From positions 302,785,466 through 302,849,465 of the forward strand of contig CM057009.1 in the NCBI GenBank assembly GCA_029891345.1: a stretch of 64,000 nucleotides of DNA. The letters are read 5' to 3'. The DNA comes from Dryococelus australis (lineage: Eukaryota; Arthropoda; Insecta; Phasmatodea; Phasmatidae). Positions 1 through 64,000 of the stretch are shown here, piece after piece (positions within the stretch are counted from its first letter, which is position 1; each line of letters opens with the position of its first letter). Position numbers and translations under genes: made by a program. Under the pieces are notes generated by a model. The model saw only the letters and a program-made list of their open reading frames with translations, searched no databases and was not told the origin of the DNA.

Positions 1-75
1 GAATCAATTTTATTAAATTTTTACTGTCGATGTAGCGAACAAGCAATGACAACATGCTTGTCACATAACCGCGAT

Positions 76-234
76 TCAACATCTCCGATAAAACAAAGAC
101 GAACTAGTCGTAATTTCCTTTAAACGTATCCGATGATGCAGGTCGTGATAACCATTTTCATAAAGGATATTCTTCACCTCTGTTGTATTCACATTCATAG
201 CTATATTCTTCATCTCTACTTCGTTTCGAACCAT
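76..234 (-). CDS. small uncharacterised ORF, 52 aa, in viral island
   Basis: An ATG-initiated ORF of 52 codons ends at a TGA at the left of the window. The product is mixed polar (VRNEVEMKNIAMNV... then KNILYENGYHDLHHRIRLKEI), with no signal peptide or membrane segment. I do not recognise it. It lies on the same strand as the next decayed viral ORFs (483-1963) and shares their AT-rich composition, which is the main reason to list it. An ORF of this length could arise by chance in AT-rich DNA. Confidence 0.25.
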   Translation of the reverse strand: MVRNEVEMKNIAMNVNTTEVKNILYENGYHDLHHRIRLKEITTSSSLFYRRC

Positions 235-482
235 TTTTGGAATATTTATTTATTTTTCTGATCTTGTCATCGCCGTTGTTGCTTACCCAAAACCCACTGG
301 TTCCACCATTCATTTACCCCAACAATGATGTTTATCCTTTTAATTACGATATTATTTGCTTTGCAATAACATGAGTAGAATATGAATGTCATGTAAAATA
401 AGTTTTATTCTTCAGCCAATAAACCATCGATGAGTGCATGCATGAAATTTTCTTTGTAATGATCAAAGTCAATATCGGGTAG

Positions 483-1102
483 TCATATCGCCTCCTCGAA
501 ACGATCAATCAGATACAATTGATTTTTACTAAATGGGTAAAATTCACGATCGTAAAAAGGAACCTGATGTTCGGCACTTCCTAACACATACTCGGAGAAG
601 ATGATGTATGAAGTGTCCAGTTTTGCCGCATTAAAGAAAGTATTCTCCAACTGGTTTGTCTCAAATTGAAAATCTATCTCGATTGTGCTGACTACAATTC
701 GTACATCTTGGTAATTACACCCACATCGTAACTTCCACTTCAACTTTCAATTTTGTGAGTAATTTCTCCATCAACACACACAATGAAATATGAAGTGATA
801 TATTCAAATCCAAACCTGTACTCGGTGGATTCAATGGATGACTTTACCCAACCTTCCTCGCAATAACCACCGACGTCGTTTCCCATTTGCACCATATGGC
901 CATTTGCCACAATCGATTTCTTGTCATTTCGCATTTGCCTGATTGCCTGATCGATGAACGTGCATCGTCTGAAGTATTCATCCATCCGATCGAGTTTTAA
1001 AGAAAAAACTTCTCTCGATGAACTGCAAGGTATGGAAACTACGATGACTTCACCTTCCTTGAAGGGACCATAAAAGGGAACAAAATACACGAGTTCGTCC
1101 TT
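483..1102 (-). pseudogene. decayed viral-like ORF (two frames)
   Basis: Two minus-strand frames abut: codons from 1102 to 740 (contains YFVPFYGPFKEGEV and YRFGFEYITSYFIVCVDGEI) and, after a one-base shift near 740-745, codons down to 483 (contains FSEYVLGSAEHQVPFYDREF). Neither piece has its own convincing ATG at the junction, so a single frameshifted gene of about 205 codons is the simplest reading. In-frame stops at 1103-1105 and 1127-1129 separate it from the next ORF upstream, so it may even be the C-terminal part of that gene. The product has no obvious membrane segment and no family was recognised. It sits in the viral island. Confidence 0.4.
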
Positions 1103-1126
1103 TTAGTGTCCATATATTGATGGGAC

Positions 1127-1773
1127 TTAGTTTTTGAAATGATCATACATGCTCAGCCATGTGGAAACGTGATCTTGGATGGTGGGCAAGGAACACTCTG
1201 CTGGATTATCCAACACAAACTTGATTGCCAACCCCTCGTTCGATTGCGAGTAGAGGTGAAAAAGGTGGCAAAAAAATACATGTGGACTGAAAAAATCCAT
1301 TACTATGGGTAGAACTAGGTGAAAGTTGGCCTTTTCGGGCCACTGAGTCACCAGACAAGATCCTTTGATGTAAAATGGAAACATGGCTGCAGGAACATTC
1401 TCGACAAACTCAATCACACGATCACACCAAACAATGTTCTCTTTGTACGAGTCGAAATTGTGTTCCTTGTCGATGTCAAAGTCCAACATTATGTGTTGGT
1501 TAGCCAAACTTTTTTTCTGTGCAACCGGCCACAATCGTACTCTGGTCCACACTATAACAAAATACAGTAACGAAAGGGCAAAATTTCCTCCGGGGTGATT
1601 TTATCGAGTGCACTGGATTCGACAGTGGAGATGATTTTGTTTCGATCGTATTTGGTGTCATAACAACCTACGAGTTGCATTATTGTGCGATCCAGATTCG
1701 CATCGACAGTCACTTGGCCAATTTCCTCAATGCGTTTGATAATTTTCTCAATATGATCCCTCTCCTCGTCCAT
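1127..1773 (-). pseudogene. viral-like gene, two overlapping frames (73 aa + 141 aa)
   Basis: A 73-codon ORF starts at ATG 1773 (MDEERDHIEKIIKRIEEIGQ, a short charged helix) and ends at 1552. The following 141-codon frame runs to 1127 and has no ATG at its start; its first internal Met lies in IMLDFDIDKEHNFDS. This is either one gene with a frameshift at about 1552, or two overlapping viral genes. The start at 1773 overlaps the end of the upstream membrane-protein ORF in a stop-then-ATG arrangement (TAAAATGG), a spacing typical of compact viral genomes. The second half is rich in aromatic residues and Cys/His (FFSPHVFFCHLFHLY). No family recognised. Confidence 0.4.
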
Positions 1774-1774
1774 T

Positions 1775-1963
1775 TTACTCGAGACAATAATACTTTTTGC
1801 GAAATGAGACGTATATCAGAATACTTACAAACAAGATCAAAACAAAAATGTTGATCGGAGCTGTATACAGGAAAAAATTTAGGCTGTATTCTCTCGCCAG
1901 AAATGCAGAATACAAACAGTCGAGATTATTCTGCAAGTATTCGTTGGTTTTGTCCGACAACAT
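1775..1963 (-). CDS. small single-pass membrane protein, 62 aa
   Basis: This ORF has an ATG start at 1963 and a TAA at 1775. About 30 N-terminal polar residues (MLSDKTNEYLQNNLDCLYSA) are followed by a hydrophobic stretch of about 22 residues (INIFVLILFVSILIYVSF) and a basic tail (RKK), so a single transmembrane segment is predicted. Nuclear arthropod DNA viruses carry many small virion-membrane proteins of this shape, but no specific match can be claimed. It overlaps or abuts the next ORF at 1773 on the same strand. Confidence 0.4.
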   Translation of the reverse strand: MLSDKTNEYLQNNLDCLYSAFLAREYSLNFFLYTAPINIFVLILFVSILIYVSFRKKYYCLE

Positions 1964-2530
1964 CGACTTGTAGTGTTTGGCTGGAAGAAAAACAATTTAT
2001 TTTTCGTCTTATATACAATGTAATGCTGGTAAATAATACTTTTTTAAATAGTTTTTTTACAAAAGGTGTGTGAGGAAATGAAACAACAATGTACCATGAA
2101 AAAAAAAAGGCTTTTTTATATTTATTGCAAATACCTTCGTGATTACAATTTTCATCATGAATGCATTTTACATCGCTGTATTTTAAGCAGCTGAGAAATG
2201 AACCTTTTCCAAAATAATACAATTCGAGCAATGATAAATGTTCTCTATTATTCTGGGTAATTTTTCGCCAGTTCTCATCGCTTTATTTGCGCATTTCAAG
2301 TATTAATCGCATCAGAGATTCATCACGATGTTCTTTTTTCGAAAACAGTCGTTTTGCATTATCCTGCCGAAATAAAATAACCCTAGTCTTTTTTCGTTCA
2401 TTATTCCTTTTAACTGCAACCTATAATTTCTGATTGAAATTTGTAAATAACTTTTTACATATCTACACGAGGTTGATTTTGTCCATCGTTGTAAAAAATC
2501 CAGGCATTTTTCGTTAAACGAAATATTCAC
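1964..2530 (-). other. AT-rich viral-like segment with a Cys-motif fragment
   Basis: No complete gene is visible. Between about 2110 and 2231 the minus strand encodes a short cysteine motif (KCIHDENCNHEGICNKYKK, C-x6-C-x5-C). It is reminiscent of the Cys-rich N-terminal segments of some per os infectivity factors, but the frame then becomes low-complexity. A second frame with an ATG at 2278 (MRTGEKLPRIIENIYHCSNC) overlaps it, so a frameshifted gene is possible. Positions 2312-2530 hold an unrecognised 72-codon basic ORF. All assignments here are weak. Confidence 0.2.
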
Positions 2531-2899
2531 GAATAAAATGTAAATATACTATTATCTGAAAAATAAATATTATCTGAAAAAAAAATTGTGTAGATTTTGA
2601 TAAACTCGCCCAGTTTCTCGCGTCTCGAATGTAGCTTAAATTTACCAAATTCACCACTGCTATCGTCCCCCTCGCCGCCCTTTTCTTTGTTGTTTTCAAT
2701 TACACACCGCCAAGTGGTTTCGTTTACCGAAATAAGTGTTTTATGTTTTTCTCTTGGCCCAATATGTGTAATTTCAATAGCCGATGCTCGAGCATTAGCA
2801 TAACTATCACCATGGGGTGGTTACATAATTGTGAAGTATTTTTTTCTCAACCACGATGCTCGAATAAATTGATACCATTATATAATATAGTGGAAAGTT
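2531..2899. other. intergenic, AT-rich
   Basis: Short overlapping ORFs occur on both strands, but none has a recognisable motif or convincing composition. I see no gene I can support here. Confidence 0.4.
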
Positions 2900-3463
2900 A
2901 TTTTCCGCGAGTATTTTAAGCATTGATATTTTTGTTTCTGTATCCATTGATACACATGGAACACAGGATAAAAAAATCCAAATTTTCGAGTAAACTCTGA
3001 TAAAGATTGGCATAATTATCATTTTTATTGCGATTATTTTCGCCGGCCAACATTAAATGTAACCATATCCACATCAAAGCCGATTTCGAACCTCTCCATC
3101 ACCTATACATTTCGGGAGTCATTAAAGTTTCGCCATATTCGGGTACGGTCACATCGAAGGCCGACCATTTGTTGCAAACGTCTATCACTATAGTTTTTTT
3201 TTTCGCACGTCATTTGGATTGTGAATGTATTCATCTTTAATTATGTTCTAAATTTCCATCGTTGTTATTTTTTCCGTTTATTACGCAACGAATGTAATAA
3301 ACATTCAATTACCAATAAAAACATTCCTTCGGAAAGTTTAATGTTTTACAATAAGAATGCAGTGTTACATAAAGTGTATAAAGCTGAAAAAATCAAAATT
3401 GTTTTCGGCGATGTCACAAGCATTTTGGCAAACTCGGTTTTTAGAAATGTAGAAAAAAATTAA
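2900..3463 (+). pseudogene. decayed plus-strand ORF with a membrane segment
   Basis: On the plus strand a hydrophobic stretch (TLIKIGIIIIFIAIIFAGQ, about 2990-3050) is followed, after a frameshift, by about 65 codons (IKCNHIHIKADFEPLHHLYI, then GVIKVSPYSGTVTSKADHLL). After a further shift near 3225-3240 about 70 more codons run to a stop at 3461-3463. Read together this looks like a membrane-anchored protein with an N-terminal anchor and an ectodomain, broken by at least one stop and two frameshifts. The family is not recognised. The opposite strand also contains a 71-codon ORF (2807-3022), so strand assignment is uncertain. Confidence 0.3.
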
Positions 3464-3649
3464 TGAGTAATTCCATAGATGAGAAGGATGATTTTTTTTG
3501 TTGTATAAAAACTTGATTTTTCTCGTATTCTTGAATATATAGGCGTTGGAAATAACAGAGCAGTCATTCGTGCAGTTGCAGTGACTGCGAGAAATTTCCA
3601 ACTTATAACTACCTTGACTATTTCCAGTGACGAGATGGTATTTCAACAA

Positions 3650-4446
3650 GATGTTTAATGAACATGGAGATGAACCTAATGAGCGTTAACTACAGTCTTT
3701 GAATGGCAAACTTGAAGCTGATCCTATAGAACATTCTTCGAGAAATGACTGGAGATATTATCAACAAGTGCGATGTTCAACATGGAATACTGATGGTGAC
3801 ACCAGTGATGAAGATGGAGAGGTGTGTTCTACGGATTAAGATGTAAAGAAAGCACAAAAGACTTATATAAAAGAAGAGAAAAAGTTTGTATTTAAAAGGA
3901 GAACAAGACTTTGATATAAGGGAAGAGAAAAAGTTTACTTCAAAAAGGAAAAGGCAAAGTAGTACCAACAGCAGTGATGGGTGTTCAGGGTCATCAAGCG
4001 ACTCTAGTGAAGATGACAAAAAACCTACTCTTAGTAGAAAAATGCCAGAAGAAAAACGTAAGCGGTTGGAAAATATTAATATATCTTCTGTTTTGGTTGT
4101 TGATTTTAAATTTGGCAGATATCGTGGGAAAAAATATCCATTGGAGTTTGGATATGCTACACAATGAGGGTCAAAAATTGTGTATATATCTAGACCTGTT
4201 CCATACATACACTTCGTAAAGAGTATGTCTAATGATCTCGAACAAAATCGCAATTTGTACATGAAAGCACATGGAATACTCTCGGACATTAATGAGAAAG
4301 TCATCAAACTCAAAACAGTTGATTCTATTTTGAAGGAAGCATGGATTAAATTTATAATTTTAGCAAATGAAGAACAGATTATATATTTACAAATGAAGAA
4401 GACTAGTTATTTACGAAAAAAATTAGTGTGTGCAGGAAGAAAATAA
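3650..4446 (+). pseudogene. viral-like gene copy 1: Ser/acidic linker then conserved C-terminal domain
   Basis: One reading frame from about 3886 to 4446 is open except for a single TGA at 4165-4167. The N-terminal part is low-complexity and charged (KRKRQSSTNSSDGCSGSSSD, then SSEDDKKP). The C-terminal part is globular-looking (YISRPVPYIHFVKSM, DSILKEAWIKFIILANEEQI). Acidic and Ser-rich codons continue upstream to about 3650 in another frame (TWNTDGDTSDEDGEV). The same C-terminal pattern recurs, more decayed, at about 4820-5130, so this looks like one member of a small tandem family. Function unknown. Confidence 0.4.
3868..3958 (+). repeat. imperfect tandem repeat, unit about 45 bp
   Basis: The phrase GAAGAGAAAAAGTTT followed by an A/G-rich stretch occurs twice in a row, first at about 3874 and again at about 3922. 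Each copy encodes EEKKF plus Lys/Arg residues. A local duplication inside the charged N-terminal region is the likely cause. Confidence 0.5.
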
Positions 4447-4529
4447 TCATTTGCCACATGAGCGGTTCAAATGAACTTGGAAAAATAAGTCTTGGGACTG
4501 TGCCCTAACCATAGTTCGGTTGATTTGGG

Positions 4530-5290
4530 ATCTAACTGGTAAAGATGTGAACAGGGCAATGGAAGATTCCAATAAATAATTTTAATTCATTTTGTGTAAA
4601 CAAATGTGTATATATTAGGAAAACATAAACACTCATTTCGTATCGAAATGGACATTGAACAAACACAATCGCCCAGGAGTGAGCCGAGGACTATGACGAG
4701 ATAAGCTTCTGGAAAGAAGATACCATAGAAGATTTGTCTTCGCCAGAATTTTTCGAAAATTTCAGTTAAGCAACAACTTTGAACATAATTCTTCAATTGA
4801 ACTACATAAAAATATCATCTACAGATGAAGTGGATTTGGAACTGGATAAAACGTTCCTCTAGAATTTCGATGTGCTACAAAAAGGGTATTTACATTGCGC
4901 ATGTTCAGAGACCAGTTCCATTATCACACCTATGTACAAGTATGTTGAGTGGTTTTGGGCAAATTTGTATCTCTAACGGAAAATACACGGCATACCTTGG
5001 AATCTTTCACATAACGAGTATTGTCCGATGAACATAGAAACAATTCGCAAAATCGTACGCGACAGTTGGATCCGACACACCATTGTGAGAGATTCTCAAA
5101 AAAAATACATTTCCTGATGCAGTTGGGAGTGCCTGCCGAGAAACTCGTAAGAGCTATGCAGAAATTTCCCGTCGAATGTGGCACCTGCAGTTCTCATAGT
5201 CCAAATGTGTATCAACACAGATGTTCTCTTGGCAAATGTACATTTTATTTGGAACTATCTTGTAAGAAAATTTTATTCTCAGTATAACAA
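4530..5290 (+). pseudogene. viral-like gene copy 2 (decayed paralogue of 3650-4446)
   Basis: The plus strand carries an acidic stretch (DYDEISFWKEDTIEDLSSPE, about 4697-4760) and then fragments that match copy 1 in order. RPVP followed by a His-rich phrase lies at about 4910. IRKIVRDSWIRHTIVRDSQKK (about 5042-5105) corresponds to the copy-1 segment around LKEAWIKFIILANEEQ. Several stops and frameshifts are present, so the copy is dead. The shared order of acidic region, RPVP phrase and Trp-Ile-Arg/Lys helix is what supports paralogy; the match is at motif level only. Confidence 0.35.
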
Positions 5291-5320
5291 CTCTTGTGTA
5301 AAAAAAGGAATAGTTGTATT

Positions 5321-5332
5321 GTGTAAATAAAT
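5321..5332. repeat. putative target-site duplication, left copy
   Basis: GTGTAAATAAAT matches 6619-6630 exactly. It brackets the GC-richer inserted block. Confidence 0.4.
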
Positions 5333-6618
5333 GGGGGTAAGGTTGTGTGACTCCTCGGTGAGGCACTTCTTCGGGATTTGATATCCCTGTAGTGTAGTAG
5401 ACAGGAGGAAGGTCCCGGGCATGATAGGTGGTGTGCCAGTACCATGCTATAGTATGCCGAGCTAGGTATGCCCTGCACACAATCTGCACAGGGTGTATGA
5501 TGCGTCTCTTATAGCCACTTTCCACTTAAGGCGACACAAGGCTTCTCAGGCCACCCCTGTTAGTCGCTTAACATATTGGGTAACACCGCCCATTCCCTAT
5601 GGGTTGCCAGAGTCCTCGTGACTGGCGAGAGGTATCTACCAGTATGGTTGGACCGATAGCTGGTACCAAGACTCGACCACTTTGCGGGGTGTTGAACCAC
5701 TTAGCACTCAGGCTATTGAGGACCAAAGTCTGTACTCCAAAGAATAAGTACAAAGACATGGAATTGACTGTGGTTGAGGCCTCCCCCTACCCCCTCTGGC
5801 CGTACAGGGAATTGGTCACGTAACAGAATGGCTTGGTTGCAGTGATGAAATCATGGAGAATATATGACTATATATATTATATAAAATCTACATTTCAGAG
5901 TAAGGGCTGCCATTCCTGGTGAACCACGACACTGGGAAGGGGTCCTGACTGCCCAGCCGCCAGGGTGGTGGTCACTCTGTTATAGAAATTCCCTGCCAAT
6001 TGGGATGTGGCTACCAGGGAGTGGAGTGTGACCGGCCCTTCATTGGGTGTAAGGCTATGCCCGGTGAGGTCTTCTCAACCACTTGTGGAAGGGATTTCCT
6101 CTTGCCACTCCATTGGGGGATAATGACTACCATGATTAACCCACAAGTTCTATGGATATTAAGTGGTAGCACAGGGCGATCGGTTGGCCCCACCATGAGG
6201 TTCTCTCTGGTGTCCGATCATAGGGTTGGACTCGTGCTGGTAGTGGTTAACTCCGTATGCTGGGGGAGGTCTGGAGAGATTCCCACTCTCTATGACAGGC
6301 CAGCCGGTGAATGGCAACCTGCTCCGGTTGTGCCCTGGAAAGGCACTAGGAGTATGGATAGAACCCCGGCCATACCACACGCTTGGTTTCTAAGGACAAG
6401 GATCTCAAAACCTCTGAGAAAGAGGGGACGAGGTTGTGCGGAGGTGCCAGGCTTGGGCTTAGGGTCTGGCCACTGGTCGCATTAATCTTGGCCTTCTTGC
6501 GTTGAGAGGACGTGATTCCTCTTCCCTGCCTATTGGGAGGCCAAAGCGTGGTAAGGCCATAATGCTCAGAGCGCTGCGTAAAAATACAAAATACATGACC
6601 GAGAGGTCCACTGTGCCA
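5333..6618. mobile_element. GC-richer inserted element, class unknown
   Basis: A block of about 1.29 kb is clearly richer in G+C than the AT-rich viral sequence on either side. It is flanked by identical 12-bp copies of GTGTAAATAAAT (5321-5332 and 6619-6630), consistent with a target-site duplication. Short ORFs occur on both strands, the longest 161 codons at 6000-6485 (+), but none shows a transposase, reverse transcriptase or other recognisable motif. It could be a non-autonomous element or a fragment of a retroelement untranslated region. GTGTAAATAAAT also occurs at about 6674, so the duplication is suggestive rather than proven. Confidence 0.5.
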
Positions 6619-6630
6619 GTGTAAATAAAT
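6619..6630. repeat. putative target-site duplication, right copy
   Basis: GTGTAAATAAAT is identical to 5321-5332. A (TG)n/(TA)n stretch follows at about 6637-6676. Confidence 0.4.
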
Positions 6631-6676
6631 CTGTTTTTGTGTGTATATATATATATATGTGTGTATGTGTGTGTGT

Positions 6677-6943
6677 AAATAAATATTTCTTTGTGTTGTA
6701 AATGAACCAATGTATTTGTAAAATATATATTTATAAAATAAATAACTAAATGAAATGATTTAATTTTATTTCATTATAAGTTATAACTCCTATAAAAAAA
6801 TTAATTATTATTCATCTCAGTTATGCATTACAAATTTTGGCCATGAGAAAAAATTTTCAGATTACAATTAATTTAAAATTTGACAGTTTTCGTACGAAAA
6901 TAATAATTGTATTTTAAAAATTTGTTACAAAAACCCACATTAA
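6677..6943. other. AT-rich intergenic stretch
   Basis: This segment is strongly AT-rich, with a small inverted repeat (AATGAAAT and ATTTCATT, about 6749-6776). No ORF here can be supported. Confidence 0.4.
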
Positions 6944-7135
6944 TTACCTCCGCAAATATTTATGTATTTACCCACTTTTATTATTACTGTTATATTCGAT
7001 ATGGTGATTCGCAAAGAGGCCAATTTGTTTTATGTCGATCTGAGTTTATCAACTCGTTTAAAACTGGAAAACGATGACGAGGGGGTTATTGTGGTGTTAA
7101 ATCCTACGGAAAAAAATTTATCAAAATTATGTTAA
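6944..7135 (+). CDS. small uncharacterised ORF, up to 63 codons
   Basis: The frame is open from a stop at 6941-6943 to a TAA at 7133-7135. Candidate starts are ATG 6962 (57 codons) and ATG 7001 (44 codons). The sequence reads like a real protein: a hydrophobic start (FIITVIFD), then ANLFYVDLSLSTRLKLENDD and VIVVLNPTEKNLSKL. It is on the same strand as the decayed ORF starting about 7180. No family recognised. Confidence 0.35.
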   Translation, partial: LPPQIFMYLPTFIITVIFDMVIRKEANLFYVDLSLSTRLKLENDDEGVIVVLNPTEKNLSKLC

Positions 7136-7179
7136 ATACTTTTTTGTGTATGTTGCATTTTCGGAAATATTTATGAAAA

Positions 7180-8240
7180 ATATTCTATTTGCAACACAAT
7201 CTCTTCCCAGGCCCCCAACTCCACCCCGATTATCACCCAGATGCCCACAATCACACGATTCGAATCAAACACATACACTGGGACCTAAGGTCACCATTTA
7301 GATACTCCCGCACCTCGCCCACAATCCCCTCGTCTATATCATGTCTCGACAACAAATGTATCCGAGTCTGTTCCACAAACACACATTAACGAAGAATCGA
7401 ATCACTGTGATGGCGATGATGGCTGCCTGACTGATGTCAAAACCAGAAGCGACGAGGGTAATTGCTTAACATCTGAAGGTTTCGGTAAAGGAGAGAGGGT
7501 GTGGTTACTTTTAATCGATCGTGAAATTCCACCGCATTCCAAAACTATCGACGATAACTCTGAAAAAAAATTTACGCCAACCATTTAAACACAGTCGTAT
7601 GGTTAAATCAATCAAAGAAAAACCCAGAGAGGTATACAAATAATGTAGACGATTACGTCGTCCAATTTCGCTCAGCGACCTTGATAGTTACCACAGCGAT
7701 GAGATGTCTACATCTCCCGAAATGACAATGCCTAGAATGAATGGTGATGATTATCAGGTGATGGCGGTAGCCGACAATCAAAATGTTCCCGAAATTGGCG
7801 ACGAACGTGAGGAAAATAGCATTTTCAACGATAATTTTGTGAATAAGATGTCGACTACGTCTTCTTACACCGGCGGACCTATAATATATTCTAGGTTCGA
7901 GTATTTATCAGGTTTGCAGGATTTATAAATTATGCCAAATGGTAAGTGGACACGATGGCATTTAAATACGACTTATTTCCCAATACTTTAATCACCCAAC
8001 TCGGTTATCCAGAGAAAAAGGAGATTAGGACTTTCGCATATAATTTATTTCTCGAAGCCCAAAATAGGAGACCAGGTGTATATGGAAAATATTTAAACTT
8101 TTTGAAACTCAACCTATATCCCGACCAAAATTACAGAGTTTTTTAAGAGATTCAAGAAAACATTTATAATTCACTGAGATCCGAGCGTTATCTACAAGAA
8201 TTAAAATTGTTGTATAATGTTTACACAAAAGGGTAAATTT
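7180..8240 (+). pseudogene. decayed viral-like ORF with Ser/Pro-rich and acidic regions
   Basis: Plus-strand codons can be followed with a few interruptions. The first part is Pro/Ser/Thr-rich (about 7190-7380). Next come acidic segments (NEESNHCDGDDGCLTDVKTR, about 7388) and WLLLIDREIPPHSKTIDDNS (about 7502). An open frame at 7704-7928 contains EMTMPRMNGDDYQVM and SSYTGGPIIYSRFEYLSGL. After a frameshift a C-terminal segment follows at 7946-8146 (DLFPNTLITQLGYPEKKEIR, NRRPGVYGKYLNFLKLNLYP). Together this suggests one protein of roughly 330 residues with a disordered front and a compact tail. Not recognised. Confidence 0.4.
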
Positions 8241-8331
8241 TTACTAAACGTCCATGATAAATACAAGTCCGTGCTTGCAGTTTCCATTTTGGGTAATATT
8301 ATCGAAAGTTTACTAAATAAATAATTTCAAA

Positions 8332-8477
<146 letters not shown>

Positions 8478-8486
8478 AACCAGATT

Positions 8487-8651
8487 ATGCCAAAACAAAG
8501 GTGACGAAGACGACGTAGTCATAGCAGGAGTAGGTCTCCAAGTCCTTTGCATAGAAGATCATTATCACCCATTCCATGCCAGTGGAGGAGACAAAGTTCT
8601 AGTTTGAGTAAAAAGATAAACAAGTTAAAAAAAATTGTGCATTTAAAATAG
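8487..8651 (+). pseudogene. Arg/Ser-rich basic small protein, core-protein-like, one internal stop
   Basis: A plus-strand frame from ATG 8487 to TAG 8649-8651 spans 55 codons. A single TGA at 8502-8504 interrupts it at codon 6, in a position where CGA (Arg) would fit the surrounding run. After the stop the product reads [20 protein letters not shown], then further Ser/Arg residues, and ends with a Lys-rich helix ([15 protein letters not shown]). Small Arg/Ser-rich DNA-condensing proteins (baculovirus P6.9 class, WSSV VP15 class) have this composition and size. Similarity is compositional only, and an RS-domain fragment of a cellular splicing factor is an alternative. Its place in the viral island favours the viral reading. 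Confidence 0.45.
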
Positions 8652-9060
8652 TTGGAAATGGTTACTACATACACTTAAAATAATTTTAGAAAATCGAGCA
8701 AAATTAATGATTTAAAAAAAAATCGATTTTTTTTGTTAACAACCAAACAAATACATATGTTTACATACATATACCCTTCATTTTTCCATATTACCGATTT
8801 GAATAAACATTTCATTTTCTGTAAATTCCGTATTTTTTATAATAAATTAATTCTTGAAAAATTTCAAGTGTGTACTATGTGTTCTTGACACATCTGTACA
8901 TGTTTCGAGATGGTGAATGATACTCTAAATGCAGTAATTCCTCGCAGTTGGGATGTTTCTTTCGAAGCAAGTTGAGTTGCCTCTTCAAATTTCTTTTATG
9001 TACACAAATTACATAATACGGTCAATTTCAACACTAAGAAATTTGGTTTCAAAAAGTTTC
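8652..9060. other. AT-rich intergenic stretch
   Basis: There are runs of A and T and short ORFs only. The downstream remains of the BRO reading frame (minus strand) may extend into 8900-9060 in shifted frames (EEATQLASKETSQLRG), but I cannot support this firmly. Confidence 0.3.
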
Positions 9061-9567
9061 TTATTTTTTCTGTACTTTCTTGGTGGTATTGGCGACGAGA
9101 GCCTCTTTTGCAGCTCGAGTAAACAATTGTCTCTTCATAACTTCCAAGTCATTGGTTCTTTCTCGGAGTTATTTTCTCAAATACTCGACGTGATTCTGAA
9201 ACATGTACTGTTTACCCTCGCGAATGCACGGGAGAATGTCTCCGTAAATAAAATCTTGAAAATTTTCCACAGAGGGCATTTTGGAATACATAATCAGTCT
9301 GTAAATACCCAGATCATTGATGAAGATGGCGTAGGGCTTCTCGTTGACAATTGTAACTGAAGCTGCATTCGTTGCCAGTTCGTTGAAAGTTCATCTATAT
9401 TTCTCTTTCACATTATCCGTAATAGCATTCCTGTTGTTTTCGTATCCCAATAACCCTGCAACAGTCTTTGCTTTAAACCATATATTAATTTTTCTATCCA
9501 AAAGATAAACAATTTTGTAGTTGTTGTACAAGAAATAATGATTTTTTAAATCCAATATCTTATCCAT
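9061..9567 (-). pseudogene. bro: BRO-family protein (Bro-N domain), two in-frame stops
   Basis: The minus strand from ATG 9567 keeps one frame for 169 codons to TAA at 9061, broken only by TGA at 9391-9393 and TAA at 9169-9171. Residues 25-60 fit the start of a Bro-N domain (INIWFKAKTVAGLLGYENNR). Residues 75-120 carry the family signature (AIFINDLGIYRLIMYSKMPS, FQDFIYGDILPCIREGKQY). A charged helical segment follows (ERTNDLEVMKRQLFTRAAKE). BRO proteins are DNA-binding proteins found in baculoviruses, nudiviruses, filamentous viruses, iridoviruses and entomopoxviruses, and are often multicopy. No frameshift occurs within the 169 codons, so decay here is by nonsense changes alone. The 135-codon ORF on the opposite strand is a shadow. 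Confidence 0.85.
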
Positions 9568-9617
9568 TTTTTAGTTCTTGTTGACAAGAGCACACAGCGA
9601 TTTTATAGATGCACTGT

Positions 9618-10304
9618 TTAATGTGAGTTATCGCATTCCGGTCTCTTTTTTAAATGCAGTCGCATACATATTGCCTTGCCACCCTCCCCCCCCCCCTCAT
9701 TTTTTTCGCAATCCGAAAAAAATATATTTTTTTTCATCTTACTTTTTTTCAAAACCGGATATATTGAAATAATTTTGTGCACATCAAAGCTCGTAAATTT
9801 ATTGTGTTTTGACGGATCGCACATCACACTACCTTTTCTTTTATTGTCGTATAAACCCAGCACATGACTTAATTCGTGAATGTGTACCTGTTGGTAAAAA
9901 AGATAGGACCATATATTATATTTATCAAAACATATGCTTTTGTAGGGAGGTAGGGATGCATGTGCGCATATTGTACCTTCGCCATCGAACGGATCTCCAT
10001 CTCCGTGATCACGGCTGGCGAATTGAATAATGCAGACATTGGAATTGTTTCTATTGGTGCACGTAAAGATTTCAGTTTCAAATTGCCGATTTAACACTTG
10101 GAAAATTAATAGTGTGCTTTTAAAAATTGATTGTTCATTGAGACACAAAGGTATTGTGAAAAATAATTTTCGAAATTTAATAGAAAATTTATTTTTGCTT
10201 CTCTTGTAAATTTCCGGTATAAAGTATCGCATCTCTGTGGAAAAATAAATTAAAACTACAACGACCCCAGTTAACCATAATAATAATAAAATTAATAAAT
10301 ACAT
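9618..10304 (-). CDS. mmp: matrix-metalloprotease-like protein (M10-type zinc protease), intact ORF
   Basis: This is an uninterrupted 228-codon ORF starting at ATG 10304. Residues 1-21 form a signal peptide or membrane anchor (LLILLLLWLTGVVVVLIYF). Residues 99-115 match the matrixin structural-metal region (HGDGDPFDGEGTICAHA; the family pattern is HGD-x2-PFDG-x4-LAHA). The catalytic site is HELSHVLGLYD at residues 143-153, with the Met-turn at 160-161 (GSVM). No PRCGxPD cysteine switch is visible, so there is no classical propeptide. The third zinc ligand, normally His in matrixins, is Asp (HExxHxxGxxD), as in the snapalysin family. MMPs are known from granuloviruses and some other large insect DNA viruses. 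The C-terminal 35 residues are low-complexity. It lies 5 bp from the PIF-3-like gene on the same strand. Confidence 0.8.
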   Translation of the reverse strand: MYLLILLLLWLTGVVVVLIYFSTEMRYFIPEIYKRSKNKFSIKFRKLFFTIPLCLNEQSIFKSTLLIFQVLNRQFETEIFTCTNRNNSNVCIIQFASRDHGDGDPFDGEGTICAHASLPPYKSICFDKYNIWSYLFYQQVHIHELSHVLGLYDNKRKGSVMCDPSKHNKFTSFDVHKIISIYPVLKKSKMKKNIFFSDCEKNEGGGEGGKAICMRLHLKKRPECDNSH

Positions 10305-10309
10305 GCAGG

Positions 10310-10966
10310 TTACGAATTATTATTGATATTTTGAATTGCATGAAAGTTCGTCATGAAATTATCATGGATTGATGGGAAACATCTCAGTATGTGTGGTTGA
10401 AATTCGAAAACACCCAATATCATATCGGCCTTGCATTTACAATCGTTTAATTTAAAACTGGACGTTGTCAGATCGCTCGCGACGATTCCATCCTTGCAGG
10501 GGTACAAAGTCTCAATCCCATCATCGTTCCACACGAGTGGGTAAGTCGAGATACACACCCATTCAATTTCCAAAGGATCGGTGCTTTCCAACACTCTGAC
10601 TATTCCGTGTTTGGAATCACGCGGAACAATGCTTGCGCAATGGGATGAGGCTGTGGGTGATTGTTGGGTTATTGTTGTTGTTACTGAGGTGGGTGTTGCT
10701 TTAATTCGTGGAGTGCATTTATTTTCATCGCAATCGAAATTAAACTTTGATAGATCACATAAAACTTGGCAATCTGACGAATTGATACAGCGAAACAGGT
10801 AGTGATAGGCAATCGACCATCTTGTGAAACATGCCATTATTTGAAAAATTTTTATGCTCGATTAGATGCCAAAATTTTCGGGAATCATCCAATAAGTTAC
10901 ATGTATGCAAAGCGTAGCCATGATAAAGGAAATGCAACCACAACAAACTAAAATACATTTTTTCAT
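10310..10966 (-). pseudogene. pif-3: per os infectivity factor 3-like protein, one internal stop
   Basis: From ATG 10966 the minus strand runs 219 codons in a single frame to its stop at 10310. It is broken only by a TAA at 10862-10864 (codon 35). The first 30 residues hold a hydrophobic anchor (LVCCGCISFIMATLCIH). After the stop come the paired-Cys segments typical of PIF-3 (DUF666): CINSSDCQVLC, FNFDCDENKC, then WVCISTYPLVW, a CKDGI phrase and a CKC motif. Length (about 218 aa), N-terminal anchor and Cys pattern all fit PIF-3, a component of the conserved virion entry complex of baculoviruses, nudiviruses, filamentous viruses and nimaviruses. A Thr/Ser-rich insert (residues 80-95) is unusual. 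Identification rests on Cys spacing and architecture. Confidence 0.7.
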
Positions 10967-11140
10967 TTTAGCTTATTTTTTTCCCCACTCAGTTAAACAA
11001 GTCGTTTTCCATCAAACAGACAAAATATAGCGGAAATTTATACCTATGTATTTTTCAACTATTGTTATTTTCGTCTTTTCCCAAAAGCTCGATTCCAGTT
11101 TAAATTTCGCCCGTATTCGTTTCCACCCCCTTTCGATTCG

Positions 11141-12088
11141 TTAGGTTCTTTGAGATTTGTTTCCATTTAGCTCAATTCCTCTACCACAGGCCGTGTCTAA
11201 AGTAATTTCTTCAATTGGTTGCCGTGCTATTATTTCCTGGTGTTCGATTTCGGTTCTATAGGAATTCAGTTCTACCGGTACTGTTGTGGATTCGTCAGCA
11301 GTATTTACAAGTTGTATTTCTGATCCATTTTTGCATAAATTTAAATCAGTCTATTTTATAACTGGTTCGTCAGAAAGAATGATTTCAGTTTCCGGTTTAT
11401 TTAATTCGCTAATTTCGAACAGCTCTTTCTCATCTACATGATCTTCGCAGTGAACAATGGCAGATACTGTGACTTTGTTCAAATTCTCCCATTCATTATC
11501 TATGTTGTGTAACTTGCATTCATCTTCACTATCATAATCACCATCATCTTTACCATTATTGCCATAATTTGCTTCAATCGCGGCCGTGTTCGGATCGAGC
11601 AGATCCAACACCTGGTCGTTTTCTGCGTGAAACTCGTTACTAGTTTTGTCACCCTAGACCTCCCCGATCGTAGCAGTATTTTTCGAAACTTCGAAATAAT
11701 CATTGGGATTGACCATATCGTCCAACAATGTCAATTTTTCCGCATTGTCAAAAGTTTCGTGAATATTCTTTAAACTTCGTTTAAACGCTTTGAGAACGGA
11801 TTTTGTAAAGTGATAAACGATAAACTCATAAATGGACGAATTTTTCGAAATGTCAATTAAGTCGAAATCTCCTCCTCCTCGACGAAGGTTTATCAGTGTT
11901 CGTCGAAACAATGTTTCTGTACTTGGGAAATTGTCTAAAAATCGAGTCACTGCCAAAATTAATTGATTTATTATGAATGCGCATTTTTCCCGATCATCGA
12001 GAACTACCTGGTCTATAATTTTACATAAGAGAAAAAGGACAATATTTACAAACGAGTCTTTTAAATCACATACTTTTGATGTGGTTTT
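11141..12088 (-). pseudogene. long acidic viral-like ORF with two in-frame TAG codons
   Basis: One minus-strand frame stays in register for 316 codons, interrupted only by TAG at 11654-11656 and TAG at 11351-11353. No ATG is obvious at the upstream edge, so the true N-terminus may be missing. The first half is helical (NIVLFLLCKIIDQVVLDD, AVTRFLDNFPSTETLFRRTL, VYHFTKSVLKAFKRSLKNIH). The second half is very acidic (NGKDDGDYDSEDECKL, HVDEKELFEISELNKPETEI). It then has a Cys-poor tail ending in ELNGNKSQRT. I recognise no family. The layout (folded helical front, acidic disordered back) would suit a structural or tegument-like protein, but this is only inference. Confidence 0.5.
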
Positions 12089-12365
12089 TTACATTGAATA
12101 TACAAATTTTTGTCGATTTTGGTACGTAACAACTATTGAATATTTCACCATCCTGTGTATGACACAAGAGTTTGTTATATATTTCAGTAGAGTAGTAATA
12201 ATCGTTTAAGGTAAGATTTTTTTTTGAGAATCCAAAATAGTATAAATGTATTTGTTTATTTTTTCTTTATTTAGGGTCATGATGAGGCCTTATATCCAAA
12301 AGACATACAAAATTACGTACAAAAAACTCACTTTACAAACATATATACTTTTTAAATAAAACATT
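12089..12365. other. AT-rich intergenic stretch in viral island
   Basis: No supported gene. Short ORFs on the plus strand lack any motif. Confidence 0.4.
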
Positions 12366-12776
12366 TTAAAAAATACATGCATTTTCCATCATACAAAGTC
12401 CATGGTGGGTGATACATCGTGAGAAAAGTACTGAGTCATCTACATCCTTCACCTCCTCTAGAAAATTTGTTATATGGTTTTCGAGGTCATGGATCGAGTT
12501 GGTGAATAGGTATGGGGGCAGAAATTGACTGCACAAAATATTGTATTTTTCCACATTTGAAACGTATATATGTTTGTAATTCCTCAGAATTTTTTGCACT
12601 ATACTCAACACACACTTGTAAGGTGCCCACCCTTCATACTAGTGTATTCCATGCACATGTAAAAATGAATTTCGGATATCTGAATTGGTCTCATCACTGA
12701 AACAAGTTAGCTTACATGGAGGTCCAAAAATGTAGTTGTATACGATTAGTTTCAATGATGAAAATAGCCAACTCCT
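12366..12776 (-). pseudogene. unrecognised viral-like ORF, one in-frame TAG
   Basis: The minus strand stays in one frame for 137 codons from a stop at 12777 to a stop at 12366, broken by TAG at 12639-12641. The sequence has protein-like composition throughout: LIVYNYIFGPPCKLTCFSDE, YEGWAPYKCVLSIVQKILRN, CSQFLPPYLFTNSIHDLENH, and a Cys/His-containing end (RCITHHGLCMMENACIF). No domain was recognised. No convincing ATG is seen at the start, so the N-terminus may be truncated. Confidence 0.45.
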
Positions 12777-12887
12777 TTATGTAAAATGTTTAAAGAATTT
12801 CAAAACCCTGAAAGTCGACTAGGCAAATCGAATGAACTTCATCATCTACAACAGGAACAAGAACACTGATGGCAGCGGCTGCAACAT

Positions 12888-12996
12888 CACCATCTTAACA
12901 CTCTCACCACCCGCTGTTTTCCATAGCATCACCATCTACACCCTCTCGCCATCCGGTGATTTCCATCGCATCACCATCTTCACTCTCGTCGTCCAT
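12888..12996 (-). repeat. 42-bp minisatellite inside a viral-like ORF
   Basis: About two and a half copies of a 42-bp unit start with CATCACCATCT at about 12887, 12929 and 12971. On the minus strand each unit encodes a phrase like DGDAMExxGWxEG. The copies differ at several bases. Confidence 0.75.
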
Positions 12997-13224
12997 TGAT
13001 TTCCGACGAGGGATTTGGCAAATAAGATCTCTCCATCTCTGATTTATGCGAAGGCAAATCATATATGTCGAGACACTGAGCATTGTATCCACAAATAAAA
13101 CATTGACAGAAGGCAGGTTGGTGGGCACATGCTCCTCGTGTATCACACCTCGTCGACATGATGCTTTTCTCGACGACAAAGACTGATTGATGAGGTTCGA
13201 TGCATTCCTAGGGTTGTATACCAT
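12904..13224 (-). CDS. unrecognised ORF, 106 aa, with C-terminal repeats
   Basis: The ORF has ATG at 13224 and stop at 12904. The N-terminal half is basic and polar (RNASNLINQSLSSRKASCRR), with a predicted strand or helix region in the middle (VNVLFVDTMLSVSTYMICLR). The C-terminus contains repeats (EDGDAMEITGWREGVDGDAM). After the stop the same frame continues with another repeat unit and VAAAAISVLVPVVDDEVHSI, so the stop may be a disabling mutation. It is the rightmost ORF of the viral island. Confidence 0.4.
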   Translation of the reverse strand: MVYNPRNASNLINQSLSSRKASCRRGVIHEEHVPTNLPSVNVLFVDTMLSVSTYMICLRINQRWRDLICQIPRRKSMDDESEDGDAMEITGWREGVDGDAMENSGW

Positions 13225-13392
13225 CGAGTTGCCAATAATAAAAAAAAATTTTTATGTATCTAATTTTTTTAATTGTACGTGAGTTGGTTAAATAAAATTT
13301 GTTGAAGGTTGGTATTTTAAATATTTCTTTATTTGTGTAATTCCCTGTGGACTTATTTTACCATGAACAATGAACAATGTGGGTTTTAAGCA
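13225..13392. other. junction between viral island and Gypsy sequence
   Basis: AT-rich sequence up to about 13,330, then sequence belonging to a retroelement leader (minus strand). The exact breakpoint cannot be set by eye. Confidence 0.35.
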
Positions 13393-13395
13393 GGC

Positions 13396-13418
13396 AATGG
13401 CCCCACAGATGGGCGCCA
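13396..13418 (-). promoter_or_regulatory. retroelement primer-binding-site-like sequence
   Basis: On the minus strand TTGGCGCCCATCTGTGGGG follows the end of the LTR at about 13,428 by some ten bases. TGGCGCCC at the start of the internal region is a classic tRNA-primer site in Ty3/Gypsy elements. It lies on the left of this LTR, whereas the pol sequence of element A lies on its right. Confidence 0.6.
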
Positions 13419-13427
13419 ATTAACACA

Positions 13428-14406
13428 TGTTCGCTAGGTGATATTAGTTTAGTGGGAATTTTGAGGGGCAGTGAAAAGCATTGTTAGGTGGGTTATGGAT
13501 TTGTTTAACCTACAAGGCGACAGGCACCATCGACAGCCTGTGTCAATTGTTACTGCTGGTGATGCTGGAGAAGATCTCAGGATATGGTGAGCCGTTCGCC
13601 TGGACGTACACAGTCTCTCAGTGAAAATGTTGTAAAAGCAGCTCGCTCCTGATACATACATGGAAAATACTGTGGGCCTATTCAGGCTGATCCACACAAC
13701 TTAAACTGTATACTGCTGGTTGGACATACTGATTATTAGGTTGATTGATGTGGGATTATGTAAAAGCGTGTTGTAGGGTACCGGAACCCCTAAACACCCA
13801 AAAGCAGCACTCGAAATAAAAGACACAAAGTCTGACAATTTGGGTGTAATTATTCTTGCACAAACTCTGAGTATATGCAGCATGAAAAAATAGCTGCACA
13901 TGGCTCGCCCTGCACTACTTTCTGCTTGCTATAAAACTTACAACAATTAAATAAATCTTAAAATTTGCACAAAAACTGCCAAAATAAATATACAAATACT
14001 CCCTGATTACAACTGTTACAGTTTTACACATAGATGGCACGAAATGAGTTTGAAATAACTGAATTGGAAAAATTCATGAATTTGAAAAATACACAAAAAG
14101 CTCTGAAATTCTAGTAGTGGTGCCTTTTAATGTTTTCACTACTAGTGGGAAATAATTTGCCATTTAAAACATTTGTGTGTTTGATTGCCCTTCTAATTAT
14201 GTACTCTGTGTCTGCCATTATGCACTCTCAACCCCCTCCTCTCCCGGGTGGGGTTGTAGTGGTTCCATTGCACTTATTTGCATTTTCACTCATTCATGTT
14301 ACACTGCATGCTGCACTGCATTATGCACAAAGGGCACACTAGTGCTGGTAGATGCGGTGGACGTGCGGCAAGGCAAACAGTCTGGAGGGCATGATGCCTC
14401 CCTGCA
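13428..14406 (-). mobile_element. Gypsy element A, left LTR (about 980 bp)
   Basis: The segment starts with TG and ends with CA on the plus strand (minus-strand start TGATGCAGGGAGG). Its right 385 bp (14022-14406) match 23972-24363. A purine-rich tract (AGCAGGCAGGGG) lies just outside its minus-strand start, at 14408-14425, as expected for the end of an internal region next to a 3' LTR. The left part (13428-14021) has no second copy in the window. Confidence 0.65.
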
Positions 14407-15299
14407 TCAAACGACCCCTGCCTGCTGAGACTCTTTGAGGACCGCGTGTCTTCAGGTGCCGCAGGGACAGGCCGTGGTCGCATGATGTTGGGGCCGCAGG
14501 GTGTTTGGGGACTTTGGGTGTCATCTATGATATTGTTGCAGTTGCTGCTGTGATTGATGTGGGCAACCTTGTGGTATGGGAAATGATGGTGTCACCTCAG
14601 GTCAGGCACACCCGTGCTGGTTGATGTCTCCTGCTTGAGTGGCAGGGAGAATGCGAGCTGAGTGACTCGCTGATATTGCTGTGCTGTTAATACTCCTGTT
14701 GTTACTGCTCCTGCTTTGCCGATCCCATTGCCACCAGGGTCAACCCGGGCGGGCGGTGACCTAGAGGGTTTGGCCACCTGGTGATGATCCCTAGGCTTAT
14801 GACAGCTGTCCTGCTGTGGTGCTGCACTGTGAATCACCCCCTCCCCAGTTTTGGACACATCTGGAAGCTGCCCTGACACCATCGACAATGTGTCAGGAGG
14901 TCCCGGAGTGTAACCTGGAGTGGGCAAAATGAGGAAGGTGAAGGCCCCCGTCGAGACAGGTGCTGTGATTCCAGGCATCGTGAAGTGGGCAGGCCATGGT
15001 TCTGCTTGCTGTTGGTAAGCATGGGATAGCATTGGTGCAGGAACAGCAATGCCAGGTGGTACTGCACTGTCCGCGATGATGGGGTTCTCACCTCGATGGT
15101 CCCTGGGAGGTGCCTGGGCACTGGGCGTTTTCGGTTTTGTGGGCCCTTGCAGAGTCTCCCCAAGGGAGATGCAGACACTCCTTCCTCCTATGTGGGGAGA
15201 CAGTGGACTTCGACAGTGGGGTCGCTGTCATGAGGCACCTGGGCACCTGGTGCAGCATCGTCATTGACATCACTGCATGAAGGCTCATCCCAGTGCACT

Positions 15300-16150
15300 T
15301 TGACAGTCTTCCATCCAAGTTGTACCAGGTAGTAAGTGGGTCTGGTGGCTCGGGTGAACATGTGCGGCCCACTCCACTTTGCCATAAAACCCACACAGAA
15401 GTACATGTGGAATGCAGACTGAAGAGTGTGCACGCATGTAGACCTGCTGATCGAGTTGTAGTTGAGGTGGTGGTCGCATTATGGTCAGTACCCACACCGC
15501 GATGTAGCCCTGCTGCCTAGTGCATGCCTCTCAGTGCTCCCTCCGATGCCTTTCATGTCGAGTGTCACTGCTGACTAAGTCACCACGGGCAGTCAAGCTC
15601 ACCAGGCAAGGTGAGTTTGTGGCCCATTCAGATGTCGGCAGGTGACTTGCCAGTTGCAGCATTCATGGGCTGACAGGGGGTGAAGAGGGCAGCGGGCAGA
15701 TGGTCGGCCCAGGTGGTGTGCTGTTCGCCCATACAAATCCCCAGCTGGGTCTTGAGCTCTTGGTTATGGTGCTCCGAGGGGTTTGCCTGTGGATGGTAGC
15801 TTGCCATCTTTAGGAGTCGAGCTCATCAATGGGTGCACAATTCTCGTCACTTCCTGCTAGTAAATTGGGTGTCATCTATGATCAGGTTCTGCAGATACTC
15901 CCACCAGGGGAAAAGGTTGGTCTACAGGACCTTGAAAATCCTTGTGGCTCGCATGCTGCTGACAGGGTAGGCCTCGATGTTGTCGGTGACCACCATGATA
16001 TACCTCTTCTCCCTTCAGAACCTGGGGTAAGGCCCCGTGAGTTCGAGAGACACCATCTCGAAGGGTTTACTGAGCAGTCGGACTTGTTACTGTTGTACCC
16101 CATCAGCTCGCCATGATTTGAACTGCTGGTACTTGTTACATTGTTGAACA
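15300..16150 (-). pseudogene. element A integrase, broken
   Basis: Minus-strand fragments read PFEMVSLELTGPYPRF and YIMVVTDNIEAYPVSSMRAT (about 15960-16070), IIDDTQF (about 15870), then YHPQANPSEHHNQELKTQLG (about 15735-15800). The first catalytic Asp is replaced by Glu (LELTGP where family members have LDFxGP). The second Asp and the Glu are visible. Several stops (16012, 15928 and others) and a frameshift make it inactive. Confidence 0.75.
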
Positions 16151-16214
16151 TTGCTGGATGTGCCCTTAATTAATCCAGACAAAAAATGTCCATGCACATT
16201 ACAGTTTATTTGCT

Positions 16215-16727
16215 CTATCCTTGCATGTCCTGGCACATTGCAATCTTGTGCGTGTCCCGGCACCTGCCCCCTAACACTGGGGAGGACCAACAATCTCCAC
16301 ACATAATGGTTAATAGGTGAACATGTTTACTGCAATATGCTACAAGCCAACACTCAGCAGCTTGCTGGGTGGAATGGACTTTCTGTTCACGAGTGAGTGC
16401 GCACTCTAACTGTACTTGCACCACATCATGGTATCGATCACTTATGATGAGGTCATCGTTAGTAGCGCTGATCTTGTGGAGGCTTACCTCACTCAGTGGT
16501 TTCCGTATTGTTGGTGATAGTATCTCTTCCCATTCTGCATCGTCCTGCACCACGACATTGATACATGGAGACCTCAACAGTGTGACCGCTAGCTGGTTCT
16601 TGCTGCCCGGGAAATTCTCCATGAAGAAGTTGTAGGCTTGGAGGAGCAATGCCCACCAGGTCAGCTTGCTGCATGCCTTCTGCATGGTGTGGAACCAGGT
16701 TAAGCAGCAATTATCTGAGCGAAGCAT
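16215..16727 (-). pseudogene. element A RNase H C-terminus and linker
   Basis: The start of this 170-codon ORF reads KLTWWALLLQAYNFFMENFP and then GSKNQLAV. This is the Gypsy RNase H end pattern (rWal-Lq-y-f-v-h-pG-xN-xvAD). The last Asp is lost (LAVT instead of vAD). The rest is the linker to the integrase. Confidence 0.6.
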
Positions 16728-17248
16728 GAAGTGCTGCTACTCCATGTTCACTTGTTACTTCTTGATTGACCTTACCATGGCAAAACATTCATATTTTTTT
16801 ATGTTGTACCTCTGCTCAGTTGGTCCGAACTTGGCACAAGCAAAGTTGTTGGTATGATTTTTACCATTGTAACCCTCTGGTAGAGCACTGCACTGAGTCC
16901 TTAGCTGGCATCGGTCTGCAGGTTGAGGTGTTTTGTAGATTCGTACCTTGTAAGGATGGGCACACTCGAGAACATGACTTAATTTGCTGGAAGGCATCAT
17001 CTGTTGGGCCTTCCCACTGAAACCTCAACTGGGTTGTCAGCAAGTAGGTGAGTGGTTCGGTGATGATGGCAAAGACATCGATGTGTTCCTAGAGCTACTT
17101 GCACATACATGATTGTTGCTGCTCTTCGATCTGCCACAGTTGTTTGGGTTTGGGTTTGTTGCCTTCCTCATCGACATCCCCCAGGGAGTCGATGCTGGTC
17201 CTCCCGAGGTGACACACTTTGCAGTTGCACATATGATGCCATTGAAGG

Positions 17249-17793
17249 TTAAAATCTCGAGCACGGGGACAGGTGGTGTAAGTGCGACTGCCAACTTGCC
17301 AACCATAACACCATGTTGTCCAGGTAGGGGAGTGTGAATTCACAGATGAGGTAGTCCAACACTCTTACCATCATTGCCTGGAAAGTGGCCAGTGCACACT
17401 TCAGTCCGAACTGCATGGCACAGAACTGGAAACACCTGCCATCAGGGGCCATGAAAACTGTCTTGCTATGGTCTTCAAGGTTGACAGGCAGTTGTCAATA
17501 GCTGCTCTTAAGGTCAGGGATGACATGATCTTGGCTTACCCTAATGAACTGAGGACATCTATGACAATGGTATATGGTGGTAACACACTCTGTCACTTGG
17601 TTCACTGGCTTAAAGTCCACACAAAATCTCCATGTGCTATATTTTTTAGACACCAGTGCAGTAGGTGAGTTGAAGTCACTGTTTGATGATTAATAACATT
17701 GTCATCCAACATTTCTCGAATTTGTTTTTTAATAATTCGATCTCGGTGTGGTAAGTAACTGTGTGGTGATGTGTATAAGGGCCTGTCTTGCAC
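17249..17793 (-). pseudogene. element A reverse transcriptase, broken
   Basis: Minus-strand pieces: YLPHRDRIIKKQIREMLDDN (about 17700-17760), FCAMQFGLKCALATFQAMMV, and the active-site region TLPYLDNMVLW (about 17310-17340). The YxDD box reads YLDN, so a catalytic Asp is lost. Frameshifts divide the domain. Confidence 0.75.
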
Positions 17794-17939
17794 TAGTGAT
17801 ATAGCATGTTCTGCTACTGTGGTTCGATGAAGGGCGTCGTGACTGAAAACATGGCTAGGCGCACATAAACGAGCTGCAAAATAGCTTCCTGGTGTTTGGG
17901 AAGTGTATTGATTTTTAAAGTCTACTATTGAAAAAGCTG

Positions 17940-18355
17940 GTCACTGTGGCTTGACCTAGTGTCGTGATGGTGTGTCGATTGGTGACTAAATGAATCACAT
18001 GAGCAGCTGGAGTGATACCTGTAGGATGCACAAAACTGGGTCGCATAGAGTTATGTGTGGCAGCAGTGTCTATTAAGGTGTGGAAATGATGACCATTAAT
18101 AAATAGTAAAATGCTGATGAACTATGAATGACTGCTACTAACCCGGCTAATTAGTGCCTGTTTTGGTGTCAAGTTGGTAATACTGTCTGGGACTGTGGTG
18201 TCGGGATCTTTCTGCTTCTTAACGCTGGCTTCCTATTTCCTGTATCACTTACATGATTTGTTGTTTGTTTGAGGTGGGGATTGTTTCGGCATACACAGTG
18301 CCAATGATATTCTTGGCCATCACAATAATGGCACAGAGCTGGCTGTGGTTGGTAT
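17940..18355 (-). pseudogene. element A zinc knuckle and aspartic protease
   Basis: A CHYCDGQEYHWHCVC motif (about 18285-18330) fits a gag zinc knuckle with altered spacing. Further on INGHHFHTLIDTAATHNSM (about 18045-18100) is a retropepsin active site of the D-T-A type. Confidence 0.65.
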
Positions 18356-18388
18356 CTATCCCATTTTACTTTTTATTCCAGAACTATC

Positions 18389-19608
18389 TGCCACCTCACG
18401 ATATACAAGACACTACTACTCTCTGCTTGATCTGGAGATCGCTCGTTGGTCAAGACTCCCACCGACAAATCACATGATGTGATTCATTTCATGACTGATG
18501 ACAGTAAATGTAATGGAATGAACAACTGCAATGCCGATGAGATGAAATCAATTAAAAAACCCTTTCTTATAAATTAAATATGCATACGAAAAACATACAA
18601 AAATGAAATACAACTTAACCACCCTCGATTGCCGTGGCAATCTAACCTCACTTTCCACATATTTTCAAATGATATTATAACTTTGTGGGATTCTTCCTGT
18701 GTTAAGTCTATTATACCTTTATGCATAAAAATTATGGCAAATTATGTGGACATTAAACATAACACATATAAACAAAGATAATAATTACTTAATATATTTG
18801 TAAGTTAACCAGCCACGTGGTTAAGCACATGGCTAGGCACAAGTTCATTCGAAATGTTAATGTTCATAATACTGGCAGAGTTCAGTAACACAATACTGAC
18901 CATACTGAACTTATATTTTAAATTTTCTAAAAACATGTTTACTTCTTGTAAACCTCACGTAATAATTAATAAATCATTTTTACACTGATCTTTTCCCATT
19001 GGTGTTATGTGTAGTTATTTGTGCCTGATCGAGATGGTGCACCGAATGCATTGACTTTTGGAACACATAAAATGTAAGCAACAACTCAACTATTACTGAA
19101 ATAATTATACTCAACAAAACACTGCACTGCGAGACTATTTGCCTCTAGTACTTATGAGTGATAGATACAAGGAAACATGGAACAAAAATAAAATTATGAC
19201 ATAAGCGCTGGAATAGATGAGACACACAACCCTAAATTGACAACATATACAATACCACTGGCAAAAACAATTGGTTGCAGAAACTACCTCTGGTGCACTG
19301 TGGGCATGTAATCCAGCTTTAGTAGCACACGAGATACACAACAAATATAATAATAAAATGGCACTGAAGGAATAACATAAAAATAAAGATAAACACAATA
19401 CACACGACTCAAGACTGCCCTAATAAATTAAAGAAGCCTTTTGAAAAACACAGTATATACTGGTTTACACTATGCCCTGCATGAACACACCCAACCATTG
19501 ACAATGACTGAAGTAAACGGGTGCTCTCTTGTGATGCTGTTGTGAGCTGTGATGTTCTGTAGCCACAATATAGTGAATTGCCTGGGGCCAAGGCGTGGTC
19601 CACGTCAA
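18389..19608 (-). mobile_element. Gypsy element B, left (3') LTR, about 1.22 kb
   Basis: A direct repeat of about 1.2 kb matches 22754-23970 along its whole length with many substitutions (roughly nine in ten bases agree by eye). It begins TG and ends CA on the plus strand. On the minus strand it begins TGACGTGGACCACGCC, preceded by a polypurine tract at 19609-19622. Confidence 0.85.
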
Positions 19609-19622
19609 ACGTCCTCCCCTTC
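19609..19622 (-). promoter_or_regulatory. polypurine tract of element B
   Basis: Minus strand GAAGGGGAGGACGTT lies directly in front of the LTR start TGACGTGGACC. This is the expected plus-strand priming site of an LTR retroelement. Confidence 0.7.
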
Positions 19623-22129
19623 GGAGGCCATTCTCTCTGTGTGACATCTTCATCTCACACTGCAACATCTTGCAGGTAGCCATGTGGTCGTAAGCTGTAA
19701 ACACATGGCTGTTGTTGTTTCTGTTGTTGTCTGCAAAGTGGGCAGGGCTGTGGCTCCCACGCTGGCAGTGATGCCGAGCTGGTTGCGGTCGGCACAGGGG
19801 CTCGCCCACATGCCACACATGTGTGGTGCCGAGTAGAACGATGGCGTTTGTTGTGGAATGGGGGGAGGAGAGTTCCTTTGTCCCCGACTCGTCGCTACTG
19901 CTGTCCTTGGTCATATGCGGGCAGCATCAGCTTGGAGAGAAGGCGTCCCCAACACGTATATTTGATGTGCCTCCTTGAATCTGCACAGTACCCAATGATG
20001 ATGCTCCTGATGCCTGTGTTGCAGTAGGCTGACTTCTCAAGAGTGTCTCGTTGCTGTCACGGACATCTTGAGTTGCTGATGTTATGTTGCTCTGTGGCAT
20101 TCTTCCAGATGCTGTTGTGGCATTCGCAGCTGCCTCCCCTGTATACGCATTGGCGGCGAATTGTACAGTTTCGCAATGTCTGTAATGTCGGTAAATGGCA
20201 TGGCACTTCAACTTTCTTCACTGCCTGGTGGTTGATGCTCGATGCAGGGTGTCGCGACGCTGATGTTGGCCCACCTGAGAGTGGCGCAATGAAAAATGGC
20301 TTTTCTCTGCATGCTCAGGCGCACTTCATAGCATCTTTCTCAATTCTCCTGGTGATAGTGTGCAGGCCGCTCCCCTTCTCAACTAGCCCCATACAAAATC
20401 CTCTTTTACCAGCTGACTGATGATGCCCTCTGATGGCAACATGTCCTGGGTAGAGCTGTGGTGGAAGGTAGGTAGACACAGGTGTCCATTGTGTGATGTA
20501 GTGCCTCAGATTCTCCCTTGCTTTCCCAATGGTGCACTCGCGTCTACCTTCTGTTTCTGTGCCACACTCCATACTGCTGGCTCGCTCTCTTGCCCCACTC
20601 TCGAACTCGCCGGGAAGAGGAAAGTCACAGCCCTGTACAGCTGGGCCAGCGTCATACCTTTGGCCTTATTCATGCACGTTCTGAGTGTGAAGAAGGCTGT
20701 GGACAGCTATTCAGCCCACGATGCATGATTCTCACCTATGTGTAAATGCAAATATGTTTTCAGTTCTCTGTTGGGTTTACACGTGGATGGTAAATAGCTG
20801 TGGTGAAGTGTCGGACACCCCATTTCTCGCACAAATTCTGCCACACACGCCCCATGAACTGGGTTCTATTTTCGCTTAACAGAGTGCGTGGGTAGCCCCA
20901 ATGAGTGAAAAATTCATTCTCCACCACTTTCCCCACAGTACTAGCCTACGCACTCGACAATGGGTATGCCTCCACCCAGGGGTATGCCTCCACCCACCTT
21001 GAAATAGGTCCGTCACCATTATGATGAACCTCTTCCCTGTTGACGTCCATGGGTAGGCCCCATCAGGTCTACAGCCGCTCTTTCAAATTGCTCATGCAGA
21101 GCAGAGTTCTCGGCTGTTACTGTTGCATACCATCTGTTTGCCTACTCTTGTGGCGGTTGCCATCGGTACATTCTCGCACAAAACGATGCACTACCATGGA
21201 CACCCCTGGCCAATGAAAGTGTTTCAAAATATTGTGGCATGTTAGTTTGGCACCGGGATGGCAGGTAAGGCAATCCATTTTTGTGCACCAGGGCATTCTG
21301 TTTGTTGGTTTGCAACGTGTCCCCTCACTGTTGTTAGTGTAAGCGCTTGTGGTAACAAGCAAACATTTGAGAACTGCACTCATGATGTCAGGTGTTTCCT
21401 GTATGTTATGGGGAGGGGGTCAAGGTGCTCTCTCACTCATCTTTTTTTGTAATTTATGCTCCCTGCGAATGGGACAAGTGGTCGGCGAGCTGGACTTCGA
21501 CTCTCCTTCATGCTGTGTAAACACAGTAGTCAGCGGTTGTTGGTTCATAGTATGAAGCGCTGATACTTCAGGAGTGCTCTGTAATTCTTTAAAATCCACA
21601 ATACGGCATGACATTCGTGTTCGTCGTAATGACACTCTACTGGACCAAATCTGTAACTCTCGAAGTCAATGATGTTACGCTCATTGTCAGAAAGTTGGAA
21701 CATCATGACACATGACCCTTTCTCACTCGCATCCATTTGTACATACTAGTGTCGGCCTGGCTCGTACCGTGATAATGCTGTGCACTCCCAGAAACTCAGT
21801 TTCACTTCATCAAAGCCCTGTTGTTAGCTCTGCCACTCAAAGAGTATTTTAGGTGACATGAGTTCCATGAGAGGTGCTGTACTGACGGAAAATTTATCTA
21901 TGAGCTCACGGAGCCATTTAATAAGTCCAAAAACTTCTTCAACTGCTTGTGCGGAGTTAGCATGGGATATTCTTCGATGATATTTAACTAATCTGGCACG
22001 AATTTTCTTGCATTTTCGGAGATCATATTACCTAATAATTGTTAGTTTTCCTTTCCTATGTGCACTTTTTATTTGCACATGCAAGGCAGTTTATTGCCAG
22101 ACGTTGAAAACTAGTGATAGGTGGTCTAT

Positions 22130-22750
22130 GTAGTCTGGCCATGACTGTCTGAGTCATGGCCAGACAATAACATCGTCCAGGTATACAAGGGAACAAACAC
22201 TGATAAGTCCATCCAGCACATGTCCCATAATATCCTGTAATGTCGACGGGGCACATTTTAATTCAAAATGCATGGTGCAAAATTGGAAGCAGTGCCCATC
22301 GGGAGCGGTGAATGCGGTCTTGGGTTATCGGTAAGTTTTACTGGTACCTGCCAACAGCCACTGCAAAGGTCGATTATTGTTAGCACCTTCGCATGCCCCA
22401 AGGTGTTTAACACATCTTGAATGTGGATGTACAGTGGTAGTCTGCTGCACAAAATCAGTCTGAGGCGACGGTAATCCACTGAGAAGCTCAATGTTCCATC
22501 TTTTTTGGGTGCCAATGTGATCACTGAATTAAATGAACTTTCTGATTGCTCAAAGACTCCTTCGTCCAGCATTTCTGATATCTGCTCCTGTATAAGTGCA
22601 CGTTGATGTGGATAATAATTTTGTGGATTGTCATACAATGGTATGTCTGTGGTAAAAGGAATGGTCTTTGGTTCTGGTCATTGATCATTAAAGAACAGAA
22701 TTACATGATGATTAAGTTTCAAAAGATAATGTGCCCTGTGCTCCACGACA
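22130..22750 (-). pseudogene. element B reverse transcriptase
   Basis: Minus-strand codons give YYPHQRALIQEQISEMLDEG, VITLAPKKDGTLSFSVDYRR, HAKVLTIIDLCSGCWQVPVK and, after a frameshift, the YLDD box near 22160. The first catalytic Asp (TIIDLCSGCWQ) is present. The domain is recognisable to its end but is not in one frame. Confidence 0.8.
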
Positions 22751-22753
22751 TGG

Positions 22754-23970
22754 TGGTCACCACGCGAGAGACGAGATGCTACTACTCTCTGCTTGGCGCG
22801 GAGGTCGCTCATTGGCCGAGATTCCCACCGAGAAATCACGTGCCGTGATTAATTGCATGAGTGATGACAATAAATGTAATGAAATGGACAACTGCAATGC
22901 TGATGAGATTAAATCAAATAAAAACCCTTTCTTATAAATTAAATATGCGTACAAAAAACATACAAAAATGAAATACAACTTAATCACACTCGATTGCTAT
23001 GGCAATCTAACCTCACTTTCCACATCTTTTCAAATTATGTTATATCTTTGTGGAATTCTTCCTGTGTTAAGTCTATAATACCATTATGCATAAAAATTAT
23101 GGTAAATTATGTGAACACTAAACATAGCACATATAAACAAAGATAACAATTACGTAATATATTTGTAAGTTAACCAGCCATGTGGTTAAGCGCATGGCTA
23201 GGCACCAGTTCATTCGAAATGTTAATGTTCACAATACTGGCAAAGTTCAGTAACACAATACTGACCAAACTGTACTTATATTTCTAATTTTCTAAAAACG
23301 TGTTTACTTCTTGTAAACTTCACGTAATAATTAATATATAATACTTACACTCATATTTTCCCAATGGTGTTATGTATGGCCATTCGAGCCTGATCGAGAT
23401 GGCGCACCAAATGCACTGACTTTTGAACACTTAAAATTTAAACAACAACACAACTATTACTGAAATAATTATACACAACAAAACACTGCACTGCGAGACT
23501 ATTTGCTACTGATACTTACATGTGATAGATGCAAGGAAACATGGAACAAATGCAAATATATGATGTAGCCTAAGTGCTGGCTTACATGAGACACATAACT
23601 CTAAAATGGCAACAAAAACATTAACACTGGCAATGACACTTGGTTGCATGAACTACTTCTGAGGCACGGGGGGCACGTGATTCAGCTTTAGTAGCACACG
23701 AGTTACACAACAAATATAATAATGTAATGGCACTGCAGGAATAAAATAAAAATAAACACTATACACACGACTCAACACTTCGCTAATAAATTAAAGAGGC
23801 CTTTGAAAAACACAATATACACTTGTTTACACTATGTGCTTCACGAACACGCGTACAAGCGGACACTTCCTGAAGTTAACGGGTGCCCTCTCGTGGCACT
23901 GTTATGACCTGTGACGTTGCTGTAGGCACGACGTGGTGAATGGCTTGGGTCCAAGGTGTGGTCCACGTCG
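22754..23970 (-). mobile_element. Gypsy element B, right (5') LTR
   Basis: This is the second copy of the 1.2-kb direct repeat (partner 18389-19608). Its plus-strand end reads CG where the partner has CA. It is followed at once by sequence homologous to the LTR of element A rather than by unrelated flank. Confidence 0.8.
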
Positions 23971-24364
23971 ACAGTTACAGTTATACACTTGGATGGCACA
24001 AAATAAATGATGAAACAACTGAAATAAAAAAAGATGTGAATTTGAAAATTACACAATAAAAACTCTGAAATTTCTGTAGGGGCATTTTTTAATGTTTCTA
24101 CTACTAGTGGATATTTCTTTGCTTTTAAAACACAGCTTTTTGTATCCCTCCTAATAACATAAGCTATATCTGCCATTTGCACCCTCACCCATCCATGGGG
24201 GCGGGGTGTTGTAGCAGTTGCACTACACTACTTTATACTTTCATTATTTCACATTACACTGCATGCAGCACTGCACTGAGTGCAGAGGGCACACTGGTGC
24301 TGGTTGCTGCGGTAGACACATGGCATAGCAAATGATCTGGAGGGCAGGATGCTATCCTGCGTCA
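23971..24364 (-). mobile_element. remnant of element A LTR
   Basis: This segment matches 14022-14406 and ends in the same way (CCTGCGTCA against CCCTGCATCA). Only the U3-like portion of the LTR remains. The rest, the leader and gag are absent, and element B adjoins it directly. Confidence 0.75.
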
Positions 24365-25450
24365 ATATATTAGACCTAGTGCTTGATAAGGAATCACCTG
24401 CTGAAGTTTGTCGGTAGAGTTCAGTCCCATCCTGTATAGAGCATGTGTTGATTTATGTTCGGAGTGACCAAGGCGTGAACAGTACGCCTCAAATATTAAG
24501 TCTATTAGAACCTGTACTAGGGTCGATTGTTCCCGAGTTACAGGCCAGTGAATTCGGTCCATTCTGGTTTCTGTACAGTGTGCAGTAAATACGAACATGG
24601 AGTTTGTGTTGTAAGATCAATTTCACTGTTGAAATCCAATTTATGTCAGACACCAAGTATTTGACAGTCCAATCGTAATTTATATTTCCCGAATAACATT
24701 TACTCGAGTATATACAGTACGACATGGCATGTGGTTCATGCATGATGAGGTATCACCCAATTTCAGTAGTGTCCATAGCTATTAGGATGAGCTCTTCTCA
24801 CACACATAGATAGATTGTGCAGGACCAATCGCCTGGCCTGCATGATACCCTAATCTGACTCCAGTGGATTATTTCTTGCCTGTGAGGACATCTCATGATG
24901 ATCATTTATACAATACCTATTACAGACATTGCATTGCTTCGCCAGTGTGTTGAACAAGGATATCAGCAGATCCATGATACACTTGGTGTGTTTGAATATG
25001 TCAGATATACAGTGATGTGTCGGGTAGAGGTGTGCATTCAGCTGCAAGGTGGATATTAACAGCACCTCTTGTGAAAATTAATCAATACTGGCATACAGGC
25101 AGGGCTGCAATGACACAAACTGGGTTATATTAAGGACGACTATTAACAAACATACAATAATACTCACATATGTATACATTCATACAAATAAACTTCGGAA
25201 ACAATAAGCAATTACATTTAGATTCGCACACACAAATGTTTCAGCGGTGGCGATACAAAACCTGTCCTGGGGAAATATCTCCTGTACATTGTAGAAAGAA
25301 GCCAATGGCTGGTCGACGATATCTGAATACCACAGCCAAAACTCACCACAGCAGAATGTGTGTTCTACAATTACTTCCATGGTGTTCTGCAGTGGATTAA
25401 TCATTTCGAAGCTTACATTGAAGGAATTGGGTGGCATATTTTATGTCCGG
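24365..25450 (-). other. minus-strand coding-like fragments, unrecognised
   Basis: Three minus-strand stretches have protein-like composition. They are 24362-24598 (DRIHWPVTREQSTLVQVLID, then CSRLGHSEHKSTHALYRMGL), 24600-24743 (LVSDINWISTVKLILQHKLH) and 25180-25437 (TMEVIVEHTFCCGEFWLWYS, then FPQDRFCIATAETFVCANLN). The last is faintly reminiscent of the opening of a Tudor domain (V-x-V-x-H then FWL), but I would not assign it. They could be exons of a host gene, remnants of a transposon, or chance ORFs. Confidence 0.25.
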
Positions 25451-25839
25451 TAAAGCAGGTTGTAATTACATGAAAGCAAGTCGAAAGTAAAACAATGTGG
25501 TGGAATATTTGTGGCATTTTACCAGCATATAAAGTAAACAGGTACATGGGCCATCGTACGTAAGTGGACTGTACATGCATTTGTTGATTTCTACCCCATT
25601 GGACTTTTATACTTTTCTAAGCTAGATGAAAAAGTAACATACATTTTAGTACATATGCAAAACATATTGGAAAATTAAATATTCACAGCTTCATAAATTT
25701 ACTACATTTTGTAGTTATGCATGAAGTTAATGTTCTATGAAGCACACTGTCTGCTAAAACAGATTGCATGGGGTGGATTTTTGTAGGGCTATTATTTCAG
25801 CAATGTTGACTTAAAGCACCAAAGTTGAACATGAAAAAG
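25450..25839. other. no gene seen
   Basis: AT-rich sequence without an ORF or repeat that I can support. Confidence 0.4.
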
Positions 25840-26130
25840 TCATATTGTACTACAAGACATCTCTCTTGTGGCCTGATTGTATAACATGTCATTATCTTTC
25901 ATTGCGTTAGTTGAATTCCTTACTGTGGATAACGATCGAGGCCCAAAATTATGTGGTGTATGTGTTATGTAGATATGCTGACGACCCATCAAATAATATC
26001 CGTAATTTCGGTAGATAAGTTTGAATGGCCCTCTCTGTAGTTTGACATGTTCTGTACGAAAAGTGTATCTATCCCCACAGTATTCCGTTTTCTCAGTCAA
26101 TGAGTAAAATTTATACTCTTGGTTTTTATT
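25840..26130 (-). pseudogene. coding-like segment in left arm of an inverted repeat
   Basis: A minus-strand ORF of 86 codons (YCGDRYTFRTEHVKLQRGPF, KLIYRNYGYYLMGRQHIYIT) continues upstream in frame for another ten codons (NQEYKFYSL). Its 5' half lies in the left arm of the inverted repeat at 26016-26140. The other arm carries a related, frame-disrupted version on the plus strand. Product unknown. Confidence 0.3.
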
Positions 26131-26140
26131 TTGTGCGATT
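26016..26140. repeat. inverted repeat, left arm (about 124 bp)
   Basis: Reverse-complement match to 26871-26994. The closest block is CTCTTGGTTTTTATTTTGTG (26116-26135) against its complement at 26876-26895. Similarity extends outward through TTTTCTCAGTC and CATGTTCTGTA with small indels. Confidence 0.8.
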
Positions 26141-26870
26141 CAGCACAGATTTTAATGCTTATTTTCTGGTCAGTATCTTATATTCAGCAGATTGTCTAAA
26201 TATGATTTGGACTGCTTGTCTCATGTGACAACAAAAGATGTTAATGATTTTCTTTTCTCATTACAAATCCTGGCAAATAAAAATGTTTAGGAATTTCCAA
26301 TAAAATCTAAGCAGATAATTATAACTTCCGATATAATGTTAATAGTGAGAGATATTTTCAAGGTCACGAGTCAATCAGAAAAGTCACAACACAATATAAA
26401 ATTAACTCTTGCATATCTGCCATATACTGCCGAATTCTCATCATATATTGTAAATACGAACAACAAATCAGTTACCATTTCATATACTTACTAATAGGAC
26501 AAAGGCTTACACACAACCTCTATGAAACAGTTGCACCCATAAGCGAGCACTCAAACAATAGAAGTCTCGACTGAGGACATAACACTTTTAGGCCAAAACA
26601 GACTTTAAAATAAGCAAAACTTATGCAATAATTTTCTATCAACGTTACGACGAACTATGGTTTTTAGTTCCACTGTAGTTTTTAGTTTAGTTTTGAATAT
26701 AAAGAGAATTACATATCTTACAATCTTCCCAAAATAAAGAGCATATATCTTTACTATAATTCTATTGAGAAAATTTACAAGCGACTTTTTTGTCTTTCAA
26801 AAGGACCTGGTATCCACATTATTTTAAAAACGTATGAAAAACTCTTATGCGATGAAAACCATGGTTTCGA

Positions 26871-26994
26871 AAATCACACAAAATAAAAACCAAGAGTAGA
26901 AATGTTTACTCGTAGACTGAGAAAACTAAAAACTGTATGGATAGACAGTGTTCTTACAGAGCATGTCATACCACAGAGTGGGCAATTCAAACTA
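26871..26994. repeat. inverted repeat, right arm (about 124 bp)
   Basis: Partner of 26016-26140, with about 730 bp between the arms. The arms are diverged by substitutions and single-base indels, so this is an old duplication. Confidence 0.8.
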
Positions 26995-27156
26995 ACTGTA
27001 AGTCATTGTCTTAGAGTCGCAAGATTCAATATAATTCAGTACAATTCGCTATTAAAAGTACTAAAATTTTGTCATCATAATAAAAATTCTAGCAGAGCCA
27101 ATTTTGGTAGATTCGCCTACTGGGGACATTTTGAATTTTGCAGTTTTATAGCATAC

Positions 27157-27337
27157 CTCATGGTAACCTCGCAATATGTAGCATCCCCTTGGCGCCGAGT
27201 CGCTGACTCTAACTGCATAGACGTCATTTCAGCGACAAGAGCTCTCTGCTCTGCCAACATTTCTATGATCGTTTCGCAGTCAGGATATTGACGGTCGCTC
27301 ATTGTGCTGCTCGATAACCGGCTGTCTTCTTGATTAG
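27157..27337 (-). CDS. candidate host exon (coding from ATG 27302)
   Basis: On the minus strand a good splice acceptor (CTTTTCTGTTTCAG) precedes position 27337, and a good donor (ATGAG then GTATGC) follows 27157. Between them is an ATG at 27302 with 48 codons, MSDRQYPDCETIIEMLAEQR and so on, predicted to be helical, possibly a coiled coil (EMLAEQRALVAEMTSMQLES). No downstream exon was securely found. Chance co-occurrence of splice-like sites cannot be excluded. Confidence 0.35.
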
Positions 27338-27439
27338 CTGAAACAGAAAAGCAATGGCTCTTTGTATGAAAATTTTCAATATATTCTGCAGTAAGAGACA
27401 CAACCCATTCTCAAGGCCACGCTATAAAGAGAAATACGA

Positions 27440-30179
27440 AGTACAGCTTTTGCACACAAGGCAACATATTCCAGAATTCTGTGGTTAATGTTGTTTGGAA
27501 GTAAGTAATATAGTTTCTCTTGACAGTGATGTTATAATTAACTAATTATGACTCGTAACACAGAATGATTTTTGCCAAGTTCTACCATAAAATGCAATGG
27601 AGATTGTTGCTGCTGAACTTGGAAGGAGGGTAGCAGTAGCAGTGCGATAGGCCATTAGCTATAGCACAAAAACTAACCAAATTTTTACAAATTTTGCCGA
27701 TATTTTAATTTAAATCCAAGTATTCAATTTGGCTCAAAACTTATTCTATTATCATTTAATAATACAAAGTCACTTGGTCAGAGTTCAGTATTTCTCTAGT
27801 TATTACTTGCAGCTATTCGTTTCTCATATGCCATCATAGTACTTACTCTAATGCAGCTGAGTGCAGCTGCCACTCCTATAGCCAGTCCCTTGCTCTGGCC
27901 AACGATTTTAACAAACATGGGGAATGTCGCCCAAATCTATCACTATTCTGTGCTCACATAGCTCCTACACATGAGCAGAAAGTTCAACAGTGCTGTGTGC
28001 TTACCTTGCCTGAACAAAATTTGCTCAAACTAATGTTGCAATCACTCAGAAATTATTAAATCAAATAATGTCAAAACATAAGTGCCAAATCACGTATCCT
28101 GTACAATGATGATGGAATCGTATAATTTCCATTCCTGAAAATATTTTTGAAACATAAAATTGCGTAACTATAGTTTACTGATTATTTTTCGGAATGTCCA
28201 CAGCAAAAAAGTAGCAAGCAAGATGCTTATTTGTTTATAGAAAAAGCTGTGTGTTATAGTGTATTGGGTGATGTCTACCACAAGTGTTTATTTATATTGT
28301 CGCATCGTAATTTTCAGTATTTAAATTTTTGTTTATTTTATATTATCATCGATGTTTTGCAATGAGATATTTCTGTTTAGCTTTGATACGTTTCGCTTAT
28401 TTTTCTTATGATATATGTGCATGTTAGGTCAGATGGATAATTGTTTTGTTTTGGGTTTGAGAATTTAATTTTTGCTTTGGCAGTGTGTCTTTTGAACTTT
28501 GGCACCTTTTTAAATGTTTTCTTCTTAGGTTTTTCTACAATTTATATATAGGTCGAGTTTATAGCGTAATGACTACAGTTTGATTTAATCTGGTTTGTCT
28601 TGGTAAAGTTTAAGATGGGTGCATAGACCAGTTACATGCCTTGTTGAGCTGGACTTCTGTTCCGCCAGCCATAGTGGCGGTTGTATGAAAATGTACTTAT
28701 GCTTAATGGACATGCAAACCTAGCAGGTGGCTGTGGCGTGGGAGTATCCTGATATTAGCCGAACTGCATAACTGTAGTGCACGAACTTGTAGATACCCAG
28801 AGGGTGAGAAAGTGGCAAGGTAAGCAGCAGAGAGGGCTGGTGAGAGTGAGAACATGTGCGAGGTTGTTGATGAGTGGCTAGCAACATGCCAGGTAGGGTG
28901 TGGATGCATGGGAGGTGCTGATGGGGAGCATCGGTCGAGTTGGAGTAACATGCTAAGTGCATGTGAGGCAGCAGCATTCTGATTTTGGCAATACCGAGTG
29001 GTAGATCATAGACTTGGAGATTAAGGGTTCATGTACTGGAGGAGCCCTACAGGAAAACACCATTATATATATTCCAGTTGAGTATACTTTATGTGTTTAT
29101 ATGAATTAGGTAGTAGTTCGGGCCAGAACATCAACTATAAAATTAATTGACTAATAAATAATTAGCCCTTTTACCCCAACTTATTCCAATTGGAAACACT
29201 AACTCTCTTAACCCTCATAGCCCATTAAGAGATGGCCATTTACATTGAATAAATACATAAATGTGTACACTAGAACAATAAATCCACATCCAAATAAAGT
29301 GCAGCATTACATTGTCCCAATGATGTCAATTGGAATAATTTCAGAATTTCTACCCTGAAAAGTGTTTTTTAGGAAATATTTGATTACTCTTCTTCTACTG
29401 CATTACAACTAAAAAGACAAAATATATTAAAACGAAAAATTTTTCACTTGAAAAATAAGATTCAGGTTGGAAAGGATTAGGTTAAATTTAGAAAGTAATG
29501 TTTATGCGAATCAAAATTTTTATTGTGTACAATACATTTTAATTAAATTGATTTTATTCTTGTGCCCTTTTATATTTTTATTATATTCTGTCAAATTAGG
29601 TAAGCATGAAAAAAAACATAACTTTATTCACAGGAGTTATTTTAATCAATTAATTTAGTAAAGTCACATATGCCCTCAAAAAATATATATAGTAGTGCAA
29701 CAGGCCTGCTAGGCCATCTAAATAACATTTTCAAAACAAATTTTTTTCTAATTATCCCGCTCTTTGTTTCCCGCAACAGAAGCTGAGTCAGATACTGCCT
29801 GCTATGAATTTCTTCACCACATGAGTATGATTCAAACTACTTTTTGATGGGCAGTCACACAACTTTTGAAGGGAAATGCGTCCTGTTTTTCTCGATATTA
29901 CCATCACATGATTACTGCATCACATGTATCAAGCACCTATTTTCTCATCACATGAGTTCTGGTCACATTATTACGTATCATGCGCCCATTCATGTGTGCA
30001 TACACCAGCATGACGACCAACGCCTTGCCCACGCCCTGACTTCACAATGGTGGGAGGCTTTCCCTGATTTTACTGTACTGTCTGCTTACGTTATTTTAAT
30101 GATTTGTACTGAAGCATTGAAAGGTTTGTAAGATTGTTACTACCATTTGATACAGAAATGAGAATGTTGCAAGCATTCG
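27440..30179. other. long non-coding stretch, no supported gene
   Basis: AT-rich sequence with scattered short ORFs (28703-28977 minus, 29467-29658 plus, 29844-30131 plus), none with a recognisable motif. The block 28.6-29.05 kb is G-richer (GTGGCTGTGGCGTGGGAG and similar) and may be an unrecognised repeat. I see no RNA gene. Confidence 0.45.
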
Positions 30180-30775
30180 TTTACAGGTGTCATAAATTAT
30201 GTGAGAAAACCATTCAGCAGATAAGATTAACCAGAGGAACAAGCAATTCTAAATCAGGAAGCCAAGAAAAGGTTACTTGTAGCATTTACTGATGGGTTAC
30301 AAAGTAATGTAGGTCAGCAGTTGAGATATAAATTACCGCAGACCATGGACGAGGTCGAGCGAATGGCTCTAGCATTAGAGGTCACAGAGGCGCATCAGGA
30401 AACAAAACTTTATGATCCTAGTAAGAGGAAAAAGGAGTATAGAATTCTCTCACAGAAAACAAGTGAGGCATGGGGTAACAAATCACATGGCGATAATTCT
30501 TCCATGAAAAGAGCTTATGGAAGAGGTTATAACTCATAACAGTAGAAAGAGTCAAATGGGAGAAGGTGCTTTTCCCAAGAACATTAGTTACATGCAAGAA
30601 CATAATAATAATAGTAATAACATCAAATGTTTCAATTGCGGACACTTGGGCATGTGATTAGGGAATGCCGAAGTTTTAGGAATTCTCAACGAACCCATGG
30701 ACCTAGGAACCCAGTGAACCAAGTGGAAGTATGCATAAACACTCCATTGCTCGCGCCATATCTGAGAGGTACACT
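30180..30775 (+). pseudogene. Gypsy element D gag C-terminus with zinc knuckle
   Basis: Plus-strand codons from about 30228 read LLVAFTDGLQSNVGQQLRYK and TMDEVERMALALEVTEAHQE, the typical Ty3/Gypsy gag capsid end. The ORF stops at 30537. The zinc knuckle CFNCGHLGH then VIREC (about 30630-30670) is split by a one-base frameshift. The N-terminal part of gag and the 5' LTR are missing to the left of about 30180. Confidence 0.75.
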
Positions 30776-30913
30776 ACACTTTCTGTGACGACATATGGAG
30801 CAGATGGAGCACTAGGATAACATCCCACCTTATATCTTCCTAGCTTATCGAACGAGAGGTTTAGTTACTACTAGTCCTTCAAATGACGAATACATGTGGT
30901 TATGGTGTATGTT

Positions 30914-33476
30914 CGTATCTGTGAGATACAGTGCGACTGTATTTGTGAGTATTATTAATTATTACAAGCTGATATCTTATTTGTGCATTGTGCTTATGCT
31001 GGAAATCTAATGTAACTATCCAATGTTGAAGTTTTTAAATTTAATTTTCACGGTAATTTTGTAGCATTTTATTTCAGAGATATAATGTGAGCATGTTTGT
31101 TCCATTTTATACGCAGAGTGATTTAACTGTTGTCGACTGTTTCTTTTCATTGTTACAGTTTAGAAATGGCATCAAAGCAAGTAATATACAATTTGAATGA
31201 CCCCGAACATATGAAAGAAATTCACAAGATCTTATGCGAGGATTCTGAAGATAGTGAAAGTGATTGTGACTGTGAAGATAACCAAACTAGGACCAAGAAG
31301 TATGCTCATAATACACACTTTGATGTAGAAGAAGACTGTGAAACAGATGCTTCAGAACAAATTGACGAAAGAGTAGAAGATTCCAACACAGAACAAAGTA
31401 ATACAGAATCAAGTGCTGATGAAGATGAAGAGAAATTCTTTGCCTCAGATTTAGAAAAAAATAAATACAGTTATCGATTCTTTCGCCTGGGAAGAAACTC
31501 CCTACACTAGCCATAGGAATACTGCAAAACACAATTTACTACAAAGCTTCAAGGTGTGATAGGTAAGGCGAAAAACATAAAAAGAGTTTCAGAAATCTGG
31601 GAGTGTTTGTTTGATGAGAGCATAATAGAACAATTGTGACATTCACGAAGCAATGCATTAAACATATAAAGGATAACTATTTCCATGCTAGAGATGCACT
31701 GCCCACTGATACAACTCAGATAAAGTCTTTAATTGGTCTTCTATACTTGACAGGTTAATATAAAGCAGGAAGGTTGAAGTTTGAGGATCTGTGGGACACC
31801 GATGGATTTGACATTGAAATATTTCGACTTACCATGAGTCTGAAAACGTTCAGATTTATCTCCCAGGCTTTGAGATTTGACGACAGAAAAACCAGATCAG
31901 AAAGAAGAGAAGTAGATCGTATAGCACCCATTCGGGATGTGTTTCAACAGTCTGTGTCCAACTGCCAGGCTTGTTACTCCCTCAGTACATACATTACACT
32001 TGATGAGAAACTTGAATCTTTTAGGGGTAAATGTTCCTTTATCCAATACATTCCATTCAAGCCAGCAAAGTATGGCATAAAAATCTATGCTCTAGTTGAC
32101 TCGAAGACGTACTGCACTGTTAATCTGGAAATTTATTCTGGAAGACAGCGAGAGGGGCCATTTCAAGTAAGCAACAAGAGCTTGGATGTTGTTGAACAAA
32201 TGGTTGCGCCTGTTCATTATTCTGGTCGCAATATCATGGCTGACAACTGGTTTAGTGACGTAACACTTCTCAAGCACTTGCCAGAAAATCATGAGACTGT
32301 CGTTCGTGGGAACACTAAAGAACAAATGGTAAATTCCTAATGCTATGAGAGACATCAAGGAAATTGAGATTTACTGAAGCGTTTTTGGCTATCGTAAATA
32401 GGGAACAATTGTTTCATATATTCCTAAGAACTAGAGAAAAAAACATAATGCGCTTCTAATATCAAGCATGCATTTGGATGGCAAAATTTATGGCACAGCA
32501 GAAGAGAAAAAGAAACCAGAGATGTTGCCATTTATAACCAACAAAAAGCAGGGGTTGTTATTGTAGACAAGATGTGTTCGGCCTACAATGTTGCCCGGAA
32601 TACACGAAGGTGGCCAATGGTCGTCTTCTTTCGATGCTCAACATCGCTGGAATCAATTCCCAAGTAATATTTCTGGGAAATGGAAATAAGGTTCCACCTC
32701 GCCAACTGTTCCTCAGACGTTTCGGAAGAGAACTTATTGAATGGCAATTTGTGAAAAGGTCAACTCTCAGCTGTCTGCAGCTGTCAATTTCAAACAGTCT
32801 CAAAGAAGTATTGGTGAAGGTTGATCATCCTAATGCAAGAAACAACAGTAATAAGAACAGCACTAGCGATGAGGGTGCTTCATGCAAGTGTTGCAGGCCA
32901 TTACAGAAAAGTAAAGAAACTCGATTAACCCGACACTCATGCCACACCCGTGGCCAATATCTTTGTCTGCAACATTGTGCTTTTGTGTGTCCTGATAGAT
33001 GTATTCCAAGGGAATTTGTAAATGAAGATTAGTGAATGTCATTTTCGAAAACCGCTTTATTAGAGCTACAAGAGTAGAAAAGCTATTCAAATTTGCCGAT
33101 ATGTTTGGTTCACAAAATGTATGTTTTCTGTGTTTCTTGTGCATATTTTGAAGTTGTTTTCTGTGTTACTTTTGTATATTTTGACACAAATATTTTTTTG
33201 AATGGGACCTTGCAATTGAAAAAAGACATTGAAATGAAGAATGCCATTTCCAAAATGTTGTTGGTTACAGTTACAAGACCAGGAAGGCTGATTTCAAAAT
33301 ATAAAAATGCATAGAAATGTTTTGTTCATAACACAACTGTTTTTTGTGTGACTTTTGTATGTTATCAAATACACATATTTTAAAATGTGTTTAGTGTTAC
33401 TTTATATCACTAATAGCATAATTATTGCAGTGTATTAATTTATTTACTAGATTTATTTCCATGTATCTCACAGATA
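30914..33476 (+). mobile_element. piggyBac-like transposon nested in Gypsy element D
   Basis: A transposase pseudogene lies between inverted copies of GTATCTGTGAGATAC (30914-30928; reverse complement at 33462-33476). Gypsy gag sequence lies to the left and Gypsy protease to the right, so the transposon split the retroelement. The outer end on the right, read inward, begins CCCTCGCAGTATCTG, like a piggyBac terminus. A TTAA target duplication is not visible on either side, and the exact ends are uncertain. Confidence 0.75.
31166..33032 (+). pseudogene. piggyBac transposase (DDE_Tnp_1_7), frameshifted
   Basis: ATG 31166 opens an acidic N-terminus (LCEDSEDSESDCDCEDN). After frameshifts near 31510-31770 the core follows (31774-32340: WDTDGFDIEIFRLTMSLKTF, ITLDEKLESFRGKCSF, SGRNIMADNWFSDVTLLKHL). 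Further fragments to 32660 include VDKMCSAYNVARNTRRWP. The C-terminal Cys/His ring (CKCCRPLQK, then CPDRC) ends at 33032. The three catalytic Asp positions of piggyBac enzymes are visible (LDEKLE, ADNWF, VDKMCS) but in different frames, so the enzyme is dead. About 620 codons, the usual family length. Confidence 0.9.
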
Positions 33477-33519
33477 CTGCGAGGGCAATTTTATCGAGCT
33501 GGGGTCACTAGAAATGGAA

Positions 33520-34446
33520 TGATAATGGTCGCCCAAATACGAGAGGCCAAGTGTCAGGCCCAGGCACCACATGGCAGTAATTAGAGTTGATGGGGAAAAT
33601 TATACTTTAGTTTCTGTTCTTGTCGAGGGCCAGTCTCACTCGTTCTTAATTGGCACAGGATCCGATGTATCTCTTGTGAGACTTAGCATCAGCAGTAGTA
33701 TCGTCTATGTACCTCAGTTAGGTGCAAAAGGCATTATTGGAAACTCTATCCAGATCGCAGGTACCCAATAAGTTGAGTTGTGGGTAAACTGTCAATGTTA
33801 CCCGTATTGGTTCCTTGTGTGCACATCAGTGCTTCCTTTCGAGGGAACACTTGGGACCTATTTTCTCTGTTTTTATGATGCCAGAATTGACTTGAAAGAA
33901 CATACCTTATATCTTACAGATACAATTGATATAGACATGTATAATAGATTTGCACGTGTAATTGAGGAGGAAGAACAGAAACGAGCTGAGATACTGGCCA
34001 ACTCTGAAATTGGATCCGGAATAATAAATAATGGTCAACATTGTGAAGCAAAAGTAAGACAAAATACGATTCTGCCACCAAAATTGAAGATAATAACAGA
34101 AGTTGCTTAGCACATGGTGGGTTGGGAAGCTGACTCGAAATTGTTTCTTATCGAACCGACATTGACGAGTGTACCAGGCATCTTTGCAGCAAGGGCAGTA
34201 TGTAACTTAAATCTTACTGGTAAGAGCTTCAAAGAGAACAAGGAGTGTTGTGAACTGAGCAATGCGGCTACAGTTAATATAGGAACATGTGATAGATTCA
34301 GTGAGACGAATCTGGTGGACGGGGTGAACGACCATCAGGGTACTTGTGTAGTAGTAGATAAGGCACTTATGAGAGTCAGTGACCAGAATACAATGTATCA
34401 CCTGTGTTTCGGGTCAAAGGGCTGCGTCCCAGTGTTTCGTTCCTAA
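33520..34446 (+). pseudogene. Gypsy element D protease region
   Basis: 33571-33771 encodes VLVEGQSHSFLIGTGSDVSL, a retropepsin site in which the catalytic Asp (family pattern LIDTGSD) is Gly. Downstream codons to 34110 and 34114-34446 (VGWEADSKLFLIEPTLTSVP) belong to the protease-RT linker, separated by a stop at 34108-34110. Confidence 0.75.
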
Positions 34447-35203
34447 TCGCGATCATGTTAAAGGGGCAAGATGACGTGGTGTCCTAGGCGTGTGGAATAT
34501 ATAGAAACGACATGTAAAGTAGATGGTCATGTCGAGAGGACCATTTGAAGGGTTGGTCGAGAAATATTCCAGGATGTGAGTAAGCCTCACAGAGCATCAA
34601 AACAGTCAGTACAAACAGTGACAAAAATTGCGAACAAAGTGTACAGTGATAGGATTTGCCACACTTGTCAGAGATGTTGCTGGAGTGCTATGTGTTAATG
34701 GTAATAGCACACCCCGAATATCCGAGTGAAGATGCATTGAGTCGATACATAAAAAGTTAGTGTCACCACAAACAGAACCACCGATGAAAATACTCGCAGA
34801 TGTCCCTAAAACTAATGATGTAAGGTGTTTGCTTCCATGCTCCGAAGCAGTTAAAATCCCCTCGAGTTGTTGTAGCCATAGAGAGTGAGTGAAACAGTGC
34901 GCGAGGTCACAGAATAGGACAAAATGTGATGCTGTGTCCCTCAAAGCTGCCAAGATGATAGATACCGAGCACAGGTAGTTCCGATTCCAAATGAAATCCC
35001 CCGAGTCCTATCATATAAATTTGAAAATGTCATAGAAATTTGAAAATATCACGGGAATTTGAAATGTCACAGGAATTTGAAAAGTAATAGAAACAGAGAA
35101 GTTAACTTTGGAAATACACGCGAAAATGTAGAATCGATACCAATATCAGATTGTTTGCATGAAGCAAAAATAGGTGAATCGACTCAAGGTAGTCAGAGTT
35201 TGG

Positions 35204-35278
<75 letters not shown>

Positions 35279-35480
35279 GCAAATAGTTGGAATTCAGTGA
35301 TTATGAAGGGTAATGTACTACTGCTAGAATTACCAGAATTACTGAAATTAGCACAAGTACCATAATACCAAAAGATGACTTTATGGAGATAGAGAAAATT
35401 GTACGAGACTAGTTGAAGCATTTGAGTAAGAGTGATTTATAATAATGATCCCAGTGTTAATGAAGTTTGCTTATATATAT
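34447..35480. other. element D linker, mostly unreadable
   Basis: Decayed sequence between protease and reverse transcriptase, with no long plus-strand frame. Three related short phrases (AATTTGAAA...) near 35019-35085 look like a local triplication. Confidence 0.4.
35205..35278. repeat. (AT)n microsatellite
   Basis: About 74 bp of AT dinucleotide with one phase change at about 35250, inside element D. Confidence 0.95.
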
Positions 35481-35484
35481 CCAA

Positions 35485-36444
35485 ATGGAAGGAAAATCGA
35501 ATTTTGGTTTCACAAACTTATTGAAACACGAAATAGATACAGGTGAGGCCAGACCAATAAAGCAGAACCCATATAGAGTACCACACGCTTTGAAACCAGT
35601 ATTTGCATAACATGTAAAAGACATGCTTGATAAAGGTATTATTTCAGAAAGTAAATCACCTTGGCAGATTCCTGTAGTTATTTTTAAACAAAGAGATGAT
35701 GAAGTTTCATCTTAATTGAGATTTTGCATAGATTTCTATCAAGTTTAAGAAGGTCACAAAGCAAGCCCCTATCCGATACCAAATGTCACTGAAACATTAG
35801 ATTCTTTGCATGGATCTAAGTACTTCAAAACTGTGGATTTAGCCTTTGGAAACTTCCAAATTTAGTTTGTCCTACCGAATTTTACTGGGATAGCCAGACC
35901 ACTGATAAAAGTGACAAAGAAAGATGAACCTATACATTACGGAACAGAACAGGAAGAAGCTTTCCAAATTTTGAAAGAAAAACTGATTTGTTTTCCAGTT
36001 CTTGTATATCCAAATTTTTCACAACCATTTATTTTTAGTACATGCATAAGTAATTATGCTGTATGTGCTGTCCTGTCTCAGATGAGGAATGGACATGAGA
36101 AACTACTTGCCTATGCTAGTAGACAATTAATTTCAGCCGAAATGAATTATAGTACCACAGAAAAATAATAATGTTCCTCGGTTTTTGCTACAAAATAATT
36201 CAGAACTTATTTGAACGAACGAAACTTTGCCGTTATCACTGACCATGCTATATTGAGATGGTTATTGAATTTGACAGATCCGAGTTCGAGATTCACTAGG
36301 TGGGCACTTCGTCTGACAGAATTTGATTTTGAAGTAATTCATAAACTTGATAAGAAACACGCAAATGCTGACTGTTTGTCACGAATGGCAAATGCGATAG
36401 AATTAACACACATAACTAGTGAAAAATTAAGACGAACAAAATGA
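35485..36444 (+). pseudogene. Gypsy element D reverse transcriptase and RNase H
   Basis: RT: EIDTGEARPIKQNPYRVPHA, then DMLDKGIISESKSPWQIPVV and KTVDLAFGNFQ (the first catalytic Asp). The region carrying YxDD is deleted, because sequence jumps from about 35870 to the RT/RNase H border (PLIKVTKKDEPIHYGTEQEE). RNase H: LVYPNFSQPFIFSTCISNYA (the expected Asp is Cys), then VITDHAILRWLLN and HANADCLSRM. Stops at 35714 and 36166 interrupt it. Confidence 0.8.
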
Positions 36445-36559
36445 GGACTAAGCATGTTAAAGAATAGTTAATCAAACAGGCAAAGGAAATTTCTTTACTG
36501 ATAGTAAATGTATCCAAAAGAGGAGATCAAATTTTAGTAATTGTTCCAAAATCTCTCAT

Positions 36560-37518
36560 ATCAAGAGTAGTTAGTCATCACCATGTCACATATTTTCTTC
36601 TCACCAACCAGTGAAACAGACTCAGAACCTACTCAAATCGTTGTTCTTGTGGCCAACATTAAATAAGGATGTAGAGGAATTTATTGTAAATTGTGATGAT
36701 TATCTCACAGGAAAAAGTACTAAAATGACAAAAGCACCGCTAGGTTCTCCGCTGCAAGTGACTTCTCCTTTTCAGTTTGTATCTTTGCCACAGAGCGAAG
36801 AAGGGAATAAATATGTTTTAACTTTCACTGACTATTTCACGAGATATTGTAAGGCGATACTAATTCCCGATCAATCTGCATAAACAGTACCGGTAGCTAA
36901 ACATTTTGTACAGCAAATTACTTTAAGACATGGCAGTCCACAAAGCCTGCTCACATATCAAGGATGGAACTTTGTGTCTAGATTGATGTTAGCAACTTGC
37001 AAATTATTAAAATTTGAGAAGCTACAGACAACCCCTTTCAGACCTCAGTGTAATGGAAGTGTTGCGAGACTTCATCGAACCCTAGCGGACATGATTTCTC
37101 ATTATGTCGATGAGTATGGTAGTAATTGAAAAGAGTACTTGCCTATGTAGTACATGCAAATAAAACAGTCCCACATTCCATAACAGGTTATAGCCCTCAT
37201 TGTTTGCTTTACGAGACAGAAGTTAGGTTGTCCCCTATGGGTGAATTAAGTAGTCAACCCGATACTTTAAAAAGGAGTTCTACCACCAAGGAACGTATAA
37301 ATATTTTGATTACAAAGTTAAAAAAATCGCATCATATAGCAAGAGAAATAAATAAGGTAGCCTTTCATAAACAGAAAGATTATTATAATAGGAAATCTAA
37401 ATCACAAAATATTGAGGTTGGTGATTACATGTATTTACACACGCTAAATGTTAAGAAACCTAGAGCAACTAAGTTACACAAGAACTGGTGTGGACCTTAC
37501 AAAAATGTAAAAAACTGA
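36560..37518 (+). pseudogene. Gypsy element D integrase
   Basis: The zinc-finger remnant FLWPTLNKDVEEFIVNCDDY is followed by core pieces: YVLTFTDYFTRYCKAILIPD (first Asp present), RHGSPQSLLTYQGWNFVSRL (second Asp replaced by Tyr) and FRPQCNGSVARLHRTLADMI (catalytic Glu replaced by Ala). The C-terminal GPY/F-like module is VGDYMYLHTLNVKK, then HKNWCGPYKNV. With two of three catalytic residues lost, the enzyme cannot act. Confidence 0.85.
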
Positions 37519-38157
37519 CCTCAGTCTAATTTGTATTATTATTAGATAAGAGAAACATTATTGTGCTCAGTGATGCGTTAAAGTGATCAAATAATACCAC
37601 TGCGCAAGAGAGCACGTCTTAGTAAGAAAGACAAAAGATGTAGGAAAATGACAGTTGTCAAGGTGTCAAAATGGTCGCCAATGTAGGAAATTACTGCGAC
37701 GAGATAATGGCACCACTTGGGCTAGCCATTTTGACGGCTTCCAGGTGCTCAGAATGAGGTAAGTACCTGGCCAAGGTACGGTGCTCCAGTGGTCAGAATA
37801 ATATTTAGAAAATCGAGGAGTGGTTATGTCTGGGTGAGGTGATTGGAACGAGGTATACTACCCGGGGCGCCAGGCACTATCCAGACCTAGTGCTGTTGAA
37901 GTGGTAGAGCTGACACTTCCGTCACTCAGGATCGTGCGGCCGACCACCAAAGGCAGCTATCCTTCTTCTGCGCTGCATCACTCCTCTGCTGAATGTTCAC
38001 TAAACTGTTACGCATGCTATATGATAAATTATTCAGGCTATACACACGCCTATGCTATTTTACACAGTCCTGTAAACACCTGCAAATAAAGATTGATAGA
38101 AAAATTCCAACACACGTGCGACTGGGCTGGAAATTATAATGACACATACCCTGACAT
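37519..38157 (+). mobile_element. probable 3' untranslated region and LTR of element D
   Basis: Non-coding and GC-richer than its flanks. A candidate LTR begins TGTAGGAAATTACTGC at 37682 and ends near 38157 with TGACA; an AATAAA lies at 38085. A small inverted repeat, CAAAATGG (37669) and CCATTTTG (37725), surrounds the candidate start. No second copy exists in the window, so the LTR call is inferred from position only. Confidence 0.45.
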
Positions 38158-38772
38158 GCCTAGTGGCTTACCTCAATAAAGAACACTCTTCCAAACATAG
38201 TGACGTTTATTAGGTGATTGATTACAATTCCACACTGGGTAACACTTTACATTAATTGGGCTGGACATTAATCAGTCGGTAGCGGTGATGTGGTAAATAT
38301 GGCACGATGGTCCATGCTTGAATTACATGAGTAATGAATCTGCATAACTATGCTTATTCATGCTACACTTGCTATAACATGCTTAAAATCCCCTTGCATA
38401 ATAACCTATACCTACACACTGCAAAACAAAATAAATGGTGTGTAGATGATGACACATGAATATGACATGCAATAAAAACATTGCAATGACATTGATAAAG
38501 AACGTTAGGGCTTTGGAATTAATATTGTGGATGTCCCTTCACTTGCACGGGACTGCATGTCACCACCCTTGCCCTGTTATATATTATTTTGGAAAATAAT
38601 GAACGTTGGTTCAGCTTCCTTGAGCCCTTGCATGCCTGCGCTCGTGGCTGCATGACCACAGTCATTACTCTGCTTTGCATTGCACCACCTGTAACACACT
38701 ACACTACACTTGCACCTGCATCATGCTGGTCACCCATGTGCTACCGCACATGATAGAGTGCGGCTCTCGTCA
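38158..38772 (-). mobile_element. Gypsy element C, 3' LTR (probable)
   Basis: The segment begins TG and ends CA on the plus strand. On the minus strand it begins TGACGAGAGCCGCACTC, directly after a polypurine tract, exactly as in element B. No partner LTR is present because the element is truncated at its 5' end. Confidence 0.6.
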
Positions 38773-38792
38773 ATTGCCTCCCTGCCTCTTTT
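38773..38792 (-). promoter_or_regulatory. polypurine tract of element C
   Basis: The minus strand reads AAAAGAGGCAGGGAGGCAAT immediately before TGACGAG, the LTR start. Confidence 0.65.
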
Positions 38793-39684
38793 GAGACAGT
38801 TTTTCAGCCGCGATGCCTTCACTGGCAGCAGGCACACTGCCTACTGACGTGCTGTCGTGGACGATGTTGGTAGGGGAACCTAGGTGCCTCCCCTCCATGT
38901 GCTTTGATGGATGCTGTAGCCGATCCCTGTTGGCTGTCCTCTGCTTCCCTGTCGGTCTGCAAGGTGCCAGAACACACTTACAGATCGTTCACCCTGCTGG
39001 TGGACGTCTCCGCCTTCGCGACTGACGCAAGACATATGAGCCGGCTGACTCGTCCCTGCATCATAGCTACTCTCATGCTCTCTTCTGCTTTCTCGTTGCA
39101 TAACCTCCTCTTCCCCGTTGTTCGCCTCCTTTTCCTCATTGCTCATATTCTCTTGCTCTTTGCTCACCTCCTCATGCTCATCTCCGCGGGTGCCACCTGC
39201 TCACATGCTCACTTGCTCTCCTCTTCCTTCTTGTGGTGTTTCACCCCTTCCTAGGAGCATCACGACGTCGGGCATCAGACCTTCTCCTAGTGCTTCTTCT
39301 TCTGGAACTGCAGGCACTAGTAGTGGTGCTGGAGCTTGTACGGTGTCCCTTGTAGGCATCACTCCATCAAACCTGTCGGGGCAAAACATCAGACGAGGCC
39401 CCCTGGCCCGCACTGTGGCAGGTATCGTCGGGTTCACTGCACCCATTGCTGCTGTCCATGATGCAGGTGCTGACACACCTTCCATGCCTCTCTGGCCTGC
39501 CACTTGCTGATGTCGAGTGTCGTTGCGACCAAACTTCTCCCTCATTGCCCTTCCATTCCTACTTGTGCTGTGGTTCTTTGCAAGCTGCTTTTGTGTCCCA
39601 TTTGCTCTTATCTTTCGATCTCCACTGCTGCTGCACCATTCTCGTTGCTGTGTGACACTAAGTTCCCAGGCTTGGTGGACTTTG

Positions 39685-40243
39685 CTATGTCCGGCGTAGG
39701 GGAGACCGTTGTCCTGGTGGTCGTCCCCCTGTGAGAGGTGCCGAACCACTTTCCTCCTCACTTGCTCTATCCTGGAGCTCTGCCTGTTGTTCGCTATCGT
39801 GGGGCTGTGGGGTGCCGGGTACATCTTCTCTCCTGACGTCTCCTGCAATGAGTCGAATATCATCCTGGTGTGCTTGCACAAGCTTTCTCCCCACCTGGAC
39901 CATATATATGGTAGGTCCAATTCCTCCCACAATTACGTGCGGACTGCTCCATTTTGCGGCCAGGCCACCCACAGAAGTTCTGCCGGGTAGCTGACTGCAG
40001 TTGTGCTCGCAAATACACTTGCTGTCCTGGATGCAAGCCAGGTGGGGCTCTTGTGCTCTGTGGGACCCACCTCACCATGTACCTTCTCTGTTGCTCTCGA
40101 TGCCCGAGCCACCTTTGTCGGCGATTCTCTCGCTGTTGGTCACTGCTCTCCATAATATTGGTTACTGTGTTCCTGGGGCAATTTAGTTCACCTTGTAGTA
40201 CAAGATTTCTGGCCAATAGTATACCTGCAGGCATCCGTCCCAT
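39685..40243 (-). pseudogene. element C integrase C-terminal GPY/F-like module
   Basis: HPGQQVYLRAQLQSATRQN (about 39995-40045), then after a frameshift AAKWSSPHVIVGGIGPTIYM and VQVGRKLVQAHQDDIR (about 39860-39965). This corresponds to the pattern GDxV-L-R then KW-GPY-V then Y-V-x-GR-x-VH-D-LR. Confidence 0.6.
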
Positions 40244-40251
40244 GGCAACAT

Positions 40252-40950
40252 TTACTCGCTGGCGGAGGGTAAACCGGGCAGCAGGCAGTTGTTAGGTATA
40301 GCTGTTGTGCTTGTCTCCCACATGGAGTCGCAACTGTGTTTTGAGGTTTTGGTTGCGACTCTCCATGGGGTCAGCAGTGCGGTATGTAAGTGGTGTATCC
40401 CCAACCAGTTGCATATCTCTTGCCCTTTTCTCCCTTTAAATGGTGTGCCATTGTCGGTTAAAACTTGCCTGGGATACCCCCAATTTGCGAAAAACTCATT
40501 TCGCAATATCGTTTTGACAATATTCGGCACTCGTGCACTACTGATTGCATAGGCCTCGGTCCACCTTGAAAAGTTATCCGTTACAACCAAAATGAATCTC
40601 TTTCCCCTTGCAGATCTCGGGTAAGGGCCCATAAAATCCAGGCTAACTGTTTCAAATGGCCTTTTCGGCATTCTCTGCCTCTGCTGCTGTGCGTCATCTG
40701 TGCGCCGTGATTTGAACTCCTGGCATTTTCTATAATTTATTGCATACTACTACGCATCATTTGACAGGCAGGGCCAGAAAAACTTCTCCCTCACATTGTG
40801 TATTGTCTGGTCCGTACGTGGATTACCTGCTGTGCGGCTAGCATGTGCGTGTGCGAAAATTATTTCCCTCAATTCCATTGGCACAAATAACTTCCATTTG
40901 CTTGTATCTCTCGGCATGCACGTATGTAACCTGTTGTCCACTACATGCAA
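40252..40950 (-). pseudogene. element C integrase zinc finger and catalytic core
   Basis: The zinc-finger part is EIIFAHAHASRTAGNPRTDQ and VREKFFWPCL. The core has PFETVSLDFMGPYPRSARGK (first Asp intact) and GYPRQVLTDNGTPFKGRKGQ (second Asp intact). The region with the catalytic Glu follows a frameshift after HTALLTPW. One stop separates the two parts near 40750. Confidence 0.85.
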
Positions 40951-41178
40951 TTGTTCATCATGTCCGTTTGCACACTTTTATACTTGTGCCCTTGTAAACA
41001 TGCAATTTCTCTGTGCAGCCTCAACTTCCTTATAGGGTTCATGGAGAAATATCTTCGCTCATACTGCGTCTACCTGGTTCAACTGCGCCTCGCATAGTTG
41101 TTCCTGCGAATTTGGCGGAAGGATCTCGTCCCATTATGCTTCGTCATATACGACTACATCCAGATTCGGTGCTCGTGA

Positions 41179-41640
41179 CTATGCATCTGCTAGCTCGTTC
41201 TCCTTCCCAGGGATGTGCTTTACAGCGAAGTCATACACTTGTAGAAACAGTGCCCACCCAGTCAGTTTGCTACACGCCTCCTTCGTATTGCTTAACAATA
41301 CCAAACATCGATTGTCTGTCCGTAAGTTGAACCTCTGATATTCTAAATATGCACAGTAATTTTTAATTGCCCCTACTACTGCAAAACACACACTCTCACT
41401 CTCGCTGACATCATACATGAGCCCCGCTGGGGATAGTTTTGTACTTGCAAAAACAATCACATGTTTTTCTCCATCCTCTTTGCACTGATACAGGACCGCA
41501 CCCAGCCGCTCCTGGCAGGCATTGGTCTGTAAAAACAGCTTTTGCGTAGAATCATACAGAGCTAATTTTGGGCACATTTTGAACTGTTCCTTGATTGTTA
41601 CTAACACCTGCTCTGCCTCGCTTGTCCATACGAATTTTCT
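41179..41640 (-). pseudogene. element C RNase H
   Basis: A 142-codon open stretch (to 41607): ALYDSTQKLFLQTNACQERL, AVLYQCKEDGEKHVIVFAST, CVLEYQRF-like segment, WALFLQVYDFAVKHIPGKEN, ELADA. This is the standard Gypsy RNase H. The first residue of the active triad is Asn (TNACQERLGAVL) where Asp is usual. Confidence 0.85.
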
Positions 41641-41696
41641 GCAGTGATAGTAGTGCTGATAGTGGTGCTATTATTATTGCGAACTCCTTCATATAT

Positions 41697-42340
41697 TCAC
41701 GGATCCAGTTTATTAAGCCAAAAAATTTCCGCAGCTACTTGTTCGTACGTGGCAGATGTTGCTAATCGATTAATTTTAATAGTTCTGGATTTGGAATCTT
41801 CCCTCTCTTGCTTACTATGTGACCTAGGGAACCTAAGTCTGTCTTGACTATGTGAAATTTCTTTACTGTTTACGTCAACCCATTCATTGCCAGTCTCTAT
41901 AGGACAAGTGACAAATGGTGAACATGATCTTCCCAGGTTTCCGACCACACTTTCACATCGTCTAAATAGACGAGAGAGAATTCGCCTATCAGATCGTCCA
42001 ACACACACACCATCATTGCCTGAAAAGCCACTGGGGAGAATTTAAAGCCAAATGGCATAGCACAGAATTGGTAATGTGTCCTGTCCAGTACGGTAAAAGA
42101 GGTTTTCTCATTATCCTGCAGCTTAATGGGGATTTGCCAGTAGCTGCTTTTTAGCTCCAGTGATGTTAATATCTTCGCTCGTCCTAACAATTGCAAGGTG
42201 TCCTTGATGCTTATGTAAGCCGGCAATGCACTGCTCATTACCTTGATTACTGGCCTAAAATCGATCAAAAAGCGACATACTCCATCTTTTTTGGGTGCTA
42301 GAATGATAATTTTGACTATGGGTTGGCTCTATCACACCGT
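41697..42340 (-). pseudogene. element C reverse transcriptase
   Basis: 42268-41897: IDFRPVIKVMSSALPAYISI, AKILTSLELKSSYWQIPIKL (first catalytic Asp replaced by Glu), HYQFCAMPFGFKFSPVAFQA, and FSLVYLDDVKVWSETWEDHV with YLDD intact. It is followed in another frame by the thumb region to about 41700. Confidence 0.85.
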
Positions 42341-42439
42341 CCGATAGAATTTCCTTAATTTGTCCTTTAATGATTTTCGCCTGATGCGGCATGTAGCTTC
42401 ACGGTTCAGTGTAGATGAGACCTTCCCGAGTTAACAGGA

Positions 42440-42960
42440 TTGCGTGCTCTGCTACCGTGGTACGCCTGAGTGCATCAGGTTGTGCGAACACTTCATCCAG
42501 TACACTCTGAATGCGGCCTGGTGTTGTGGCGGAATATGGTGATCGATCTCAGTGAGCAGTACCCTCGGGGTGGAATCTGTGACACGTCTGGCAATATTGT
42601 ATACACGATGTAGCTCATTTGAACCAAAGTGAATTCGCCTGGCAGCGGGCTTTACTGTTGTGTTTTGATCACTTAACCCGGACACACCTAGTATTGCCTC
42701 ATCTGTAATATCTGCGGTTATTATGGCTGTTGTTTTGGTTTCAAGATCGCATAATCTAACAGTAATTGTTGCTGACCCTTATGCACTATTGCTCTCTTGC
42801 CCTGTGGCTAATCTTATAACATGCTCACTGGGTGTTACATCAGTTCTGTTTACAAATTGTGGTTGTAGGAAGTTATGTGAAGTAGCTGTGTCTATCAATG
42901 CGTGACATGGTTTATTATTCAGAAACACAAGTATGCAGATAAATTGAGCTGTAGTTCAAC
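42440..42960 (-). pseudogene. element C aspartic protease
   Basis: HALIDTATSHNFLQPQFVNR (about 42840-42905) is a retropepsin active site of the D-T-A type, like that of element A. The linker continues with TADITDEAILGVSGLSDQ and a 77-codon frame to 42452. One in-frame stop is at about 42780. Confidence 0.75.
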
Positions 42961-43566
42961 TCACCTGGTTTACCAGTGCCTGCTGCGGTGTCAAGTCGGT
43001 TGTTGTTGCGGTGGGACTGGGGCATCAGAGACGTCAGGCCTCCTTAACAATGCTTCCTGTTTACCTTTCCCTGCTGGTTCAGTGCTGGTCATTGATAGCC
43101 ATCAAGGTGCGGGTTGTTGGAATATTGGATGTGCCATCGGTACTCTTCTGCGGGCCTGCAAAAGCGGCAGGGATGTTGTGGCTTCCTGGTTGCTTCCGTG
43201 TGACATCTTGACTCGTGCGGACAAGCGCGACTCAATTTCATTTACTATACCCGACACTCCATGCACTGTTCACATTGATGTTAATATTTGCGAATTTGCA
43301 CTAGATTGTCCAAAGTGTTGTTTACTGTAAGTTTTCAGTGGTACACTGTCCTTTGCATTGGTGTCCTCCCATGACCCATGTCGCCATCATGTGGCATCGT
43401 TTTCGAAACGTGGTTGACATAGATTCCCCTCCACTATTACAGCGGCTCTCATCATTTCTTCCACCATACTATTTAGTAACAGGATCACTGCTGGCCGATA
43501 TTCTGGTAGGACAGTTTCTGCCACCACCTCCATCACCTCTTGCTCTGGCAGCTGTGGGTGGGAACG

Positions 43567-43806
43567 TCATACCATGTGTGCCTTTCGCGTGATAAATGTG
43601 ATGAGCGACTCGCCAGGTTGTTGGGCTTGCAGAGTAAACTTGCTTTGTGCTTGGAGTGAGGAAAATGCTCCTCCAAACCTACATTGAAAACAGTGTACAA
43701 ATTCTTCCCTATGACAGTCCATAGTGGTTAAGGGAGTTCCACAAGACCTTTGTCTTGTTTTGCCACTGGTCTCCCACACAACCTGCCCATTCTTCCCCCC
43801 ATACAC
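43567..43806 (-). pseudogene. element C gag fragment
   Basis: The 79-codon minus-strand ORF contains FQCRFGGAFSSLQAQSKFTL and QAQQPGESLITFITRKAHMV, the retrotransposon-gag pattern (F then L-x-Q-x-x-x-E-S-x-x-x-F-I-x-R). The element ends just beyond it. Confidence 0.6.
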
Positions 43807-43820
43807 CTTTCCATTGCCAT

Positions 43821-44328
43821 GCTTAATCTAGGTTATTTATTTTTTAAATAATTCTTTTTAATTTTTTTATTATTGTATAATAAAAACAATATATTTTACC
43901 ATAATATACATAACTTTATGTAATTTTCTTAAATGTAGCATATTTAGTTTCCAAAGTAGCATAGTTTTTATTGAATGGTACAAAATAACAATTATTTACA
44001 GTAAGGTTGGCAACTCTGGCTTGGGTAACAAACAATTTGGCATTTAGACTTTTGTCATAAGTGATTCCTAAGCAAGGTTTTGGAAAATATCTTCAGTTTG
44101 TATTAGATGTGGATCCGCTAACTAGTTCTCGAGGTGTTCAGATCAGGTAGTTTACTACGAATTGTTGTCAGAAAATTGCATTGCAAACAGTTCTGAGTGA
44201 AATCTGTTTTCTAACTTTCCTAATAGTGATAGTGTGTATTACTGCCGTATGTAATATTCACGACATCATGTTGAAGATGAGACAGCTACACCTACCTCCA
44301 TCGCAGTGAGTAATCATCCCCCATTCTA
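43821..44328. other. AT-rich spacer between element C and LINE
   Basis: Very AT-rich at 43830-43960, then a mixed sequence that may be the 5' untranslated region of the LINE. No gene seen. Confidence 0.4.
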
Positions 44329-45683
44329 ATGGTGGGTAATAACAACATTATGGACCACGAGGTGAGTGTTGTAGATGCTTGTCCTGCAGATAACCGATCG
44401 CAATTTTCACAACACTATCCCAAGGTATCGAAGGATCAATATGCTTGTACCCCGTCACCTTCTGCCTCCACTTTGCAGAAAGATTTATTACCTTCTTATC
44501 ATCGTCAAACGACTGTGTCATTGTACAGTCGGACATGTCTGGGACCATACATTTTCTTTGTCGAAAGTACAGACAAGAATATCGGTAATCTTCATCCTGT
44601 GTCTGTAGGGAAGAAACTACATGGATTATCTAAGGACATCATACAAATTCAAAGGGCAGGTTGAAATCGCCTAAAACTGACTATGAAAACAGTGCAGGCT
44701 GCCAATGATTTACTTAAACATACTCATCTTAGCAAACATCAATTGAAAGGGACCATTCCATTTTCTCATCTACAAAGGTGAGGCCTTATATATGGAATCA
44801 CATTGGATCTATCAGAACAAGAAATCTTTCATGGTATTGAAACTCCATATGAATTACTTAAAGTAGAACGAATGTCCAAGCATTTTTATGAATCCAATGA
44901 AACAGTTTACCGAACCACCAAACTTATTGCTCTAACCTTTTTGGGTCAACTATTACCCGACAGAGTCTTAGTTTAAAAACACCTATACAGTGTTAAACCT
45001 AGGATCCAATCAGTTATTATGTGCAATAAGAGTCACCATTTTGGGCACACTGGGAAGAATTGTAGCAGTACAAAAAGCAGTTGCTCTTCTTGTGCAGGTG
45101 ACCATCAGCTTTCGGAATGTACGGCAGAAACGCCTACTTGTCCCAATCGTCATGGTTTTCATTTGGCTATGGATAGAGAGAAATGCCCCCATTGGATCCT
45201 TGAACAGAAAGTAAAACAAACAATGGCTATGCTCAATTTAGGTTATTCTGCAGTGAAGAGAAGGGTTCTTGATGAGTCCACACATCTTCAAGATACAGGT
45301 GGTGCTTTATTACATTCTGCATGTCCTGGGACTAAGGATTACTGCACTCTCTTTCCTGACAGAATCCTGATATGTGTAAGAGAACCTCCTGGAGATTTGG
45401 GTGTATCTTGTCAATCACCTCCGATTGCTCTCCCCACATCTGCCATTTATGCTGATTGTGTTAAAAACCTCTGCCAAATGTCAGTTAGAAGATACTGGGA
45501 AGACCCCTGCGAAGGCTATCGTTTTGCAAGCCCCAACAAAACTGCATGTTGCTCGTCGTGTCTTGTCTCTTCAACAATCTTCGAAGTCGATATCTGTGGT
45601 CCAGTACTTCTCTCAGTTTAATCATGTTGGTGAACACACTGGTAATAGGATAGTCCTCCGTCGAGTTCAAGACCACTCTGTAC
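44329..45683 (+). pseudogene. LINE ORF1 (gag-like with zinc knuckles), part 1
   Basis: Fragments in the plus strand read YFYESNETVYRTTKLIALTF-like RNA-binding sequence (about 44880-44950), then a CCHC series: MCNKSHHFGHTGKNC, CSSCAGDHQLSEC, CPNRHGFH (45019-45165). The order matches ORF1 of Jockey/I-type LINEs. Stops at 44662, 44784 and 44974 and frameshifts break it. The hAT-like insertion at 45684 interrupts the end. Confidence 0.75.
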
Positions 45684-47185
45684 CAGTGGTGGCTGGTGAG
45701 GTAGGGCTGCGGGGTGCAGCCCTCCTAATAAAATCTCAGAACACATACCTCTACTTATCTGCTACTCAGTAAATAATATTGCTTTCGAATCCAGAGGTTA
45801 TTTCGCAGCCAATGTTTTTGAGATGGACGAGACTCTTGTCATGCGAGAAATGTTTTTAGAAATGTCGAGTGGTGGGGCGGCAGATTCTTTGCTCCGAAGT
45901 GGGTAGAGCTAGTAGAGAGATGACTGTAACATAAGACTAGGAGTGCTATGGGAGGGAGGGAAGACTTCAGGGGCTCGACCCTGTTCAGCCAATTGCATGC
46001 TGTAAATCGGAGACAGCTGGGTGTGCCCCTGCTGAAATGAAAAAATGGTTTCCTGGAACTTAACAAAGCTACAAAGACTACATGTTTTGTAAGCACACTT
46101 TTGCGCTCCATTCTTTTGCAGTTGTTAAACACGTTTCTTATATATGTTTGTATTTATTTCAAATATTTTTTATTTATAGATATCGTTCAAACTCGTGTGA
46201 GCTTTAAATATAGTTTTTAATACTCTGAATAAGTTTGTAGTTAGTTAATGATGATCAATGAGCATCAGTCAGAAGCAGGGTTGAATTGTTGTTAATGTTG
46301 TTGTGTAAACTTGTAAATAATTGTTAATTCAACGAGTAACATTTTAAACCTTATTACGACAAAGATTTTCAATTACGAGAATAAACTAGAGCTACAGAAT
46401 CTTGAACCAGCAAGGCCGCAGTTAAAAATGATTCAACAACAAAGCCAATGTAGTAAATGGGTGTGAAGTTGGAAAAGTGTTTATTTGTTTAATTTTTTTG
46501 CTAATGAAACCTAATGATCTTGCGTGGAATATCGATGGGGTAAAATATTATAAACATTTGGGAGACAAAGTTAAAATATATAAATCATGTTCGCAACATA
46601 TAAAAAATACTATAACATTTTCATTGCTTGGTAAGGTGAATATACATTGCCAGTTAGATAGCGCGTACAGGTTGAAGAATTGATTTTGTTTACAATTATA
46701 TGAATTGAGATATTCCACTTTAATCCTCTAATTTAAATTTGACATGAATTTTGTATGTACTGTAGGCTATGTAAATTAGTATTTGGTTTTAAAAATATTT
46801 GTTTTAGTATATTTAAGTTATTATCATCATTAGTATGGTAGAATTGGTATTATATCTCTCGTCGTCACGTGTAATGTGCCACACCATGTAGGTACAGGTT
46901 GGAAAGCATATAACCTAAACAAACTTAAAACAAATATATACCTGTGGTAGTGATTAGATCTGAACCAGCGGCCACAGTATGTTGACCATTACAAATCGGG
47001 CGATGATACATTTTTCTTTAAACAACCTCACTTATTTTTTGTATTTAGCTACACAAACTACACTTACTTAAGCCTGTCGTGCGCAATATAATTCTCACTG
47101 CGCCTATTTAAAAAATGATATTTGTAATGATATGAGTTAGGATTGCTACAGCCCTCCCAGTTTCAAAAGTCACCAACCACCAATT
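45684..47185. mobile_element. hAT-like non-autonomous element inserted in LINE ORF1
   Basis: A 1.5-kb non-coding block begins CAGTGGTGGCTGGTGA and ends with its imperfect reverse complement (TCACCAACCACCAATT, 13 of 16 matching). A second inner pair, GGGTGCAGCCCTCC on the left and ACAGCCCTCCCAG on the right, is also present. The outermost 8 bases on either side (CTCTGTAC and TTTTTTAC) could be a decayed 8-bp target duplication. CAGTGG-type ends with 8-bp duplications are typical of hAT transposons. No transposase remains. Confidence 0.55.
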
Positions 47186-47400
47186 CTTTTTTACAGGGAC
47201 CACCAACTGTGGTGCATTCTTCCCAAGATAACCCTTCGACCAGCTATACTGCTCTCTGTAATATTGTCTTGAAATTAATCTAATTAATGGATCTCCCCAT
47301 GCTACAAGGTAACCCTTCCTTGCAGGACGTTGTCACCAAGGTGAAGAGGCTTGTTAGTGATACAGTAAGCAGCTCTTAGCTTTCTGTTCCTTTATATATC
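47186..47400 (+). pseudogene. LINE ORF1, part 2
   Basis: ORF1-like sequence resumes after the insertion (PSLQDVVTKVKRLVSD, about 47320-47365), just before the start of ORF2. Confidence 0.4.
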
Positions 47401-47404
47401 TCCT

Positions 47405-50400
47405 ATCATCAGAATACTACAGTGGAACTGTCAGTCTTTGTCACTTCAACAAGAACTTCTACAGAAGTATCTTTGTACCACACCAGCTGATGTAATACTG
47501 CTGCAAGAAATGCACTGGCACTTTGCAGCTAACCAACAAGGTCTCTTTTCTGGGTATACAGTGTATCATAATGCTCTAATGAATAAACATTGTGTTGCCA
47601 TACTTGTCAACACTTCCATATACTCGATGGAATTACAGGTGTCCAACTTGCCTGATAATGTTGAGGCAGTTGCAGCTAAAGTTGTCTTCCATGACATCGA
47701 ATTGGTTCTACTTTCCATTTATGCTCCACTGCGGCATGCTACCAGTACCTTTTCCTGGGACAGACTGCTTGGGGCATACAATCATGGTGCCATAATAGGA
47801 GATGATTTTAATGCTCATCATACATTGTGGGGTGATGTGAGGTATAATCTGGCTAGGAAGAATCTGGCAGAATATATTGACACCTCGCTGTATGTGCTAT
47901 TGAATGATGGCAGTCCTACCTATGTGGCAACTTATGATAAACACAGTTCTGCCATTTATCTCATGCTGTGTACTCCCAGACTTGCCATGGAATTCACTTG
48001 GGCCATGCTTACAGATCCTATGGTAGTGATCATTTTCCCATTGAATTAGTTAATCAGGATATATGTACAACTACTCCTCTTACTGATCCTGATTTGCAGC
48101 CCTTGTGGTACTCCTGCTATAATTACCGGTGCACCTCATGGCAGGCATATCGTGAACATATAGTGCATCATGTAAGCTCCCCCACTATCTTGGGTGGAGA
48201 TGTCCAAACTATGTATGATCACTTTCAGAATTTGGTCACATTATCCATTCGGGCCACTAATCCACATAAATCTTCTTGGTCTGGACTCTGTAAATCATAT
48301 TGTGCATGGTGGACTTCTTGTACATCCCTTAATGTGGATAGACGTCTGGCCTTCCATACATACAAACAGAATAGTAAAAAGACAAATTTTTTTACTCTAT
48401 CTGGAGGTACAAGCTCGTTTTGAGTTGTCTGTCAAAACTCTGAAGAAGGATCACTGGTGCTCTTACTGTCAACGGCTCTCCTCTGTTACCCCGTCCCAGG
48501 AAGTCTGGAAGGTCATCCGTTCTCTATGACAATGCTCATCCTCTCCTCGATCTGGAAGTTTGGGATACTCCACTCAGACTGCTATCCATAAATGCTTTTC
48601 TCCTGATTATGTCCCAACCTATGATGAATCTCCTTGTTCTCATTCTGCATCGACACCTAACCCCAACAGACAGAATGCTAAGGATACTGCTAACTTGACG
48701 TCTGACATCAGCATTGCAGAATATCGTCATTCTCTTCAGGATGGATGGAAATCGCCAGGACTACATGGGATTACATATCAGCATGTCTGAGAGCTTCCAC
48801 AGGAAGGCCATCACCTGTTATTTTGTATCTTCAATGATATATTACATCAGGTAATTCCTACTCAATGGCAGGAACACATGTTTTGCCCATTCTCAAGACT
48901 GGTAAAGATGTAACATTACCTACATCCTACAGATCTATCACATTGTCTTCTTGTGTAAACAATTACTTTGAAATGATTTTGAAGAAGAGGATGGAATGGT
49001 AGCTGGAGACTAATCACCTCTTGCGCAGGGAACAATTTGGCTTTCGTAAAGGACAGGCCTCTCTGGATGCTGTTACAGTATTGATAAAATGGACTATGGA
49101 TGCGTTTGCTAGCAAGGGTGTTATTTATGCATGCTTTCTTGATACCAACTCTGCATTTGATGCAGTAAATATTCCTGTACTTTTGCAAAAAATAGCTCGG
49201 ATTGGGCTGCCACTGTGTCTCGTTAGCATTTTCAAGGCTTTCCTTAAAATTAGGATCACTTACCTAAAACAGACACAAATATAACACCTGGAAGGCTGGT
49301 ATATCAAGGCACTCCACAAGGTGGTGTTCTTAATCCTCTTCTGTATCTTATATACACTCAAGATATTTTCTTCCATCTTGACCCATTTGTTCAACTTATT
49401 AGTTATGCTGATGATGTTGTCTTGTTTCATTTGTCCTTCACTGTTGGTGATGCAATATCAGTTATGCATGATGCCCTCCAACATCTTGGCGCTTGGCTTT
49501 GTACTCATTGTCTGACACCATCAATTCACAAAACTAAGGTTATGCTGTTTACTAGAAAACGTATTGACCGGTCACAGATCCATCTGCTTCTTTGCAATAT
49601 GCCTTTAGAGGTGGTGACAATTACTACTTAATTGGGCATCGTTCTTGACTATACTCTTACTTGGATGGATCAGGTAACGCATCTTACTGTGAAGGTACAG
49701 CAAACGTTTCAGTTGTTGAAAATGCTTGGACACACTGCCTGGGGTGGTGATCCTCACACACTGTTACTGTTTTATCAAACATTTATTCGGGCCAAGATGG
49801 ATTATGGTAGTGATTTTATGGCTTCACTATGTGATACTACCTTCACAATCTTACAGCGTTTACAATATGCCTGTCTATGTTTATGTCTAGGTCCACTCCC
49901 ATTGGAGCACTTCATGTTGAGGCGAATATACCACCATATGGCCTACATGGATGTTGACTACCAAATTCTGGATCAAGGCAATTTATTTTCATGAATATCC
50001 TCTCTGTACCATTATAACTGATATTGGTATTGATGTTCTTGGTTGTTTTTTTAAATATTGCCTGCTTTTTCCTTGTGTGAAGCGCATTACTGCCTATATG
50101 GTGGACTTTCCTGTACTTTTTTATACATGTAAGGTGGACCACTTATTTACAGAATGCAAATGCTGCATGAGTGGTGGATAAGTTCTTGTGCTATACCGGC
50201 AGTGTCTGAGCTAATATCCCAACTTTCTCCACATCTATACTGATGGATCGAAATCCCTACATGCAGTTGGGTGTGCCTACTATATTCCTGCTTACAAATC
50301 GTCTGGTTTATTTTAGTTATCGTCTTCCGATTCTATATTTTATGCTGAAGCATATGCTATCTTAAAAGCACTGCAGTATTGCCGGACTATAAGCCTAAAA

Positions 50401-51052
50401 TCTCTGCATATTTACAGATTCTAACAGTGTCGTCACTGCCCTTGCCTCTCTCCTCTGTCATTATCAGCCAGATGGTACTATCTTTCAGATTAAACATCTT
50501 AGCTATACTATTGAGATCATGGGTGCTATGGTTGTGATTGTTTGGCTTCCGAGTCATTTGGGTATACCCACCAACGACATGGCTGATAAACTGGCAAAAC
50601 TGGTTTCTGATACAGGGATACTGATTACTGTATCAACTCTGGATATGTTCACTACAATTGCCAAACATCACCTTCACGGTATTTGGGAAACCCAACGGCA
50701 AGAATGTGAGGTTGTGCCATCCTACAAGAATATCCAACCACACTTACAAACACAAACATGGTTTAGTGGTAAAGTGAGGGAAAAAATTTATTTCAGTAAG
50801 ATTATCCGACTGAGGCTAAATCATGGAAATTGTAATGTTCATCTTCATAAGTTAAATCTGGGCAAATCACCTAATTGTCATTGCGAGGATGGTGCACAAA
50901 CTATTAGTCACATTCTATTTCGTTGTCGCCAAATGCAAGCTCGTGATGAGTTATATGACTGTATACATCACTGTGGAATTTCTCCGCCATTTGACAGAGA
51001 GTTTTATAACCTTATCAGATTAAAGTATATGATGCTCTATTTGCATTTTTAG
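47405..51052 (+). pseudogene. LINE ORF2: APE endonuclease, reverse transcriptase, RNase H
   Basis: The endonuclease (47438-48049) has the APE motifs: VILLQEMHW, AIIGDDFNAHHTLWGD and, after a frameshift, YGSDHFPIEL. RT: FGFRKGQASLDAVTVLIKW, ACFLDTNSAFDAVNIPVLLQ, and the active site LISYADDVVLFHLS (about 49395-49437, YADD intact). The thumb is TWMDQVTHLTVKVQQTFQLL. RNase H: IYTDGSKSLHAVGCAYYIPA (50235), FYAEAYAILKAL, FTDSNSVVTALAS and WLPSHLGIPTNDMADKLA (50545). The end has a CCHC-like finger (CHCEDGAQTISHILFRC). An RNase H after RT places it near the I/R1/LOA group. About ten frame breaks make it dead. Confidence 0.85.
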
Positions 51053-51600
51053 TGGGGAACAACTTGCATCTATGAATGCTCAAAGAACTACATTTTCATC
51101 ATCTGAAGCTGTTTGGACAAAAAAAAAACGAATCCATTATACTGATCTGTCTGTAGGGATACTTGGCTGAAGCTGTATTTGAAGTATTATAATATGGCGT
51201 GATCTTTTGACTCTGCCTCCATTTGTATTATTATCATGTGTTACGACATCTCCCATGTCAGTGTTGTTCCAGTCTCTGTGGAGGAAGGTTGTACATCTCG
51301 CTCCAGCACGGCGACATGTCTGTGAAGTGGGTAAAATGGTGTACCTAATTTCTACGTCTCACCAGGTGAAATTGTTAAGTCACATAATGTCGTAACTGTC
51401 AGTGCTGTTCCGGCTTTTGTAACCGACGGATGTCTGCGGTCTACTTCAACAAGAAACAGGATTGTTTACATCAAATTATCGGTTGGGTACTTTTCCTCCC
51501 TCTCTAATATGGGTATAAAACAGATTTCGCTATGGTTGTACAGGAAACTAAGGCCAGAAAAGACAGAACTGAACTGAACTGTATTAAATGTGATGGGATA
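51053..51600 (+). mobile_element. LINE 3' untranslated region
   Basis: Non-coding sequence after ORF2. It ends near a short ACTGAACTGAACTG repeat (51560-51580), a plausible LINE tail. The boundary is approximate. Confidence 0.4.
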
Positions 51601-53160
51601 TAATACCAAAATTACCCCGAATATTTTCTTTATAATGAAATGTATTTAATTTGTGTAAACAAAATAATTAGTGATGTTTGTGTAGTGCCATAGTTGGAAG
51701 GCGTGTTGTGTGCTTTTGCATGTGCTCTGATAGAAGTTACACAGGAATGCAAACAAATCTTTCTTGAGACTTCCTGTGGTTTTGACGTCGTCAAACAAAA
51801 ATAAGCTGTTAAAGAGAAGGAAGAGACGGGCAAGTATATATATAACTTTTTTTTCTAACTTACCCTTATTCTAAGTGTTGGGCCACGGTTACACGGGATG
51901 CAGGTCTAGTTCAGTTAAACAAGTTCAGCTATTGAAGAGGTTACATTACCTTTGAAGGAGTTCTGATCGCATTTTTTTTCTCGTTCAAAGTGAACAGTTT
52001 TCATAACACGTTTCGAACGACTTCTCTGCCGTGCTCCCTTTCGCTATTTCGAAGTAAACATACAGTGTAAAAAAATTGCTGAATTTGGTGGGAATTCCTG
52101 CATTTGTTCAATTAACTTAAGTTTAAGGTTGAATGAACTAAAACCCACATATTATACCATTAAAGTAAAAGTGTAGGTTTCATAACAATTAAAAAGATCA
52201 ATAGGGATAAATGTCGGAGGCTATTATAATTAAATATCATACATTTTAAGTTCAATGTTCGTTGAGGTTAGAATTGCCATAGATTTAATTCTGCTTTTGG
52301 TGTGTAACCGGGCGAAACACGTTCTGTTTTTAAACTTGTTCAGACTGAACGTATTTAGGTGAATGTGTTTAACAGCACTCCTGTAACCGTGCCTTAGTTG
52401 TATGTCCAAGGTAGGGATAGGAGCTAGTGTGTCTCGGGGCTGCGCCCCTTATGCCTGCAGGGAAGGGAATCCATACAAGGAGGCATGCATCGTGGTGGCA
52501 GAGAGGGATTGGGCAGCCATGGTCACCATTTTGGGCCGTATAACCTCCCTTAGTATACCTATAGTTAAAACCATAACTAAGAAGAGGCTGGGAAAAACCA
52601 GCATAGGCACTGTAAAAACCCATTCGACAGAAAATAATTCAAAATGATTACTACATGCATTATATTATTAGAAAATGCTACAGGAAACATATGGGTAAGG
52701 ACCATGCTCTTAATTAGCAGGAAGAGAAATTCTAGTAGAGAGAAGGCAGCTCTCATTTTCCTTGATTTGTCTGGTGCTGGACTAAAAAGTGTGGAGTGGG
52801 CACTACTCTGGTGGGGAGAGAGGTGCAATGGGGCCTGTCCCCTCCCAACCCCCTCGATTCGCCTGTCGAGCCCTGTAAACTTAAAGGTAACAAGCTGCCG
52901 ACTAGTGTCAGAAGAACAATAACTAGCCGGCTTTTAGTTATCCTGAAGGGGAAGAAAGTATGTAGCCTGTAAAAGATAGGTGAATTAGATTAGTTATTCT
53001 AATTTACTTATTACTAGAGTAAGTTTAATTCTACTGCCCTGCAGCGGCCAATCTCTGTAGCCATAGACTGTAACAATGCATATCTACGGCCTTGATGCTA
53101 CGGGTGCATGGAGCTTTGATTGGGGGGGGGGGGGATGGGGAATGGTTTCTTCTTTTTTGA
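51601..53160. other. no gene seen
   Basis: AT-rich to about 52.38 kb. Then a GC-richer block to 53.3 kb contains a small hairpin (CGGGGCTGCGCCCC at 52436), a stretch CTGTCCCCTCCCAACCCCC and a run of 12 G at 53123. This is likely repeat-derived, but the class was not recognised. Confidence 0.4.
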
Positions 53161-53330
53161 TGGGGGCTCTCACGAGCTGCTGTAGAGAGCACACCATCAC
53201 CACAGCCTCTGCAGATAGTTGCAGGTATATCTGCCCAGAGACTGCTTTGGAATCGGCAGTGACGATCGGGCCATTCATACAGCTGACAGCGAATGAGAGG
53301 TTAAGCCTAACCTAACCTAAGTGAGTAATT
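53161..53330 (+). repeat. dispersed repeat, copy 1, with telomere-like tail
   Basis: GGGGGCTCTCACGAGCTGCT and onward matches 57895-58040 with about four in five bases identical (shared GCTGTAGAGAGCACA, CTCTGCAGATA, CCCAGAGACT). It ends in CCTAACCTAACCTAA (53311-53325), the complement of the arthropod TTAGG telomere unit. Confidence 0.8.
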
Positions 53331-54945
53331 GACTATAGTCCATTCCCGATTGGAAGCAACTTATGAAAATCAACCTTTGAAAAAACACTCTAGGCATAAC
53401 ATGTCACCTGTTTTTTTCAATAACCTGTTATCCACAAATATATAACACTGTGGTTAACTTTAGAGTACTGTATTATTGAATAAATTAATGTTTACCTTAA
53501 TATATTCTATAACTTGTAATATTTATTTATTTTTACATATATATTAACAGCAACGAGTGTAGCGACGTTTTGGCAACGACAGGTAAGAAATAGTTCACAG
53601 TAAAAACATTATTTTAACCTCGTTTATTAGTATACCACTTGTAAAATAAACGGTGCCTATCGAAATAATTAAATATTTAAGTAGCCCCGATGGCAACATA
53701 TCTCATTTTTACAGTTTAAATAACAACGGAAAATATCGTGAGTAGGCCGTAATGGTACCGTATTGTTTTATTGAGAAAGAAAGCAATTGAAAAACTGTCT
53801 GCTGTGGAATATTGTTGCACTCTTTCTCTTTCTTCATCTCTTTCAAACTTGGGAAATTTCACTTCGCTAGTAAGCAGAAACCTTTATACAGGGTTTCAAT
53901 TGTAGCATATTTCATACTTATTACAGTAAAATAATGATTTTTGAATTTGTAATTTACAATTGAAAAGAGATCTTAAAGTTTTGATACTTATTTTAATATA
54001 TTTAGATATGATGCCAGGGCAGTTACCAAGTGAAGTTGGCAGACATGGCGTGTTGCTTTTTGCCAAACAAAACATAAATTATTCTTACTTCGAAAAATAC
54101 TTCAAATTACCACATCACGTTTGTAGACGTGTTTTTTAAACCTACGTGTGCAAGTTACGATGTTGTGGTAAATCTGTTTTGCCATGGCAGTAAATATACT
54201 GTGACGAGTGTTTCGTTAATCATTACAGCTCCCAGGCGCTACCCTGGGAATCCTATAAAACTATGTTTGCTCTGCAGCATTACGTATTTTTGATTCGTTG
54301 GAGGGGGTGGGGGCGGAGGAGGTTAGCTTCTCCTCGCCTCCACAAGCTAACTGATAACTGTCTGGGTAGCCAAGGTCCCTCACAAGGGACTGATCCACCC
54401 CCGCGTCGAGGGAGTAGCGTCCCAGTGATGTAAAAACGGTGGCGTTAATCATTGCGTCTGTTAAATAGTATGCCTTAGTGGATCGTCGATACGCTGGCCC
54501 TGTGTGTGCGTGATTTCAAATATTTAATTAACACTATACGTTTTAAATGTGAACTGTTTTTTATGATAGGTTATTTATTTACACACACGTCTGTTTATTT
54601 ACCACATCATTGTACGTTTTTCCCTAAGGGTTTTGAAACACAGTCGTGTAACGTAATTTGCCAAAATCCCAGAAGAAAAATACTAAACCCAGCCCGATAA
54701 ATTTTAATAAACCTAATAAACAGTAAGTAGCAATTCATAGAAATATAAGTGGAATAAAAATTATCGTAGGTTTATTTGTGTGCATGTTCACTGCTATTGT
54801 TTAATGTTTGTATGACAAAAATGAGCTACACGATCACGTGCTTGAATTTAATGTGCCTTTTTCACTCGTTCCTTCGTTTTAATATTTATTCCAGAAGTCA
54901 TATGTATTGTACCAAACATTGTACATACATACACTTGCAATTAGG
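53331..54945. other. AT-rich stretch, no gene seen
   Basis: Only short ORFs. A GC-richer patch at 54300-54450 contains a 63-codon minus-strand ORF with no motif. Confidence 0.4.
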
Positions 54946-54979
54946 CTACCGCCCGGTGGCAAGCTCTCTCAACTCTCCT

Positions 54980-56693
54980 TCATCCAACCAACTCCTTTTC
55001 CACTCCCTTCCTGAATTTACCAACCCCTCTCACAGATACCAATTCATCCCTCAACACATTCCACTCCCTCACAGACCTCACAAGCATGGACTGCCTACCC
55101 CGCTCCGTTCTCCTCCACACCCTCTGAAGCTTCTCACTGTTGTATCCTCTTCCCCTAAACACCCCCTTACTTAGCTTGCAGTGTAGCCCTCCCCATCCTC
55201 CCTCTTCATTCACCACCCTGTACATCCTGACTAACCATTCAACTTTCATCCTGTCCTTCAATGAGCTCCACCCCATTTCTTTCATCACTGATGGCCTATA
55301 GTTCCCTTCTTCCGCATCATCCTGCCCTTGCCTTCTCCACCTACCCTTCACCCATCTTGCTGCCTTTCTCTGCACCTTTTCCAGTTCTCGCACCTCCACC
55401 TCTACATACGGGTCCCATACTGCTGCAGCATATTCTAACATTGGCCGTACCATTGTGCCATACGCCTTCTCCTTCACCTCACAGCTGACTCCATTCAGCA
55501 CCCTTCCCAGCATACCCAGAGTCCTTCTTCCCTTTGCTACCACCCTCTCTACCTGTTTTTTCCACCTGAGGTCTCCCTGCAGTACAATCCCTAGATACTT
55601 ATATTCTGCTGCTTCTTCTATCTCTTGTCCCTCCCATCTGTACATGTCCCTGTTTATCATCTTATTCCTTGTGAACCTCACTACCTTAGTTTTTCTTACA
55701 TTTATCTTCATTTTATTTTTTATGGTCCACAACCATATCTTATCAATGTCCGCCTGCAAATTTCCGCCCCCCTCTTCCACCTCTGCATATACAACACAAT
55801 CATCTGCAAACAATCTGATTTTTCCTCTAATCCCCAAACCCATGTCATTTACCATTATGGTAAATAACAGAGGACCCTGCACGCTTCCCTGTGGTACCCC
55901 TGACGTGACCTCCTCTTCCTCCGATATTGCCTCCCCCACTTTCACCCTCTGCCTTCGCCCCCTGAGAAAGTCCCCTATCCATTCCACTACCCTCCTGTCT
56001 GGTATCTGCTCCTCCACTTTCCTCATCAATGTTACATGGGGCACCTTATTGAATGCCTTCTCAAAATCTAGGAAATAGGCGTCCACCTGCTTCCCCTCAT
56101 CAACTACCTGCACCAGATCCTCTAATAACCCAGCGAGCTGAGTCTCACATGAGTATCCCCTCCTGAAACCATGCTGGGATTCCTCCAACCAATTCCTATT
56201 GTTCATAACCCTCACCTCATACTGCACCACCAGCCTCTCCATTACTTTTCCCGTACTTGATGTGAGACTCACCGGTCTGTAGCTGCCAGGCCTCCCCCTA
56301 TCCTCTCCCTGCTTGTGTATAGGTACCACCATAGCATCCTTCCAATCTTGTGGTAACTTACCCTCTCCTAAGGACTTTTTAAACAGCACTTCTAAATATT
56401 TTGCCATCTCCTTGCCACCAAAATTTAGTGCTGCCTTTCCTATCCCATCTGGTCCCCCTGCCTTACTGCTCTCCAAACCCCTAATTACCTTTTCTATCCC
56501 CCACTTCCTCATCTTAAACTCCCTATACACCCCCCCCCCCCCAGAACCCTGCTTGTCCCCCCTATTCCAACCCTCCTTTGCCTCAAACACTGACAAGTAC
56601 TGCCCTTGCAGCATCTCCGATTTTTCTTGGTCATTTGTTGCATGCCTACCATCCCTTCCTGTTAGCAGAGGGATCCCTTCCTCTCCTCCCCTT
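54980..56693 (-). CDS. CR1/L2-like LINE reverse transcriptase, open for 571 codons
   Basis: An open frame runs without a stop from 56693 to 54980; the first ATG is at 56614 (544 aa). From that ATG: fingers with SSKAGGPDGIGKAALNF (49-65) and GSYRPVSLTSSTGKVMERLV (110-129); motif A AYFLDFEKAFNKVPHV (179-194; the second conserved position is Asn, family usually AFD); SGVPQGSVQGPLLFTIMVND (238-257); active site RLFADDCVVYAE (267-278); thumb KYLGIVLQGDLRWKKQV. The C-terminal region (VRPMLEYAAAVWDPYVE, VQRKAARWVKGRW) is typical of the CR1/L2 group. A run of consecutive Gly (GGGG, residues 24-27) comes from a 12-base homopolymer that may be length-variable. Confidence 0.9.
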
Positions 56694-57297
56694 AACTACC
56701 TAACATACAGAAACAATTTCCCCCATTCCTTGCCTTTTCCTTGTTCCACAGAAATACATTCTTTGCGTGTTTGATCTTCCTTTCAAGCTCCCTACCCATT
56801 TGTTTCATCAATTCTTTAGATCTTATCATCCCTTCATTTCTCCACTTGGCGTGTAATTTTCTGCACTTCTTCATTTTCAAAATCTCCTGTCCATAATATG
56901 GGGGATCTCCCCCAGACCTTTTCATTGGCACAAATTTCTCCAACATAACCTCCATTAATCTTCTAAACTCCCTCCACAACTCCTCTACACCCTCCTCCGT
57001 AGACCATTTTTTAAACCTGTCTCTCAGGATGATTTCTGCCCCCTTCTTGTCTCCTCTCCCATACTGCCACACCAATCTTTCTGCCATTTGCACTTCTCTC
57101 ATCCTGCCAATCCCAATTTCTACAACCGGAATATGATGGTCGATTATACCATCCAATACTGTTGCACCAACTACAGCATTCCTAGGTCTGACCAACACCA
57201 CATCCAGCACTGATCCAACATCCTCCTCATTCCATCTCGTAGGTGTTTCTACTATTTCCAACTGAGGTCGCCCTTTTAGAGAAATGACCCAACACAT
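56692..57297 (-). pseudogene. LINE endonuclease C-terminus and linker, frameshifted from RT
   Basis: A 201-codon open stretch: SVLDVVLVRPRNAVVGATVL, DGIIDHHIPVVEIGIG (the end of an APE-type domain, with DHHIP in place of SDHxP), then a basic linker (RELERKIKHAKNVFLWNKEK). It ends at a stop at 56692 in a different frame from the RT. One small indel at about 56700 would account for this. The N-terminal half of the endonuclease is missing. Confidence 0.75.
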
Positions 57298-57300
57298 ATC

Positions 57301-57900
57301 AATAACAAAAGGATAATTACAATTAGTACAGCAGTTGTAACAGTGTTAAACACAGTCACGGCAAAATACTAACGTGCATTACATGTATTGAGCTACGGCG
57401 TGGGAAACAAATATGTTAATGTAAAATAACCATAACAACCATAAAAATTGCCTTCGATTGAGGCATTTTTAAAACGTCATAAAGGTGACCTAAATAATAT
57501 AGGCCTAAACTGTGAATATACATACGGAATGGTTTTTGGAATATGACAGAATGCTTTGAAAAGCTGTAAACAGTAAACAATACATTGACAGGTATAAAAG
57601 TAGAAGTCACATTTCAATGTTTTTTTTAGGTGTATCGAAAGTATACAAACACATGTACACACACAATGGAATGTAAACATTGATTTTTACAGATGCTACG
57701 TGGAAGTCACATGGCAATGTTTGTTTACATTTGGCGGAAGGATACGAAACGAGCCTGCAAGTAGATATTTAGCAGGGCTCTGAGAAAGTTGCTTCCAATG
57801 GGGTATGGAACAATTATTAAACAATTATCTGACCCTTTGGGACTGCTCAGGGTGTACTACTGCAATCTAAAATTGTGTGTGTGTGCATGCGTGTGTGCGG
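57301..57900. other. no gene seen
   Basis: AT-rich flank. Near-repeated phrases (AGTCACATTTCAATGTTTTTTT and GGAAGTCACATGGCAATGTTTG, about 57605 and 57702) suggest a small local duplication. Confidence 0.4.
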
Positions 57901-58060
57901 AGGAGCTCTCACTAGTTGCTGTAGAGAGCACACTGTCGCCACAGTCTCTGCAGATAATTGCAGATATATCTACCCAGAGACTATCTTGGAAATGGCAGTG
58001 ACGTACGGTCCATACATACAGCTGGTTGGGGATGAGATGTGTAATAGCCTAATGTAGTAG
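57895..58060 (+). repeat. dispersed repeat, copy 2
   Basis: Partner of 53161-53310 in the same orientation. The telomere-like tail is absent here. A (TG)n stretch precedes it (57876-57895). Confidence 0.8.
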
Positions 58061-58133
58061 TTAGGAGTAATACTTAATTAAAAAATTTCACCTGGCAAAA
58101 TTATTTCTAGGGCGACTGAGCAGGGGCTGAGTA

Positions 58134-58840
58134 TCGCGGGACAATGGCTTCACATGCAGGCCTATGCGCTAGAAGTGATTTTGGTCGCTTAGTAGCTCTC
58201 GTTTTCCTCTGGATCATAGTCCCCGAGGGCAGTAATTAACAGGTTATTATGCTTTAGGCACGAGTCATAAAGCTGCTCAGCCATTTTTTGAAAGACGTCT
58301 TGCAAGAGCTCCTGCTTTAGTTCGGAGTGCAAATATTTGATAGGGATATAACGTGGTGTGTTGACGGCCTGTCTGAGGCATTTATGTTATACCACTTGGA
58401 GTTTCTGAATATGTGATTTAGAACAATAGGTCCAAGCTGGGGCAGCATATGTAGTTATGAGGCGTATCATTGTGGTATAGATTCGTATCCCATTCTGTGG
58501 CTGAAGGCCAGATCTGCCTTTCATTATAGGATATAAGGCAAACATATGAGCGTGGGCAAGATTTCCCACATGGTGCTGCCATGTTAGCCTTTTATCTAGA
58601 GTGACGCCTAAGTATTTTACTTCTTCTCTATAAGGAATATTCTTTCCGAATAGAGTAAGCTGGGGGAGATTAGGAGGGATGTGTCATTGGCTGGAGACTA
58701 CTGTCTCATATTTGCCGACAATTTAAATTTACCTCAGGCTGAAAATATTTTTCCAGCTGATCAAGCTGTTCCTCTGCGCGCTGACTGGCACTTTCAGGAC
58801 GACACGAGCGAGGTGTACATCACGATTCCACAGGTTTGTT
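58134..58840 (-). pseudogene. Jockey-like LINE 3' end (RT thumb and C-terminus)
   Basis: On the minus strand: RAEEQLDQLEKYFQ (about 58745-58785), EEVKYLGVTLDKRLTWQHHV (58573-58640), then GNLAHAHMFALYPIMKGRSG and NGIRIYTTMIRLITTYAAPA to a stop at 58387. Downstream in frame: KCLRQAVNTPRYIPIKYLHS and ALGDYDPEENESY. The pattern (KYLGVxLDxxLTW, then TYAAPAWTY, then QNKCLR-like) is that of Jockey-type arthropod LINEs. Only the last third of ORF2 remains. It is close to copy 2 of the dispersed repeat. Confidence 0.8.
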
Positions 58841-59479
58841 TGTAATTGTGACATAATTAATGACATCAAGATGTTGGCCATATAGTGGAATATAGGTTGG
58901 TAGTATTTAAAAAAAATTAGTACGAGTGGTAAGTACAGAGATGGTAACCATTCCGGAATGTTGTAGTTCATCAAAAATAAGTAATCTTTTTTATGTCATA
59001 GTCTTAGTTTTAGTAAAAAAAAAAAGGGAGGGATATCTATATACACACAAACACTTCCTGACTAAATTAGTATATTACTGCAATTACTACTCTATTGTAT
59101 GTAAGAAAATAAATCATGAAGGAATTGTCATTCATACTCATGTAATTTTGTCACAATTTAAGTTATCGCTGAAAACTGAGGATTTAGTTTAGATTTTCAC
59201 CTTTTTTTTGCATTGTAATTATTTTGTATTTACTCTTTGAGGCTGTCATATTTACCGTCACACAACTTGCAAAACACAGAAACACCGCAAGAAAAATGTT
59301 TAGATTGAGAAAAAAAATTCACGTGTAATCTAGCATGTTATATTCTTACTGGTAAGTCTGATCAAAACTTTGTGAATTAATAAAAATCTCCTGTTGTGGT
59401 GTTTGTATGCCAATAAAACTATTTATTGAAATATTATTCACATTTCTGTTCCACTGTGGGTTTGGTATTATATTTCACT
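58841..59479. other. AT-rich stretch, no gene seen
   Basis: Short ORFs only; the plus-strand ORF at 58926-59192 has no motif. Confidence 0.4.
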
Positions 59480-59499
59480 TATTATGAACAATTCACAAC

Positions 59500-59910
59500 G
59501 AAGAGTGATTCTGTCACTGGAACGGTTCATTCGCTGGAACCGTTTGAGAGTTCACAAAAGTTTGAAATGGAGATTGATTCCATCTCCGGAACTGTTCATT
59601 CGTTGGAACCGTTCACTAGTCTGCAACAGCTCCGAGACTGAACAGTTCCAAGTTTGCGAACTGTTCCATCCAATCGCCGGAATCAGCAACTCATTTTATG
59701 TAAATAATACTTGCTGTATACAAATTTTAAAATGTGATTTATAATTTTTTCACTGATTAGAATTTAACAACCCAAAATATTATTTTAATTTGGTGTATTT
59801 TATGTATGGAAGTGTTGGAATAGTATGGTGTTCCAAAGGAACCGTTCATTTGGCTTGCTCGGAATTGTAGTTTCAGTTCCTCTCTCCGGAACCGTTCCGG
59901 GAAATATTCC
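59500..59910 (+). repeat. GGAACCGTTC-rich repeat cluster
   Basis: The words GGAACCGTT, GGAACGGTTC, GGAACTGTTC and GAACTGTTCC occur at least eight times. Two copies of a phrase of about 30 bp (GGTTCATTCGCTGGAACCGT and TGTTCATTCGTTGGAACCGT) lie 72 bp apart. The motif is close to palindromic. The ORFs through it are repeat translation. Confidence 0.7.
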
Positions 59911-60740
59911 CCATCTGCAGGTAGGCATCCATATGAGCTCAGTGTGTGCGTTGAAAACTAACAATAGGAGAAAAAAGAAGATATCATGTTTAAGCTATTT
60001 TGTTGCTCTGGCCATTGACTACTACTATTTTTCATGGCCGTTGTAGTATACACTGCCACAGGGGCATGGATTTACTGTGGCTATTATAATTTTTGATTTA
60101 ATAAACATGCACGCATTGTTTATCAGTTATATTTACGCACTGTTAAACATTGTAAAAACATACAAAATTAGGTTTGTACATTTTGAAACCCATATCAGTA
60201 ATATTCAACAGCTGTGTATTTTTTAATTCGTAAGTTGGAAGTCTGTATTTTTACTTCATATTGTAGAACAGTTTTCTTATGCATCAGTGTGTCATAAAAT
60301 GGATATGTATAGTGATGAAATAGTAAGCATTATATAAAATGACGTGGTATAGAATAATTACCTTGAGAGGAAATAGAATGAATATGATCTTGACGCCGGC
60401 TAACAGCCAGCGGGGCTAGAGACCATGACAGCGTTCACGTGTCACGTGTGCAAAGAAGCCGATAATTTGAACTTTCTATAAATGTTAATTTCATGGTAAA
60501 ATGTGTTATATCATCTTTATAGTGTTTAATATGTCTTAAAATGTTTTAAAGAGTTTGTACTAATGTTAATTGTTTGGTTATGAATATTCAAAGTGCCCGC
60601 GGCGCCAAGATTAAGAACACTTAATATTCTGGCATGAACGCCATCACAAAGAGACATTAAAATAATACTAAAATTCATAAGAAAATTATAGAAATGTAAA
60701 AAATATCTGATTTAATTTGTGCCATTTCATTTTCAATATA
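59911..60740. other. no gene seen
   Basis: AT-rich sequence with small CpG-containing patches (60395-60450 and 60596-60612). No ORF with supporting features. Confidence 0.4.
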
Positions 60741-60795
60741 AAATATTTCACTCTGCGTGCATAGCACTTCCGCTTATGTGAACCCCGTAAGCGGC

Positions 60796-60852
60796 CATGG
60801 TAGGTCCGTGCGACGCTTGTATCTGGACAGTCTGTCGAGGAGAGCTGGCGAG
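60796..60852 (+). CDS. candidate short 5' exon
   Basis: In a locally CpG-rich patch an ATG (60796) opens 19 codons (MVGPCDACIWTVCRGELAR) up to a strong splice donor (GCGAG then GTAAGACA). No following exon was identified. This is a weak call based on donor quality and composition. Confidence 0.2.
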
Positions 60853-61925
60853 GTAAGACACTGTCACGTACGCACTACAACTTTTCTTCACTGATTTAGA
60901 TTTCCATATTCCATGTAGTTTACCGCTTAATCTTTGCTTGCATACGTTTTTGCCAGCCAATTTCCCCAGCATTATGGTTCCGCTTTACTAATTCTTACGC
61001 CCTTGTGGCATTTTAACTTAATCGAGGAGGAGGAGGAGAAAGATGTCGGAGAGGTCACGCGACCTGCACATTTTGAATCAGATGCCATCTGCCTATGGTT
61101 GTGGCATTTCAGTGTAACTTCTGCATAATTGCTACACGCAATTTTAAGAGCTTTATTTTTATGTATGTATTTAAGGGTAATTTTCGTGTTTGAATATTTT
61201 ACAGCAACATCACGTCTAACCACGTGGCCGACTGAAGCCAAGTCTTAGTATACACCATGATTGCGTTTTAAGAGCTTATTTATATAACATCGTATGTGCA
61301 ATCATTTATTTCAGGGTTCTATGTCAGTTTTATTCAGGGTTCAGTGTGTTTTTCACGTAAATTGATGCTTTTGTACTTGACCACACTGTTACAGTAATGT
61401 TTGATTTCACCACCATCATGCATGTTACAAGCCTGTAACAATGCTAGTTGTAAAGAGAATCACTTGCTCAACACGAATAATCTGTACAACTTGACAATTT
61501 TTATGTGTTCATATTTTATTTAGGTTTTTTGACTTGGAATGGGAAGCAAAAGATGAAAAATGTTTAAGGACCGAAACACAATGGTGGTGTGAAGACTGTG
61601 GCTTTGCACATTGTTCTCCATAATGTTTTTGCGAGATTTGTACAAGGTCAAACTGTACAACTTGACAATAATATTTTTTTATAAATTCGTTAGGGATTTT
61701 AGATTTGAAATATGTATAAATATTAACTGTAAAATTAAAATTTTTTTGTGTTATATCACTGTAGTGTGAGAAATTTTTTTCAGGACACAAATTTGTGTTA
61801 AATATGAAAACTTACAGACATGTGTGAAAATTTTAACAATATATGAATATTGTATTAATAGAAAGATCATATTCTAATGAAAATTTTGCTATATTGGGCA
61901 GTAAAAATAACATTCAAGGTTATTG

Positions 61926-61952
61926 AAAAAAAAAAAAAAAAAAAAAAAAAAA
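61926..61952. repeat. poly(A) run, 27 bp
   Basis: Uninterrupted A; could mark the tail of an old retroposed sequence on the plus strand, but nothing recognisable precedes it. Confidence 0.9.
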
Positions 61953-63067
61953 CATTTAAAAAGCATAGTTTTCTTAGCAATACCACAGCAAAAAACCCTG
62001 GACCCCAATGTGTTAATGCATGTACATCATTAAATATTATCATTACGTACATATTTTTCACTCGTTTTACCACACAATGAACACACGCACACACAATACT
62101 ACACAATTCATTTCACATTATAATCACTTTCAAAGCTAAAATTGAAAGTATATTACATTACTCACCCAATCAATACCTGGGAAATGATTAATCATGACAC
62201 AAGGTGTATTCAACTTGACGACTCTCTATAGACACTCAAAATACCGCACATATATTATAATTTAACTTTTCCCATGAATTTAATATCACAGAAACACTCA
62301 TATTTCTGCACAATTATTTTATTTCACACCTCGAACAGACTGAAATGCAATAAATCATGCCAAACAGCACTTTTACATTAAAACCTCGTGCACAGTACAC
62401 CATCAGAACTTACAAAAATGCCTGACAGGCCCATAATACACCTGGGTAACATCTAACAATTTTTATGCACATTTGTTTCCTTCTGTTGTCCATTATTCGT
62501 CATCATGTATCGTAAAGTAACATGTTATATGGCACCTCTTTATAAACACTGTCTCTTAATGTTGTTTCGTATTATCTAGCATATGTATATTCTACTAGTA
62601 CTAATATGTTACATCATACTATCCTTTTGTGAATATAGACAAGGTAAGCCTTGAGTAATTCGCCAGAATTACATTATGTTCTGATACTTTTGATAAATGT
62701 GTTTCCCTGAATCATCCTATCATAGCGGCATAAATATACCTTATAAATGACATTTTAAACATGAATGTTTCGTTTCAAACAGTATTCTCACATTTGATAC
62801 AATTATGTGACCCAATATAAATATATTCAACATTATTTATATGTGTTTTATTGCATAAACACAGCAATCTGGATAACTCTCCTATTACATTTCATTTTTT
62901 TTTTACTACAAACTACGTCATGGAGCCCCTCCAAAATTACTGTTAATTGTGGTTAGTAATAATCATATCTAACATATCCAGGTATTATTTTCCCGTTTTT
63001 CATAAAAGCCCCTATTATAGAAAATTACCATGTGTGGATCGGGTGCAACAAAACAGTGTTTTAGATA
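61953..63067. other. AT-rich stretch, no gene seen
   Basis: No ORF or repeat supported. Confidence 0.45.
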
Positions 63068-63515
63068 GGTAATGTAAGGTCAGGATTCTGTAGCAGGTGA
63101 CGAGTCTTCACCTTTTTAAATTCATATTTGGATAGCAGTGGATGGTATCATATAATATTCTGAAGGGTGTAATAAATGTTGTTGCTAGTTGGTAATGTTA
63201 GGTTAGTGTTCTATAGTTGAAACGAGTCGTGGCTGTTTTTAATCAATTGGATTGCAATGGATGATATTGTTTATTGTTATATAGAGTGCAATAAATGGTG
63301 TTATATGTAGGTACTGTTAGGTTAGGTATCTGTAGTGATGAGTGTTTGTCAGTTGTAAATAACAATCAATTTGTAGTGGATGATTGTGTATAATATTTAG
63401 AAAGGGTGTAATAAATTTTGTAGCTATGTAATGTTTGGTAGGTATAGTGGAAATTAGTGTTTGCTATTTTCACTCTGATTGCAGAGGATGGTATTGTTAC
63501 AATTTCTCTTTCTAG
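63068..63515 (+). repeat. tandem satellite, four diverged units of about 120 bp
   Basis: Units start at about 63068, 63191, 63310 and 63427 with GGTAATGTTAGGTTAG-like words. Each contains an AACGAGTC/GATGAGTG-like phrase, an ATTG-AGTGGATGATATTG phrase and GGGTGTAATAAATG near the end. Spacing is 123, 119 and 117 bp. The TTAGGTTAG words at unit starts resemble telomere repeat. Confidence 0.8.
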
Positions 63516-63810
63516 AAATTAAGTGGGCTAAAACCAAGTCTGTTAAGAGTTATTTGGAGGCTGTGTGATATTCTGAGTTGGATTTTTTTTTCCTACCTGG
63601 AGACAGGGCAGTGGGATGAGTCAAGGGCTTCACCCCTCCCCCTTCCTTCTTGCCAGTCACATGACCACCTAAGCAGGGAGAGAAGCCGGAGAGTGAGGGA
63701 AGACAAGTTCTCATTCTTCAAACAGACACTGTGGAACAAACATTCTCCTCCACTCAAGGCCACGCCGGGAGCTGGGCAGCGCTACTTGTGTTTTGCCTCA
63801 CACACAATAA
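63516..63810. other. GC-richer block, class unknown
   Basis: CCTCCCCCTTCCTTC, AGGGAGAGAAGCCGGAGAG and similar sequence, ending near an AATAAA at 63807. It may be an LTR or another repeat; no partner is seen in the window. Confidence 0.3.
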
Positions 63811-63979
63811 AACTTTAAAACTAAACTCGCCATTGCTCGAAAACGATTTGATTAAAGGAGTTCAAACTTCTAATGGTAAACCATTAGAACTTCCTTCATA
63901 CAATGACGTATTAAATATTTTCACATCAATTAAAATTAAAATTAATTGTTATACAAAAAATATAATTAGGCATAATTGA
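63811..63979 (+). CDS. AT-rich coding-like tail, unrecognised
   Basis: The plus strand encodes TLKLNSPLLENDLIKGVQTS and GKPLELPSYNDVLNIFTSIK to a stop at 63977-63979. Protein-like composition and AT-rich codons resemble the viral island at the other end of the window more than the nearby satellite. The frame is open upstream into the GC-richer block (ORF from 63731), with no natural start visible. No family recognised. Confidence 0.3.
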
Positions 63980-64000
63980 GTGTTATTTTTAAAAAAATGT

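What the first reader, a model, noticed from the sequence alone, without database searches (positions are those of the whole stretch)
1..13300. Endogenised block of a large arthropod DNA virus
Seen: AT-rich, tightly packed ORFs on both strands, including BRO, MMP-like and PIF-3-like genes in a row on one strand, inside a transposon-filled genome. Known: PIFs are restricted to nuclear arthropod large DNA viruses; BRO genes are shared by several of these. Inference: about 12 kb of viral genome was integrated and is decaying. The family (nudivirus, filamentous virus, nimavirus or an undescribed lineage) is open.
Basis: partly seen in the sequence, partly recalled or inferred. Interest (0 to 1): 0.9.

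Follow-up and report, generated by a model that had tools for sequence, protein, structure and literature searches.

The report
Fossil DNA virus in many copies
The block is a decayed piece of a large arthropod-type DNA virus, and it is only one of at least 150 similar fossil pieces scattered over this animal's chromosomes, which look like the remains of one old burst of copying.

Summary
Window 1-13,365 is viral: PIF-3 (E 2.1e-16), an MMP-type protease (1.3e-14) and a BRO gene lie in a row on the minus strand. But it is no single 12-kb insertion. The same 3.4-Gb genome gives 150 PIF-3 and 145 p74 matches (both lists capped at 150 scored), and 14 control genomes none. Twenty of 20 fetched copies align with the block. 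PIF-3 and p74 often keep a fixed arrangement 18-58 kb apart. The block runs on left of the window, is cut near 13.37 kb, and holds a later transposon with a 12-bp target-site duplication, absent from 14 of 14 informative copies. A PIF-3 tree is star-like, 16 copies differ by 0.153 +/- 0.022, and four of seven tested frames evolve about as if neutral. Best reading: a PIF-bearing virus entered the germ line, multiplied in one burst and died. Family and host stay open: LEF-8 was not found, but without a positive control. Nearest known: multi-copy endogenous nimaviruses of crustaceans.

The parts
1..5332 (.). Viral block, left part; continues left of the window (L029 = the 10 kb left of it)
   Evidence: DNA match to genome copies, e.g. 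L015 from window base 3 and L024 from base 5 on, L023 from 3452 on; L029 matches copies L012, L015, L021, L024, L028 over 600 bases or more
486..1815 (-). Row of overlapping open pieces without Pfam match, probably one broken viral gene; the last piece's frame runs on past a stop at 483-485
   Evidence: open frames; no Pfam family over cut-off; also in copy L007/L015
3871..5284 (+). Plus-strand open pieces of unknown function, shared by the copies, so part of the virus and not a later insertion
   Evidence: about 13 of 20 fetched copies at 5001-5250, fewer further left; no Pfam match for pieces 4168-4443, 4810-5028, 5015-5284
5333..6618 (.). Later transposon insertion; target-site duplication GTGTAAATAAAT at 5321-5332 and 6619-6630
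   Evidence: absent from 14 of 14 copies that cover both sides, of 20 fetched; the uninterrupted site printed for 5 copies, one of them (L016) with a point change
6643..8330 (+). Viral plus-strand open pieces (e.g. 7644-7925, 7946-8143), no known family
   Evidence: 13-14 of 20 copies over 6751-8250; no Pfam family over cut-off for 7644-7925 and 7946-8143
8878..9570 (-). BRO gene: Bro-N plus DUF3627 in one frame, broken by in-frame stops (9391-9393, 9169-9171 and more)
   Evidence: one of 90 frames scanned from copies gives Bro-N E 8.6e-19
9618..10304 (-). MMP-type metalloprotease, open frame of 228 aa, N-terminal hydrophobic stretch (by eye); zinc motif HELSHVLGLYD
   Evidence: Peptidase_M10 E 1.3e-14; best solved relative neutrophil collagenase, E 2.2e-7
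10313..10967 (-). PIF-3: main open piece 10313-10861; a start region like that of P0001 and P0002 stands before a stop in the same frame, and a stretch between them stands in another frame, so the gene is broken
   Evidence: PIF3 E 2.1e-16; frames read apart beside P0001 and P0002
11144..12266 (-). Viral gene of unknown family; stops at 11351-11353 and 11654-11656, and a frame change near 12.07-12.09 kb
   Evidence: in 19 of 20 copies at 11251-12000; no family over cut-off
12369..13251 (-). Further viral minus-strand pieces
   Evidence: 16-18 of 20 copies at 12251-13250; TILa E 0.0026, under cut-off
13361..13378 (.). Edge of the viral block: the window's match to copies ends, while the copies run on with shared sequence
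   Evidence: 17 of 20 copies stop matching the window at 13343-13370, the other three earlier; 17 of 17 printed copies continue alike
13379..64000 (.). Host sequence rich in transposons (domains read as Gypsy, piggyBac and LINE type)
   Evidence: no match to the 20 fetched copies except one hit near 16.5 kb

Best explanation
A large PIF-bearing DNA virus of the Naldaviricetes kind entered the germ line of this host and multiplied there in one burst, leaving at least 150 dispersed segments. It then fell silent, and the copies have been decaying by point mutation, deletion, rearrangement and transposon insertion. The window holds part of one such copy. Shown: viral origin, copy number, colinearity, star-like tree, narrow divergence, near-neutral decay of several genes. 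Inferred: that the copies came from near-identical source genomes inside the germ line (re-insertion of viral episomes by a viral or borrowed integrase) and not from outside.
For: 150 PIF-3 and 145 p74 matches in the genome, 0 of 14 control genomes. 20 of 20 fetched copies align with the window block. 35 of 145 p74 places have a PIF-3 within 150 kb (random mean 2.6, maximum 7 of 200 trials, lengths of some contigs assumed); 24 of the 35 lie 18-58 kb on the 5' side of PIF-3, 22 of these 24 on the opposite strand. Star-like PIF-3 tree: the 21 copies are split from P0001 and P0002 (99/98), 17 of 20 inner branches unsupported. K2P among 16 copies 0.153, sd 0.022, smallest 0.106. dN/dS 0.67-0.72 for MMP, BRO and two other frames against 0.74 in a neutral simulation at kappa 3 (kappa estimated 2.9).
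Against: No terminus, integrase or own target-site duplication of the virus was found or searched for genome-wide. Three of seven frames lie below the neutral value: PIF-3 (0.65 in lower-ranked, 0.48 in top-ranked copies), the upstream gene (0.57) and the 4.5-5.1 kb frame (0.62), so some constraint between insertions, as in repeated infections, is not excluded. The window and its neighbour 203 kb away form an own supported pair, so not all copies are of one event. All fetched copies came from PIF-3 matches.
Confidence: 0.6

Rival explanations
1. Many separate germ-line infections by closely related virus strains over a short time, each leaving a copy; no amplification inside the germ line.
For: Three of seven frames show dN/dS below neutral (upstream gene 0.57, 4.5-5.1 kb frame 0.62, PIF-3 0.65 in lower-ranked copies). 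The window and L028 form a separate pair. Relatives P0001 and P0002 suggest that the lineage exists elsewhere, though their sources are unnamed.
Against: Star-like tree and narrow divergence need near-identical strains within a short time; MMP, BRO and two other frames near neutral.
Confidence: 0.25
2. A few insertions were multiplied by host segmental duplication, for example in certain chromosome regions and on C17.
For: C17 holds 37 of 150 PIF-3 and 38 of 145 p74 matches with 9.6% of the genome (p 6e-8 and 7e-9); C1 matches cluster at 172-237 Mb; window and L028 are a pair 203 kb apart with PIF-3 on opposite strands.
Against: No close pairs: smallest K2P 0.106 among 16 copies; PIF-3 matches on 16 contigs; star-like rather than nested tree.
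Confidence: 0.1
3. A domesticated virus kept for a host function, as in parasitoid wasps.
For: MMP frame open in the window; some copies have PIF-3 matches without stops.
Against: Stops in the frames of the copies, on average 0.7-2.4 per copy and frame, and dN/dS near or not far below neutral.
Confidence: 0.03
4. Assembly chimera or contaminating exogenous virus.
For: None found; reads were not available to look at.
Against: PIF-3 matches on 16 contigs, copies 10-20% apart, a transposon inside the viral block of the window.
Confidence: 0.01

Closest known systems
Endogenous nimaviruses of crustaceans (majaniviruses, clopoviruses and others; PMC10871703, passages seen)
   Same: Large viruses with conserved PIFs, present as multi-copy elements, 22 to 477 estimated copies per haploid genome; the paper says that how such populations formed is unknown.
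   Different: Those of penaeid shrimp and isopods are tied to (TAACC/GGTTA)n repeats and copies are called almost identical; here no such tract lies in 52 of 52 fetched loci and copies differ by 10-20%. Nimaviral core genes other than PIFs were not tested.
Apis mellifera filamentous virus, AmFV (PMC4517127, abstract start in a listing and passages)
   Same: Has pif-3, p74, BRO genes and Peptidase_M10 genes.
   Different: AmFV genome is 50.8% GC, from a bee virus; the window block is about 37% GC. No AmFV sequence was compared directly.
LGDV-like elements in ant genomes (PMC12548425, passages)
   Same: Naldaviricete genes, in a virus that also has BRO genes, endogenised in insects.
   Different: Each ant scaffold carries 1 to 37 viral homologues; the passages seen do not describe a burst of 150 colinear copies.
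Nudiviruses (PMC6626001, passages)
   Same: PIF-3 and p74.
   Different: In the lobster nudivirus PIF-3 lies next to the helicase (table passage); here next to the MMP gene. LEF-8, a core gene of that order, was not found (no working control).

Membership tests
Class Naldaviricetes | pif genes, here PIF-0/p74 and PIF-3 | tested here: met
   PF05006 150 and PF04583 145 matches in the genome, 0 of 14 controls; the window itself holds PIF-3. pif genes as the mark of the class: PMC10271883, passages
Class Naldaviricetes | PIF-1, PIF-2, PIF-5 | not tested
   PF05092 asked many times, machine busy each time (last); PIF-2 and PIF-5 not asked
Class Naldaviricetes | circular genome, enveloped rod-shaped nucleocapsid, nuclear replication | not testable with these tools
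   -
Order Lefavirales (baculo-, nudi-, hytrosaviruses) | late transcription genes such as lef-8 | tested here: inconclusive
   PF04941: 0 matches of 3 candidates, but nothing rang in the 14 control genomes either, so the search had no positive control; LEF-9 did not complete
Nimaviridae, endogenous forms | multi-copy in the host genome | tested here: met
   against 22-477 copies in PMC10871703
Nimaviridae, endogenous forms | tied to telomere-like pentanucleotide repeats (majani- and clopoviruses) | tested here: not met
   no tract of 3 or more units in 52 of 52 fetched loci, which are 0.9-10 kb long and partly overlap, so true ends may lie outside
Nimaviridae, endogenous forms | nimaviral core proteins | not tested
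   no such profile or sequence was searched
Endogenous viral element | joined to host DNA and decayed in place | tested here: met
   contig of 326.6 Mb, transposon with target-site duplication inside, stops and frame changes
Transposable element with constant ends | shared termini and target-site duplications | tested here: inconclusive
   the window's edge near 13.37 kb is its own cut, not a shared end; no other end reached

The most novel reading that the evidence does not exclude
An undescribed, family-level lineage of PIF-bearing virus behaved as a giant self-copying element in the germ line of an arthropod with very large chromosomes (perhaps a phasmid or cockroach): one synchronous burst to hundreds of copies, then complete extinction, leaving a datable fossil population of one viral genome.
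Probability: 0.35. Interest if true: 0.85.

Novelty: new variant of a known kind. Interest (0 to 1): 0.72.

Why it matters
The authors of PMC10871703 state that it is unknown whether multi-copy endogenous large DNA viruses arise by one infection followed by multiplication or by repeated infection, and that their copies are too alike to resolve (passages). Here the copies are old and different enough to be placed singly on chromosomes, so the question becomes testable: star-like tree, narrow spread of divergence and near-neutral decay of several genes speak for one burst. It would also be a large data set for a virus lineage of which no named member was found here.

Tried and rejected
IMG/VR scans with PIF-3, MMP, two PIF-3 alignments and p74 found no relative (5 of 8 scans used). 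PDB searches with P0001, the PIF-3 pair and p74: nothing. Structure of the PIF-3 piece: mean pLDDT 32, unusable, so no fold search was made. NCBIfam on 150 frames: nothing up to E 0.003. Pfam on frames from the copies and the left flank was run on 90 of 137 listed frames; besides Bro-N and DUF3627 only weak matches. My first idea that 3.6-5.1 kb is a transposon insertion was wrong: other copies carry that stretch. I first took 13,361 for a shared viral end; the copies run on, so it is the window's own cut. The first dN/dS of PIF-3 (0.50) suggested strong constraint; copies had been picked by PIF-3 score, and 20 lower-ranked copies gave 0.65, so I do not claim it. Paper searches aimed at such elements in insects listed no title or abstract start that reports one, in a library that lacks most subscription papers.
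Full report
What is there. The window is G000:C17:302785466-302849465 of a genome of 3,415,067,245 bases in 646 contigs; C17 is 326.6 Mb long. In 1-13,300 open frames are far more frequent than in dinucleotide shuffles (39 of 80 or more codons against 11.2). On the minus strand in a row stand a BRO gene (Bro-N E 3.7e-7 and 3.9e-7 in two pieces of one frame, DUF3627 E 5.5e-7), an MMP-type metalloprotease (E 1.3e-14) and PIF-3 (E 2.1e-16). The MMP is an open frame of 228 aa; its zinc motif reads HELSHVLGLYD, with D where MMPs usually have a third histidine (recalled). BRO has in-frame stops. In PIF-3 a start region like that of P0001 and P0002 stands before a stop in the frame of the main piece, and a stretch between them stands in another frame. 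The other frames of the block gave no family over cut-off; NCBIfam gave nothing.

Relatives. In a database of 5.8 billion proteins the PIF-3 searches found two unnamed proteins, P0001 (61% identity to the window) and P0002 (50%); the MMP search one weak hit, P0003. These searches need shared 5-residue words and are insensitive, so they do not show that named viruses lack relatives. No named viral PIF-3 sequence was fetched, so the PIF-3 could not be placed among known families.

Not one insertion but many. The p74/PIF-0 profile gave 145 matches among 150 scored (380 candidates), again none in controls. PIF-3 matches lie on 16 contigs. C17 has 37 of 150 PIF-3 and 38 of 145 p74 matches with 9.6% of the bases (binomial p 6e-8 and 7e-9); whether C17 is a sex chromosome is unknown.

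Colinear copies. Twenty stretches of 9.9 kb around PIF-3 matches (19 high-ranked ones and the one 203 kb from the window) all align with the window block, at 73-89% DNA identity per piece, mostly 78-86%: 20 of 20 at 10.5 kb, 19 of 20 over 11.25-12 kb, 13-14 of 20 over 6.75-8.25 kb. The stretch 5,333-6,618 is missing from all 14 copies that cover both sides, and is bounded in the window by GTGTAAATAAAT twice: a transposon that jumped into viral DNA already lying in the host chromosome. The window's match stops at 13,343-13,370 in 17 of 20 copies, and earlier in three, but all 17 printed copies continue with shared sequence, most of them for about 2 kb, so the window copy is cut there. To the left the virus goes on: the 10 kb before the window match five of the copies over 600 bases or more. 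Copies differ by internal deletions and rearrangements: L015 joins window 2230 to 10289, L024 joins 4179 to 10013, and L028 has an inverted join.

Size of the units. Of 145 p74 places 35 have a PIF-3 within 150 kb (random placement: mean 2.6, maximum 7 in 200 trials; lengths of some contigs were assumed). Twenty-six lie on the 5' side of PIF-3, nine on the other; 24 of the 26 lie at 18-58 kb, and 22 of these 24 are on the opposite strand. So many copies were segments of at least 20-60 kb, later insertions included. The other 110 p74 places have no listed PIF-3 so near. No p74 match lies in the window.

Age and tempo. A PIF-3 tree of 21 copies with P0001 and P0002 splits the copies from those two (99/98; drawn with a midpoint root) and is star-like: 17 of 20 inner branches lack support; the window and L028 form a strong pair (100/100). 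Over 2.1 kb, 16 copies differ pairwise by K2P 0.153 (sd 0.022, range 0.106-0.200, 120 pairs); three of the 20 loci were left out because they do not span the stretch. Window and L028 differ by 0.124, and from the rest by 0.169 and 0.148. If half of 0.153 is decay since the burst, and the neutral rate is near 3e-9 per site and year (recalled for insects, not measured here), the burst is some 25 million years old, easily wrong by a factor of two or more.

Selection. dN/dS between copies is 0.72 for MMP, 0.67 for BRO and 0.71-0.72 for two unknown frames; it is 0.62 for the 4.5-5.1 kb frame and 0.57 for the gene upstream of PIF-3; PIF-3 is 0.48 in top-ranked and 0.65 in lower-ranked copies. A neutral simulation gives 0.74 at kappa 3, 0.87 at kappa 2 and 0.72 at kappa 4 (kappa estimated 2.9). 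Four of seven frames thus look neutral since insertion; three are lower, so a constraint before or between insertions is not excluded, and the PIF-3 value is biased by the choice of copies.

What it is. The virus had PIF-0 and PIF-3 and so is of the Naldaviricetes kind. It could not be placed in a family: LEF-8 gave no match, but nothing rang in the controls either, so the search may simply have failed; PIF-1 and LEF-9 did not complete. The nearest known situation is that of endogenous nimaviruses in crustaceans, multi-copy with 22-477 copies (PMC10871703, passages). Those of penaeid shrimp and isopods are tied to telomere-like repeats; no such tract was found in 52 fetched loci. AmFV shares pif-3, p74, BRO and M10 genes (PMC4517127, passages). 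The host could not be named; a 3.4-Gb genome whose matches fall on contigs numbered C1-C17, some of 200-400 Mb, recalls a phasmid or a cockroach, from memory only.

Mechanism. Best reading, about 0.6: one lineage entered the germ line, multiplied there within a short time and died; the copies then decayed, were deleted piecewise and were hit by transposons. Multiplication inside the germ line is inferred from the star-like tree and the narrow spread; the copying machinery was not seen. Repeated infection by near-identical strains (0.25) and segmental duplication (0.1) remain open; chimera and domestication do not fit.

Noticed in passing
G000: p74 matches fall into two classes by profile span (to about position 196 over 640 bases, or to about 166 over 400 bases), which may mean two p74 genes or two virus lineages.
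   Followed up: no
window and L028 (C17:302994200-303004100): The window copy and a copy 203 kb away, PIF-3 on the opposite strand, are each other's closest relatives in the tree; L028 also joins viral pieces in inverted order.
   Followed up: partly
G000: Viral copies are about 2.6 times too frequent on C17 and cluster at 172-237 Mb of C1.
   Followed up: partly
window 8331-8475: (AC)n(AT)n repeat inside the viral block; frames with similar repeats stand in copies such as L011 and L013.
   Followed up: no
window 18392-19606 and 22758-23969: 1.2-kb direct repeat of 85% identity in the Gypsy-rich flank, perhaps old LTRs.
   Followed up: no
window 53306: Short telomere-like pentanucleotide tract within the transposon-rich flank.
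   Followed up: no
L030: Beyond the viral block at C5:161.40 Mb stand frames that look like a Copia-type element (read by eye, not scanned).
   Followed up: no
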